Origin: Telmatactis stephensoni
Lineage: Eukaryota; Cnidaria; Anthozoa; Actiniaria; Isophelliidae
Direction of reading: 5' to 3'
Length of the DNA stretch: 64,000 bases
Assembly (NCBI GenBank): GCA_029948255.1
Contig: JALIZF010001367.1
Coordinates: 186,001 to 250,000 of the forward strand
How positions within the stretch are numbered: position 1 is the first letter of the stretch; each line of letters begins with the position of its first letter. This document shows, one piece after another, positions 1 to 64,000 of this stretch. The position numbers and the translations under genes were made by a program. The notes beneath the pieces were generated by a model. It was given only the letters and a program-made list of their open reading frames with translations, ran no database searches and was not told the origin of the DNA.

Positions 1-1443
1 TTTATCTTATTAATTGCTCTTTCAATGTGTATCCTGAGGCTGGCAATTTCTTGGGTCTTTACAACATTTTCTGCAGACATTTGGCTTGAACCTCCCAGAA
101 AAGGAGATAGGTTTAGTTGTACCCCTAATGGCAGTAGATCCTGTATCGTAATACCTTTGTCAGCCATCACAGAATCATTTTCCTCGAAAGGTAGGTCCAG
201 AAGTCCACTTCTCTCCACAATTTCTCTATCAGAAATACTGCCAGTGTATAACTGACTGATAAATGTTATAGCTGCCCCAGAAGAAATGCCTACTAGTCCT
301 TTCAAAGTAGTGTGGTGTTTATAGCTACTGAAGAGTTCTTCGTTCAAATGCAAACTACTTGGCATTTGATATTTAACTTCAGTGCAGTCTATTATAATTC
401 TGGTAGACTTGTACTTCTCCTTGAAAGCTTCTGGCATTGCTATATTAACAGCCTTTCTCGATGGCCATATATTTATTGTACCCAGCTTAAGATACATAAA
501 GTTGATCCATGTTATGAATATCCTGCTCACTGTAGCCCGTGAAATATTAAACAAGTGAGCAAGGTGTTCTTCATGGAAGCATTGTCTTAATCTGCACATA
601 GTCAAGAAGTACTCTTCAACAGGTTTTAGAGTTCTTGCTCTGCCTTTCTTGCTTAAATTCACTTCTTCAGATTCATCATCATCGTCATTGTAGGTAGCAG
701 AAGTATCAGTATTTCCAGATAGCCAGAAATTAATATTTTCTCCTCTTTCTCCTGGATCAAGATATTTGTAAATAGACATGAAGGCATCCCAGCTCTGAAA
801 TCCAGTATAAAACGCAGGGGCTGTGTGCAGGGGCTTTTATTGAGTCAAGAGTAAAGAGCCTACTTTGAAGCGACTGATACCCGAGTTCTGCATGTTTCTC
901 CTGAAGCTTTAACTCTTCTATTTGTATCTCGAGTGTTTTTATTTGGTTGGAATATTTTATAGCAACTTCCGACAGATAGACCTCGTGTTCGGACAGATCA
1001 GTCTGTGTGGCAACATCTACACTTTTCGCTTCTATAACTTTTTCAAATACTTCTTGTGCTTCCTCCACTACAACAATTTCATCTAAATCATTACTTTCGG
1101 GATGATCAGTAAGATTTTTATCGATGAAAAGTCTTTCCTTGGGTAACTTTCTCTTTCTTGGCGAGGTGCGAATCCATGGAAACACTGATGGTATGGCGCC
1201 ATGTTTCAAGAGATTTTTCCCTGCCAGAGATCTTTTGATGTCATTTTCCCTGAAATGTCGAGAGCACACAACGGTCGTCTTTGTTACTTGAAAGTTCGGT
1301 CCTTCGTCTCTCTTGATAGCATGTATCCAATTCTTTTTCAGTGCTGCATCAGATGGAAAGGTGAAGAACGATATTTTCTCTCCTCTCGTGTTGTCACGAT
1401 AACCTCTCGTTGTACACTGAGGCACGCAACAGTGACTCGGCAT
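1..1443 (-). pseudogene. THAP-domain DDE transposase, frameshifted, runs off the left edge
   Basis: The first exon-like block (1443 down to about 838) starts MPSHCCVPQCTTRG and is a THAP zinc finger: C2CH pattern (C5, C10, then C..H near residues 60-63) and the VFPW end of the domain. An acidic linker and a coiled coil (about residues 140-190) follow. After a frame change near 815-838 the protein continues to the window edge as a DDE_Tnp_4-type nuclease core, with an IIIDCTEVKYQMPSS block carrying the first Asp, an MADKGITIQDLLP block carrying the second, and an RIHIERAINKI block with the Glu-containing helix. THAP plus this core is known from animal DNA transposons. The frameshift is a 13-bp tandem duplication (see findings). 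Terminal repeats are outside the window, so the superfamily is not assigned. Confidence in domain calls is high. Confidence 0.9.
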
Positions 1444-1842
1444 GGTCTTTCAACATTACGAAGGATTTTAAATTCAATACGAAGCTTGTAGAAGTGTATA
1501 AAATAAAAATATCGAGAAAAATTACCCGAATAACGCTTCTAAAATCTTTTGTTTTGATGTTACAACTGATTGCTTTAATATACTCGTGCGATATTATGGA
1601 CGACTGGGTGACCTCGTTTTCATGTAAAATAGTTACCAGTTCTCCGCTCGTGATCGGCCATTATGAGAGCCGTGTATTACATAATTTTTTAACTGTTAGA
1701 AATGGATACATTTTGTAACACAAACTTTCAAAATTAAATCAGATGGATTGTTCCCATTAAGCAGCACTAGAAGTCAAATGTTTTCAAAAGAATGTGAAAA
1801 TCTGCCTAACTAACTAACTATCTAACTAAAATGGGATTTCCA

Positions 1843-3525
1843 CTACTTTTTTCTGCTCTTTTTTAAATGCTGGTAGACTTGTTCCACTTCTGTTAGTTGT
1901 GGAAATTTAATTGGGCCAACACCCAGAATACTGCACGGCCCATAAAACACACATGATCTGTGATATGTGTCTTTGTCGTCACGTGTGGGCCAGTCATATA
2001 ATCTCACCCCTCCAGACTGAGTAGCATGCAAGAACTTGAAGTCAGTAAGCAAGTTGTCTTTGTTTGCCAGTGCTCTGCCAAAGTAGAAAGACTTTTGGTA
2101 TTCAATAGCATAGTATTTACCCTCAATTATGGGTGATTCAGCAAATCCTTGTAGTTCCTGCTTGTGCAATTCAATGATCATCTGTTTCCTGAAACTTTGG
2201 ATGGAATCACTTGAGACGATTGGGGACTGTAGAAGGAAACATCTTGCATATAGGGAAATGTATACCCCACAGTCAAAACAATTTTGTTGTTGTGGAATAT
2301 CCTGTGGCGAGTTACAGTAAAAACACCACTGCCTGACATCAAGAACTTCATCAAACTCTTTCAAAAGCTTCCACATCTTATGAATAGCCCTTTTAACAGT
2401 TGGCTTGGCAAATGAACCTGCCAGGCTATCGAGAGCTACAATCTTCTTTTCAGGAGGTAGCATAATAAGGAGAAACCAGTGCTTGCTTTGACCAGGATTG
2501 CACGGTATCAAAACTACATCTTGATCAAGTATCGAACCTTTACCCTTGAGTACTTCTTTGGCTGGCCTTTTTCCTTTTGCTCTATCGAACTTCTCCCATT
2601 CAATGGTTTCCACGTTTAGGCCCTCTGCAATGCTCTTAGTGGCCAGAAGATTCAAATAGGCATCAACAACAAAGTTAGTTAGGTAATTATCTTCGTCTAC
2701 TTTATGGCCACCAACAAGAGAAGTGAGGTCTTTTTCATCAATGACATTATTTCCTTTAAACTTGACAGCACCTTCAAGCAAACTATTTAAAAGGGGCTGT
2801 TTACAATCAGGGAAAACACAAGTAGTCTCCTTGTGGAACTTGGCAGCAGTATTTCCATCTAGCCCACTGTGCACTTCTGTTCCTACCTGCTGAGAAACGC
2901 TGGAGGAGGGGTCATGGCCTTTATTGACACTCACTTTTGATGGGCAAGAAACACATTTTTTGACAGATGCTTGGAAGAGTTTTCCACCAGACAAATTGTT
3001 ACTAGGCTTTTTCTTCTTCTTTTGGATGTTGAGATTTTCCGAGGCTGTATGCTTTCTTTTTCTTGTGTTGGACTCTTGACTATCACTTTCATTGGGGAGA
3101 GGTTTTCTGCCAGATAAATTGTTAGGCTTTTTCTTCTTCTTTTGGATGTTGAGATTTTCCGAGGCTGTATGCTTTCTTTTTCTTGTGTTGGACTCTTGAC
3201 TATCACTTTTATTAGAGAGAGGTGAGTTTCCATCAACTCCTTTCAAGATTTCTGGGACTGTTTTGGTTTCTTCTCTTTTTCCTTGTATTGCATTAGGATT
3301 GGCATTGGGAGAGCCACACACCTTGTTCTTACCTTTTTGTTTAATGATAGAACAAATAAACAAAGAAACATTAATCAAGTGTTTTCTTGACATTGGATAG
3401 CCAACTGTATGCAAACGAACGTGTCGATGTTTTAAAAGATGGCCATAAAAGGAAATTTGCTGGCTCAAAGACCAGCTAACGTGGCTAGACTTCAAGTTTG
3501 TAATTTGAATTTGGTTTAAAGTCAA
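1843..3525 (-). CDS. Ulp1-like C48 cysteine protease, transposon-type
   Basis: Uninterrupted ORF of 560 codons. The C-terminal half is a Ulp1/SENP-type cysteine protease (C48). His349 lies in SKHWFLL, Asp366 in VALDSLAG, a Gln in PQQQN (about 413), and the nucleophile Cys419 in NCFDCGVY; the full catalytic set is present. A tail with repeated aromatic/WP blocks follows. The N-terminal half is lysine-rich and holds two copies of a 40-residue unit (about 108-137 and 148-177, ending in a KKKKK run), probably nuclear-localising and DNA-contacting. Stand-alone Ulp1-like proteases are commonly carried by animal DNA transposons (family knowledge). The first 65 or so residues look non-coding (a GGTAAG lies inside), so the true start or an upstream splice junction is uncertain. 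No terminal repeats were identified around it. It could be a SUMO-protease relative of host origin, but the context argues for a mobile element. Confidence 0.8.
   Translation of the reverse strand: MTLNQIQITNLKSSHVSWSLSQQISFYGHLLKHRHVRLHTVGYPMSRKHLINVSLFICSIIKQKGKNKVCGSPNANPNAIQGKREETKTVPEILKGVDGNSPLSNKSDSQESNTRKRKHTASENLNIQKKKKKPNNLSGRKPLPNESDSQESNTRKRKHTASENLNIQKKKKKPSNNLSGGKLFQASVKKCVSCPSKVSVNKGHDPSSSVSQQVGTEVHSGLDGNTAAKFHKETTCVFPDCKQPLLNSLLEGAVKFKGNNVIDEKDLTSLVGGHKVDEDNYLTNFVVDAYLNLLATKSIAEGLNVETIEWEKFDRAKGKRPAKEVLKGKGSILDQDVVLIPCNPGQSKHWFLLIMLPPEKKIVALDSLAGSFAKPTVKRAIHKMWKLLKEFDEVLDVRQWCFYCNSPQDIPQQQNCFDCGVYISLYARCFLLQSPIVSSDSIQSFRKQMIIELHKQELQGFAESPIIEGKYYAIEYQKSFYFGRALANKDNLLTDFKFLHATQSGGVRLYDWPTRDDKDTYHRSCVFYGPCSILGVGPIKFPQLTEVEQVYQHLKKSRKK
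2985..3225. repeat. 120-bp tandem duplication inside the Ulp1-like gene
   Basis: Two nearly identical 120-bp units sit head to tail and each encodes a basic 40-residue block rich in Lys. The period is a multiple of three, so the frame is kept. The few mismatches indicate a fairly recent duplication. Confidence 0.9.
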
Positions 3526-6056
3526 ACTCGTTATTGTACCAGACTCTCTGTTCTGCCTTCTAGCTTAATTGAGGCCCGAGTGTGTTTATTACAAACTTCA
3601 AATACTAATAATGCAACGTACAGTCATTTAGGAAATCAGAATTCTGCAGTGAAATTAAATTCTTTGAGGACGTGGGATATTAGCTGCTAAAATTTTGCAA
3701 GATGACGTACCAACAATCAGGCTTGACAATTTTCTAATGTTGAGTAATGAAACTTGTTAAACTAGACGCCTAATAGGCGTTCACTTGGGCTACCTGTGTG
3801 TAATACTTGGGGAGAAATGGGAGAACAGAAGTTGATGGAAACCAGATTGACTTGTCAGTGTGTCTTTTGATTGCAGAAATGCATGACAAATTATATTGGC
3901 CAAGGAGAAAGTATTTTGTAGATAATTGTACCACCTGATTGGTGGTATAAATATACTGCTAGCTTTTATCATGCCAGACATATACAGTCTGCTTTATTTT
4001 GCTAAATGCTTACCAAATGATCCAATATGATCTATAGATAATACATTATAGCTCAGACAAAATTTCTATTCTGTACTTTTTACTTTGATTTATGGAAACA
4101 AAAGTTACAAACTGCAGCAGACTGTTTCGATATCCAAGTTAAAATGACTTTGATATTGCTGTTATCACAGTGGTAGATTCTAGAAGTGCCTCAGTTACCT
4201 TTCTATGAAATCGTTTCAGTGCAGTCAATTCAGTTTCTTAACACAACTTTTCATATACATGTAAATATTACTATGTTTTCAATATGAAGCAGATCAATGA
4301 TTATAGCAGTAGTCAATTGCTGATGCTTAATCAGTTGAAGTTTAATGCTCGACGTGTAATGTAATACAATGTATGCTCATTACTGTTACCATATATAGCT
4401 CCTCCTTGCACATCAACCTGATACTACTACATAAAGTATGTTCAATTCGTCCACTTCATCTTGTTTCTGTGAACATGGTTGCACAAAGCTTGTACAAATT
4501 TGTGGTTGAGTATCACTTTTCATTGATTGAAAGATATCATTTTGTACATTCTAAAATTGGTTCTTCAATTGTTACCAATATAAGGTCTCATAAATATTAT
4601 TATCATTTCCATGATTATCCATCACTATATTTTGATCTGCTAACATTGAGCATGATTGACAATAAAGTGCATTCAATATAATCATGACAATTTGTACAAA
4701 ATACAGATTGCACTAAATATTTATAATTTATATACAAAATCATTTGTTTTGTTTATTTGGTGTAATTTTGTACTATTTACTAATTCTTGTTTCCTGGCTT
4801 AATTATTGAATACACTCTAGTCACCTTATTATGCAAAGGCGAGAATCTCCTAGTTTTTCTAGTAGTTGAAAAAACATTACCATTGTAGGTCATTGTACAT
4901 ATTTATATTGTTAGTTAATTACATCGCTTCTAACACGGCTCTCATGAAGAGCATGACTGTAGACACCGTGTATAAATAGAGTTTATATAAGCAAAAATTA
5001 TGTGCAAGCAGTGGTGATATAAAACAAACTTTTGATTTGAAGATAAAATATCTCCGTGTCTTACATGTCAGTCCTCAAGTGCAGTTCGCTGCCACAAATT
5101 GATCTCTGTATCGTATTCTTGGACGATCAATACATTACAAGTTGATTACAACAGCTGTTAGGGTCACCACTAAATTTGAGAATTCCATATTAACGATTAA
5201 GAGCAGTGACTATCCAAATATCTTGAGATTAGAAGCCAATAGTTCGATAAATTCCGATTGATAGCGTCCGCCATTTTGTTCAATTGCTCTCAATCCCTCG
5301 CGACAATTCTCAACAAGCCTTGTGGTCAACCTTGTTTTAATGACAGTGTACCCCAAAGGCTTCTGGGTAATTTGCCAATTTGCGACGTTGATAGATAGAC
5401 CGAAAAGGTAAACCTAAACTCGAGCTACCACAGGCAGCCCGAGTAATTAACTCAATACTTAATGAAACTTGTCAAATTTATACTTAAGATCATGTATTGG
5501 AATGTTCTATGTGTTTGCTTTTATTACAAATTCAATCATTCATCATGTTCTTGGCCTTTTCTTGTCACTGCTTATATCACTCTGAAAAGAAAGAATAACA
5601 CTTCCATTGGCATTTGCACTATAATGCAAAATAATAGAATGATGACATGCATTGATGTGAGTTATGGAAAAATATATTTAGAAATAAAGTACTGGACATT
5701 AGAAAGGGTAATTATTTTGAATATTGAGAAGTTAATCATGCTGAGTAATATATTGTGGGTTAATTACAGTACAACAATTAGTGATTGGTTTTGGTACACA
5801 TTGCAGTGATGATTAATTCTTGTAAGTTTTACAAGAAGTCATATGAAAATTAATTGGAAAGAAGAGAAAAAATGATACAGGAGACATTGAAATAGAGAAA
5901 TAAAAACAAAAGAAGACAATAGTGTAATACATATGGCAAATGAACATTCAGAGCTTTTATATATTGTATATGGATTCTAAGTTAATTTGTTATAAGTTAG
6001 TTTTTTTAAAAGAATAATTATTAAGAGGAAGGCTTAATTTATCAAATATGATTTAA
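3526..6056. other. AT-rich stretch without recognisable gene
   Basis: I see no coding exon with homology I recognise here. Open frames such as 4373-4681 and 5462-5809 are low-complexity and Leu/Ile/Tyr-rich, without domains or splice context. A small palindrome around CGCCTAATAGGCG lies near 3763-3780. Confidence 0.5.
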
Positions 6057-6500
6057 GAGGGGATTTTTTTCAAATTTGAGCAGTGAACGACAAAAACTCC
6101 TGAGTTGAAGAATAGCTGTTGTACAGAATTAAAATCATTTCTGTCAGAAAGTTTAAGTTGTTTGTAAGTAGTTTTGGCCGATGAAAGTTGAATCAAAGTG
6201 TTAATCCAAAACGAAAATTTGGATTGAAAATGAGGTTTAGGCCTTCATTTGCTCATTTGCTGTATGTTTTCTTTATATTCAGCTTGAAAAAGCTTAATCC
6301 CGACACAACGTCAAGAAAAAGTCTTGTACAATTCAAAAATATGTTTTATACAGGTATTTTATCTTGGTACATCAGTTTTTAACCAATAGAAAAAGGATTT
6401 GAGTGTTAATCCAGAACGAAAATTTGGATTAAAACTCGCATGAAGGTCTAGTTTTTGGTGCTTTTTGCCATTATTGCTCGTCATTGAAAAAAATCTCCTC
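6057..6500. mobile_element. TTAA-flanked MITE, 444 bp
   Basis: TTAA occurs at 6053-6056 and again at 6501-6504. Immediately inside are inverted termini reading GAGGGGATTTTTTTCAA at the left and, on the opposite strand, GAGGAGATTTTTTTCAA at the right. Inside, the word AGTGTTAATCC followed by GAACGAAAATTTGGATT-like sequence occurs twice about 205 bp apart (near 6196 and 6401). No ORF is present. TTAA target duplications are typical of the piggyBac and Kolobok superfamilies; which of them mobilised this copy cannot be told. Confidence 0.7.
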
Positions 6501-6608
6501 TTAAAACCTAAGAAGGGGATGTGAAATTTTCCATAATTGAACTGTTTTGACTTTGGCCTGCTTGTAATGTCTGTTAATGTCAATTACTTTGGCTTAATTA
6601 TAGCATAC

Positions 6609-6801
6609 CTTCACTTCCATTGACTCATGGCCATCAACATCTGGCAATTTTGCCTTTAGAGCTCTGATCACTGACTCTGGATCAGAGCATTTTAGTTCCC
6701 ATGTGCAGGGTATCACAGCTCCCCCTCCAGTCTGCCTATTTTTTACCCATTTTTGGTGAAGCAGTGGATTTGTGCTCCTTTTAGACTCACCAGTGATCAA
6801 A
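6609..6801 (-). CDS. orphan internal exon, unassigned product
   Basis: A clean internal exon on the minus strand: acceptor tttggcag, then about 64 codons, then donor AAG/GTATGC. The peptide contains HQKWVKNRQTGGGAVIPC and SDPESVIRALKAKLPDVDG, which looks like folded-protein sequence but which I do not recognise. It lies outside the CACTA element and beyond the 3' end of the LINE at 7833, so it is either host sequence or a relic of an older element. The leading phase (one base before the first codon) does not match the exon at 24139-24217, so the two cannot be joined directly. Confidence 0.5.
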
Positions 6802-6809
6802 CTGCCAAA

Positions 6810-7832
6810 ATTGAAATAGCAATAATTAGTGAAAGCAATAAAATTTCTGACAAGTCATCTATTAATCCACAATGGTTTCCACACCGGGGACATGGGAAAA
6901 TTAACCAGGTAATACAGGGAGGATTGTCATAGCTTTGAGCTTATTTTATTTTCAATCCCCTCTTACTCTTGTAATTGCTCTTAATTGTGACTATATAATT
7001 ACTGGTTAACTTCATAACCTATTGTTTTCCGTCTGCATTGTACTGGAGATTGCAGAGAGAAAAAATATAAAGCAGTCTTGTAAATATTGCCATCAGTCTA
7101 ATCTAACAGTCAGCATTTTTAAATATTGCTGTGATCACACAGCAATATCAATAATATTGCAGTATGAATCTGCTTAGGACAGGATGATAAAGTAGTGTAA
7201 CTATCAAGTTGGCAGTCACAACTGCATTGCAGAGCCTTTTCAAAATCCAGCTCCACATGCACATTCAGAAGTATAAATTATCACAAACGTTAGCATCAAA
7301 ACGTGTGGGATATACAAGCAAAAAAGTGTGCATGCCCTAACAATACCTAAATTTCTCAGGTTCAATAATTTTGGTGATTTTGATGGTTATGAAGTTAACC
7401 AGTAATAATATATGACTAGCCATTTCTAATAGAAAGTCAAGTGCTGCGAGCAGAAAACAGCTGGTGTATCCACATTAGCAGAACTGTTCCCCTAAAACTC
7501 ACTGAAAGTACACTTTCTCTGATATATGAAATGTTTCTTGTCTATCTCCTGTGCATTGTGTGACGAACACTGCTAGTTGACCTTCAATGTTGAACTACAA
7601 AACATAATTCTCCAGGATCAGTGTCGGACACACACAGCTCAAAATATTTAGCTTTTTGAGTAAAGCAATTTTTCAAACAATCACAAACGGCTAGCGTTGG
7701 CAATGATTATAAAACTAACTGATTTTAATAAGCTAGTTGTATGTTGCATCACGGTCAAAGATACCGCATTGTCTACTGTATTTGATGCTTTAGATCAAAC
7801 GAATGATAAATACAATTCCATCACATACAAAG
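6810..7832. other. intergenic, no gene seen
   Basis: AT-rich sequence with scattered short ORFs. I found no domain, clear repeat array or RNA gene. It ends where the TAATAATAA-type tail of the minus-strand LINE begins. Confidence 0.5.
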
Positions 7833-8550
7833 TATAATAATAATAAATAATAAACAATCTTTATTCAGGAAGCTTATTTCACAAAGTGTTTTACAATAAG
7901 GTCCTGCAACTTAACTAAACAAAATAAATTCTATCGATATATAAAAATGCATTATAGAAAACTATACGAATCAAATCGAAATACCTCCCTCAACCAAACC
8001 CAAGCAGTGATAAAACACTGATGAAAGATAAAATGATATAAGAACTACTAGATTCACTATGTTAATTATGGCAAGATATAAAATACTATAAGTATAAGTT
8101 AGCCCCCATCCCCTTTACAAGCTTCTTAAAGGTTGTAATATCCTTAGCTTCCCGTATATCATGATTCAAATTATTCCAATCACTAGCAAAATTAATTGAC
8201 GTCCAGTGGCCCCATCTATGCTTAGCGGCGGACAATGAATTGGTAGATATTTCTTTATGCGCTTAAGTAACCCTTGTTTTTTTGTTGATCTTAGATTTAA
8301 GATAGTCAATATGTTCGTGCCACGTCAAGTTTTTGTTGATAACTACACCAAGGTACTTGTAACTCGGTACTTCTTCCAAGGCGACATCTTCAATAGAAAA
8401 CACCATAGTTGACGATAACTTTACCAGGCGTTGAGAACTGCCAATAATCATTAACTTGGATTTCTTTATGTTAATTGTCAGGCGATTCGTCTTAAGCCAG
8501 CTGCATACTTTCTCAAGGTCACAGTTCAAATTCTCCTGTAGAACATCTGA
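7833..8550 (-). mobile_element. 3' part of non-LTR retrotransposon 1 (LINE-1a)
   Basis: Minus-strand 3' half of a CR1/L2-like LINE. Just inside the CACTA junction the RT C-terminal part reads through CDLEKVCSWLKTNRLTIN, then KYLGVVINKNLTWHEHID (the GxxL/thumb region). Then the frame shifts, a large stretch of the C-terminal domain is missing, and a relic ending in FKKLVKGMGANLYL and a stop follows. The element finishes in AATAAAGATTG and a TTATTATTA tail at about 7833-7853. The other half is at 22376-22855. The copy is dead: internal deletion, frameshift, 5' truncation and the insertion. Confidence 0.85.
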
Positions 8551-8565
8551 CCCTTGCGAAACGGA

Positions 8566-8905
8566 CTAGGAAATTCCTAGGAAATCCTAAGATATTCATA
8601 AGAAAATCCTAGTAAGTTTTCTTAGGAAATTCCTAGGAATGAGGTGTGAAAGTTCACAGTAAATTTGGACGAAGAATGCAAAGAATTCTTAGGAAATTCC
8701 TAGGAAATTCCTAGGAATTTCAGCATTTGAATTCAGGGGTAAAAATCCTAGGAAAATCCTAAGAATATCCTAGGATTTTTCTATGTTTTTTTAAATCATT
8801 AACTAGTTAGAACTTTTCTAGGAAATTACTAGGAATACAAGAATGTTTTTAGGAATTATAGAGATTTAATTAGGATCTATGAGCAATTACAATTTTCTAG
8901 GAAAT
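8566..8905. repeat. left subterminal array of TTCCTAGGAA words (CACTA-1)
   Basis: By eye about six exact TCCTAGG words and several variants (TTCTTAGGAA, TTACTAGGAA, ATCCTAAGA) within 340 bp. The word is a perfect palindrome. The spacer GGTGTGAAAGTTCAC also has a counterpart in the right array. In plant CACTA elements such arrays bind the TnpA-type accessory protein (family knowledge). Confidence 0.9.
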
Positions 8906-9017
8906 CTATAAATTTTGCAAAGGGGTAATAATCAAAGAAACATTACAGGCTGGTATAAAACACTGGTAATATTTTATTTTGTGGAAAATCTAAAATACTT
9001 TGAATGGATACAATAAA

Positions 9018-9356
9018 ATATAAATTGGGAAATACTATATAATATTTGCATTTATTTGTAAAAACTGTATACATACCAGATATAATGATCAAATTAGCAT
9101 CTTAATTTGCTTGATTTCAATAAATATAAATATAAATTGGGTAATACTATATAATATTTGCATTCATTTGTAAAAACTGCATACATATAGCAGATATAAT
9201 GATCAAATTAGCATCTTAATTTGCTTGATTCCAATAAATATAAATATAAATTGGGTAATACTATATAATATTTGTATTCATTTGTAAAAATTGTCTACAT
9301 AGCAGATATAATGATCAAATTAGCATATTAATTTGCTTGATTCCAATAAATTATAA
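9018..9356. repeat. three tandem copies of a roughly 115-bp AT-rich unit
   Basis: Each unit starts near ATATAAATTGGG(A/T)AATAC and contains GATATAATGATCAAATTAGC. Copies begin near 9018, 9130 and 9245 and differ by a few bases. They lie between the left subterminal array and the last BEN-gene exon, inside CACTA-1. Confidence 0.85.
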
Positions 9357-9470
9357 ATAACTATTTAGAAAAATTTATCAATTAGTACCATTTGCAATCA
9401 ACCATCTTTATTGTAAACTATTTTACAGTTTGTTAAGTTTCTAACGAGATGACTTTTCTGGAGCAAGTTA

Positions 9471-12400
9471 TCAGTTTTCACATGCACGATTAATGCTTTT
9501 GATCAGTTTATAGTAAGGTTGGAATGGGAGTTTAACAAGTTTTTCCTTTGCATCATGTTTTGATTGAATCATTGTGTTTTATAAATGACAAAAAAATACA
9601 ACCTGTAGAAAGGTTTATGTTAAATGGTTGATTGGAAATGGTAGTAAACATCTTTAAAGAGATAATTGAAAATTTGAAAATTTGATAATTTGAAAATTTT
9701 ATATAATTGCAAACTGATGGTACAATGATGACTGGCCTACTTGTTTTGCAGCCCCCTCTTAATGTTTCTTATCCAAGTCTTTGTTTTTTCGTTTGGTGTG
9801 TTAAATTTTGTCTGCATGATTTCTACAAGTTACAAAATAATCGGCATTAGTATAGATGATTCTTAAAAGTCTCAATTTTTTTTAGATAGTTGATAAACCA
9901 TATCATTAATCAACTATTTTAATAGTACATGTATAAAGGCTAATTAAGACTATGACTTATTGGGTAGCATTTACAATGATTGTCTAAATCCTTTGATTAC
10001 TGTAGCAATATAATATGCATAGTCTTGTTTCCAGTTACAGATTGCTGAGCTTCTTTACAAAAGCCACATTATTCTACAGAGATAGCCTCATTCTCAAGAA
10101 AGACTCATGGGAGTAAACTTGAATTTGTTTTGGAACCCAAAAAAAACCCTTGAGTTTACTCCCATGGGTCTTTCATGAAAATGAGGCTATCCCTTTGAAA
10201 ATGCACCTTTTGTCTGGAAGCTCAGTGGTCTCTAGTACTGGAAACTGGACTATTTGGAGCTATTTGCATGTGCATAACAATTTCTGTATTTTTAAGGTCA
10301 TGTACCATTCTGTTGATGTGCAATAATATTACAGTGCATTCCTCAAATTGTGGCCTTAAATACCGCAAAGTTTTTGATTACTTTTTGACAACTTTGAACT
10401 TGAATTAGAAGTCCTGAAGTAAATAGATGCAAACAAACTTGATTTTAAACATGGCTTTTTCATTTAGTGTCAGTATCCACTATAACTATATCAGTGGACA
10501 ATCTCTGCCTATCAGACTAATCAAAGTCAGAGACAGTCTGACATTCTTAATTGCATAGTTTAAGCAGTATTCATAGTTGTCAGAAAGGGGTCAAAAACAC
10601 TAACTTTGCGGTAGTGGCATTGGTTTGAAGCATAGTTCTATAAAAGGCATGATTATGTAATCAATAAATCCCCCAAAATAATGAGGCTTACCAGTGATCA
10701 TGTCTAGCTTCTGTGGGTCCAGAGCTTCCTTTTTGTCATCTCGATCACATTTCCAGGTAGTCATGCCTTTGATTGTTTGTGTTTGGATCTCCTCTTTTTT
10801 AAACAGAGAGAAAAGCATCTTTTTCAGGGCTTGCCTTGGCTCCAAACCTGCAGTTATTGCCTCTAGTCTTGATTTCTGTTCAAATGGCAATATTAAGTAA
10901 TTCATTATTGAACAATAAATACAATGCAAAGCTTTCATTAATTTCTTGCACAAATTCTAGGCTTTAATTCCTAGGTTAATTGATCCTGCATGGGTTATTA
11001 AACAACAAAACACTATCTTTTTCATATTTCCTTGCTCAGGGCCCCACTGTCATAAGCATTAAGCTCAAGGAACACACACACACACAGGCTCAGTAGCGTG
11101 TTCATACAACTGGCCAGGTTAATATTCTTGTTGTTACTCAATTTGTAGTTTCAAAGCCCCATTAGTAGCAATTTTCCATTGCAATTTCCCCCAAACTTTA
11201 GATTTACTTCAATGTTGTACATTCAATGTACTAATCATTATTATAATGCCTATGATATGGTACTTACATCAGATTCTTCTTCCTCATTCACTTTATTTGT
11301 CTAGGTAAAAAATTGAAAAGACAATATTGAACATATATGTGGACATCAAACACACTGTCTTAAATACTGATCGGCATGACTAATTTTATGTCTATAGTTA
11401 TTGATATTAGTCATTCATTTCGTTACATTACATTTATTTTGTATTAACTTATAGTGTATTATCATATTTTAAATTGCATTAATGGTAATTATCCATGAGA
11501 TAACACCGTAAACGTGAGGAAGTTTGTTCAATTATTAGAATCAACATAACCCATTAACTTTCACCCAAGTTTTAATTGGATTTTCTTGGATTTTCTTGGT
11601 TAATCTTGAAACGTTTTGCAAATCATCAAAGACCCAGTATTAACAAGTAAATAAATGCACTGTCAATATTCCTGTTGTACATATATGATCACACAATCTC
11701 TGCCCTATGAATCACGTTTGCATATAACTATTTGCATTTAAGGACCCTTCAAAGCATTGAAACTTCAGGACAATAGCAAGGTATAAATATTATTGTGCGA
11801 CTCTCAAGATTTCAAGTCGCCAAGCACTGTAATAATGCATTTTTGTCACTAAATTCTGTAGCCATGTGTTATATATACAGTACCTCTCAAGTAACCCAAC
11901 TTCTACTCATGAGTATAAGTGGCAAGTTCAAGTGCTGACCCACGAATATTCATGAATTAAGTCAGAAATAAATTGTAACTTTCAAGTATGAGTCACCTGT
12001 GAAGTTGTTCCTTGAGAGCAGAGTTTGACATTTTAAATATCTACCAAAAGCAGTTGAAAAATTATTGGGGGGCATTAGCTCTGCACCAATTGCCCCTTCC
12101 AATTGCTAATTAAAAGCCATAAGTAAGTTATTTGGGCCCAGTGTGTCCAGGTTCATTGGTTTTGAAAAGGTTAATTTTTGTGCCTGAATAGGTATATCCA
12201 TTTCAGCTACATATTTTATACAGCAGAAAATAATTATGTGTCTCACCTTTTTCCTTCTTAGGTGTTTTATTTCTGATTTCAGATGGTAAACCTCTGCCTT
12301 CAACTTCTCCATCTCTTCCGATATATGTTTTGAAAAGGAGGCAAAATCTTTATTGCTAGGCTGAGATGGTGGAGAATCATAAGTAACAATCTCTTGTGCA

Positions 12401-14493
12401 GCATCATAATCTTCATATTCCATATCACTGTTGTCATTTAGAAGTGAAAGCATTGAGCCTGAATGTGTCTTGTGTGAATGCTGCTGTGTCCAAGATGCAG
12501 TATTATATAAATTAGTTGTTGTGACTGACTTGTGTGGCCTTGTTGTTAAAGGTGTTATATGTGTGTTTATTGAATTATGTGAAGGTGGTGTTGTGGAGGT
12601 TTGATACTGTAACTGAGTGCTGAAGTGCTGTTGCATTGGTAGTGTATGATTACTTGAATGAGAATATGGTAATAGGTTTGCTTGCATAGGCTTATTAAGG
12701 ACTGGTGTATTGCAAACAGATGGTGGTGTTAGCTCTGTTAAGATATTTTGGTCTTTATTAGTTTGTGTTAGGCCTTGTGGTGTTTGTGGTGGTGATGGTG
12801 GATCGGCTATAACAATAGCATTGACTTTAGGGTCATTGTGCATTCTTGTTGGCGGAAGTGGCTCTACATTTGTGTTAGGCTGGTGTCGTCTTTGTGAAAG
12901 CACCTGAGATACCCTTTCCCTCTGGACTTTATCTTGAAGCTGCAAAGTTGAGAGTATTAGAGAATTAATAGTGACAAATACAATTTAAATCAAATTAAAT
13001 ATCTGAAAAACAGTGTAGATGAGACGTCTATTTAAAAATATCAAATTTAAATCATATTATTAAGGAAGCATTTAGATTAATCTTGAAAAATAAAATATAA
13101 AAGTACACAAAATACATGGAGCAAGACAAATTTAAAAATAAAATAAAATTATGATTATCTTAATAAGAGAAGTTTACAAGTAAATACATGGTAAACTGAA
13201 AAAGACTTACTGGGGGAACAGAGATTTTTTTTTTCTTTGGTTGTTCTTTCTTTGTATTTTCTTTTTGAGCCTGATCCACGTCATCTTCATCAGAAGAAAC
13301 TACTTGTTTTGTCTTCTTCTTCTTCCTTTTGGAGACTTTTTTGGGGATGTCATCATTGATATCATCTTCATCAGAAGATACTTGTTTTGCCTTCTTCTTT
13401 TTGGAGACTTTTGGGGGGATGTCATCATTGATATCATCTTCATCAGAAGAAACTTGTTTTGCCTTCTTCTTTTTGGAGACTTTTGGGGGGATGTCATCAT
13501 TGATATCATCTTCATCAGAAGAAACTTGTTTTGTCTTCTTCTTTTTGGAGACTTTTTGGGATATTTCATCATGGACATCACCGTGTGCTATTAGAAACGT
13601 AAACATCATTAATAATTAACCTATCTTAATATAGACAGAATTCTGGACTGGTGTTCTCTTTCAAATATATCATACTTACACATTTCATTGCATTCGATTG
13701 CCTTTTGGGAAGGCTTTCGCTTTCTTTTCCCATCGCATTCCTCAACTGCAACTTCAATAGAAATAATTGAATTTAATGAGTAACTAAGCTTACTACTTTA
13801 TAATACAGTCGAGATTGTTTGCATAATTAAAAAAGGCGGGATTTCTGAAATGCTACACTCACATCGATTATTAAGTGGCTTACCTGGGGTGAGTATGCTT
13901 TCTTCATGTTTCAAAGCCTCACTTTTTGTTCCTAAACAAATTATTTTATGAGTCAAAAGTAATAAACGAAAACTTAATCAGGTAAAATTGACGAACAGTT
14001 CATGTTTAGTTCATTTCGCAATTCAGGAATGCAGTCTAGTTGATTCAGATCATTTGGTTCAAGAATGACTCGCATATAAGCTTAATATTCAGCATTTATT
14101 TAATCAAAAGTAATAAAACTCATACCTATGAAATCAAGGAAAACATGATAAAATCGATAGTCGCTTTAGGCATAAGCGTATATTCACCTCGCAATTCAGG
14201 AATGCGATTCACTACTGTGGTTCATAATTCACGATTCAGGAATGAAATACAATATTTAGCATTTAACGGACATTGCTACATCTATTCTCGAAAAAAAATA
14301 CGTATTTAAGTTAATACTTACGATAGACAGCTATAACGGTTGCCTTATGGATCACCATACCATCTTTTCCGTTCAGGGGAACATCACATATACTTCCAGA
14401 AAGCTCTGACATTTCTTTGCCCCCTTTCGCAATTTTTTTGTCTGGAATGACAGTGACTCCCTTTCCCTCGATCCACTCCACAAGAACCCACAT
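9471..14493 (-). CDS. BEN-domain protein of CACTA-1, probable TnpA-like accessory DNA-binding factor
   Basis: Spliced minus-strand gene. Exons with matching phases: 14493-14322 (start MWVLVEWIEGKGVTVI, a small beta-rich N-terminal module), 13931-13884, 13751-13680, 13587-13211 (four repeats of a DEDDINDDIPxKVSKKKK unit), 12939-12247 (Gln/Pro/Ser-rich, then a coiled coil EEMEKLKAEVYHLKSEIKHL), 11300-11268, 10875-10692 (BEN domain: ALKKMLFSLFKKEEI ... EALDPQKLDMIT). A final exon at about 9545-9471 ends LIKSINRACEN and stop, as BEN domains do. The phase between the last two exons does not match, so a small exon between 9546 and 10691 is missing from this model. BEN domains bind DNA and often palindromes (family knowledge). 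It shares its upstream region with the transposase and lies wholly within the element ends, hence the inferred role in binding the CCTAGG arrays. Confidence 0.85.
10028..10247. repeat. fold-back element in a BEN-gene intron
   Basis: Inverted arms: GATAGCCTCATT and GACTCATGGGAGTAAACTT on the left are matched by AGTTTACTCCCATGGGTC and AATGAGGCTATC on the right, and the match extends weakly outward to TTTCCAGT / ACTGGAAA. It would fold as a long hairpin. No coding capacity; probably a small MITE. Confidence 0.7.
13300..13590. repeat. coding minisatellite, period 66-69 bp
   Basis: Near-perfect repeats in exon 4 of the BEN gene encode acidic/basic units (SSDEDDINDDIP followed by KVSKKKK). The antisense strand also stays open across it, but only because the repeat has no stop in that register. 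Confidence 0.85.
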
Positions 14494-14781
14494 GGTTAAT
14501 TACCTCAGTAGACAAAAGAGACACGATTTTACAACAAAAACTAAGCTCAACGTAGCGTAGAAGAACGAACAACGGTTTGAAATTGAGCGCGGATTTCTCT
14601 CCGGTCTGTGGAGTACATTGATTGGTTAAATTTCGTACCATGTGATCTGATTCTACTCGGAAAAGGACTTGGACTGGTATCACGTGACTGTTCGGCGGGA
14701 AGACGCCATGTTGAAAAGTGCTGAAATGTTGAAAGAATCTTGAAAGAGTTCGAGTTTTTCTTCGTTGATAGTGCAGGGATT
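14494..14781. promoter_or_regulatory. shared divergent promoter region of CACTA-1
   Basis: 288 bp separate the ATG codons of the BEN gene (-) and the transposase (+). The stretch is less AT-rich than its surroundings and contains CpG dinucleotides and an inverted CCAAT box (GATTGG near 14619). I see no TATA box and no CCTAGG word in it. Divergent transcription would coordinate the two proteins; this is inferred from the arrangement. Confidence 0.6.
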
Positions 14782-17700
14782 ATGGATGGAAATAACTTAC
14801 AAGATGAAGGACAACAGTATTACAGCATTATAACGGAGAACAACCGGAAAAAATTCCAATGTGTGCTTTGTAATCGCATTCTCTCGCGGCAACAGACTTT
14901 TGAGTTCCACTTACGTTCTGTGCATCAATACACAGGAGCTGGTAAGTATAGAGTTTGTAAGCTTCATATTCTTCATTTAAATCAACTAAATTTCAATTTT
15001 TGGTTCCTGTTTATTTGTAGAGGTCTTCAAGAGAAGGTATAAGCTGTATGAAAACGATCCAACTGTCAAAATTCCAAGACAGACATTACATTACCAAGCA
15101 AAAAACAGTAAATATCAACTTGATAGTTCACATGTATTTCCCCAAGAATGTGGCGAACCAGGGAGGTTGCAACTGATGAATTTCATTGAAGATCAGACTA
15201 CATACTCTTCTACAGACAGCAATGCATTTTGGACTGCACCAAAAGAGTGTGATGTAACAAATACAATTGTTAATTTTGGTAGTAGTATTGCAGAAAGTGT
15301 GCCAGTGATTCCCTCAGAGGATGTTGATGACTATAACTTTGTTTGCTTTGCTGATGAATTCAGCTGTGTCAGTGATACTGAAAGTGAAGAATCTTTGTCA
15401 TCGTCCTCTGGTGGTGATGAAAGTGACAGCTCAACAGATGAGTCAGAAAGTGAATTTGGTGAAAACAGCAATGAAAGAACTCAAGGCCCATCAACTTTAC
15501 AAAGTATAAGTATGGCAATAATGGCATATGTTTCAAGGCACCATCTCACTAATGAAGCAGCAAAAGACTTGATAGAGGTTTTAAAACTGTGTTGTCCAGA
15601 AAATGATATGTTCCAGTCAGTTAATTTTAGTTATGTACAAGAGGTTTGTGGACAGTGTGAAATTACAGTGTTTGATATCTGCGAAGACTGCCACCGTGTG
15701 TTTCCAGAGGATCAAAATATCTACCAGTGTTCCACAGAAGGATGTACAGGGTAAGTCAATTATAAACTGCTGTTGTAGTTGGGTTGTTGTGGTAGAGTTG
15801 ATATTAAGGGAATTGGTGGGTTGCATAGAATTAATGTGTAATGGTAGATGTATCTTAAAATTAATTGAATGCAAAATTGTTGGTGTATTTTGTATATGTG
15901 TGTGCATGTATGAAACATAGCTAGCTACATTCATTTTTTCCAGGTTACGATACAAGGGTACTATTTCTCAGCAATCTAAGAAAAAACACAAGAATGGTTT
16001 TGCCACTGTGAATATATTCAACCAGTTGAGGCATTTATGTGATATAAATAGGGCATAATTTTTATCTTTTTGGTATTATAAATATTAATAATAATAATAA
16101 TGGTTTATTCCAGCTTTTCTACATAGTGGCTATACATCTGGAACTAAAACTATAAAAATCTAAATTAACATGACCCAATAGATAATTACCATTCCCAGAA
16201 AGAACTGAAGTATTAAAAACATATTCAACTATTTACAGATAAATTAACAATTACACATCGTTCCCCCTCCCCCTAAAAGTCAAACAAAGTAATTTTAAAA
16301 AGACACCATAAGGGGTAAGTTGCACAAAACCAACAGTTTATCAGCATTGTCCCCATCCAGTTAAACCCCCAGCAGAAGATTAAAATGATGTGGTTATATC
16401 TAATAACTATGATGGATTTGAAAGGTCATATTGCTTGTAGATAAGTGCTTAGTACAAAATAATAGTCATGTGGTGCAATACTTTAAAATAATACTTAGTC
16501 CTGTTAAAATGATGTTCAATTAAATAAAGCACCCTTGGTATACTGGACTAAGTATATTATTATTAGTAGTATGCCATAACTAATTTATTGTACTAAGCAT
16601 GTTTGTATTCGTTCTTGTTACATTGATTTTGCTTTTACTTATTTGCAGGAGAAGGAGTTTGGAAAACCATTCAGCAAAGAAGGGCAGGTGGTGGAAGAGA
16701 CATTTTAACTGACATTATAGATGGAAAAAATTATCAAGCACTTTGTAAAGAGGGGCAGCTCCTACACAATCCTGACAACATCAGTTTGATATTTAACACG
16801 GATGGTGCTCCACTGTATACTTCGTCTAGTGTGTCACTGTGGCCTGTTTTCTTGGCAGTCAATGAGCTTCCCTCCCCTGATAGGTATTATTTTTAAGGGA
16901 ATATTACATGGGTTCACACTAATTCTAAATATAGGGTTGGTAATGGTCCAAGAACACTTGCATAAGCTGTCTTGTGAGTAGTTTTTGCATGTTTACTTTA
17001 TTGTTTTAAAGTTTTGAAGTCGAGTTCAAATTAAAGTTAAGAAATATTTGACTGTAAAATTTAAAGTGCACTTGAAATCCAATTTCACCTGTCTTAATTA
17101 ATTAATGGACCTAATGCCTCGTGACAATTTTGTCCCAATTAAGCATGAAACAGAACGATTAGAAGAATGATCTGCTTTTGTTTTGAAACTCTTCCAATTA
17201 CCTCTTATTCATTGGGAAATTCACAAGGTTTTTTTGGTAAAAAATATAATGAATCTTCTAGTCAGGTTTATCACACTTGTGTGTGATAGCTCTGTGGATT
17301 GCATGGATTAGGTCTATTATTGGAGTTATGTGAACTCAGACTTTAATTTTTGTTGTTTAAGTTTCTTGTATCACTTCAAAAATTGAAACAACATCATTTT
17401 ACAGCAGCAATATCCTTGTTAAGTATTTCTTTCACCTGATACCACATGAAAAAATATTTATGTATCATACAAGATTGAGAACAACACTTCAAACAACCCC
17501 AGTCAACATTTCATTTCATGGTCCATTTCTTGAGCTAGGACTTGAACCTGGACCTTAGTTGTAAATGACTGGTATCATGTTACTTGACTAACTAATTCCA
17601 CTTGAGAATTGACAGCCTCTGCTATCATCTTAAAATACAACAAATTCATAATTGCACAATGTTCATCAATGTACATGACATACATAGTCATATTTGATAC

Positions 17701-20700
17701 TCCACGATATATTTTTATTTTAATGCCATAAAATGCTTTTTTCAGATTTTCAAAGCAAAACATGCTGATGTGGGGAATCTGGCAAGGAAAGGGCAAGCCT
17801 CCATTCAATGTCTATTTTGAGCCATTTGCAACACACATGACTGAATTGTATCAAAATGGTAAGATGCAGTGCTTCTTTGTTTTGATTTGTCGTTATAAGT
17901 GCAATAATTCCATTAAAGCGATCCTTTTAACCAGGACTAAATATCACTCCAAATAAGAAGAAGAGCTCAATAAATGTGAAAGTGGCTGTCCTTCTTGGTT
18001 CTCTAGACTTACAAGGAAAAGCTTACCTACTAAACATGACACAACTCAATGGAGAAAATGGGTGTATTACGTGTGAAGAGCCTGGTATAGTAGTAAAGCA
18101 AGGAAAGGGCCACACTCGATGTTACCCATATAAGGATAGTAAAGATGCACCAACAAAAAGATCATGCCATTCATTCATTCAGGATGCTATCAAGGCCAAT
18201 GAAGAAAAAGTAATGGTAAATATCTCTCTCATATAAACTTTCTTTGTGCTCATAACAAGGAAATTGAAGCTTCTTACACTAATGTGTCATTCTTGCATAG
18301 TTAAAAAAGAAAATACTCATGATAGATGACATGTAGTGAGATATGCCACGTGCCACTAAAACAATAAACAAGTGAAAGACAAATGAAAATTTGCATCAAG
18401 ATCAGATCTATGAAGCACAAACTCATGCACTTTTGCTGATGAAATAAGATGTATAATCTGTAAAGTACTTTGGTAGTGATTATCCAAATAAATTGTGACA
18501 ATAAGTGGCCAAATTCTTTCCAAACAAGATATTCTGAACTGTCTTATTATCTCATCAGCAAACCTGTGCAATGAATCGCAGAGCCTCGGGTAAATTATTT
18601 GGGTCCTTAGTGTAGCGTGAGATAAATAATTATTCTATGAAATCTTTATAAATTTATGTAATTGAGTCCAACAAAATATACTGAACTAGAATTGTTGGTC
18701 TGAGTTGTAAACTAATAGAATTTATGTGATTTCAAACAAAATAATAGGTTTGTAATCTTGTTACTTTTGTAATGCTAGGTCAAAGGACTCTTTGGTGTTA
18801 CCAGTCTTGCACTGATGGAATGGTTTGACATTGTAGTAGGGAGTGTTCCAGATTATATGCATGGCTGCTTATTGGGTGTAACAAAAACACTTCTCAAAAA
18901 GTGGGTATCATCCAAGAACCACAAGATGCCTTACTTTGTTGGAGGGCAGGTATACCAATGAGATTTAGGTCATGTTGACAAAATTTATGTACAAGTTAGC
19001 TCATTTTGGGGCTTAAATTACATGTAGTTGTTATTCTTTCTTAGATTTCCAAAATAAACAAGCGGTTAATAGCGATGCGACCCCCCGACACCCTAGCAAG
19101 ACTGCCAAGAGACCTGGAAAAGCATTTTAAGAATTTGAAAGGTAATATCACTGTAGTGTGATAAATTACTTGTTTCAAGATGGATGTTTAATGTCTAATG
19201 AATAGAAATGAGGCTGATTTAGAACTAGATTTCCATTATCCATGCCTTCTGTTCTCCCCCTCAAGAGGACCAACTTTTCAGGGGTTTTGGGACTTGTTTT
19301 GTGTATTGTTGAAAAGTCATTTTAGCATGAAAATAATTAGTTCTCACTGATTGCCTTAAACATATCATTGAATTTTTAAAATCTCTTTAAAGCTTCAGAG
19401 CTTCAGGCGTGGCTACTTTATTATGCTATTCCATGCCTGGTGGGCTTCCTCCCTGATAAGTATCTCTATCACTTTGCCCATTTGTCAGAAGGCATCTACA
19501 TACTATTGGGCGATGCAATTTCCCAAACCCAACTTGCAAGAGCACATGACTTACTGAACAAATTCTACATGGACTTTGGAGATCTTTATGGTAGGTATCT
19601 TTTTATCTCATATTTTGAGAATTTAAGTAAAAATCCAATCTTGTACTGGGAGAGAATGAAGTGAGAGAATTAGCAAAAGGTGCAGTGATGACATTAATTT
19701 TGCAGGTCAAGGCAGTTGTGGTCTTAATGTTCACAATGCAGGAGCACATCTAGTAGAGTATGTAAAGGGGTGGGGGCCACTCTGGGCTTGGTCTACCTTT
19801 GGCTTTGAGGATATGAATGGGACTCTGATGGACTTCACACATGGAACTGGAAATGTCTGCCGCCAGGTAGCGTTAACAAATTACAGTATGATCATTAAAA
19901 TTTTCAATTTATGATACTCAATCATTTTCTTCAGAAAATATTAAGGCTTCATAGTCATGTCTCAGAGACAAAAAATTTTCAAGATGGCTTTTGTATAATC
20001 TAAAATGATGAAATTCAAACCTGAAGATCAATGCTGCATTCACACTTACCACTTAAACATGTTTAAAAGTGGTTTAACTAAACAAGGTTACAAACCAAAT
20101 GCTCATAACATTTGCATCTTATAAAAGAGGTGAAAACTTGTTTGATTAAAATATCACAGCAAGGTTGTTTGAAATGTGTCTTGTGAAGGTGACTCGACAG
20201 GGTTATCAACAGAATGGAAAAACCTAAACCTGGTTTAGTTAAACTAGTTTAGTTGGTGTGAATGCAGCATAAGTAAACATAAAGCTGCAAATGTTTGGTC
20301 TACATGTATATACCCTAGCTTATGCAATGTGCTAAATAATGTTGATTGAGATATATCTTTATTATAATAAATATTTAAAGAGGCTCTCTCTTTATGCTCA
20401 ACATTTTTACGATGGAATCACAACCAAGAGGGTATATTAAATATAAATAACTGATTTAATATTTCTCCTTTTTTAGTTAATCTGGATGCTACATGCACAG
20501 AGCCGCCTTAGATGTGATGTTAATTTAATGGAAAACAGTAATAGTAAAGCCTTTATCCAACGTATGCTCAGCACAAATAGACAGTAAGTCGATAACTTAG
20601 TGATTATGTAATATGATTAATTTTAATTTCACATTAATGGGAAACCTGCACTTCAAATTGTAGGATCAGTAATTTGAAAGAAGCCAAAAAGTGTCACATT

Positions 20701-21708
20701 GCAGGAGGTGTGAAAAAGCTGCAGGGCATTCAACTTGAAACTATGACAGAAATCACCTCATTAATTGGAATAGGTACTATCTGGGAGGCTACTAGGATTG
20801 TTGTCAATAGACATGTGTTCTTTTCCAAACATTACACCAGAATGGTCAAGCGAAATCCATGTGTTGTTCAATTCCATGACAACACAATTGGCGAAACTGA
20901 ATTTTTTGGATGGAACAAAGAAAGTGGAGAGGTTGTAGCTGTCTACAAAGAAATTAAAATCGACTTAGACAAGCCATTTTTTTGTAATGATGCTGGATTT
21001 CATGTAGTGCGTGTAATGTCAGACAGGTAAGATACTTTAGACACTAATTAGGGTTTACCGATTTATGGGCATAAAGACTGATTTGGCACTAATAGTGCCA
21101 GGTCACAATGGCTACATTTTACATTTTTGAGGAACTTTTGTTAAAAGAGAATTCAAACTAGTTAATGCACAAATTGAATTGCTATAAATTCTAGTTTAGA
21201 GTGGTTGTAGCCTAAAATTGGAGGTGTAAGTGTTACGCACTTAATTGCACACACGCGCTAATTAGCATCTGGTACTATTAGCACCAAAGCCTGTAAATTG
21301 GAAAACTCTATTGGAAGAAATTTGATTCCATGCTCGAGGCATTTAGAAAATTGAGGTTGTTTGAATGTTTCACAAAGATTGATTTCAAGTTTTTCTCTCC
21401 TTAATAGAAATTATTATGGTCCTAGAACTTTCTGTATGAATAATATATAGGATCAGTAGTGTTCTGTTCCCTTTCTGTTATTTTATTTTACCATTTGATA
21501 ATAAATTGTAATTAATAATTATTGCCTAATAAGTAAAAGTACATATTTGTCAAGATGTCTTTAATTATAGACAATTTGTTTTACTTGTAGGTCTAATCTT
21601 CAAGTTAAGAAGGTTGATGATATATTAGAGAAAGTCATGCTGCTTGAAGGCAACTTGGGCAACCCTTGCATAATACGCTTTCCCAATTTCAATGGTGTCT
21701 GTGGTTAA
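14782..21708 (+). CDS. Tnp2-type CACTA (EnSpm) transposase, multi-exon
   Basis: Thirteen exons with compatible GT-AG junctions encode roughly 940 residues: 14782-14941, 15021-15750, 15944-about 16045, 16649-16883, 17746-17858, 17935-18215, 18779-18949, 19045-19141, 19393-19590, 19706-19866, 20477-20582, 20664-21026, 21591-21708. Exon 1 holds a C2H2 finger (FQCVLCNRILSRQQ, C-x2-C-x12-H-x4-H). An acidic Ser-rich region and a Cys-rich finger (CGQCEITVFDICEDC) follow. The Tnp2 core has NTDGAPLY (first Asp), WGIWQGKGKPPFNVYFEP, LLGSLDLQGKAYLLN (second Asp), NGENGCITCEEPG, PDYMHGCLLGV and FGFEDMNGTL (candidate catalytic Glu). Start: first ATG in frame after the shared promoter. The ORF is intact apart from one problem: exon 3 lacks a normal GT donor in the needed phase (see findings). 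Confidence 0.88.
16066..16330 (-). repeat. probable retroelement 3' tail in transposase intron 3
   Basis: Begins with an ATTAATAATAATAATAATGG microsatellite and continues as non-coding sequence similar in style to the minus-strand LINE 3' ends elsewhere in the window (TTTATT next to the simple repeat). No ORF. Assignment is tentative. Confidence 0.35.
20031..20270. mobile_element. 240-bp MITE in a transposase intron
   Basis: Perfect 15-bp inverted termini ATGCTGCATTCACAC at 20031 and its reverse complement ending at 20270. Internal TTTAACTAAAC / GTTTAGTTAAA words also pair. A target duplication is not obvious. It sits in the intron between exons 19706-19866 and 20477-20582, so it need not disrupt the protein. 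Confidence 0.7.
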
Positions 21709-22039
21709 ACCGATATTACGTACATATAGAATTTAATACCAAGGTTTTACAACCACTGCTATGGACAAATATAGATATGAAATTTATCATTTTGAATTAT
21801 TTGTAACATTAGCTATAACATTTATGTACGTGACCCAGAACATCAACTTCAGTTCATGGTAAATTCTAAGAAATTTTGACATTATTTAATTAGTAATGAA
21901 TTTTGAGATTAAAAATACATATGGATAATAAATTTTACCTACACATGCAGATTATGTTATGTAATATTTATATAATGTAATATAATTAAATATATAACCC
22001 TCAGAATTTTTTGGGGATTCCTAGCAACAGAAAATTTAC

Positions 22040-22364
22040 ACGAAATTGTTAGACTTAAGATTTGTGAATTCAGATTCTCAGGCATTCCTAACAATTTCCT
22101 AGCAATTCCTAGGAAGTGTAGTTTTGGCTGTTCACACCTTTTGGAAGTCATTTTGAGTTCCTAGGAAATTCCTAGGAATTCCTAGGAATTTTGGTGCTGT
22201 GTTGTTCACACCTTTTTTGAAGATCTGAACTCCTAGGAAATTCCTAGGAATTCCTAAGAATTTCAGTGCTGTGTTGTTTACACCTTTTGTAAACATTTGA
22301 ATTCCTAGGAAAGTGCTAGGAATTCCTAGGAATTTACTAGGAATTCCTAGAAGCTAGGAATTCA
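22040..22364. repeat. right subterminal array of TTCCTAGGAA words (CACTA-1)
   Basis: By eye about eight exact TCCTAGG words plus variants, in a higher-order repeat of roughly 70 bp that also contains GTGCTGTGTTGTT and CACACCTTTT. The array runs up to the terminal inverted repeat. Confidence 0.9.
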
Positions 22365-22375
22365 TTTCGCAAGGG

Positions 22376-22855
22376 GAGCCTTTGGATGAAAAGTACAGTA
22401 CGGTGTCATCAACAGAGTTACACGACAGAAGCTCAAGATGTTAGGGAGATTGTTCATGTAAATGATGAACAATAATGGTCCAAGGATAGATCCTTGGGCC
22501 ACTCCTATAGACACTTCAGCTGATTCAGATTGAGCGTGATTGAACACAGTGACTTGTGAACGGCCCATCAGGAAGGATTCAAACCAATTACAGGCATGCG
22601 CATCCACACCAAGAGAAGACAACTTGCGTAACAAGAACTTGTGGTTTACGGTGTCGAAGGCCTTCGCAAGGTCTAGAAAGATGGCACCAGTTAGCTCACC
22701 GTCATCCACTAATTTTAACACATTATCAGTGAACTTCGCCGTGGCAATCACTGTAGAGGAATTGAGTTGAAAGCCATACTGATTTATCGTGAGAAGTTGG
22801 TTATCATTAAGGTATGAATTTAGCTGGGTGTGGATGGCTTTCTCCAAGATATAAA
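22376..22855 (-). mobile_element. 5' part of LINE-1a reverse transcriptase, truncated
   Basis: RT fingers and palm: ILEKAIHTQLNSYLND, NQYGFQ, GAIFLDLAKAFDTVNHKFL (first catalytic Asp) and GVAQGSILGPLLFIIYMNN. The active-site box appears as SVDDTVLYF after a one-base frameshift near 22430. The element begins abruptly near 22855, a 5' truncation usual for LINEs. At its lower end it meets CACTA-1: the codon series ...SSKGS here continues as DVLQENLNCD on the far side of the transposon. Confidence 0.88.
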
Positions 22856-22859
22856 ATTT

Positions 22860-23388
22860 TCTTTCATAGGGTAACCATATATATTGCAGAGATTCTCAGC
22901 GCGACCTGACTTCATACTTATTATCTTGGCTTGAATTGATTCGGCCCGTAGACGAGCTTCGATTTGAACAGTAACACACAAAATAACCCGTAACAGTACA
23001 TTGCCCTCTCGAAAAAATATCACTTAGCATTTTGTGATTTTCATTTATACTTCGGGAAACATAAAACATCTCGATTGGAATCGCACAGGAATCCCAATTC
23101 ATCCCTGTGGCGTCAAGGTTCGCCATGAATATGCCACCGGACATAAAAATTGAGTTCGCGGATCAATATTCAGGTGACGCCATAAATCGCACAGGAAAGG
23201 AAATCCCACACCAAGGAAATCCCACAGGAAATCCCACACCAAGATTAGTGTTACTGCTTGCTTCGCTCCCAGCAATAAGATATAGTTGCAGTCAGCTTCA
23301 AGCTATGCCCTCAGTAACTACTATATATATATATATACATAGTTACTAATATATTTTAGGCAAAGTGATTTTGATATGATTACAAAGG
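22860..23388. other. unassigned stretch with one open frame
   Basis: A minus-strand open frame (23144-22896) starts MSGGIFMANLDATGMNW and ends where the LINE begins. I do not recognise it and see no clear splice sites. It could be a disrupted first exon. A short TATATATA run lies near 23320. Confidence 0.3.
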
Positions 23389-23818
23389 ACAATAGGCCAA
23401 ATGCACTAACAGGTCACGTGACCCTATCTCCCCTAAATCAAGCAGCACCATCAAAATGAACGCCAGAAATAGAAAGAGCACCTCGATATTAGTAAAAGCG
23501 CAAATTTTCAGCTCCTAAGATGTAATACAGGAGAAACGACAGTAAATTTAAGATTGGATATTTTCTTAAGATTCGTTCGGAAAAACGCGTTGGATGGCAA
23601 GCTCATGCCATCCAACGTGTTTTTCCAAATGAATCTTAAGAAAATATCTAATCTTAAATTTACTTATTTATTTTTTCTCTTATTCATCTTATAAACCGAA
23701 ACTTTGCACTTTTACTAATATCAAAGTGCTCTTTCTATTTCTGGATTTCATATTGACAGTACTGCTTGATTTAGGGGAGATAGGGTCACGTGACCTGTTA
23801 GTGCATATTGCCTATTGT
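23389..23818. mobile_element. 430-bp fold-back MITE
   Basis: Arms start ACAATAGGCCAAATGCACTA and close with the near reverse complement ending GCCTATTGT. The whole element pairs with itself, including GGTCACGTGACC near each end and GGATGGCAAGC/GCATGCCATCC-like sequence at the tip. No ORF. I could not settle the target duplication. Confidence 0.8.
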
Positions 23819-24138
23819 AATATCAATAGTATTCGATATCCTGTTACAAGAATGCTTTTGATAAGATGATGAGGTTTATAGGTGTTTCATCATTTTTGGT
23901 GAAATTAATTTAACCTGGCTGTGGCACACAGCTTACTGTTTGCCAAATACACAATACAATACATTTAATTTAATCACATCAATGTAAATTTAATATAGCC
24001 TAAAATCATGCATCTCCAACTATTGCATGCAAAATTATATGCATGCATGTTGAGAGCTTATTCAAATATATGTTATTCTAAGTTACAAGCAGGAGCTGTA
24101 GGCAGTGTTCAAGTTGCACAGTATACATGATTTTTTAC

Positions 24139-24217
24139 CTCATATCTCAAAATCTTGTGGTCTTCTTCAGACAGTGATGGAGTTTTCTCCAAGTCACACA
24201 AGTTCTTTGTCCAATTC
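24139..24217 (-). CDS. orphan exon, unassigned
   Basis: Acceptor ttcaacag, then an exon encoding WTKNLCDLEKTPSLSEEDHK and a few more residues, then donor GAG/GTAAAA. It looks coding but I do not recognise it. It may belong with the damaged exon at 24670-24975 upstream on the same strand. Confidence 0.45.
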
Positions 24218-24669
24218 CTGTTGAATAAAAAATAGTGTAAAATTAAAACTTGTGTGTTTGTTTTAAGATTTAGATTTTAATTAAAAGCCAACATGTCATA
24301 TAATTTTGAAAACCAATAACAATATTGCTGCATGCATGCACATGCACTTTCTATCAGTGCTTCATATATTGATAATAATAACAATATGCCATGAAGTCCT
24401 GCAAATTAATTGTAAAATTTCATATGTAAAATGTATACACTTGATCCCAGAACAGTTTAAGTCTACATTTGTACCCTTATACAAATAGAGTGGTTAATTT
24501 CCATTGACCATGAAAAAATGATAATGAAACAGAACAATAGAGAAATAGTGGGCTTGGTCAGTCTAGTACAGTAGACTTATGTGTACTATCCTTTCACGGT
24601 TGACAGAAAATCACTTTACCTTAATTCAGATGCAATTTGTGAATAAGATGTTACAACATACAAACTTAC

Positions 24670-24975
24670 AGATTGTTGTATCTTTCTGTATGGAATCTTT
24701 TTGTGACATGAATGTGTCTCTAACTAGTCCTTGTATTAATTGTATAGAAGGAATTTTCTCCAAAGACTTACTTATGTTTTATGGATCTATCACAAAGAGA
24801 CCAGCCCGTGAAACCAAATCTTCGCAGATAAAATGACCCATGTCATTGTCAAGAAGAGGAAGGTTGTCTTGAATGATTTTCATGGCTTCGCATGCTTCTT
24901 TTCCCCTTCATTTTCATCTTCTGATGAGGCGCTGTCTGTGTCACTATATCCGTTAGCCACATCGCTTTCATATTT
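24670..24975 (-). pseudogene. damaged exon of an unrecognised gene
   Basis: Reads NGYSDTDSASSEDENEGEK, then shifts frame by one base to EACEAMKIIQDNLPLLDNDM, and runs on through an in-frame TAA to KDSIQKDTTI and a donor (ATCT/GTAAGT). The conserved-looking sequence on both sides of a frameshift and a stop suggests a recent pseudogene. It abuts the tail of LINE-2 at 24985, so the LINE may have landed in or beside it. Product unknown. Confidence 0.5.
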
Positions 24976-25981
24976 ATGAGTCTTTATTTATTTTTATTTA
25001 TTTATTTATTAAACTTTCACCAATAATAGAATTAAAACAACAAATAAAAATAAAAAATAAAATAAATAAAAATATAAAACATAGAAAGATGAGGGACACG
25101 CAACAGAGCTAGGCTCCAATTAAAGCGTGCCCTATTAATAAAAATAATTTACATTATATAAAATGGCATTCACAAGCCTCTAGGTAAAAATTACAGTATG
25201 GTCAACAAGAACACGGCTAGCTTGTGAAGGCCATTTTAAACAATAATAATAATACACACACACACACACAAAACGAAATTCATAAAATATTCTACTATAT
25301 ATATAAATCTATCAAGGTAATATTCAGTTTCCTGTCTCCCAATCAGTCAAGGATAATAATATATATAGATATGTATTAATATATGTAAAATTTGGTATAG
25401 TATACGTATATATATATAAATATATACTAGAGTGCAAACAATAAATCCATGAAAGAGTACTAAAACTAATTAGTACAATTTAGTACAAACTATTGTTGTA
25501 ATAGAAATAGTTGAACCGTGACTGGCTAAGGAATAGTTGAATCGTAACTGATTCGGACGAGGGTTTTTAATGGGCGCTTTCCATTTTATCAAAATTCCGG
25601 TTAAGAATTTGGGAATCCTCTGTGGTTAAATGGAACTGTCCATATTGCAAAATTTCTGAGATTTTATTACGGCATTTTTGCGTTCTATTTGAGTTTGGAC
25701 AGAAATTCCTGGAATAAACTGTGCCCATCTTTGTGACTTTGGTCAACGGCAGATTTTCCTTTTTTTTTTTGATACGGAAAGGTTATGCCCAGATACGTAA
25801 TAAAGGACATATTTTTCGTTTTGATCTAGCTTTATTTTGCAATCTGAACTCATTCATGCTTAGCAAGATATAATCAAGGTATTTCAGTGTAAATCATTCT
25901 AGATGTACTGACAATTAATTACAAATGTAAACATTTATAATAGTGTATCTTGAACAGAACCAAACATGGTTTAATACTAAT

Positions 25982-26342
25982 TCAAAGACGACGATAATTT
26001 TTTTTCAAAAGAAATCCACAATTTGAACAGAAATTACTAGTTGACAATGGAACCATGACATAACATTGTGGACAAAGTCCGCCGCATGAGTCTTGTGCAG
26101 ACAAAACCTCTGAGAAGTGGTTGCTTGGAGTAGGAGTGCCTTCCTGTTCAATCGTAACAGTGCTTTTTCCGGCTTTGAAAAGAGATTAATCATGCCTCTT
26201 TTTGCAGTGTTTGGTTTTTGTTTTCCTGCACTGTATTGACGATCACCTTCAGGTAATCTGTCGAGAACGACGAAGCGGCGTTCAATATCTTGCACTGTCG
26301 GGCATTCATAGTTGTCTCATCACTTTCTTTGCCAGAATCCAT
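25982..26342 (-). pseudogene. Cys-rich small ORF divergent from transposase 1
   Basis: A 50-codon ORF (26342-26190) starts MDSGKESDETTMNARQCKIL. After a break, in another frame, the sequence reads EQEGTPTPSNHFSEV ... CGGLCPQCYVMVPLSTSNFC and NCGFLLKKNYRRL then stop. The C-x4-C-x2-C ... C-x2-C spacing resembles a zinc ribbon. Either a short intron or a frameshift separates the halves; candidate splice sites do not agree in phase. Its start is 187 bp from the transposase ATG, a divergent arrangement like that of CACTA-1. Confidence 0.4.
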
Positions 26343-26528
26343 TGCACATATGTAGGGCGATACATCACCACTAGCATCATACTACCGAACCAGGTAGACT
26401 GTGAATTAAATGATGTGCGTGACAGTTGAATTAGGTGTTATTCATACACATTTGAAGTCACGTGGATAACTCCAACCCATCAGAAATGTAAACAGTACGT
26501 GATCAAATTCCTGAACGATCGTTGTAGT

Positions 26529-27625
26529 ATGGCGGGATTTTCAGTTAACAAAAAAGGTAGAAGTTTTATTCGCGGCAAATCAATAGATGAGAGCTTGCGA
26601 GGAAATATTATTGATAGCATAGTAGCTGAAGGTGGCGACCTAGCATCTGGATTTTTTCCAGGAAAGTTCTCAGATGTTGCAGAACGATACAGAGTTTCGT
26701 CTCAGTTTGTTTCAAAGTTGTGGAAAAGCCTCTCCGTTGATGGTGAATATTTACCAGCTAAGAAGCAATCAGGAAATCCTTCGCACCTAAAACCTGACGA
26801 TGTGAAGTTTATCGAGTTTCTTAAAAAAGAGAAACCTTCCATTCAATATCATTCTATTAAAGAACATCTTCAAAACTATAGTAATAATAATAATATAATA
26901 ATAATAATATAATAGACGGCGGCACCTCCAAGACGGCAATCGGAAATGTTGTTAGAAATAAGTTGCCAGAAGGACCATTCACAAGAAAGCGGATTGCGAA
27001 AGCATCAGATGGAAAATTTACCCCAGCAAACGTTATTTACTGTCAGCAATTTCTAAATACTTTGAGTGCTTTGCCACCCAAAAAGCTGAAGTTCTTTGAC
27101 GAGGCTGGTGTGCATTCTGGATCTGGAAATCCTGTTTATGGAAATTCATTGAGAGGGCAACCCGCTGTCGAATTAATCCCTGGCAATCATAAAGGAGCAA
27201 ATGTAACTCTGAGCTTACTTTGTGGATTGGAAGGCATACTCTATGCAAACACTGTAGATGGAGCTTCCGATTCTACAAAATTCCTTAATTTCTTCGCAGA
27301 AGCTGGTCAAGCAACGACAGCACTTGGCAGTCCAGCCATTGAATTTGGTGATTATATTATACTTGATAACTGTCCTACACATCGCTATGAGATTGGAAAC
27401 ATTCTTCAAAGATGGTTAATGCACATGGGAGCACAAATAATTTATACCCCATCTCTTTCACCAGAGTTCAACGTGTTAGAATTAGTTTTTAATCAATTGA
27501 AAACTGTGTTAAAAAGGGAAGAATTTCGGCCCCTTTTAAAGGAGAACACTCACATTGCTGTTTATGAAGCACTGGAACTGATAACTGTTGAAGACATGTA
27601 TGGGTTTTACAGCTTCATCTTGTGA
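26529..27625 (+). pseudogene. Tc1/mariner-type transposase 1 (DD37E), one frameshift
   Basis: Starts MAGFSVNKKGRSFIRGKS, then a paired-like helix-turn-helix (FSDVAERYRVSSQFVSKLW). The frame breaks at an ATA/AAT microsatellite (26878-26913) and resumes at DGGTSKTAIGNVVRN. The nuclease core has LKFFDEAGVHSGS (first Asp), YIILDNCPTHR (second Asp) and LSPEFNVLELVF (Glu). Counting from the second Asp to the Glu gives 37 intervening residues, against 34 in Tc1. A stop follows at the C-terminus. All catalytic residues are present; the only lesion seen is the microsatellite shift, so this copy could be one slip away from coding. Confidence 0.85.
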
Positions 27626-28361
27626 TTGCATGAATGTTATGACATTAGCAACAATTATATATCCAGATTATCTGATCAACAATCTCAGTAATGGCGCACG
27701 CGTGCGGCCAGCTGATACGATCTCAGACATTAAAAATCTGCAAAACATGCTTTTAATGCAAGTAGTTTATTTTCTTATGAACTGTCTCAAGGTTATTGAT
27801 TATAATAATAAACGCAACTCAAATATTTTTATAACAGTTGTACAATAGTTTTAAACAGTAATCTTGTTATTGTGTTACGAAGATCGTCTTGAACAACTTC
27901 TGCCTCATTTGAAATTTACAACCCGTAAGACTGCTGGACTATTTCGAATTGTTTACAAAATATTAAAACTAGAAAATTCAATGTAAAATTCTAAAGTGAA
28001 ATTTAGAAAATACAATATCAAAATTAGTTTACTTCGGCTTTTCATATTCAAAACCAAGGCTTAGAAAAAAAGATTTAAATTTGAATTCTAGAACACTGAC
28101 GACAATCACTACACTTACAATGTATTTGTACAGAGTGAAGAAAAAAATATAGAGACTGAATATTAACATGTTCAACAGATTATACCAGAATGTTCAAATA
28201 TGTATAACGTAAATTGTTCATCACACTTGTTTGATGAGCAAGAGTTTTAACTGAAGAGTTCAAATAAATATCTCTAGATCTGAACGTGGGAACTGTGGTT
28301 AGATGAATTCATTAGAATTGTCACAGAAGCAGCATCATTCTGAAAACTAGAACTAGACGAT
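27626..28361. other. non-coding spacer inside the TA composite
   Basis: AT-rich spacer between the 3' ends of transposase 1 (+) and the zinc-knuckle gene (-), which converge here. No domain, repeat or RNA gene noticed. Confidence 0.5.
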
Positions 28362-29636
28362 TCAACCTGACTGAGGAGGATGGGAACTTTCCGAGGGCCA
28401 CTTTATACCTTTCAGTTCCCACAAAGTCCTTACTGGATTTCCATTTCTAGCAGTGTTTGTTTGTGAGTTGACTTCAAGTACCTTGTCATATTCCGCCAGA
28501 GCACTAATTAAGCTCACACCAGGATCAGGAATCTTTCCTTTATAATAGCTTTCAAATTTCTTCAAATCTATGTTTACCTGACGCCAGTTTTCATGACCTT
28601 GACTAGTAAGGTATCTTTCTTTGCACTCATTTATCAATCGGGAACGTATAACACTAGAGAACGAGTTAGTTGTTTGGTTTTTTAATGCAATCTTCGCTGT
28701 AAGAGCATTTTTTAGTTTCTCAAGGTTTCTCTTCACGGCGTTCAGTTCATTTGTTGCGTGAGAAACCATGTATTTTTCATCCTTGTGTTTATTTAGATCG
28801 CCACAGAATTTGGCAGAAATGCAAGGATGGCCCTTGTAGGGGCAGTTTGATCTGTTGTGTCCTTCGCATCGATGGCAAATGGTACAAGCTGGTTTGGAAT
28901 AATCAATACCGTATTGTTTACTATATTCGGCCGACAACTGCTGAAGTTCTCTCTCCATTTCTGTGACGCATTTTTCTTCTTCTTTAACCTCTTTCTGTTT
29001 ATCTAGTATCAGTAGGTCTAGCGGAGACATGTACTTTAAGGGTTGCACAAAACTCGACGACATACCGTTCAGCTCGGGCTTCGGATCTAGACAGTTTCTT
29101 TTTCGAGGTGGAGATGGATTGGTTTTGCTTGTATCGATTCCAGGCAATAAAGACCTAGGGTTGGTGGGCGGCTGAGGAGTAGGTGTACTACTTGAAGCTT
29201 GTGCCACAGAATCAGAATCTAGTAGATGGTTCCCCGCATAAACCAGTTTTTTCTTTGAGTTTACTTCACCGCTGCGTGTTTCACTGCTAGCCTCCGTCAT
29301 CTCTCGCCGCTTTACTGTAACCATCTCGGGTGTTGACTTCGGCTGCCATGTTAATTTAATCTTTAAACGGCTAAACCTTGCACCAGCCACTTGCTTTGCA
29401 CATCTTAGAGCATCATTCAGTAAATCACCAGGACGTATATTTATCAGTCTCTCCTCGTCGTCGTAGTACTGAGCTCTCACTTCTGTGTCAGGAATGAATT
29501 GAAAACATTCAATTTTGTCCCGAATTATCCTCATTAGATCTTCAAATGTATCAAGTATGTCATTCTCGATAAATATTGCTTCACATCTTTCTCCATCAGG
29601 AAAAGAGATGTTATACAAGACTTTCAACTGCAACAT
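28362..29636 (-). CDS. PB1-like / zinc-knuckle accessory protein of the TA composite
   Basis: Intact single-exon ORF. I place the start at MLQLKVLYN (29636); an ATG 12 codons upstream is possible. Residues 1-90 resemble a PB1/ubiquitin-like fold (GERCEAIFIENDILDTFEDL ... IPDTEVRAQYYDDEERLINI). A Ser/Thr/Pro-rich basic linker follows, then a coiled coil (KEVKEEEKCVTEMERELQQL) and a CCHC knuckle (CTICHRCEGHNRSNCPYKGH, C-x2-C-x5-H-x4-C), then a helical C-terminus. It does not resemble a transposase. An RNA/DNA-binding or assembly role is inferred from the knuckle and PB1-like fold. Its freedom from stops, next to a frameshifted transposase, suggests recent constraint. The product is not recognised as a named family. 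Confidence 0.7.
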   Translation of the reverse strand: MLQLKVLYNISFPDGERCEAIFIENDILDTFEDLMRIIRDKIECFQFIPDTEVRAQYYDDEERLINIRPGDLLNDALRCAKQVAGARFSRLKIKLTWQPKSTPEMVTVKRREMTEASSETRSGEVNSKKKLVYAGNHLLDSDSVAQASSSTPTPQPPTNPRSLLPGIDTSKTNPSPPRKRNCLDPKPELNGMSSSFVQPLKYMSPLDLLILDKQKEVKEEEKCVTEMERELQQLSAEYSKQYGIDYSKPACTICHRCEGHNRSNCPYKGHPCISAKFCGDLNKHKDEKYMVSHATNELNAVKRNLEKLKNALTAKIALKNQTTNSFSSVIRSRLINECKERYLTSQGHENWRQVNIDLKKFESYYKGKIPDPGVSLISALAEYDKVLEVNSQTNTARNGNPVRTLWELKGIKWPSESSHPPQSG

Positions 29637-29778
29637 TTCTAAACATCGAAGACGAAGGAATGCAACGAACAACGTTCACCTTTCGATCTCACAGGAGTTG
29701 TCCACGTGACTTCAAAGATGTACATTTGACGCCAAAATCAACTGTCACGTGCGTCTTTGAATTCACGGTCTACCTGTT

Positions 29779-31075
29779 TCAGTAGTAAGGGCTCTCTTGC
29801 TCATTGTGTTCAAAAATCTTAGATACCAGTGTATCCAGGTCAAAATCTGCAGCGCCGCCTAACATATCGATTAGAGTTGACCTCGGGATGTCCGGTAGGA
29901 CAGCACTTAACCTTTCAATTTTGTTGCTCAATGCAGATTCTGTTTTTAGAGAGGGTGATTCGAGTGGAATGTTAGGCATTACTTGCACGGTCTCTTTAAA
30001 AGGTCCAGGAGCGCCAGGTTTCATTTGATGTAGCTGAATTGCCCCTTTTAACACATGTAAGGGGGACATGTCAGGGCACACAGAGGCAATATTGCTGGCA
30101 TGCTTGTTCACGTTGTAAAGCTCCCTGTGTTTTTGTAGTTGCTTTTGTTGTTGTACTGTTAAACAGATAATTAAAAGATGTAAAAAAAATTTGAAAATAA
30201 TGTATTGAGGTCAGGTGCTGACCCTATCTGAGCAATCCGTTATCTCAGAGAAATGAGCTACAATGCAATGACTTATAATGACCTACACTCAATGAGCGAC
30301 AATAAGTCGGCTACAACAAAAGCGTAGCGAGGGTGGGGCACGGAGTAGGGGCAGTTCATAATGAGCTACAAAGACCTTCAATGAGCTACAATAAGCTATA
30401 ACAGTAGTGTAGCGAGGGTACTGAGTCACGGAGGGGCACAGCTCCCCAAAATATTTTAAACAACTTTTTTGATTAAGAAAACAGAGTACAACAAAAGAGG
30501 AAGTTTTTTTGGGTCAGTATCCCCCCCTCCCCCCAGCTCCTAGATCCTTGCTACGCCACTGAGCTACAATGACCAACAATGAGCTACATGTACATTGAGC
30601 CACAAACAGCTATAATAAATAATAATATGCGTTTTCGAGCACATTGAATGTGCTGTATTTGGCATTCCGTTTATTATAGCTCTTTGTGGCTCATTGTAGC
30701 TTAGCTATTGCTGGAGGTCATTCGTATTTTTAGTGAATACGAGAAGGAATCTGTCCTTTTGCCTAATTATAACTCACCATCTCTTTTTTCGGCCACAGTT
30801 AGAGCTGCTCTAGCCTTTATACTTGCTGTCTCGTCATCTGCAGTTTGTAAGGCTTGTGAAAGTGAAGGGAATTTAACAGCCACTTCAGGTTCATTAGTCA
30901 GCTGTCCAGTAGAGGCTTGCTCTGCTCTTTCTTTTAGAGTTTCTGTGTGTGTCACACATTTATTGCAACCACAAAGCTTGAATGGGCAGTTTTGTTTGTG
31001 GCCACGAAGTGCACTAATTATTCCGTGTTTTTTACATTTGGCACATGTACGACCAACAGTAGGTCGTGTAGCCAT
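29779..31075 (-). CDS. DM-domain (DMRT-like) protein encoded inside the TA composite
   Basis: Two exons with agreeing phase: 31075-30778 (donor GATG/GTGAGT) and 30155-29779 (acceptor gtttaacag), about 224 residues. Exon 1 begins MATRPTVGRTCAKCKKHG and carries the intertwined zinc pattern of a DM domain: C-x2-C-x2-H in CAKCKKHG, GHKQNC, then LCGCNKC. Exon 2 encodes a Gln-rich coil, a Pro-rich linker and a C-terminal helical block (LSAVLPDIPRSTLIDMLGGA) similar to the CUE-like DMA motif of some DMRT proteins. DM domains bind DNA in the minor groove (family knowledge). The gene lies between the termini of a DNA transposon and next to an accessory gene, so it may be cargo or an element-encoded DNA-binding factor. 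It could also be a host DMRT gene captured by chance. Confidence 0.8.
30240..30715. repeat. degenerate CAATGAGCTACAA repeats in the DM-gene intron
   Basis: AATGAGCTACAA-like words recur in both orientations (for example AATGAGCTACAAAGACC, AATGAGCTACAATAAGC, and GTGGCTCATTGTAGC near 30690), around a segment with C-rich runs. It reads as an amplified or fold-back-derived satellite. Confidence 0.6.
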
Positions 31076-31454
31076 ATTGAGAGAGAAAGTTGGTTTGATT
31101 TACAAGAGTCGAATGAGACTCAAATGGATAGGTGTTATGCATTATTATGCATTTCTTTACTACAAATACCAGAATGCTTTGCCAACAATGTTTTTGTGAG
31201 ATCATTAGCACCAAATGTTTTGAGGGATTATGGTGGATTCATAAATCTGAATAAGAAAGAAAATGCGCGCATGCAGCATGTTGGCTGGTACCCACAATAA
31301 AGAAACGTCATAATGCATATCGCCTATTTGGCGTCTGCTTGTGACAAACATAAAAGTTGCATAATCAAGCATTTGGAGCGCGCGTGAATCAAAGTCTGTG
31401 AGTATGCATATTGAAGCCCGAAGCAGCAAGCTCAATTTATTTGTCATTTCAAAT

Positions 31455-32411
31455 GTCTTGGAGAATTAACAATTTTCAAGGTATCTATCGATATGGGGCT
31501 GCTTACCTATTACAGAAAAGAATACAGATTGTCGTCACCTTCCTTAACCTTCAAGATGTTGCCGCTACAGCATGTATTTGTAAGGTTAGTTACAACTGCA
31601 TTTGCAAAATAGTCGACCTTTTCCGTACAAAAGCAACCTTCATGCCACAAGGTTATGAAAATTGAAAGTTTTCCCCAGATGGCTTGAAATATATGTTGAA
31701 GCTATGGTCGTCATATACCCTACAATGTACATAAGAGAAATTCAGCAAATGGTTGTGCATGATTTCAACCTCACACCAGTCGACACTCCATCCTTGTCAA
31801 CGATCCGCAACCTGCTCTACACATCAAACATTACCAGAAAAAAATGTGTTCAGGTAGCAAATGAGCAGTTTTCCCCTTACACGCAACAGAGACGCCTGGA
31901 TTTTATTCGCTGGAGAAGAACAAATAGATCCCAGGACTTTGTATTTTTTTGACAAAACCGGTTTTGCTTCTGATACTGATTTACGTATCAACCTAAAAAT
32001 GGAACAAAAACTCATTCCATCTTGGCGACCATGGGCTTTATGGAAGGGGTTCTAACTGCCATACCTATTGAAGGAAATTATAACATTGTGCTCATCGATG
32101 TAATACGAAATCAAGTATTGCCGTTACTTCCAAGAAATTCCTATTTGCTGGCCAACAACGCAAGCATACATAACGATGTGGATTTGGCCAACATCTTGGC
32201 TCCCAAAAGCATCACCTTGGTTAAGTTACCTGGCTACAGCTATGACCTTAATCCCATAGAAATGACCTTTGCATTGGCAAAGGCTATGGCCCGAAAAAAA
32301 CCTCGGGCTTTAAAAGATAATTCTTTGCTGGCGATTGTTGACTCTTTTAGTCAAATTTCCCAGGTTACAGTAAGGAAATACTACAAAAGGTCATGGAAAA
32401 TTGTAAGTTAA
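31455..32411 (+). pseudogene. Tc1-like transposase 2, degraded
   Basis: Starts MSWRINNFQGIYRYGA with a helix-turn-helix region. Further on it reads WLEIYVEAMVVIYPT, REIQQMVVHDFNL and YTQQRRLDFIRWRR, and the catalytic blocks RTLYFFDKTGF (first Asp), YLLANNASIHND and YDLNPIEMTF (Glu). It is shifted near 31665 and again at a T-run near 31945, and a middle segment is shortened. The second catalytic Asp, expected where NNASIH stands, is Asn. Sequence signature differs from transposase 1, so this is a different lineage within the Tc1/mariner group. No termini of its own were found. Confidence 0.75.
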
Positions 32412-32999
32412 GAAAAAGTGACTAGATCAATTTTCATTTTCCGCTTTGTAAACTGACCTAATAATTGTAATTCATTGTTATCAATTTAGCTAACGCTGAT
32501 TGCCTGGCGCGCCTTTTGTTTAGAGCCGCCTTTTTTATTTAATAAAGAATGGGGAGGCAAATGAAATACGAAACAATTCATTTGCGTCAGTCGTCTTAAG
32601 TGTGTTTTGTGTCCATTGGTTTAATTTAGTTACTGGGAAAGCGCACTAAATGGAATGGGATTTGGTGGCAATAAAATACCAGAGATAAATTCATTGTGTT
32701 TGCGTCTTTGATGAGTCTGTCAAATCATTAAAATTTTGTTACTGGGAAAATAAAGCATAAGAAACTGCTTTGATGTTTCGTTGTGTTTTGCGTCTTTGGT
32801 GGTTTTGTGTCCTTATATTTAGTTATGCAAATTAGTTCTTTTGCTTTTCACGCTTCAACTATTTTTGACTAAATTGTACAAAATAGTTAGTACTCTTTCA
32901 CGGATTTATTGTTTGCACTCTAATATGGTTTTTTAACTAAGATATATATACTATTACTAATATATGATATCATCATAACTGATTAAAGTCTAAATCTAC

Positions 33000-35900
33000 T
33001 CAGTAACAGCAAGCATTAGTTGTCAAGATGTTACGAGAAGAGCAGCATTTAAGACAGATGGATTCCCAAGTGTGAAAAGTGTTAATATCAAAGGCAGTCT
33101 TAAGAGCATTAGTATAATAAGCAATTAACTGTGTTTTAAATTGCTTAAGAGAGTTACAAGGGCGGAGAGAGACAGGAAGGTTATTCCAAAGCTTAGGTAA
33201 ACGGTTAAAATAACTAGTTTGAAAAAGTTTAGTTCGGCACTTAGGAATCAGTAGGTCAAAAGCAGAACTGTTACGAGTAGAACGACTCAAAACCCTAGAC
33301 TGTACAAACTCGTGAATAGGAAAATCGAAGTGACCTAAGCGACATTTATAATAGAAAATAAGATCCGTAATTTCATGGCGATAAGTAATCGGCAGTAAAT
33401 TTAACTTTACTAAACGATCATTGTAACTTGTGGTGTCACTCCACTTAAGATTTAAAATAAACTTAGTTGCCCTCCTCTGGACACTTTCTATCGTAGAAAT
33501 ATTCCCTATGGACTAAAGAGCCCACAACTCGCATAATCTAAATGTGATCTTACATAAGCTAAGTATAACGATCTTCGAATAGTGGGATCAAAGCTGCTCA
33601 GACAATGTCTACGTAAGAAACCTAACATACGATAACATTTAGAGATGGCGTTATTAATATGAGCATCCCATTTCAAATCATGTGATATTAAAATTCCCAA
33701 GTCTTTCTGAGATTCTGTATGAGCTAATGAATCAGATCCTATTTTATATATATATTCAATAGGGTTCTTTTTACGCGTAACAGTCAATACTTCACATTTA
33801 GAAGAATTGAAGCACAGTTTCCAGTCTTGACTCCAACTACTTAAGTTATCCAGATCATTTTGTAAAGAAATGCAGTCGTCAGTGCTGGTTATTACTTTAC
33901 AACACTTTGAGTCGTCAGCAAATAGAACTAAGGTGTTATCAACATATGAAGGCAGATCGTTTACGTAGAGAAGGAACAGAAGCGGTCCCAATATGCTGCC
34001 CTGGGGTACTCCTGATAGCACTGGAAGGCTGCTGGAAGTAATTCCTTGCACAATGCAACGTTGGCTTCGATCCTTCAAGTAGCTTTCAAACCAGCGCAGA
34101 ATCAAGTCAGAGATACCATAGTGACATAGTTTGAACAGTAGTCTATTGTGGGAGACACTGTCAAATGCTTTAGCCAGGTCTAGATAGATAATATCTGTTT
34201 GCATACGTTTATCCAAATTTTGTCCTACATTGTGATAGAATGATAGCAGCTGTGTGACCGTTGAACGTCCTTTAAGAAAACCATGTTGACAGTCAGTGAA
34301 TGAATCTATTAGGTGGGCTTTCACACGGTTGAATATAGAGCGTTCAAGAACTTTAGAAATCACACAAAGTAGTGAGATTGGGCGATAGTTAGATACATCT
34401 TCCCTTTTTCCTTTCTTGTATACTGGAACAACAAGCAACATTTTCCATTCTCTAGGTACAACACCAAGAGAAAGGGACAAGTTGAACAGTCCACATAATG
34501 AAGGTGTTAGCTCTTCTGAACACTCCTTAATAACGAATGACGGCAGTTTATCTGGTCCAGGAGCCTTGAGGATTAACCAGTTTTAGTGCTTCTAGTACCT
34601 CTGTCTCAGTGAGGATGATACTATCCAACAAAGGGATGTTGACGCCACTTGGAATTAGCAACGAAGATGGAAGTTCGTCGTCATCTTTAGTAAAAGTGGA
34701 AAAGAAAAAGTTGTTGAACGCTTTGGCCTTGTCGACTTCGGATGTAAAAGAACTTTTGTTATAAGTGACTCTTGCTGGAATAGAGTCAGTCTTCGTCTTG
34801 CAGTGAAAGTACAACCAGAAACGCTTAGGGTTATCCTTGATAGATTCACCCAACGCCTTTGTATATTCCTTGAATTTCATATCCATCAGGTGTTTTAACT
34901 CTCTACGAAGCTGTTTAAACTTATCCCACATTGTGGAGCTATTTGATCTTTTTGCAGCCCGACGAGCCATTTCTTTCATTTTGAGGAGGTGGATAACGTC
35001 TCCATCAAACCAAGGAGGAGTTTCAGATGATCTTGCCTTGACTTTAGGTACATGGGCATCAATAATTTTAGTGAGTTCAGTTTTCCAAGTTTTCCAGGCT
35101 TCATCCACGTTTGGGATATTAGAACTCTCCAATAATGTAATAGACTGACGACTGGCATCTTTTAGCCGGGATAAATTGCAGGCTTTGAAATTGTAAACAT
35201 AGCGTGTTTTCTTTCTGATTCAACGATTCCATACAATCACGTCAAATTCCAGGAGGTGATGATCTGTTGAGATTCGCCGTCAGGTGAAAGTGATTCAATA
35301 TTCGTTAAGCGTTCAGGTTCATTAGATATTATGAGATCCAAGATATTGCTTTTGTTATTTGAGAAATGTGTTGGAAGACAATTAACTTGGAAGAATGAAC
35401 ATTCCTTTAAGGTGGCCCGCGGGTATCTATTTTGGCGCAGAATCACTCATTTCTGAACCTCGCTGTATGGCGTGAAATTATCCGATGGCAAGAGACCAAA
35501 GTATTCGTGACCTTAGAAATGTTTTCTTGTGTAGCGCGAAACGTCTTCAATTTTTCTAAATTTCTAAGGTCACGAATACTTTGGTCTCTTGCCACATAAA
35601 ACTAGTATATGTAACGAGTTCGTAAATGTAAAATCAAGTGTAAAGCTCTTTAATTTTTTCCTAAATCTTATCCGAAACTCAAAATTTGCCTTGTCTTTAC
35701 AAACGCATAACGGCTAATCGCTTAGCATTTCCAAATTACAGTCTTTATAACTGAAAACATAGATCCTTAGGGGTTTTAAATCTGAAATTTGAGAGCCATC
35801 GGATAATTTCACGCCATACAGCTAGGTTCAGAAATGATTCTGCGCCAAAATAAAACCCTGCGGGCCACCTTAAACTTTCACAAAATGCAAATTCGTCGGA

Positions 35901-36245
35901 TGTAACTGAGTTGGTGAATCCACAATTAGCAGTCCATTCAATGTTTGGAAAGTTGAAGTCACCTAAAATAATAGAATGACTTCTTGAGATCTTGGTTGAA
36001 TTTAACAAAAACTTGGAAAAACTTTGAATAAACTCACAGCTGCTGTCAGTAGGTCTGTATAACACACTTAATAAAATCTTGGAAGTTCCCTTCAAGTTAA
36101 TTTCTATGCATAGCATTTCAAGTTTTGTCTCCAAATCATGTCTTCTTGCCAGTGAGAGATTATTTCTCACGGCTAGCAGCACACCTCCTCCAACTCTTAC
36201 CGTTCTGTCACGTCTGAATATGGTATAACCTCTATCCAGAATTGG
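33000..36245 (-). pseudogene. LINE-2 endonuclease/reverse transcriptase ORF, multiply broken
   Basis: In coding order: APE-type endonuclease (TIFRRDRTVRVGGGVLLA, VLYRPTDSS, ILGDFNFPNIEW), interrupted by the TTAA element, then the endonuclease end and linker (PPWFDGDVIHLLK, KRFWLYFH), then RT with VPREWKMLLVVPVYKKG, NYRPISLL, IIYLDLAKAFDSVSH, GVPQGSILGPLLF, LVLFADDSKC (FADD active site), KDLGILISHDLKW, and a C-terminal part with LWNNLPVSLRP typical of the CR1/L2 group. Besides the insertion, frameshifts lie near 35270, 34560 and 33507. RT catalytic residues are intact. Confidence 0.92.
35411..35869. mobile_element. 459-bp TTAA MITE inside the LINE-2 endonuclease
   Basis: TTAA at 35407-35410 and 35870-35873. 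Long inverted termini begin GGTGGCCCGCGGG and include ATTTTGGCGCAGAATCA and CCATACAG/CTGTATGG words. Deleting it with one TTAA restores the endonuclease frame as ...FCESLKECSFFQVN. Also near-paired inside: AAAGTATTCGTGACC / GGTCACGAATACTTT around 35500-35580. Piggybac or Kolobok group from the TTAA target; no coding capacity. Confidence 0.88.
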
Positions 36246-36660
36246 AAACTAGTATATTTCCAGGTTTCATATCACAGTGTACAACATTCTTACTGTGCAA
36301 GTATGACAAACCCTTAGAAATGCTGCGATTATTGACTGAAATGGAAACTGATTGACAAGGTCTTGATCATCGATGAACTTTAGATATTGGTCGAGGGAAC
36401 TCACTTTAGTTGAACCACCAAAAGGTTCAAAGTCAAAACACAAGTATTCTAGCATTAATGCACAAGGCTTATTGCAAAGCCCCAAGAACTTCACGATATT
36501 TGGATGAACTAGACTATGAAGAATGGTGGCTGAGGGATATTCTTCACAGTGACAAATGAAGGTACACTATTTTTGCGGATGGTTGGGAATTTAAATGCCA
36601 TGACGACTAGATATTCACAATACCATGGCTGCTCTTTCAATTTCCCGCCAAAAAGATCGA
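36246..36660 (-). pseudogene. protein kinase relic
   Basis: Minus-strand remnants of a kinase domain in shifting frames. VHPNIVKFLGLCN corresponds to the helix C to strand 4 region and MLEYLCFDFEPFGG to the hinge. After a frameshift near 36325 comes SKGLSYLHSKNVVHCDMKPG NILV, a catalytic loop with HCD in place of HRD. It stops at the LINE-2 junction before the DFG motif. HCD-type catalytic loops occur in some animal kinases. Probably a host gene fragment or retrocopy hit by the LINE; the exact family is not clear. Confidence 0.65.
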
Positions 36661-38652
36661 ATCTCTGAACTGCCTTCTGGGTATCTGTTTATCTCCTTGG
36701 GGGATCCCCTCTTGTTGCCTGATAATGCACTGGTTATGCATTGATAGTCATCCACTTTCAGTTGACCTTATGACTTTGCATAATTAATGTGTGCCGGTGT
36801 GTGACCAAAATTTTAAAAAAACATTTTGATAGAACTAAAACTGACTTTTTTCTATGAATAGATTGCGACATGAAACAAACCTTATGAATTAAAAGTAACA
36901 CATTTTCCACTTTTTGATCTATGGCTTTTGACAAAGGCCAGAAAATCAAGCGGGACTTTTTGTAACTTTGAGGAAGGGGGAGGGGGTAGATGTAATGTAG
37001 GTACTTGTTTCGTTTTGTTGATTATAGTTTTTTGGGTTTGATACTAATATCCACTGGTTTTCGGCTCAAAAAGCTTTAGTTTTCAAAGGTGAAAGATGTG
37101 ATACACTTCTAGTTAACCCGTGGGGATATCTTAGTCGACAATTTACATTTTGGCGAGCAAAAATACATTTTTAATACCTATTTGGGTCAGTGACTGCCTG
37201 GAATACAACAATATCACACCAACCAGCGTTCTAAACTATGTTTGTGGGTATAATCGTGATTTTTGGTTGCAAGATATTTCAAGCTATTGCGTACACAGAC
37301 TCCAAAGGTACGTGCTGTTAAGTTATGCATCAACGGCTCCCGACGTGGGCCCACCATTTTCACTGAGCCATAGTTTACTATGATAATAATAACGGTTTTG
37401 GTCATTTTTTCTGATTATCTGAAAGGCTTGATATTGTAAGGTGGAACAAGAGCTAAATTATGAATAAGGTCATTATGGCGAATCATGGCGATTACATCAC
37501 TTCCGGTTTGACAGGCATTGATAACGATGTTTACACTTGTGAGGGCTTCTAATATTCTCGTATTTGACTCGTATTTATTCTGGTCTCGTTTCGTTTCATT
37601 TCGTCGATTATAGTGCACTATAAACGACGAAACAAAATGGTTTTGTTTAATGAAATGAAACGGTTTCGTTTCGTTTTGTTGATTATAGTAAGCCTTTTTA
37701 TTGTAGTGTGTTGCATTGTATTGCAGTATTGAGTAAATAAAATAACAAGCTCAGGACAATTCAACTTTTAGTAATTCTAACATTGGCCCATTCATGGATG
37801 ATTACTAGTGAGGGGAAAGATATATTTTCATAGATTTGATGCCAAGCATTTGCTTAAAATGCTAGTGTTTATTCTTCCACTCAACGACTTATCAAATTAA
37901 AGCCGCTCAAAGAGCGCATGTGGTTACTCTCTTTCGAACTTTTTAGCTGCTTTCGGTTCATATAAGTTGTTTCCTGTGACAATGGACACATATGGGCTGA
38001 TGTTCAAAAGGAATTACATAGACAATGAGAGCAAAAGGCATTCTGGGATATGACAGTCAAATATTTTGGTCTTGTATTTAATGTAAAATGCGCAGAAAAC
38101 TGTGACCTTTGCAGAGTGTAGCTTGGCATTCATTAACGTACATGTCAAGCACAATTGCTGTCCTTGGACCACATTTTTCTTTATTATGCATGTTAGCCAA
38201 GTTATAGGGAAAAAAGGTTAAAACAATAATGAAACAACAAACAGGAATTGAACGTTTATTTTTTTTTGGTTATTTTTTGTTTTTTTATTTTTCGGTTGTT
38301 TTATGTTTTTTAATTCTGATTTTTTAAAAATGTTTTTTGCATAGTTTTTGTATAATTCAAACATATATAATATGAACATGCATATAATATATAATGAATA
38401 CAGTACAGGTAGGCCAAGTCTATTATTAGTAAAGATATATAGTAGATATATGTTATAGTAATAAGTAGATTTTCTAGTTTGAAAAATGAAATTTTCTGCA
38501 TTTTAGGGGAGTTAAACTGTACTCAAAGAAGAAAAACAAATCTATATTACTATAACATACAGACAAACATTACACTTGGGCTATCTTTGAAAGAACATGA
38601 ATATTATTCATTATGTTGAGCTGAATAAACTAGCTGGTTAAGTATAACTCCA
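36661..38652. other. non-coding stretch with small palindromes
   Basis: No gene recognised. A near-perfect palindrome TTTCGTCGATTATAGTGCAC and its mirror lies at about 37598-37632. The phrase CGTTTTGTTGATTATAGT occurs twice as a direct repeat (near 37012 and 37673). T-rich low-complexity sequence occupies 38250-38340. Confidence 0.5.
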
Positions 38653-40382
38653 TTACATCAAAGTAACACTTTTTACAACTTTTGTTGTATGATTAAATAC
38701 AATCTTAATTTTTTCTGGCAATGTGAAAAGTGCATCTGTAAGTTGTCTTTTGTCCATCTTATCTATGCCAGTGGTGTGATCATATTGTTTGAATATATCT
38801 TCCAAAACATTGTGAAATAGAGTTAAAGTGACAGTTTCGTTTTCTGCAGCAAAAAGTATCTTTGCATACCATTTTGTTTTGCATGCAGATTTCTTTTGGG
38901 TTAGATGACATGAATTGCACTGGATTGTTGCTGCATGAGAATCAACTTTGGAATTACATTTGAAGCAGGCTAAATATGAGTCAGCTTTCTCAATTCCAAC
39001 AATCTCTCCATAAGCTATCTTGCTAAGGTAGTGTTGCCGCATGTCTGTTGAAAGTGGCAACTGATCTTGAAATGGTGCAACTTTCTCTATTTTTGTTCCT
39101 GACATGGCAGTGTTGAGAAATATCTAATAAAAATGCAAAATGGTATATTGATTATCAAGTGTTGTTGTAAACAAAGATAACTACTTTAAGTTTGGGTTTT
39201 TTAGGAGTTATAGAATAAATAATATAACTGCTATTGCTACTACTACTATGAATAATAATGATAATAATTATAGAACTTAAGTGGACTGAAATTTGGTCTG
39301 AAATTACATGAATTCACTTACGAAAATGCATGATATGGAAACTAGAGTGCAATTTGATTGATTAGTATGATTTGAGACCAAATTACATGATTTAAAGTTG
39401 TATTACTTATTTAATCATTATCTTTGAATACTTCAAATGGCAAAAATGTTTTTGTAAGCATACTTAAAATATGCAAGTAAATCTGTACCTCATTATGTAG
39501 GTGATCTTTTTTTATTCTTATGTGGTTAAACTGATAAGTGGATCCTTCTTCTATTTGGTTGCAAAATTCATTCCAGAATACCATCTTGATTGTCCCACTT
39601 GGGTCTGCCAGAATCTCCTCTCTCAATGTTAGATGTTGTGATGACTTGGTTTGAGTTTCTTCATTCAGATGTACAACCTTTGCTTTGAATGAGACAGTCT
39701 GTCCAATGCAAAGTGTTTTGACAACAGCCACATTGATTGTTGTTGGAAGATCTGTTTTTATAAAGTGAACATTCTCTGCTGTTTGTAGACATGTTTCTTC
39801 TTTTACTATTAGATCTTCTGAGTTTCTTGTTTGGTCTAGTTGAAATTTGGAGATCTTGATTGCTTTGTCATTTTCACAGTAGTCTGCCAGGATTTTTCTC
39901 TTTTGGGGGGAGAAACATACTCGTACAGTTTTATCAACAGTTTGGAACTGAAACTCAAAGAATTGCCCTTTTTTAAGTGGTGAAACGTTGTGTACAAAGC
40001 CTATGGCATCTTCAGATGAGGATTGAGAGCTGCTTGTTGATGCTGATTGCTGGAGTGGTTGTGAACTATCAGTTGATGCTGGTTGCTGTTCTGATTGCAA
40101 AGTACCAGTTGATGCTGATTGCTGTTCTGATTGCAAAGTATCAGTTGATGCTGATTGCTGTTCTGATTGCAAAGTACCAGTTGATGCTGATTGCTGTTCT
40201 GATTGCAAAGTATCAGTTGATGCTGATTGCTGTTCTGATCGCAAAGTACCAGTTGATGCTGATTGCTGTTCTGATTGCGATGTACCAGTTGATGTTGATT
40301 GGTGTTCTGATTGCGAAGTACTTGGAATATCATTGTTGTTACTCGTCAACCAATCTAAATGGAAGCTCTCATCTTCATCCAT
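38653..40382 (-). CDS. RPA1-like single-stranded DNA-binding protein
   Basis: Two exons: 40382-39489 and 39123-38653 (donor GAG/GTACAG, acceptor tttttattag, phase 0), 454 residues. The N-terminus is a low-complexity tail with 12-residue repeats (SEQQSASTGT). An OB-fold region follows (ADPSGTIKMVFWNEFC, YQFNHIRIKKD, NTAMSGTKIEKV) and then a zinc-ribbon-containing OB-fold like the RPA1 C-terminus (CFKCNSKVDSHAATIQCNSC). It would coat single-stranded DNA. RPA-like genes are carried by several animal and plant Helitrons (family knowledge), and this one lies directly downstream of a Helitron helicase-endonuclease on the same strand, so it is probably the second gene of that element. Intact as modelled. 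A cellular RPA1 paralogue is possible but the repeat tail is unusual for it. Confidence 0.8.
40050..40335. repeat. 36-bp coding minisatellite in the RPA-like gene
   Basis: Seven or so copies of a unit encoding LQSEQQSASTGT, alternating G and D at one position, which makes a 72-bp higher-order repeat. The opposite strand is also open for the same reason but is not a gene. Confidence 0.9.
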
Positions 40383-40710
40383 ATTGGAAGTGACTTTTAT
40401 ATAAGTTCTGAAATAGAATGAAGAAACCAATGTAAGTTCATATTATTTTAGGGAGTGTGATGAAATGTATGTTTAAATAAATTGGAGCTATAGAGTGGGG
40501 ATTATGAGAAGACAGAAAGCAAGAGAACAATAAAACTTACCTAATAATAAAATTTAAAAGTATGAGGGCATTGAACAACAAGTGTTACAGTTATAAAAGT
40601 GAAAGGTGAGTTATATCACCTTCAGTTAAAGGATGTATAATATCCTGATTACTTTTAAGCTTTTAACTATGCCTGTTCAAATGCACTGCATGTTGCTTGT
40701 GCTATATTAT
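40383..40710. other. spacer upstream of the RPA-like gene
   Basis: About 330 bp with no domain seen; presumably the RPA-like gene's 5' flank or an intron. Confidence 0.4.
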
Positions 40711-40938
40711 TTAACCTTGCTTCTTCATCAAGTCCTGTACTGTAAAGTGGTAGATAACTTTAAGGTAGTTATATAACCTTTCAAAGGTCATTGGCTCAAT
40801 TACACACGATGTTAGTGTCTTTACTCTACTTATAGCTACATATGATATTCCAAGAGTTCTTTCTCATCTGCCAATGTCTATCCATGCTTTAGGTATGGTA
40901 AGTCCTTGACTCTTGGGTATAGTTAGAACCTCTATAAT
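40711..40938 (-). pseudogene. PIF1-type helicase C-terminal fragment
   Basis: Reads LTIPKSQGLTIPKAWIDIG, then an in-frame TGA, then TLGISYVAISRVKTLTSCVI and EPMTFERL, the last helicase motifs of PIF1 proteins. It is distinct from the helicase at 44704-46747, which has its own equivalent (HRSQGDTETRIVVNFD and YVGLSRVTTIEGLYI). So a second helicase lineage left this relic, or it came with another element. Confidence 0.7.
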
Positions 40939-41091
40939 ATTCTGTTTGTGTCTAATTAAAGCAATTAATTAAAGCATAAATTGCTTTGTGATCAGAAAAA
41001 TATGTCTCTAAGACATTGAATCTAATAAATGAATCAGGCAATTTAGTGTATATGTGATCTATACAGGTGTTGTTATCTGTAGTGCAGCATG

Positions 41092-41635
41092 CACTATGAA
41101 ATGAAAATCCATGAAAAACTTGTGAATTTTTTCATGGTTAATTCATGGGTTATTCCAGGGTTTTCCATTGTTATTTAATGGTTTTTCCATGGGATATTTT
41201 CATGGCATTACACCTTTAAAATGCCATGAAAAAAACATAAAATCCATGAAAATCCCCTTAATCTTTAACAATTCATGGCCATGAAAATGCACACATAAAA
41301 TTGTAAACCCATGAAATACCCATTAAAGTACCACGAATCGTTATGCTGGAATTCCATGGTTTTTTAATGGTGTTTGGAAAACCCATGAAATGTAAAATGT
41401 TACGTTTCATGGTGTTGTTTTCATGGGGTGGGCAAATTCATGGCCCATGGAAAAGCCATGATTGTCCTGTGAATTGTTAAAGATTAATGGGGCCATGAAA
41501 ATTTTCATTACTTTTTCACAGTTTTTTCATGTGCCATGAAAATAACTGTTAATGGTATTTCCATGGGACAATATAAGGAATGCCAGATCATGAAAACCCC
41601 ATGAAAAGTCAATGAATAGTAGTTAACTTAGAAAT
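41092..41635. repeat. left TCATGA-word array of CACTA-2
   Basis: Dense CATGAAA, TTTCATGG and CCATGAAA words in both orientations. The core CATG is palindromic. The organisation parallels the CCTAGG arrays of CACTA-1 but with a different word. Confidence 0.9.
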
Positions 41636-41639
41636 GAAA

Positions 41640-42790
41640 TTTATCATTAATAAAAATATAGATATACCATTTTAAATAAAAACACAACTTTTTTGAGTTT
41701 TAAACAAGACATGTTTCGGCTTTCATAAAGCCATCTTCAGTTGTTGAAGTGATTACAAGTTTGACTAAATGTATCTACTATTAATAGAATCTAGTTACAT
41801 ATAAAATTACAACGGTCATTACATAGTTTGAATACTTAAAATATGACATATAAACAAACTAAAAACGAAAGATGTATAAACAAATTACATATTGATGGTG
41901 GTATTAAAATGCTTAAGAAGCCATAATATGAAGAGCTTCTTTTATTTTAAGTTGATAAGGACTATTTGCTGTATCAATTATTTTAAAACTATCTGATGAT
42001 GCAGCATTTTTACAATCTATGTTAGAAGACAAATGTTGAGATTGTTTGTCGGAAAAAAAGGTGTTCATTAATTCGTGTGGAAAGATGGCGAACTGTTTCA
42101 CCTATATATCGAGCGTTACAGCTCGAACAAGAAAATTCATAGACCACACAAGATTTAAGAACATCAGGGATGGGATCTTTAACAGAAAATAAACGATTTA
42201 TTTTAAATGAGTGAAAGACTAATTTGATATCTAGTTTATCACAAAAACGTTTGGAAAGCTGCCTAACTTTCTTTTGGGCAAAAGATGAATATTTCCCAAT
42301 GAAAGGAAGTTTGAAATATCTGGTTTCTGAGTTATTAGTAGATTGTGGTTTTTGATTAAGATTGGCATTAGAGTTTTGAGTTGTTTTGTCAAGATAACTT
42401 TGAGTTACCTTGTCAATAAGATAAGAAGGAAAGGTATTACGTTTAAGGATGGTTTTGATATCAGTAACGTCTTTTTCAAAACCATCTTTACTGTTGTTAA
42501 TTCTAAAAGCTCTATCTATTAATGTGCGTATTAGTCCTACTTTATATGAAAGTGAGGTGAAGCTATTAAAATTAGTAAGCAGACCAGTATACGTTTTCTT
42601 ACGATGTATAGAAGTTATGCAAGAGTTGTCCATTAGTTTGTTAATTTTCTTCAAATAATGAAACCATGAAATGACTATATTGAATGCTTTATATATGCAC
42701 ATAAATGTATCTATGAGTATTTTATTCTCCTCTGTCACTAAAAAATTGTCATTAATAAATACACATTTTTCAGGAAGTTTTTTTCACTGA
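41640..42790 (-). mobile_element. Penelope-like element fragment with GIY-YIG domain
   Basis: Minus-strand 3' portion of a Penelope-like retroelement inside CACTA-2. The RT C-terminal part reads CITSIHRKKTYTGLLTNFNS, YKVGLIRTLIDRAFRI. The GIY-YIG endonuclease has SCVVYEFSCSSCNARYIGET (YEF...YIG) and RHLSTRINEHL. A T-run slip near 42055 shifts the frame to the tail KIIDTANSPYQLKIKEALHI. RT catalytic motifs are missing, so the copy is 5'-truncated. A hammerhead ribozyme core lies downstream at 41703-41745. Confidence 0.88.
41703..41745 (-). ncRNA. hammerhead ribozyme of the Penelope-like element
   Basis: On the minus strand: stem I strand AACAA, core CUGAAGA (CUGANGA), stem II UGGCUUU-AUG-AAAGCC, core GAAAC, minimal stem III around ACAUGU, cleavage triplet GUC, and the other stem I strand UUGUU, fully complementary to AACAA. 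This is the minimal type with a very short palindromic stem III described for Penelope-like elements (family knowledge). All core positions appear present. Confidence 0.85.
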
Positions 42791-44204
42791 CTCTTGTGAT
42801 GAACATTGAATAAGAAAAATATGCAACAAGTAAGAAAAATGTAAATTCTGATTTAGGAATTAAATATAATTATAAAAACTGTAACTTACATGACTATATA
42901 AATATATGCAAAATGATCTCAAGTTATAATTATCATGATATGTGATAATTAGTTGATTATTTATATTATTCCATTTCATATTCATAAATTTGCAATTTCT
43001 TCTAAGTCAAAATTAGCTCAACTGATGAATCAAACTTATTTTAAGAATTATTTTTCTAGTTTTCAGATCATTTACTTGAGGCCTAGGGTGTATGTAAAAC
43101 TTAACTTTAGCTTTAGCTACTTCTTACTTTGAAAAAGACATCTATCTGGAAATTAAATATAACAAATTAATTTTATTGATTGGAAGTTCTCCCTAGATAG
43201 ATATTGATATCAAAGACACTGAGTTTTTACCAAAAAGATTGTTTAATAGTTTGAATATTATGATCAGTTTGTGATTAGAAATCAAGCACAAACTTCTCTA
43301 GAATAATCAGTTGTTGCTGAATAACGCTCTTACCTTTATGTAAAGAACATCCTTTGAATGTATAGTCCATATAAAAATCCATTAGCGAGGTAAAAACGAA
43401 AAAGAACAAGATAAATTCACAGCTATACGCTTCAACGAACCGTTATTGAAATTTTATACTTCGCGCCCACTCAAACTACGCATGCGTTATATATCCGCTG
43501 TCTTTATAATTGCAGGCTCATAGCCAATCGTACTCAAACAGAAAACCAACAGTTCTCGTAGTTTTTACCGGGTTTTATCGTTAATCAGGATAAAAAATAT
43601 TGGAAATTCACCCCAAAATGCTTCAAACAATACAATAAAGTGATAAAGATTTAGAGATTAAGTGGAATTGTTGTTGCTATCCGATTTGGAGTTGCATGGA
43701 CATCGATTGATCAAGAGCAAGAGAATGGCGCGTCATATTCGAAGTTTTATCTCAAGCCTTCAAATGACCTTGATGGTTACATGATTGCATAAATGGAAGA
43801 AAGTGTTCACAAACATTCAGGCAGTAAGTTCATAAGTTTTAAATCAGAACTCTTTGAAGACGTCAAAAGTTAATAAAAACTCATAATGTTGCAGATTGCT
43901 ACAAACAAACCAGTTCACTTAGATTAAAATCACTGGAGAATTTCTGAAACTGTCTGCAATATTCAGTAGTTTACCCAATATATTGTTGGTTATCAAGTGG
44001 CATATTACACTTTTATATATATGAACGTTATATTTTAGTCATTTTAGTGTTTAATACCAAATCAGATAGGTGATTTTTTTGGCCTCTTGTCTGATTTTCA
44101 TATTAAATCAAAATCGATTGGAATACATCAAAGAATATTATTTTATAAGTTTCTCAACTTTGATTCATAGTTTTCTTTTGAGGCTGATGATTGAATTTTT
44201 CATC
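42791..44204. other. internal non-coding part of CACTA-2
   Basis: No transposase, BEN or other domain detected on either strand. A short higher-GC patch lies at 43430-43570. Confidence 0.5.
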
Positions 44205-44703
44205 TTCAAGTATTTTCATGACCATGAATTTTGTAGTCAGTAAAATTCATGGTCATGAAACTCGACGTGAATTTCTAGTTTTATGGGTTTTTCATGGCTC
44301 ATAAAATTGACAAACAGAGAGACACGCCACTTTCATGGGTCATGAAACTTTTCGATTTCATGTTTTACTGTATTTCATGGCTCATGAAATTGATAAACAG
44401 AACAACACAACACTTTCATGGGTCATGAAACTTTTGAATTTCTAGTTTTATGGGATTTTCATGGGTCATGAAATTCACAAACAGCCAATACACCACTTTC
44501 ATGGGTCATGAAAATGTTCCTCCTGGTGGTTCATGGGATTTTCATGACTCATGAAATTCATGTATTGCAGCCAAAAGATTTTTCATAGGAAATTCATAGA
44601 CCCATGAAATCTCAAATTGCTGTTTTCATGGCCACTGAAAATGAATTCATGGGGGTTTCACATAATTTTCATGGGATTTTCATGAACATAGCAATTCATA
44701 GTG
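44205..44703. repeat. right TCATGA-word array of CACTA-2
   Basis: Repeating blocks of CATGGGTCATGAAA, each about 60-70 bp apart with spacers such as AAATTGATAAACAG, run to the terminal inverted repeat. Confidence 0.9.
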
Positions 44704-46810
44704 ATGTCACCAATTGTCTGTAATTATTATTTTCAATGAACAAGTTATAAAGGGATGATTGTTGAGTTTCATTGTACCAGTTGACATTAAAGTCACCTAT
44801 AAATATGGCATACTGAGATGATAACAGCTGTATTTGATGTGTTAAAGTTGAACATAGTTGGCTTAGAGGTACTCGAGGAGGTCTATAAACTGCAATAATT
44901 GTTACATGAGGTATAAGCATGAATCTTGTTACAGTAATTTCAATATTGCTGGTGTTATAGATTTGTGGATATCCAGGGTAATAATCAATTCGAGTGTAAA
45001 TAGCAGTTCCTCTATAAGGCCTTGTGTTTGGAATTTCTATATCATCATTTCTGAATAAATTGTAGCCATCAATTGAAAACATAGAATCACTGTCTGTACA
45101 AGAGAAGCGGGTCTCAAAAAAAATTGTTATGTCAGTATTTGAATAGTTTAAATCATTTCGAACATCATCAATATGCTTGTGCAAAGATCTTGCATTGAGA
45201 GAACACAATTTGATGCAGATTTGATCTGAATTGTAAGTAGGAGATATACATAGTTGCAGTTGGCCCTCAGTTCTTAGTCTTTGCATTTCTTCCTGTACCG
45301 AAGTACTTACAGCTATTTTATTTTCACATAAATCAGTAATGTACAAACCCTCTATAGTTGTAACTCTACTAAGGCCTACATAATGTATGTGAGGTATTGA
45401 TCTTCTAGTATCAAAATTAACTACAATTCGCGTCTCAGTATCACCTTGAGATCTATGTATGGTTTTAGCAGCAGCAGGTCTGAATGGAAACTGTTTTCTT
45501 AGAATTTGCACAGTTCTACTTTTACCTACAGCAAATTGTGCAGTTACAGGCTTTATAGGTGTCCAAGTAGATTGTATACCTTGGGCATACAGGTGTCTAT
45601 TATCATGTCTTGTTTTTTCACCAACATCAGCATGATCAAACTGTACCCATATTATACCAGATGGTTTGTCTGGCTTATGTATTTGTATTAATCTTACAAC
45701 ATTACCAGCACCATTTGTCATACCATCATCCATTCTAGTGTTAAGAGATATCTCTGTTCTTTCACCGACAGCTAGTTTGAGGATGGAATATAGTTGTTTT
45801 GTCTTCCTAGGATCACTAGGCACTTGTTTCAGTATTTTGTCTCTGAGTTCAGGTGACTCTGCTCCTATGACACTGTCATGTGCTTTAATACAATATTTTG
45901 TACCTGATAGAGCATTGTGTGTGCTATCATTGAAATCAGTCACTTTAGCATTTTGAATGAATAAGTGAGGTACCTCTTTTGGATAATTACTGCTATTGGG
46001 CTGTATAACTCTTTCTTTGAATTTTATCATATCTTCATGGGTGTGATTACCCTCTCTTAACCTATTCAACATTTCTGCAAACTGCTTACTATCTCTTTGC
46101 CTCATTATTTGCTTGAGCTCAAACATTTTGAAAAGTTCTTGCCATATGTTAGGGGCAAGAATACCATATTCATTATTGTCCATATCTTTAAATATATAGT
46201 TATCCATTACGGGTTGCAACTGAAATAAGTCTCCAATAGCAACAATACTAACTCCACCAAAGGGTAGTGAACTGCCTTTGATATCCTTCAATCTATTGTT
46301 TATTTGTACATTGAACATAGTGTTGCCTACCATACTTATCTCATCTATGAATATCAGTTTAACTCCACCAAGCTGACATCTTAATGTGTTAAGTCTACTT
46401 GAATCAAGATTTTTATAGTTTCTTAATGACTGACAGGCTGGTATTGCTAATGCACTGTGAATAGTGTTACCTTTAATGTTATATGCTGCTTTGCCAGTAG
46501 GTGCTATCATCAATACTTTTGTTTCAGAAAAATTTACACCAGCTCTAGTGTTATAATACTTAAGTGCTGCCTGGTACAAGGCTTTGGTAACATGTGATTT
46601 ACCCACACCTGCTCCTCCACTAAGAAAACAGTAGAATGGTTCATCAGATGTTTTTATAAGATGAAGAACATGATAAAAAAATTCCTTCTGTTCTTTGTTT
46701 AATGCCTGTACCATTTGTCTGTATTCAACATCTTGTAATTCATTCATAATTAATGGTTCAGTGTTTATATCAACTGATGGTATTCCTAAATCATCAGATA
46801 AATTATAGCT

Positions 46811-46948
46811 TTCATTGAATCAGGGATCTCCCTTCAGCCTCGTCTTGTCGTTCTACCCTTTGTGTGCAATTTCATTAGAGTCAGGATGTAAGTCCTGATT
46901 CCCTTCAGCCTCGTCTGGTTGTTCTACCTTTGTGTGCAAGGCGCTATG
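46811..46948. mobile_element. 138-bp insert with 11-bp target duplication in the Helitron helicase ORF
   Basis: AAATTATAGCT occurs at 46800-46810 and 46949-46959. Deleting the insert plus one copy restores the helicase ORF (EDSYNLSDDLGIP). The insert is made of two imperfect copies of a unit containing CCCTTCAGCCTCGTCT and CTTTGTGTGCAA, with a TCAGGA...TCCTGA hairpin between them. No family recognised. Confidence 0.8.
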
Positions 46949-47808
46949 AAATTATAGCTGTCTTCTATTATATTCATTTCTTGCTGTATATCATTAAAAT
47001 CTTCATTGCAAACAGCATATTCTTTCATTTGTTCATCAATTACATTTGAAAGTTGCACATAGTGTTCTTGATAAGAAGAACAATTACTAAGAAGGTCAGT
47101 TTCTTCATTTCGCCATGGGGTAAAGAGCATGATTAACTCGCGGTAGTGTTTTTCAGGATCAGATTCCTTATTGAACCATACACTTCTTATTATTCTAGCT
47201 TTATTCCTTTTTTTAAGCTTGCTGCTAGTAGTTTTGCTAGATTCACTGTCATCATCATTCTGATTGTTGTCAATAAAGTTCTCTAATGGGAGACCATCAA
47301 CATCTAGTTCATTACTTTGTTTAACATATTGTTTTCCACTGCAATCATACCATGCAGCCCAGTCTGCAAGTGTCAGATGTTGAAGCTTTGCTGGACGCTT
47401 ACAATATCTTTTTATAAAACCACTTGTATATATTTCTTCACAGTCATCCATTTCCTTTATATCATCTATTGGTTTCAGAAGCTCCACCCTCTCATCAGGA
47501 GGTGAAGTATTCATGAATATAATCTGCCTAAATGCTTTTCTCATGGGTAGCTGTAATACGATATAGACTGCTTCCTGTGCACTTATTTCAACATTATTAA
47601 CAAATTTACTGCCAATGTCTCTAACCTGTTGCTTAATGTTTTTATAAGAAAATAAAAAAGATAGGTCACCGTATTTGATTTGGCACTATAACACAATGAA
47701 TTATACTTGCTAGCAATGATGCATGCACACTTTCAGTGGCACAAAATTGTGCGCAGTATAGAGACTACACGATGCAAAACAAAGGACAGATTGTCCTTTA
47801 AGTTAATT

Positions 47809-50800
47809 TTACTCACAAGAGTCGACAACTGATAGGACATCATCGGCAACAATGCTCCTTGGAAACTTGATTGTTCCCAGCTGTTCTTGTTTTCCATTCA
47901 CATGGAAAATGGACCGGAAATCAGCTGTCACAGCCTCATTTCCGGACCTGGCACAGATCGAGTTTAATTCGTCAGCTCTGTAAAGAAAGCCTCCCTCGCA
48001 GAGGATCGCCAAAGCCTTCTTTTTGGCCACATGCATCACATATTGGCCACTCCTTGAGCCACGTGTCTTTACTTTTGGTTTGATCCAGGTAGATACCTGT
48101 ATAAAAAAAAGACAACTCCCTATAATCTTTGTACTGATCAAGCTTTTTGTATTTGTGCAGACAGTAACTACTTTGGCTGTGCATTAATTACTTTCCTTGT
48201 GGTCCTGTTGTAAGGAAAGGATAATAGCGGCTAATACCTTGCATATTTTTATGGGAAAATGAGTACCTATGACCAATACCTATGACACCTAAAAGGGTAT
48301 AGTACAAATACCACTAAAAGTGTGCAACATAAATAGCACTATAGTACTAAATTATGCTAATTCTATTGTGTTCTATTGTTAAGGTAGCGTCATAGGTTCG
48401 CGGCGTCACTTTTTCTACCAAGGCCCAATAGCAAAAGTAGAGTGTCCCATTCAGGGAGATATATAAAGTCAAAAAGTATAAGTTTTTCAAAATCAGTTTT
48501 TGTGTATTGAATATATAATAAATGTCCTATTGACAAAACTGTGTTGGTGTTTCCTTATTTTTTGCGTGACCTTTATTTTTTAATCGGGACACAAAGTTCG
48601 GAATGCTGTTTTAAGGTAAAAATTGGACAAATCATGTCATAAAAATTGAAAGCCTTAAAAATCGGAAAACCCCAACAGTAACTATTTCCTTCGTCATCTT
48701 GGCAAATTTTGAGAAAAAAATGAATAAAAACTTTTTAAGTTATATCTCCAAGAAATAGCAACTTCGGCTTGATTTTGAAAGCCAAGAAAATGCAAATTTA
48801 TGTACTTTAAGAGCTTTCCACAATAAAATAAAACTTACATATGCAAAGTGTAGGTTATGAGCTTTAACATGATACCAGTTTTATCTATATCCCGTAAACA
48901 TAAACGAAATGGCAGTGTTTTGAAAATAATTTTAAAAAGTGACACCTAAATTAGCACTATTTAGTACTATAAATAGAAGAAACTATTTCACACTTTTAGT
49001 GTTTGTACTCTATCAATCAAGTTTTCTATTAACTTGAGACAAAAAATAATCCTACCATAATCATGTGAAAATATGGTTGCTTTCTTAACTTATTCAAGAA
49101 AAAGTTAGCTGTCATGTATTGTCACAATTAGGTGCACAAAACCAACTTTCACACAAAAAGGACTTATGAATAATAACAACAGACTGAAGTTTTCCTCAAA
49201 CTGTTCTAATAACAAACCTCTTGCTGGATACCACTTTTTTCGACCACCGAACATGAACAAATTCACTGATATTTCTGTTCACCCTTCTACTTGATCCGTA
49301 TTGCTTCTTGACATATGGCACTAAAAACTCCTCCAGATACTGGTCGATGTTGTTTCCATCTAGTATATCTTGGTGGTTAACAAGGTGTTTCAACTGAAAA
49401 AAATGACATTAAATACAATCATTGCAGCGCTTATCAATCTTAATATATTTTATTTTACATTATTCTGTATCACAAGAGATTATTTTTGAAATCTAATATG
49501 CACGACACTATAGCTGGTCCATGTGTTCCCAGATTCTATGGTCCTTTGTAATAAAAAAGTAAAATGCTAAATTGAATACTTCAGAGAATTGGAATGTAAC
49601 TTTGTTAAGTGGGCAAAGACTCATGGGCCTTTCGAATCACTATTAATATAAATGTAATATAATTTTACCTCATATGCAAAGAAACGGTAGGTGCTATATA
49701 TAGTGGAAATTCTGCTTGGTAGATTCTCAATATCATTTAAGCCTTGTCCTGAAGAATTTGATATGTTCTTCTAAATTCGCTCCAGTGAAGAATCGTCCCA
49801 TTCTGACGACATATGGTAGGCATGTTGAGTTTGCCATTTGAAAAATTTCTTCCTTTTTTTCAATGAAGTTCATTCCATTCGTGATCTTGTTGAAGAAGAT
49901 GGGTGTTGTTCTTTCGAATGATCTGACAATTTAAATAGGAATACAATAATTAACTCTGGATTATACATTGTACATGGACAAAATAGATGGAGTAAATGAT
50001 TATCACTATAGGGAGCATTCAATTTAATATTTCATGAAAATGTTTGTGAGAAATTACACAAAATTGCACTTATTATAATCAATCAAAGACAAAGGATTTT
50101 GTACAGTTTGCACAATTTTGTTATGCAAACTGTATCACAGTTATGTGAAAATGCACTCGACTACACCCATTTACAAAAACTTAGTAAATAGTAAATAGCG
50201 AAATTCAAGGAAGGCCAATAATGTGGATAATAATAGCCAAGTAATTAAGATACAGATTTCTTGATTTCCAGCTTCAGATTCAGCTATTGATTGGTGGTAT
50301 TTAGTAATTAATTCCTGTTTCACTTTCTTTAGGATTACTATTTCAAGTGGGACAAAATTTCTGAAAAAAGTGTATACACTTAATAATATATACATACTTA
50401 AGGAGGCTTCCAGACCTGTAGTATTTGAGTTGCTCAACCAGCTTCCGTTAAATGGCTATAACTTTTTTAATATTTATCCCATTTCACCAACTTGCCAATG
50501 AAGAGTTAAAGTTTACTTTGGTTCCTTTTTTGAAACAATGGTGTTCGTGGTTTTACATTTTGATGATTTTTTTCAATTTTTGACCTCCACGCGAAAAATG
50601 TTTACCATAGCAGCAATATTCAAGCAACTGTCTTTAAGCCTACAGAGTTTCAAGTATTTTAAACAAGCCGATTTTGAGTAATTTGAGGCGACTTTTTTTA
50701 ATGCCTAAATTTGTTATCTATTAGCAAAGCTGACTTTCTGTCCAGATATTGCTTTGACATTAAGCTTCTGTTGTGTAAAATTTCACGTCAAAAAGTGGTG

Positions 50801-52900
50801 TGGATGTGTGTAAATTTAAATACGCATAAATAACATCTTGACAGAGTGTTTGCACAAATGAAGGAAAAATGTGTTAACTCATTCAATATTCAACCAAATG
50901 CAACCAAACTTCAGAATTGTACATATCTTGATAATTATTTCTTAATTATAAAAATTCAGGAAACTAGTACCCAGTCCTCCACTCGTTTTGTCACTGGCCA
51001 ATTAACCTTTCTAATTTTACTATAATAATAATAGAACTTTGATTAATGTGAAAATCGTCCAAGATTCTCGTTCGTGGCTCTGTAAGTTTGGCAAGTTTGG
51101 CAACGTTCACAAACATGTCTGGAAAGGCATGTTTTTCCAGTAAATTATATCTGTTCTGCAAACTGATGATAGACTCTTCTGAAAACTTTACTGTACAGCT
51201 GATATAAGCTGAAAGTTTTTTCTTAAACAACTAATAGCATGTGTCACTCATTTAGAAATTAGTTAAAATAATTTTTAACTTTTTAACTTTAATAATTTTT
51301 TTAAAATAATTAAATATGCTTTTGTTTGGACAATTTTTTTTTTGTTGAAAGTGAAAAGTGACAATGTTAACAAGCCATTTAAAGGTTTCATTTAAGACAT
51401 TTGATGCTGTAATTAAGGAAATATACATAATGTACATACCGGAGGTCATCATCAAGAGTAAAGTTGACTGTCATCAAGAATGTGCTGCGTGGCAGCTCAC
51501 TTCCACCACCTTTGGTTTTCTTTCCTGCCCCTTGAAACGTGGAGACAAGAACCTTTTTTAAAGCTGATGCTCCTTGAGGATCATCCCAATAGAGGGGGAG
51601 AGTGCTTTTTTGTAAATCAGATGATACACTCTGTTCTGAGCTCTGGGATCTAAAAGATCCACCAAGAAGTCTGTGGATGATTTGAAGACAAGTTGACTTT
51701 CCACTCCCAGTTTCTCCTACAGCCATGGGTGCAGGGCAGGAACCTACAGGGTACAAAATTTATTAAACACATTCTCATATTTCAAGATGAAAAGAAAATA
51801 ATTATCTGTGAAAAGTCGTGAGACTGAATAAGGAAATTCCACTCATATCTTATTTATACATTTGTACTAATCTTTATTCATATAGACAAAATTACATGAA
51901 CTAGATTATGAGCAGCCAAATCAAAACATTTGTTGGGGATAGGGTCGGGATATTAGTATCCGACCTCAAATACAATTTGGAAAATAATAGGTATGGGTAA
52001 AATTATGAAACTTTTCATATAATTCGACATACCTCTAAGCAAGTCGTATTTCTTGGAAATTTTTAAAACTATTTTGTTACACGCAAATTCTATTTTATGT
52101 TGTTTTTTCTCACTTCTTTGATTCTAGAATACGTTTTATTCATTGTATTTAAAAGAATTTATCTAAGAAATTGATATTAAAATTTGCAATAGTTTATCAG
52201 GATATAGTTTTGTAAATTTTATCTTTCTAGCATTTATGGTGTTGAAGTTGTGACTTGTTTTGTACAATATCTTATTAATTGCTATTTTTGCCTCCAAAAA
52301 TAAGTAATTGAGTAAGTTTAATTAAATTAAATTATAATTTTAAGTAATTGAGTAATTTTAAGTAATTCTAATTTAATAATTAATTAATTAATTTATTTTA
52401 ATTAATTAATTCTAATTGAAATAATTAATTTTAATTAGTTTTAATTAATTAATTTAATTTAATTAATTTTAAGTTATTGAGCAATTATTTCCGAAACAAG
52501 CCTGGGACCCCCACATTTTTATTTCACCATGTGAATCTCCATTGAATTCTATATACTATTTCCTAAAGCAGTCATTCACTTTAAGAAGTAGGGTGAAAAT
52601 AATGCAAACTAAGAAATAAAAAAAACAAAAAAACTAAAAAAAGAAATGTGATAACAGTGCTTGCTAAATTATTGCCTTATAAATTACTTACCTATGACAT
52701 CTAGAAGGTTTTGGTAGTGGAATGCTGATAGACCACCAGACAAAAGCATAATAATTGGAAAGAAGTTATTGGCAGTGAACTCTTTACAACTTTGTATAAA
52801 TGTTGTCCATTCAAACAACCCTGGCACTGGAATGGGTATTTCCACTTCTGGTGGATCTTTGAAATCATCAAAGTTGCTCATTAGGTTCACATATGGAGCC
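47809..52900 (-). CDS. spliced P-loop ATPase (D5/DUF927-like helicase?) gene, 5'-truncated
   Basis: Minus-strand exons: 52900-52692 (FEWTTFIQSCKEF, LLSGGLSAFHYQNLL), 51743-51440 (Walker A GETGSGKST; LPLYWDDPQGASALKKVLVS as probable Walker B/sensor region; PRSTFLMTVNF), 51198-about 51020 (RYNLLEKHAFPDMFVNVAKL), about 50359-50262 (NFVPLEIVILKKVKQEL), about 49940-49680 (one probable frameshift near 49750; IENLPSRISTIYSTYRFFAY), 49393-49232 (DILDGNNIDQYLEEFLVPYV) and 48096-47809 (RSGQYVMHVAKKKALAILCE, stop). Most junctions agree in phase. The P-loop exon resembles superfamily-3/D5-type helicases of phages and mobile elements, which is a weak match. The 5' part is cut at 52903 by a retroelement tail. 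Host or element origin is undecided. Confidence 0.6.
48300..49010. mobile_element. 711-bp TA-flanked MITE in a P-loop gene intron
   Basis: TA at 48298-48299 and 49011-49012. Inverted termini TAGTACAAATACCACTAAAA on the left and, reverse-complemented, GAGTACAAACACTAAAAGTG on the right; matching continues for about 70 bp (TATAGTACTAAAT, GTGCTAATT). The end GAGTACAAAC resembles the end GAGTGCAAAC of the 7.5-kb composite. Confidence 0.7.
49941..51019. other. introns of the P-loop gene
   Basis: Apart from the exon at about 50262-50359, this stretch shows no coding signal. Sequence 50400-50990 has no domain that I recognise. Confidence 0.4.
51760..52680. other. intron with TTAATTAA low-complexity run
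   Basis: Intron between the first two retained P-loop exons. 52310-52480 is a simple repeat of TTAATTAATT-type sequence. Nothing else seen. Confidence 0.5.
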
Positions 52901-52902
52901 AG

Positions 52903-53330
52903 TTCAGTTCAGTTCAGTTCACATTTATTCACTCAATATAAATTTGATACAAAAATTAAAATTAAAATATAATAATATAATACAATAAATATAATTTACA
53001 ATAAATAATTAGTCATCTTATAACAAAAAAAAGTATAGGTATTTATATAATATTGAGCTAGGGTCATCCTAATAGCAAAGCTAATCAAGAGGATGAACCT
53101 ATTAATAGTATAATAAGGAAAATATTGATCAGACAAAGAGGGAGGCAAGCGCACCCTCTTTGTGTGGTCCATATTCTTAGAAATTAAGTTAAATGGTTAG
53201 AATAGAAATATTTAGAAGATAAGTGGTTAGTAAGGAGAAGGCGAAAAGAGGCAACTGATTTAGCAGACTTAAAACTTAAAACTTAGCAAACTGAGCAAAC
53301 CTAGCAAACTAGCTTAAAACTGATTTAGCT
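52903..53330 (-). mobile_element. retroelement 3' end with TGAAC-repeat tail
   Basis: On the minus strand the sequence ends ...GAATAAATG followed by TGAAC repeated four times, at 52903-52922. Tandem TGAAC-like tails are typical of some L2/CR1-type LINEs and their SINE partners. No ORF. It truncates the P-loop gene. Confidence 0.6.
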
Positions 53331-53339
53331 GACTGTAAA

Positions 53340-54060
53340 TTTGTACTAGCAAGTGTCATATGTTTTCTCCACTTTTCCCATTGTTGTGACGTCAAGAGTG
53401 AATTGATTCAAGACTTCATCCTTGATTTTGTCTGGTGCTCGATGAGTAATGTATGTTGTATTTGAACCACCATCACTGAAAACGGTGTCTTGCCACTTTC
53501 TGCTACTTTTGCTAGTTGAATCGGATACAAAGCAAGACCAGAGCCGTGTGAAACATTGGTTGTTCCTTCAACGTGGATGTGATTAGATGATCTAGAATCG
53601 TTCTTTGATTTCTCTGATTTAAACAACAGCAAATGATGATCCTCACTACCGCAAAACTTGCAAGGTTTCTTGTTAGGACAGTCCTTCTTTGCATGTTCAC
53701 CAAAACAAATGAAACATGCGTTCACCTGTTTCAGCAGTTCATATTTTCCACCCGATCCACTGACAGACAGTTTTTGAAACTCCTTACATTCAGATGTTGA
53801 GTGCTTGATGGAGTCCTTACGATGAAAGGCACAGTGATAATACTGCTTCTTGGGTGGCTTGTTGCAGCTTCCTGATATGTCAGACATTTACTATGATCGT
53901 TTGTCTTCACCACAATTTCTGCATTCTTTTTTCTTTTCGCTTGAATATCTGCAAGATGAGCAACTGCCTCACGCTCTTTTTCAAGAAACTTCATAAATGA
54001 ATGAAATGGTTGGATCCTGGAGCAACATACGCAGAATCATTCTTTCCACACTTTTTGGCT
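53340..54060 (-). pseudogene. BEL/Pao-type gag zinc-knuckle and aspartic protease remnant
   Basis: Minus strand: gag-like FLEKEREAVAHLADIQAKRK, then in a shifted frame a paired knuckle region (CAFHRKDSIKHSTSECKEF, ACFICFGEHAKKDCPNKK, CKFCGSEDHH). A linker leads to a retropepsin-like start in another frame (SDGGSNTTYITHRAPDK). The arrangement (CxxC near H, KKPCKFCGSEDHH-type block, then DSGS-like motif) matches BEL/Pao elements. No RT or integrase and no LTRs seen, so it is a fragment with at least two frameshifts. Confidence 0.75.
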
Positions 54061-54686
54061 AGACAAGAACGAGGCAATGGTGTTGAAGCACTGTACCGAG
54101 TGTACCCGAGTCAATATCACTGATCTTGGACTTGGTGTGCAAGGTTGAATTTGTGGTGCTAGTGAACCACTGTTGTGGGGGTTGTGACAAAAATTCTTCG
54201 TTTACATCATCTGATACTGTAAACGTAGTATTGAGCTGTGCAGGTAATTCTTTGAACGGCTGTGAACTGTAGACACTCTCTGAGATGTCTGGCACCTCTA
54301 TATGATCACAAAATGCGGCAGGGGGAGGTAGATAAACCTCAGTCACATGTGTACTGGACACGTTTTTTTCACAATTCAATTCATCAGTACTTTGCGTCGA
54401 AATTTGAATCATGCAAAGGTAAAAAAAAAACATGGAAACCAATAGGCTCATTGATACGGCGTAACAAAATCGCACTCAACACCAACAAAGCTATTTTTAG
54501 TAATTTCGCCATCGCGTGCTCAATACAAATGCCCAAAGCATATGGTCACGTACGCGTGGACATCAAAAATAATCAAATTCTATTGTTGGATATTTAGTTG
54601 CCACGAACATCGCACAGACATCAAAAAGAGTTTCGCTCTCTTGGTTGTATGTTCTCTTGAAAATATTCACAAATATTCACGGCGCT
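54061..54686. repeat. partial copy of the fold-back element of 55430-55945
   Basis: 54600-54640 contains CGAACATCGCACAGACATC and AGAGTTTCGCTCTCTTGG, matching the arm of the element at 55430-55945. 54490-54520 contains GCTATTTTTAGTAATTTCGCC, matching its inner arm. The rest (54061-54480) is an open but unrecognised stretch. Confidence 0.5.
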
Positions 54687-55429
54687 TTACTTGCAGTACT
54701 TTCTCAAGTGCGTATTCATTTTATTGACAGATATCTGCCACTCTTTGTCTCTCTCTTCTGGCACAGGAAAATACTTGAACAATGGCTCCTTGATAAACTT
54801 TATGACCTTTCTGTTTACTGGTCGTTTCCCTTTACCTCCCTTTATGGAGCATTTCGTCAACTCTCCCTTTTCAGGGTAAAGGAGACGCAAGAGCTTGAGA
54901 TAAAACGACTCTTTAGTAGGTGTCGCAGCAAATTTCTCCAATTCTTCGTTGGAAGGAAATTTTGCTGGTTGATGATGCTGTGGTGATGATGTTTCATAAG
55001 TGGGACTGACTTGGGTAGGGATAGCAGCAAATGGTGTCAGGAGAACTGCATGTTGAGATGACAATATAGTGATGGGGAATCGCAACAGATGGTTGAAAAG
55101 ATGTGAACTGTTGCATGAATCTAGTGGCTGTGGGATGTTAAAGAAGGGATGGAATTGTGTTTGGGGTGAAAATATTTGCGACAAAGCGGTTTCAGCATTG
55201 GTTTGGTCGACTGCATTGAGAGGTTGTAGCTCATTGCTTGCCTGAATAGCATTTGTTGGCGTTGATTCGGCGCACTGCAAACTGCTGGTTGATTCTGTCG
55301 CACTTCTGGCTCCTGCTTTGATACTGCCGACAGTTGAAGCAAGGCGGTTCACTTTCTCTGTTAAATCTTTGACAGCATTTGGTAGTTCATGGTGATTTTT
55401 CTCAATAGCTTCGACCTTTGAATAGAATC

Positions 55430-55945
55430 AAGAGACCATAATACTAAGAGAGCGAAATTCGGTATTGATGTCTGTGCAATGTTTGCAGCTGTTTTTAGTA
55501 ACTGCCATCGCGTTGCAAGGCTTAATTTGTGATGTGCACGCAGACAGGACTGTTTGCTTTTGGCTTTTGAATTCTTTTGTTTGAGAGCCTTGTGCGCGTC
55601 ATGGCGAGGTTACTAAAAATAGCTGCAAACATCGCACAGACATCAATACTAAAGGCCCGGTAATACAAGCAACAAAATCATGCAACTTGTTGCACAACAT
55701 TGTTGCGTTGCAAGTTGCAGAACAAATGCTGCTTGTATTACCATCCTGCGCGCAACAAATTTTCTTTGTTGTACGAAGTAGCACTGTCTACTTTTTGCAA
55801 CAAGGAAAATTTGTTGAGAGCGGGGTGGTAAGATGAGCAACATTTGCTCTGCAACTTGCAATGCAATGGTGCACGACAAGTTGCACGATTTTGTTGCTCG
55901 TATTACCGGGCCTTTAGTTTCGCCCTCTCAGTATTATGGTCTCTT
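55430..55945. mobile_element. fold-back element carrying a second nested fold-back element
   Basis: Outer arms AAGAGACCATAATACTAAGA and its near reverse complement ending at 55945; the inner arm TATTGATGTCTGTGC... is matched by GCACAGACATCAATA at 55633. The right arm is interrupted at 55652-55914 by the inner element. It sits in an intron of BEN gene 2, 15 bp upstream of its acceptor. Confidence 0.8.
55652..55914. mobile_element. inner 263-bp fold-back MITE
   Basis: Termini AAGGCCCGGTAATACAAGC and its near reverse complement, flanked by TA (55650-55651, 55915-55916). The interior is rich in self-complementary GCAACTTGTTGC / GCAACAAGTTGC-like words. Confidence 0.8.
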
Positions 55946-56325
55946 GATAGATAGTATTGACTTTTATCTGACTTGTATTTGTTTCTTTCTTTTTATAGAG
56001 CTTCAGTAAGAATTCATTTGTTACAGAAAATTGCGCTCGTTGAAATGCTGGTAAAATTACTAGGAGTAAAACTGAATTGATACCTTATCTTTTATGGACT
56101 CGATTACCGTAGAGGAATCTTGTAGCAATGAGAGCAGCTAAGAAAATGTACTTGTGGATAAACCTGATGAATTTTTATCAGAGGAATTATGGCCGCATTC
56201 AGTCACTGAAGCTACTTCGCCCTTAAGGACTTGAATGAATTCGGAGTCTTTTTTTTTCAACGCAGAGATATCACCACTCAGCAACGTTGGTTCTTCTTTC
56301 CAGAGCACTCCTTCATCTTAAAAAA

Positions 56326-57835
56326 GGACATGGTGTTTTCAAAAAATGACACATGAAACCTTACAAGCTTTGATAGAAAATTCATTTTCATTGAGGGAAA
56401 AATTGAAAAAGCCTTAATGCAATTGTTCAAAGAAAAATGTAAAAAGAATAATAATTGCCTTATCAGTTAAGACAAAAAGAGCCAAAAGACTGACCAGAAG
56501 AGAAAATGTTGTATTTCTGTCATGATAAGAAAGATGGAGACAAACAAACAATCACTGAGACAGTAGTGCTCCTTCACTGATGTTTAATCAGTTCCTTTTT
56601 ATTCATTTAACAAGTATAGCTTGTTTGTATATTATACACAACGATGTAGGACTGATCACAATCTCAAACTCTCAAACAAAGGCAAACGAGTGAGAGACTG
56701 CCGACATATTTGTGGGAACTGGTTTGTCAGTGAACACCAAGTTTTTGTTTTTCTCAGTTGAAAATGAAAATCTGCTACAATTATGTTTGTGTTTGAATTG
56801 CCAGCTATTTTGTGTGAAATGATATGTCTTATCTCACTTGGAATCTCTTTGATCTTACCTTACAAATATGTTTTCAACCCGACTTGACCTTGACCAGCGT
56901 TTTCAGAAATCAAAAAAACCGCTAGAGCAAAGACTGCTCTGGTCACCATGGCAATCAACTGAAATTTTTTGTAACACCTGGTTAGTAGATAAATGCTTTC
57001 TTCACCTATTGTTGTGATTATCAGATCCTAAATGGGCAGATAAATTTGGCAAACTACTTCACCTTGCATTTCAATTCTGCACTTAATAGACGTTTACCAG
57101 AAACATTGGTTCTATAGAGTGTTTTTCGTTCGTTACGCAACCTTGAACTGATCCCTTGAAAGGAAGCGATATATGGCTCCCCTTCCTCCATCGATCCCCC
57201 TCTCTTTAGGGTTGTTACACAGGCTATGGTTGTGCCAGGATTCTAATTATTTCCAAAACTTCTTGAAGACAATAAAACTGCCTCGGGGCAGAACACTCTT
57301 GATAACTGAACACAGTTCTTTGTCAGGACCAAAAATATTTAATCAACAAGTGAATTGTATGGTAGTGTCCTTGCATATCTGGCTTTTTGCTTTACATGAC
57401 GATTTTTCAATCGAAATAAAACTTGACAACAAACAAGCCAACAATAGCCGACAACTTTGTGGTGTTTTGGCTCCATGCACGTGTGAATGTGAGATTTCAG
57501 ACAGTTTGATTGACATGCCTTGTATTTAAAAGCACAAATGTCATTCAATCTCGCCGTTTATGGCGATTACATTGGTTGTACGATTTCATTGCTTTTAATA
57601 TTTATCGGCAAATTTGCGATGGTTAGACAAAATGTAAAATTTATCCTGGCAAGTATAATATTTTATACAATGCATGAATAGTAATTTTTGCATATTCAGG
57701 CAGTCTTGACGGTACTGGTTCAACATAGGCCTACGAATACAGCCGCTACAGTAAAATGGGGCAAGCTGTTAAGTTTAATAGCGGCTGTTTTCCAAGTTTG
57801 TAGGCTAGCCAATAGCAATGGAACGATTGATCCAT
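56326..57835. other. no gene recognised
   Basis: Mixed sequence without domains or clear repeats. The open frame 57173-57529 (+) has no recognisable feature or splice context. Confidence 0.45.
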
Positions 57836-57985
57836 GAGCACGATTGGAGCTTGATAAAGGCACCATGAGCACGGTTTAGGCACGATGAAAGGTGCTATAG
57901 GCACGATTGAGGCACGATGGAAGGCGCTATAGGCACGATTGAGGCACGAAAAAGTCATGACGAAAGGCACAATGGGCACGATCAA
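57836..57985. repeat. GGCACGAT minisatellite
   Basis: Repeating words GGCACGATTGAGGCACGATG and AAGGCGCTATA, period about 32-36 bp, four or so degenerate copies. Confidence 0.8.
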
Positions 57986-58940
57986 CATTGACCTAGCTAT
58001 TCTATTACCGGTCCTAAAGCTGGTATTTTTCAAATTTCTCCCTAACTAGGAGCCTTCAAACATTGAAAAGATCCAGAATTGTAGACAATTTTATATACAC
58101 CTGCAAAATTCTAAAACTGATAAGGAAACTGAAATGTACAGCATTTTATAAAACATTTTGCATGTTTGATCTTTGATGATTAGCGGCACTTTTTTGAAAT
58201 CACGTTTTTATTGACTATCAGGTCAAGTGTTATGAGCAAGTAACTGCAGTTTTGAGGTGTACTTGAACTATATTTTTGTAATGTGTAATCTTAATAACAG
58301 GTATTTTTGAGTTTTTGGAATAAAAACCCAAATCTTGTGTCGTGCGCAGTGCCCAAAATGATATTATAACCAGGGGTAATATATTTATTTTGCTGAAAAT
58401 TCAAAAACAGTATAAGATTATTCATTGAACAATCCATTGACATAAAATTTGTGGCAAATTGCTATGTTTGTTTTTATGCCATTCAAAAATGCGTGACAGT
58501 ATGGTGGGACAACAATTTATTGGGTCACCGATTATTCTCAAGCTGAACATCAGAAAATTGCCGAAACTTTCAGAAGATAATTTCCTCGATAACACATAAA
58601 AAATATCAGCTACCCAGCTTTTTTCAATATATGATTTTGATTTTAGCTTGTTAATGATGCCATGTGAAAATACTCTATAGTGCTATCTAATTAACCAATA
58701 TAATTTCCATAAAATTGCACAATTTAGCATTACAAATATTTCACAGATATACTGTACTCTAGCTCAAATAGACATTAGAAATACAAAATTAGCATTAAAT
58801 TCCTTGGTAGATTGGATGTAACAAATTGAAGACGTCTTACTGTGGAACGACCTTTTAGCACAAAACAACACAGAATAATGATCAAGTTGTTGGAAAAACT
58901 TTGAACAATTTCCCAGGGTCCTTTAGTTGTTGTTACTCAC
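57986..58940. other. no gene recognised
   Basis: AT-rich; may hold 3' sequence of the spliced gene at 58941-59900 but no further exon was identified. Confidence 0.4.
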
Positions 58941-59900
58941 TGATAAAGAAATTCATGCCTGCATAGAGCACAATCAAGAATCCCATACAATCAACAACTA
59001 TTTCACAATTGTCTGTATTAGCTAGTGCAAAATATAGATGATTACAATATAATAAAAATCACTAAACTATGCATACTGCAGACATAAACAAACAAAAGTG
59101 GTACCATAAATGAGTAAGTAAGCACACAAATACACTCAATAGATTAGATATAAAAATAATCAAAATTACCTCTGCATCCATTTACCACAGTACAACAATG
59201 CGCCATGTTGATTTGTTCCACAAACTGCTCTAGCTGTGATGTCATTGCTATGTTGAATTTCACTGGAAGGTCAACTGAAATCACACTGTCCCTTTGATTG
59301 ATTTTTGCCCTAAAATAAGAAATAAGTTATGAATGTTATCATTTGCAAATACTTAAAAACTAACTTGAAATATATAATAATAGTATATCAAACGTGTACA
59401 TGAAGGTCACCAAGGCTAATTAGGGACTAAGAATGTGAAAATAGTTGACGATAACTAGTTAGATGTGGATAAAAAGTTATCGATAACTAAAAACGCTTTG
59501 TTCTCAAATTGAAATGAACACAGTGTTATCGACAGTTGCTAAAGATCAGAAAATTATTGACTAGAATGATAAGTTATGCGACACCGACACACCGTTTCTG
59601 TGTGATGGATGCCTTTTCTGGGGAACTAAGGCAGTCATCACTGCTTGCTGAGGGCAAATATTCAGAATCTGACTTGTCAGAAAAGATTGCTGTCTGATCT
59701 TCAGGGTGAATGAAATCTTCCACAGCCTTAGAAGAATAAAATGCACGTCCTTCTCTGTTTATCCATTTGAAGCCCTTCGTGGTCTTCTCGATTTTTCAAC
59801 CAAGCTTGATAAGATCTTCATTTGAAAGATTAATTCGTGATCCAGTTCCTACACCATGTGTAGTGTGGGCCTCCAGTGAGCGCTTTTTGCTGTGAAACAT
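58941..59900 (-). pseudogene. small spliced gene of unknown function, in-frame stop in exon 1
   Basis: Three exons with agreeing phases: 59900-59593 (MFHSKKRSLEAHTTHGVGTG ... TTKGFKWINREGRAFYSSKA ... SDSEYLPSASSDD), 59309-59170 (INQRDSVISVDLPVKFNIAM, LEQFVEQINMAHCC) and 59012-58941 (DNCEIVVDCMGFLIVLYAGM). An in-frame TGA at 59796-59798 separates the first 34 codons from the rest. Good splice sites (CG/GTGTGT, attttag, GCAGAG/GTAATT, AATACAG, ATCA/GTGAGT). The W-x-N-x-x-G-R-x-F-x-S block loosely recalls small DNA-binding modules, but I do not recognise the family. Translation from a downstream start or a recoded stop is possible; a pseudogene is more likely. Confidence 0.5.
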
Positions 59901-60737
59901 TTTTTATGCGAAAACTCCAGGTTATTTCAACAAGTAACTTCCACACAAACTCAAGACATACAAGCATCGCTTGAATACAAGGGGCTTCGTGTTACACGTT
60001 GATCTGCGCATGTCCAATAGATATTGCTATGGATTACGTCACTTGTTTTGACTAATTGGCGTCCTTCGCAAAATCGTCGCCAATTCTGCCTTTTACTCGG
60101 GTTTACCGCCATTGTTATGAGTCAGCATTGATTGAAATATGGTACATAACAAACCTTTATTGATGTCCCAAGACATAAATCAAAATGGCGGCAATTTGTT
60201 GTGCTTTGAGCGTTTCATGGCCAATTTAACAGTGACTGGCAGACCTTAGAATGTTATGACCTTAGAATGTTATTAGAATGCCCAAAATTAATTAAAGTGA
60301 GAATATGGAACTTGGCACAGAAGTAATATAAGAAAAAAAGAAGCTTTTCACAGCAGCCAGAAGCAAAATAATAGATGTGCAAAGAATGGGCTGTTGCCAA
60401 CTGTTGCATTGAGATCAGCATTCCATTCGTTTTGCTGGGATTCAGGACCAGGTTGGCCTCGTTTGATCATTTATCAAGCTTGTTGATAGTTGCGTTCATA
60501 GAGGAAACGCCATCTCTAAGATTAATGGGCTTGTGGTGTATGCTAGTTTATTTGACTTTTATGCAGTTTGTAATGAGTTATCTAATCAATCATTCTGTTG
60601 ACTATGTATACTTTTTAATCCAAAAAGGTGATTCGATGGTTCACTACTTTTTTATAAGGCTATTGGACTCTAAATCAGGAAATACATCTTGTATTAATTT
60701 GAAATCTATAACTTTATTTACAAATGTACATTGCTAT
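59901..60737. other. no gene recognised
   Basis: The plus-strand open frame 60375-60776 is hydrophobic but has no recognisable domain and overlaps the antisense of the BEN-gene-3 end. Nothing else seen. Confidence 0.45.
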
Positions 60738-63074
60738 TTACAATTCATTGTTCTTGCCCCTGGGCTTTCTCCTTAACATTTCGTCGATTCTTGAAATACA
60801 CTCTTTCCACACTCTTTCCTTATCTCCCTCCCCAACCTCAAAAAATCTATAAATAATGTGTTTCACAGTTTCTAACTTAGCGAGATCGAGCTGTCCTTCC
60901 CCCTTGTCCCAGCACAGTTCTTATTGCTCGCTTCGCTCGCAGCTTACTATTCGTGCAAAGCTCGAGCTCTTCAGCGATTTTCTCGTGACGTCAAAAAACG
61001 TCATCATAATCAGTTAACGTTAATGCATGGTCAGTGGTCACTGGATATACAAGTTGTGGATATAAAAGAGTGTTGGTAAGTATGTTGTAATGGATTTCTT
61101 TTGTATCTTTGACTGGTAAATAATTAGGGAAATTTTGCTTATTGTTCTTTTAATTTAGTCAGTCTTGAATCAATTTTGAGGTAAGTTGAAACTTAAGTTT
61201 TTGTGCTATCATGTTCGATATCATGTCAAATTCAACCCTCATTCGTCAGTGCAAATATTTATAAAGGTCACAGGCTAGTGACGTTTTACAGGCAGTTTTG
61301 TGATGGTTTTAGAGAAAGACAATGATCTTTTATGAGTTTGTCCGTACTTTTGTTGCTGCCTGTAAAACGTCACTACTAAAGAAACAGCCTTTGACCTTTA
61401 TGAATATTTGTAGATAGCACAAAAGCTTGGGTTTCAGCTTACCGATCTAACACGATCACGCAGCTTGATAATTCTCTCAAAACTGATTCAAAGACTGACT
61501 AAAATTAAAAGAACAATAAGCAAAATTTGTATTAACAATATTGCTAATTATTTACCAGTCAAAGATACAAAAGAAATCCATTAAAATTCACTTACCAACG
61601 CAATTTTATAACCACAACTACTTGTACGTTTACTTAGTGTTTCACGGGTTAAATTACCCACTCTCAATTGTTGCTGTATACCTTGCATACTCGCAGCACT
61701 TCACTTTCTATTAGAAATGGCTAGTTTACACGTTCTTCAGGTGTGAACAATCGCTTTACGACTCTAGTGGCAAAGTGACCCACAAATAAGGCAGACTCTT
61801 TTGCTCTCACGCAAAATGCTTCCAAGGACTCATCTACAAGCTGGTGACTTTTCATTGCTTCTGGTTTGTATGTTTCTTTGGGGCTTTGGCTGTTTTGGTC
61901 GAAGTCGCTCCTCCAGGTTGTTCAAACGCATCATGATGGTGGCTTGATTTTGAAGGATCTCCTCCAACATCAATTCAATTGGTGGTTGGAACATTTAGCA
62001 GCGGAGTGAGGTCTGTAAGGACTAGAAGTACACCAGGTGTCGACATCATGACTGATTGCTCGTCTGTTGGTTGGTCACATGGTGGGTCTATGTCAAGACT
62101 AACTAGCTGGTCGTTATCATTGTCATTATCTGGTTGTGGTGGCACGACTGGTGTCTGTGGTGGTATGACTGGTGTCTGTGGTGGTACAACTGGTAATTGT
62201 GGTGGCAGGACTTCTTGTGGCCCATGACTGCTTAACTGTACAAATTTAGAAAACACCGTTTTGTAGTGATATAAACCCAGAATCATTATTTCCTAGTCAT
62301 TTGATTACTGCAATTTTCGTTATCATGTGAACTCTGACCTCCAAATAGTCTGTTACAATTATTTGGGTTTTTGCTTCCGCCCACTTTAAACAAACATAAA
62401 TACTCATAAAAGATCCCTAAAACCCTACAAAATTGCCCAATATGAGCTTTAGGTAATTCGTAACAGCTTAAAAGTTAAGTATTAGTATGATCTTCGTATT
62501 TTTAACTTTTGGTTTTGATTGATGGAAGCCAATTTCGCGAAAACCAGTCGAGTGTTTATGTGTTGGAGTTTGCATAAATTATGAAAATTGCAGTAACGTA
62601 CATCTTAACGAGTGGTCACACTTAAATGACAGCAGCCACTACAACTTGCAACAATAATTAAACTTCTTTTTACCTTTTTCTTTTTGAGAGGGGCCTTTTT
62701 ATTGTCAGCTGCAGGAGGTTCATTTTCTTTGTTCACAGATTTTCTCTTCCTCTTTCTTGGCACTTTCTTGGGCGGCAGCTTCTCCTCGGCCTCGTCAGAG
62801 CTCTCTAGAAGGGACCGTACACTGGATTGTTGTAAATTTCTCTCCAGATCTTTTGAAGCTCCTCCTTTTTATCTGGTGAAATTTATCTTAAATTATCTTG
62901 TGAGATACTTACCATTAAGTGTTACGATTTCTGCCCCATAGCCCTGCCATTTGACTTTACTTCCTCTTTTGTGGATCCTCCTAATTTTTTTGTTTCAACT
63001 ATCAGTAAAGTTTTGTCAGAATTAAAATAGACCAGAGCAGAATCTGGGATTTTTGTTGAAGTACGCAGAGTCAT
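60738..63074 (-). pseudogene. BEN-domain gene 3, frameshifted
   Basis: Coding order: 63074-about 62930 (MTLRTSTKIPDSALVYFNSD ... frameshift ... KWQGYGAEIVTLN, an N-terminal module like that of the CACTA-1 BEN protein), about 62855-62674 (DEAEEKLPPKKVPRKRKRKS, basic), 62240-about 61860 (Pro-rich VPPQTPVIPPQTPVVPPQ, shift near 61977, coiled coil EEILQNQATIMMRLNNLEER), about 61865-61710 (SLEAFCVRAKESALFVGHFA, VVKRLFTPEERV: first half of BEN) and about 60905-60738 (LDLAKLETVKHIIYRFFEVG, DKERVWKECISRIDEM, stop: second half). At least two frameshifts. A fold-back element lies in the last intron. Same architecture as the CACTA-1 accessory gene. Confidence 0.7.
61045..61630. mobile_element. fold-back element in BEN gene 3
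   Basis: Arms include AAGTTGTGGATATAAAAGAG, GTTGGTAAG, GGATTTCTTTTGTATCTTTG, TTATTGTTCTTTTAATTT and GTGACGTTTTACAGGCAG, each mirrored between 61360 and 61625. Nearly the whole 580 bp would fold on itself. No coding capacity. Confidence 0.8.
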
Positions 63075-63890
63075 GTTAATGTTATCTAGCTTTGGTTGAA
63101 GTGCGGTGTCCAGGAGTTGGATAGACGCCGTTTTATAGCCAGACAGAAAAGTGGGAGTTTTTTATAAAAGCCAGTAACACTATGTTAATTTCCGCAGTTA
63201 TCACTTCTGGTGACAGTCGGATGAGAACAAAAACCTTTTTGCCGAGTACTTTTCTTTGCTTTTCGCTATGGAAGAACGATTTATTAAGAAACTAGCTGGC
63301 ATTTGTAGTGATTAGATTTTAATATTTCATTGAAAATCACTCTTCGAGGGAAAAATAGAGCAAGTTTTATTTGATAAATATGGTGTCTAGGAAGAAATTC
63401 CAAATGAAACAGGAAACCCAAGCTATATTATTGTAGACTCGAATTTCCATGTGCTTCATTTAGATATTGTCCGCCATTGGAGATGACATTTTTAAATAAG
63501 TTTTTAGCATTTTTTCTTCGGTATTATTGTTGTTCTTTTCAAATGATAGAATTACCGTTTACAAATCTAGAGGAGATTTCTTTTTGAATATTTTGCTGAT
63601 TCATAGAAGATTTTAAAGCTTAATCGATGGTACTTGAAATAATAATAATAAACATTCTAGGATCATGCTGCACATCATAAGAGTGAACTCAAGAAAATGA
63701 ATAAATTTGAAATAGGAGGCATGAAAAGTCAGTGAAATTTAAGGTAAAATTAGCAAATCTCAGTCCAGTATCCTTAATAAAGAGTGATTAGTACATGATT
63801 TGAATGCACATAAGGAAATCTACACTGAGTCATCTGTCTAAAAAAATGTGAAATCACAGAGTGAATCATTCCAATTTTATTCTGTCAAGT
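63075..63890. other. no gene recognised
   Basis: Upstream flank of BEN gene 3 and of the plus-strand ORF at 63891. No CCTAGG or TCATGA array, repeat or domain seen. Confidence 0.45.
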
Positions 63891-64000
63891 GATATAGAAA
63901 CAAATCCTGGTCCTATTGATCCCATTAAGACTATCTAAGCACCTTATAGTCAAGACAATGTACTATTGTTTAGGTTGAATGCAGGTAACCAGTGTGTAGC
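63891..64000 (+). pseudogene. 2A-like motif and start of a mobile-element ORF, cut by the window end
   Basis: The frame reads SSDIETNPGPIDPIKTI, then TAA (63936-63938), then APYSQDNVLLFRLNAGNQCV to the edge. DIETNPGP fits the 2A ribosome-skipping consensus DxExNPGP. The following block resembles the start of a protein domain found in ORFs of animal mobile elements; this is a weak recollection. The stop between them suggests damage in this copy. Confidence 0.6.

Follow-up and report, generated by a model that had tools for sequence, protein, structure and literature searches.

A TRC-type transposon of Telmatactis stephensoni with divergent transposase and BEN-protein genes: a plausible TnpA-like partner encoded by one copy

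Introduction

A 13,825-bp stretch in the genome of the actiniarian Telmatactis stephensoni raises the question of whether an animal CACTA-type transposon can encode, in addition to its transposase, a second protein that binds and pairs the transposon ends. The stretch lies in a window of 64,000 nucleotides (positions 186,001 to 250,000 of contig JALIZF010001367.1, assembly GCA_029948255.1), which is the whole of the DNA that was analyzed, and all coordinates below are those of the window. The authors who described the animal TRC elements propose a TnpA-like second product (DeMarco et al. 2006, PMC1636069), and the candidates for this predicted DNA-binding product are described there as having no similarity to other TRC sequences. 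The element discussed here carries a gene for a BEN-type protein beside its transposase gene, and such a partner would answer that prediction in a concrete and testable way.

We give a probability of roughly 0.5 to the reading that this is a near-complete animal CACTA-type (TRC) transposon encoding two proteins, with the BEN protein acting as a TnpA-like factor that binds and pairs the ends. From one copy, the BEN protein is a plausible occupant of the TnpA role. We will examine the boundaries of the element, its two genes, the repeat arrays at its ends and the region between the genes, and then weigh the proposed mechanism against its alternatives.

The mobile unit and its insertion site

The element extends from 8551 to 22375 and is bounded by the 11-bp inverted repeat CCCTTGCGAAA at 8551-8561 on the plus strand, with its reverse complement at 22365-22375. 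A GA dinucleotide lies on each side (8549-8550 and 22376-22377). A sequence-only reading that preceded this analysis had described 11-bp inverted termini with a GA duplication, and both were confirmed. There are two exact matches to CCCTTGCGAAA in the window and these are the two element ends; with up to two mismatches there are 15 matches, which is about the number expected by chance (shuffle mean 11.2, with 21 of 100 shuffles reaching 15). The inverted repeat stops after 11 bp, and the identity of the flanks is limited to GA, as TGA precedes the left end and GAG follows the right end.

When the flanks were joined (60 bases from each side, with one GA removed) an open reverse-transcriptase frame was obtained on the minus strand, reading ...DDTVLYFSSKGSDVLQENL... 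The first half of this interrupted retrotransposon reverse transcriptase is the minus-strand ORF 22362-22895, which matches positions 21-142 of the RVT_1 profile with 72.7 bits and has its last codons inside the element. The second half is found at 8263-8550 on the same strand (ORF 8263-8565) and matches profile positions 164-205 with 19.1 bits, below the cut-off of 29.6. As the joined flanks restore the frame and the two flanking ORFs correspond to segments of RVT_1 that follow one another, we conclude that the element inserted into a pre-existing retrotransposon and that both of its boundaries are exact. These results demonstrate that the element is one mobile unit. Within it, an A+T-rich unit of 114 bp is repeated in tandem about three times at 9012-9359, between the left array and the BEN-protein gene. 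An Rfam search gave no matches.

Several other ORFs of mobile-element type were observed in the window. A second retrotransposon reverse transcriptase ORF is located at 33506-34582 on the minus strand (RVT_1, 110.6 bits). Pieces of a DDE_3 transposase lie on the plus strand at 26430-27625 and 31980-32411, the first of them behind a paired-box-like region (PAX, 23.9 bits) in a different frame. A single minus-strand ORF at 44696-46819 contains a PIF1-like helicase (94.9 bits) as well as a weak Exo_endo_phos match (18.5 bits, below the cut-off of 24.5), a combination that we take to resemble the Helentron-type Helitrons. On the minus strand at 757-3564, a THAP-domain ORF stands beside a Ulp1-type (Peptidase_C48) ORF, and the two are perhaps parts of another mobile element. 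Additionally, an ORF with a DM DNA-binding domain (48.6 bits) and, after it, a PB1-like ORF (15.8 bits, below the cut-off) lie within 28362-31099 on the minus strand.

The transposase gene

The tnp2-type transposase gene occupies 14782-21708 on the plus strand and was modelled with 13 exons and 12 GT-AG introns, giving 943 codons including the final stop. The protein matches the Pfam family Transposase_21 (PF02992) with 51.5 bits against a cut-off of 28.6, and its N-terminus is zinc-finger-like, with BED and C2H2 matches that both fall below their Pfam cut-offs. Residues 340-940 have 195 homologues at E<=1e-3, with a best identity of 65% among the 120 matches listed. Organism names accompany 12 of these 120 matches, and every one of these names belongs to an animal (molluscs, a coral and an acorn worm). 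The end of the gene model coincides with the end of the nearest relative. Pattern searches for the transposase in viral contigs (12 matches) and in prokaryote contigs (8 matches) yielded no confirmed loci.

EnSpm transposases and their relatives share the pattern D, D, C(2)C, H(3-4)H, E (PMC12730594), and the corresponding residues in this transposase are D380, D469, C488, C491, H703, H708 and E728, which are invariant in a 10-sequence alignment. The columns for D, D, CxxC, DxxH, H4H and E were identical in all 33 homologues chosen from the 120 matches listed of the 195. The assignment of the triad to these residues is our own.

The exception to an otherwise regular gene model is intron 3 (16039-16648), where the canonical join of exons 3 and 4 results in an in-frame stop. 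The nearest homologue is two residues longer at this join, and the window contains no further GT donor before exon 3 reaches its own stop codon. The transposase gene of this copy is thus, judging from the sequence, probably damaged at the splice donor of exon 3, although the stop may instead stem from a non-standard splice or from an error in sequencing. As the transposase is probably disabled, the copy gives no sign of current activity.

The BEN-protein gene

The second gene is read from the opposite strand. Its coding span is 9737-14493 on the minus strand and consists of eight exons joined by seven GT-AG introns, encoding 552 amino acids. The exons are, in order of translation, 14322-14493 (with the start codon), 13884-13931, 13680-13745, 13211-13587, 12247-12939, 11268-11300, 10692-10875 and 9737-9822, the last ending in the stop codon at 9737-9739. 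It had been claimed that two spliced genes diverge from a 288-bp region and that both lie inside the ends; the start codons do flank 14494-14781 and all introns as modelled are GT-AG. The sequence-only reading had also named, as a finding that would count against it, BEN exons belonging to a host gene that crosses the element boundary. This is excluded for the present copy, as both the modelled start at 14493 and the modelled stop at 9737 fall within 8551-22375.

The protein begins with a short N-terminal region of no known family, followed by a repeat of basic runs and SSDEDD, a long part, a predicted coiled coil and, at residues 481-547, a BEN domain. The repeat is encoded in exon 4 as an in-frame 72-bp unit present in four copies, the fourth of which has diverged, and synonymous and non-synonymous counts among the units comprise few changes. 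The predicted coiled coil is at the end of exon 5, starting at residue 425 and extending over about 25 residues. In a test of 21 residues within a 44-residue stretch picked by eye, all six a/d heptad positions were hydrophobic, and 6 of 1000 shuffles scored at least as high.

Exon 7 encodes the first part of the BEN domain and exon 8 its end. The BEN profile scored 21.3 bits on the whole protein, below the cut-off of 23.2, and 25.5 bits on the C-terminal 88 amino acids, above it, so that the earlier identification of a BEN-type protein is upheld on the 88-residue piece. The match was absent when exon 7 was scanned alone or read into its intron, as well as in all six shuffles (one of which gave an unrelated weak match). 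As the match appears only once exon 8 is added to exon 7, the spliced exon 8 completes the domain. Exon 8 had been chosen from the ORF list before any profile search was made, on the grounds of its splice site and phase and of a resemblance to the way in which BEN domains end, and for this reason the match is a partly independent check of both the gene model and the domain. Apart from BEN, no Pfam family was above its cut-off in the whole protein or in the three pieces scanned.

Homologue searches, which required shared 5-residue words, covered residues 1-90 and 400-552. Residues 400-552 gave 165 candidates, none at E<=0.01, and residues 1-90 gave 35 candidates, none at E<=10. A sequence search of the PDB returned seven matches up to E 10, all of them weak. 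The best was an unrelated protein (E 0.017), and the fly protein RE55538p, which is presumably Insensitive, was aligned over the BEN region at E 0.15.

Two further observations concern this gene and its domain. A 42-nt inverted repeat, 90% complementary, lies at 10078-10194 in the last intron and is perhaps a nested small element. A second BEN-like ORF is present in the window at 54687-55427 on the minus strand, with 22.9 bits, just under the cut-off of 23.2, and a weak leucine-zipper-like match near its start (13.9 bits, below the cut-off). The presence of this ORF indicates that there are BEN-like genes in this genome.

The subterminal arrays and the central region

Arrays at both ends had been reported in the sequence-only reading, and they were recovered here as two sets of 15 sites that resemble the palindrome TTCCTAGGAA with at most two mismatches. 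The left array extends over 8574-8903 and the right array over 22018-22353. By the same definition the outermost 400 bp on the left and 386 bp on the right contain 15 sites each, compared to 4 in the 13 kb between them and 22 in the 50 kb outside the element; 500 mononucleotide shuffles of the same end stretches gave expectations of 0.17 and 0.20 sites, respectively. In an 8-mer census TCCTAGGA and CCTAGGAA ranked at the top of those common to both ends and were almost missing elsewhere. Counted over the two strands of the 64 kb, where one palindromic site may score twice, CCTAGGAA has 26 matches compared to 1.2 expected, and 24 of the 26 are in the two ends of the element.

Adjacent sites are often separated by 10-11 bp (7 of the 14 gaps on the left and 10 of the 14 on the right), and this phasing was equalled in none of 2000 random placements at either end. 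Gaps of this size also signify tandem units, since each palindrome measures about 10 bp. In the right array the sites are grouped in threes, with a spacing of 10-11 bp, on a 72-bp tandem repeat, and because part of the array is this repeat its four triplets are not independent. Triplets are also found in the left array, at 8686/8697/8708 and 8745/8756/8767, and as these have other linkers they suggest that the triplet of palindromes is what is kept in the arrays. That the termini and arrays arose by chance is ruled out by the exact 11-bp ends together with the enrichment and phasing of the sites relative to shuffles and random placements.

The 288 bp between the two start codons (14494-14781) are a candidate for a divergent promoter. 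The region is CpG-rich, with an observed/expected ratio of 1.34 compared to 0.32 for the whole element and 0.52 for the window. No TATA box was found in it. It contains ATTGG, CACGTG and GGCGGGAA, which we take to be sites for the CCAAT-box, E-box and E2F classes of factors. The window holds 130 occurrences of CCAAT or ATTGG, 10 of CACGTG and, with both orientations counted, 2 of GGCGGGAA; with 130 occurrences, the ATTGG in the promoter is uninformative. The region contains no array-like palindrome.

Proposed mechanism and alternative explanations

In the mechanism that we propose, both proteins would be made together from the central CpG-rich divergent promoter. The BEN protein would bind TTCCTAGGAA in dimers spaced one helical turn apart, and multimers formed through the coiled coil would coat both ends of the element and pair them. 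The transposase, whose N-terminal finger perhaps recognizes the terminal repeat, would then cut at CCC...GGG and insert with a 2-bp stagger. The BEN protein would in this way bind and pair the ends as TnpA does, but with a domain that is unrelated and from a gene of its own.

The closest support for such a dimer and multimer machine comes from Insensitive, which binds CCAATTGG as a dimer, requires sequence outside the BEN domain for dimerization, multimerizes and has a coiled coil (PMC6317261). The BEN domain of NAC1 selects the palindrome ACATGT (PMC7764960). BANP is described as preferring AAATCTCG or CGCG, so that BEN domains do not all favor palindromes. By comparison of site types, the palindromic arrays fit what some known BEN domains bind, and the BEN protein is by analogy a candidate binder of the arrays. 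The finger of the transposase could be the array binder in its place.

This last point is central to the strongest of the alternatives, in which a BEN gene captured from the host, or carried along as a passenger, takes no part in transposition and the transposase alone binds the ends and the arrays. We consider this rather improbable. A captured gene would be in keeping with the single copy and with the searches of residues 400-552 and 1-90, which found no homologue of the BEN protein; among the 120 transposase homologues listed, none is annotated by Pfam with a BEN domain, and the ORF at 54687-55427 points to BEN-like genes in the genome. That ORF, however, aligns to the BEN piece of the transposon over just 22 residues (E 0.093). 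A passenger also leaves unaccounted for the divergent layout on one CpG-rich promoter, the full BEN ORF with its seven canonical introns and the occurrence at both ends of palindromic arrays that resemble the known sites of some BEN domains. An accident of a different kind, in which a host BEN gene happens to lie inside two unrelated repeats or has been placed there by mis-assembly, would equally agree with the lack of a second copy, but it is very improbable given the exact 11-bp termini with their duplication, the restored reverse-transcriptase frame and the concentration of the arrays at the two ends.

It is also possible that the BEN protein shields chromatin. As a regulator or shield outside the cutting complex, it would bind the arrays, which would serve as insulators or antisilencers, or it would repress the element, in the manner of BEN boundary factors on host chromatin. 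We regard this as unlikely, and as less probable than a captured gene. The promoter, with a CpG ratio of 1.34 against 0.32 for the whole element, seems to have been protected from CpG loss, but CpG retention is ordinary for promoters. Known BEN proteins are described as boundary and chromatin factors (PMC6317261), and plant TnpA also acts at a promoter (PMC1636069), both of which agree with a regulatory role. The position of the arrays is what argues for end binding: they lie tight against the cleavage sites and are missing from the promoter, as end binding predicts. As the promoter is without an array site, a mere promoter-repressor role is disfavored, and end binding is preferred to plain autoregulation because the arrays adjoin the cut sites.

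If the BEN protein is an end-binding partner, it would connect transposon biology with a family of proteins that act at chromatin boundaries, and the roughly 30 phased sites would be a natural set for the study of BEN multimerization. More tentatively, at somewhat worse than even odds, an animal CACTA lineage may have turned a BEN domain, independently, into a counterpart of TnpA that pairs the ends, with BEN multimers bridging the helically phased palindromes much as chromatin is paired by boundary factors of the BEN type. Certain boundary proteins of this type in hosts could then derive from such transposons, or the reverse.

Comparison with known systems

Membership among the classical plant CACTA elements is ruled out by the termini and the duplication, as the element has CCCTT where those elements have a terminal CACTA and is flanked by the 2-bp GA where a 3-bp duplication is the rule. 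Maize En/Spm has, like the present element, repeated subterminal sites; its target duplication is 3 bp, and its TnpA is not known to be a BEN protein. En/Spm requires two element proteins for its transposition, as is proposed for the present element; it differs in its CACTA termini and in the origin of TnpA and TnpD from one alternatively spliced unit, whereas here there are two divergent genes (PMC1636069). The sequence-only reading had proposed that the element recreates the two-protein logic of the plant transposon. The BEN gene inside the unit and the fit of the arrays to BEN-type sites stand, and the gene layout departs from that of Spm. Because the Spm proteins share one alternatively spliced unit, the pairing of BEN protein and transposase would be an analogy to the plant layout and not a copy of it.

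Members of CMC/CMCT (EnSpm) have 5'-CA..TG-3' termini in most cases and duplicate 2 to 5 bp (PMC12730594). The element has the Transposase_21/tnp2 domain, the D-D-C(2)C-H(3-4)H-E motif and a duplication in this range (GA), and it ends in CC..GG, as do the TRC elements of PMC1636069 and PMC4298943. Its CCC termini and 2-bp duplication place it among the animal TRC CACTA elements, and by these features, seen in one insertion, it is of the animal TRC type. The earlier designation as an animal CACTA transposon is therefore kept for a Transposase_21 mobile unit and narrowed to the SmTRC1 type, away from the classical plant group.

SmTRC1 and the other animal TRC elements share with the element a Transposase_21 protein, termini starting with CCC, a 2-bp duplication (in 7 of 14 copies of SmTRC1) and spliced transcripts, here predicted (PMC1636069). 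In the three species with known ends they are 4.5, 5.2 and 9.2 kb long, compared to 13,825 bp here, and their second products PrA and PrB arise by splicing of the same unit and resemble no other TRC sequence, whereas the BEN protein has a separate gene (PMC1636069). No BEN protein appears in the available portions of that description. The Hydra element Spongebob (EnSpm-4N1_HM) is similar in its CCC termini, 2-bp duplication and TRC assignment (PMC4298943). It differs in its terminal repeat CCCAGCCAACATTGAC, its 5.8-kb consensus and a transposase with stops or frameshifts, and the available part of the source describes no second gene. The open-licence PMC literature, in the portions available and with Repbase outside its scope, yielded no description of a transposon-borne BEN protein.

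Among host proteins, Insensitive and NAC1 resemble the BEN protein of the element in the domain itself and in their palindromic targets, which compare with the palindromic arrays as candidate targets here, and Insensitive additionally in its coiled coil and multimers, which are predicted and proposed, respectively, for the protein of the element (PMC6317261, PMC7764960). The targets differ, being CCAATTGG and ACATGT compared to the array site TTCCTAGGAA. NAC1 has a BTB domain, and the coiled coil of Insensitive starts near residue 51, whereas that predicted for the protein of the element is just before the BEN domain. In comparison with the known TRC elements, what sets this element apart is its BEN partner, encoded as a separate and divergent gene.
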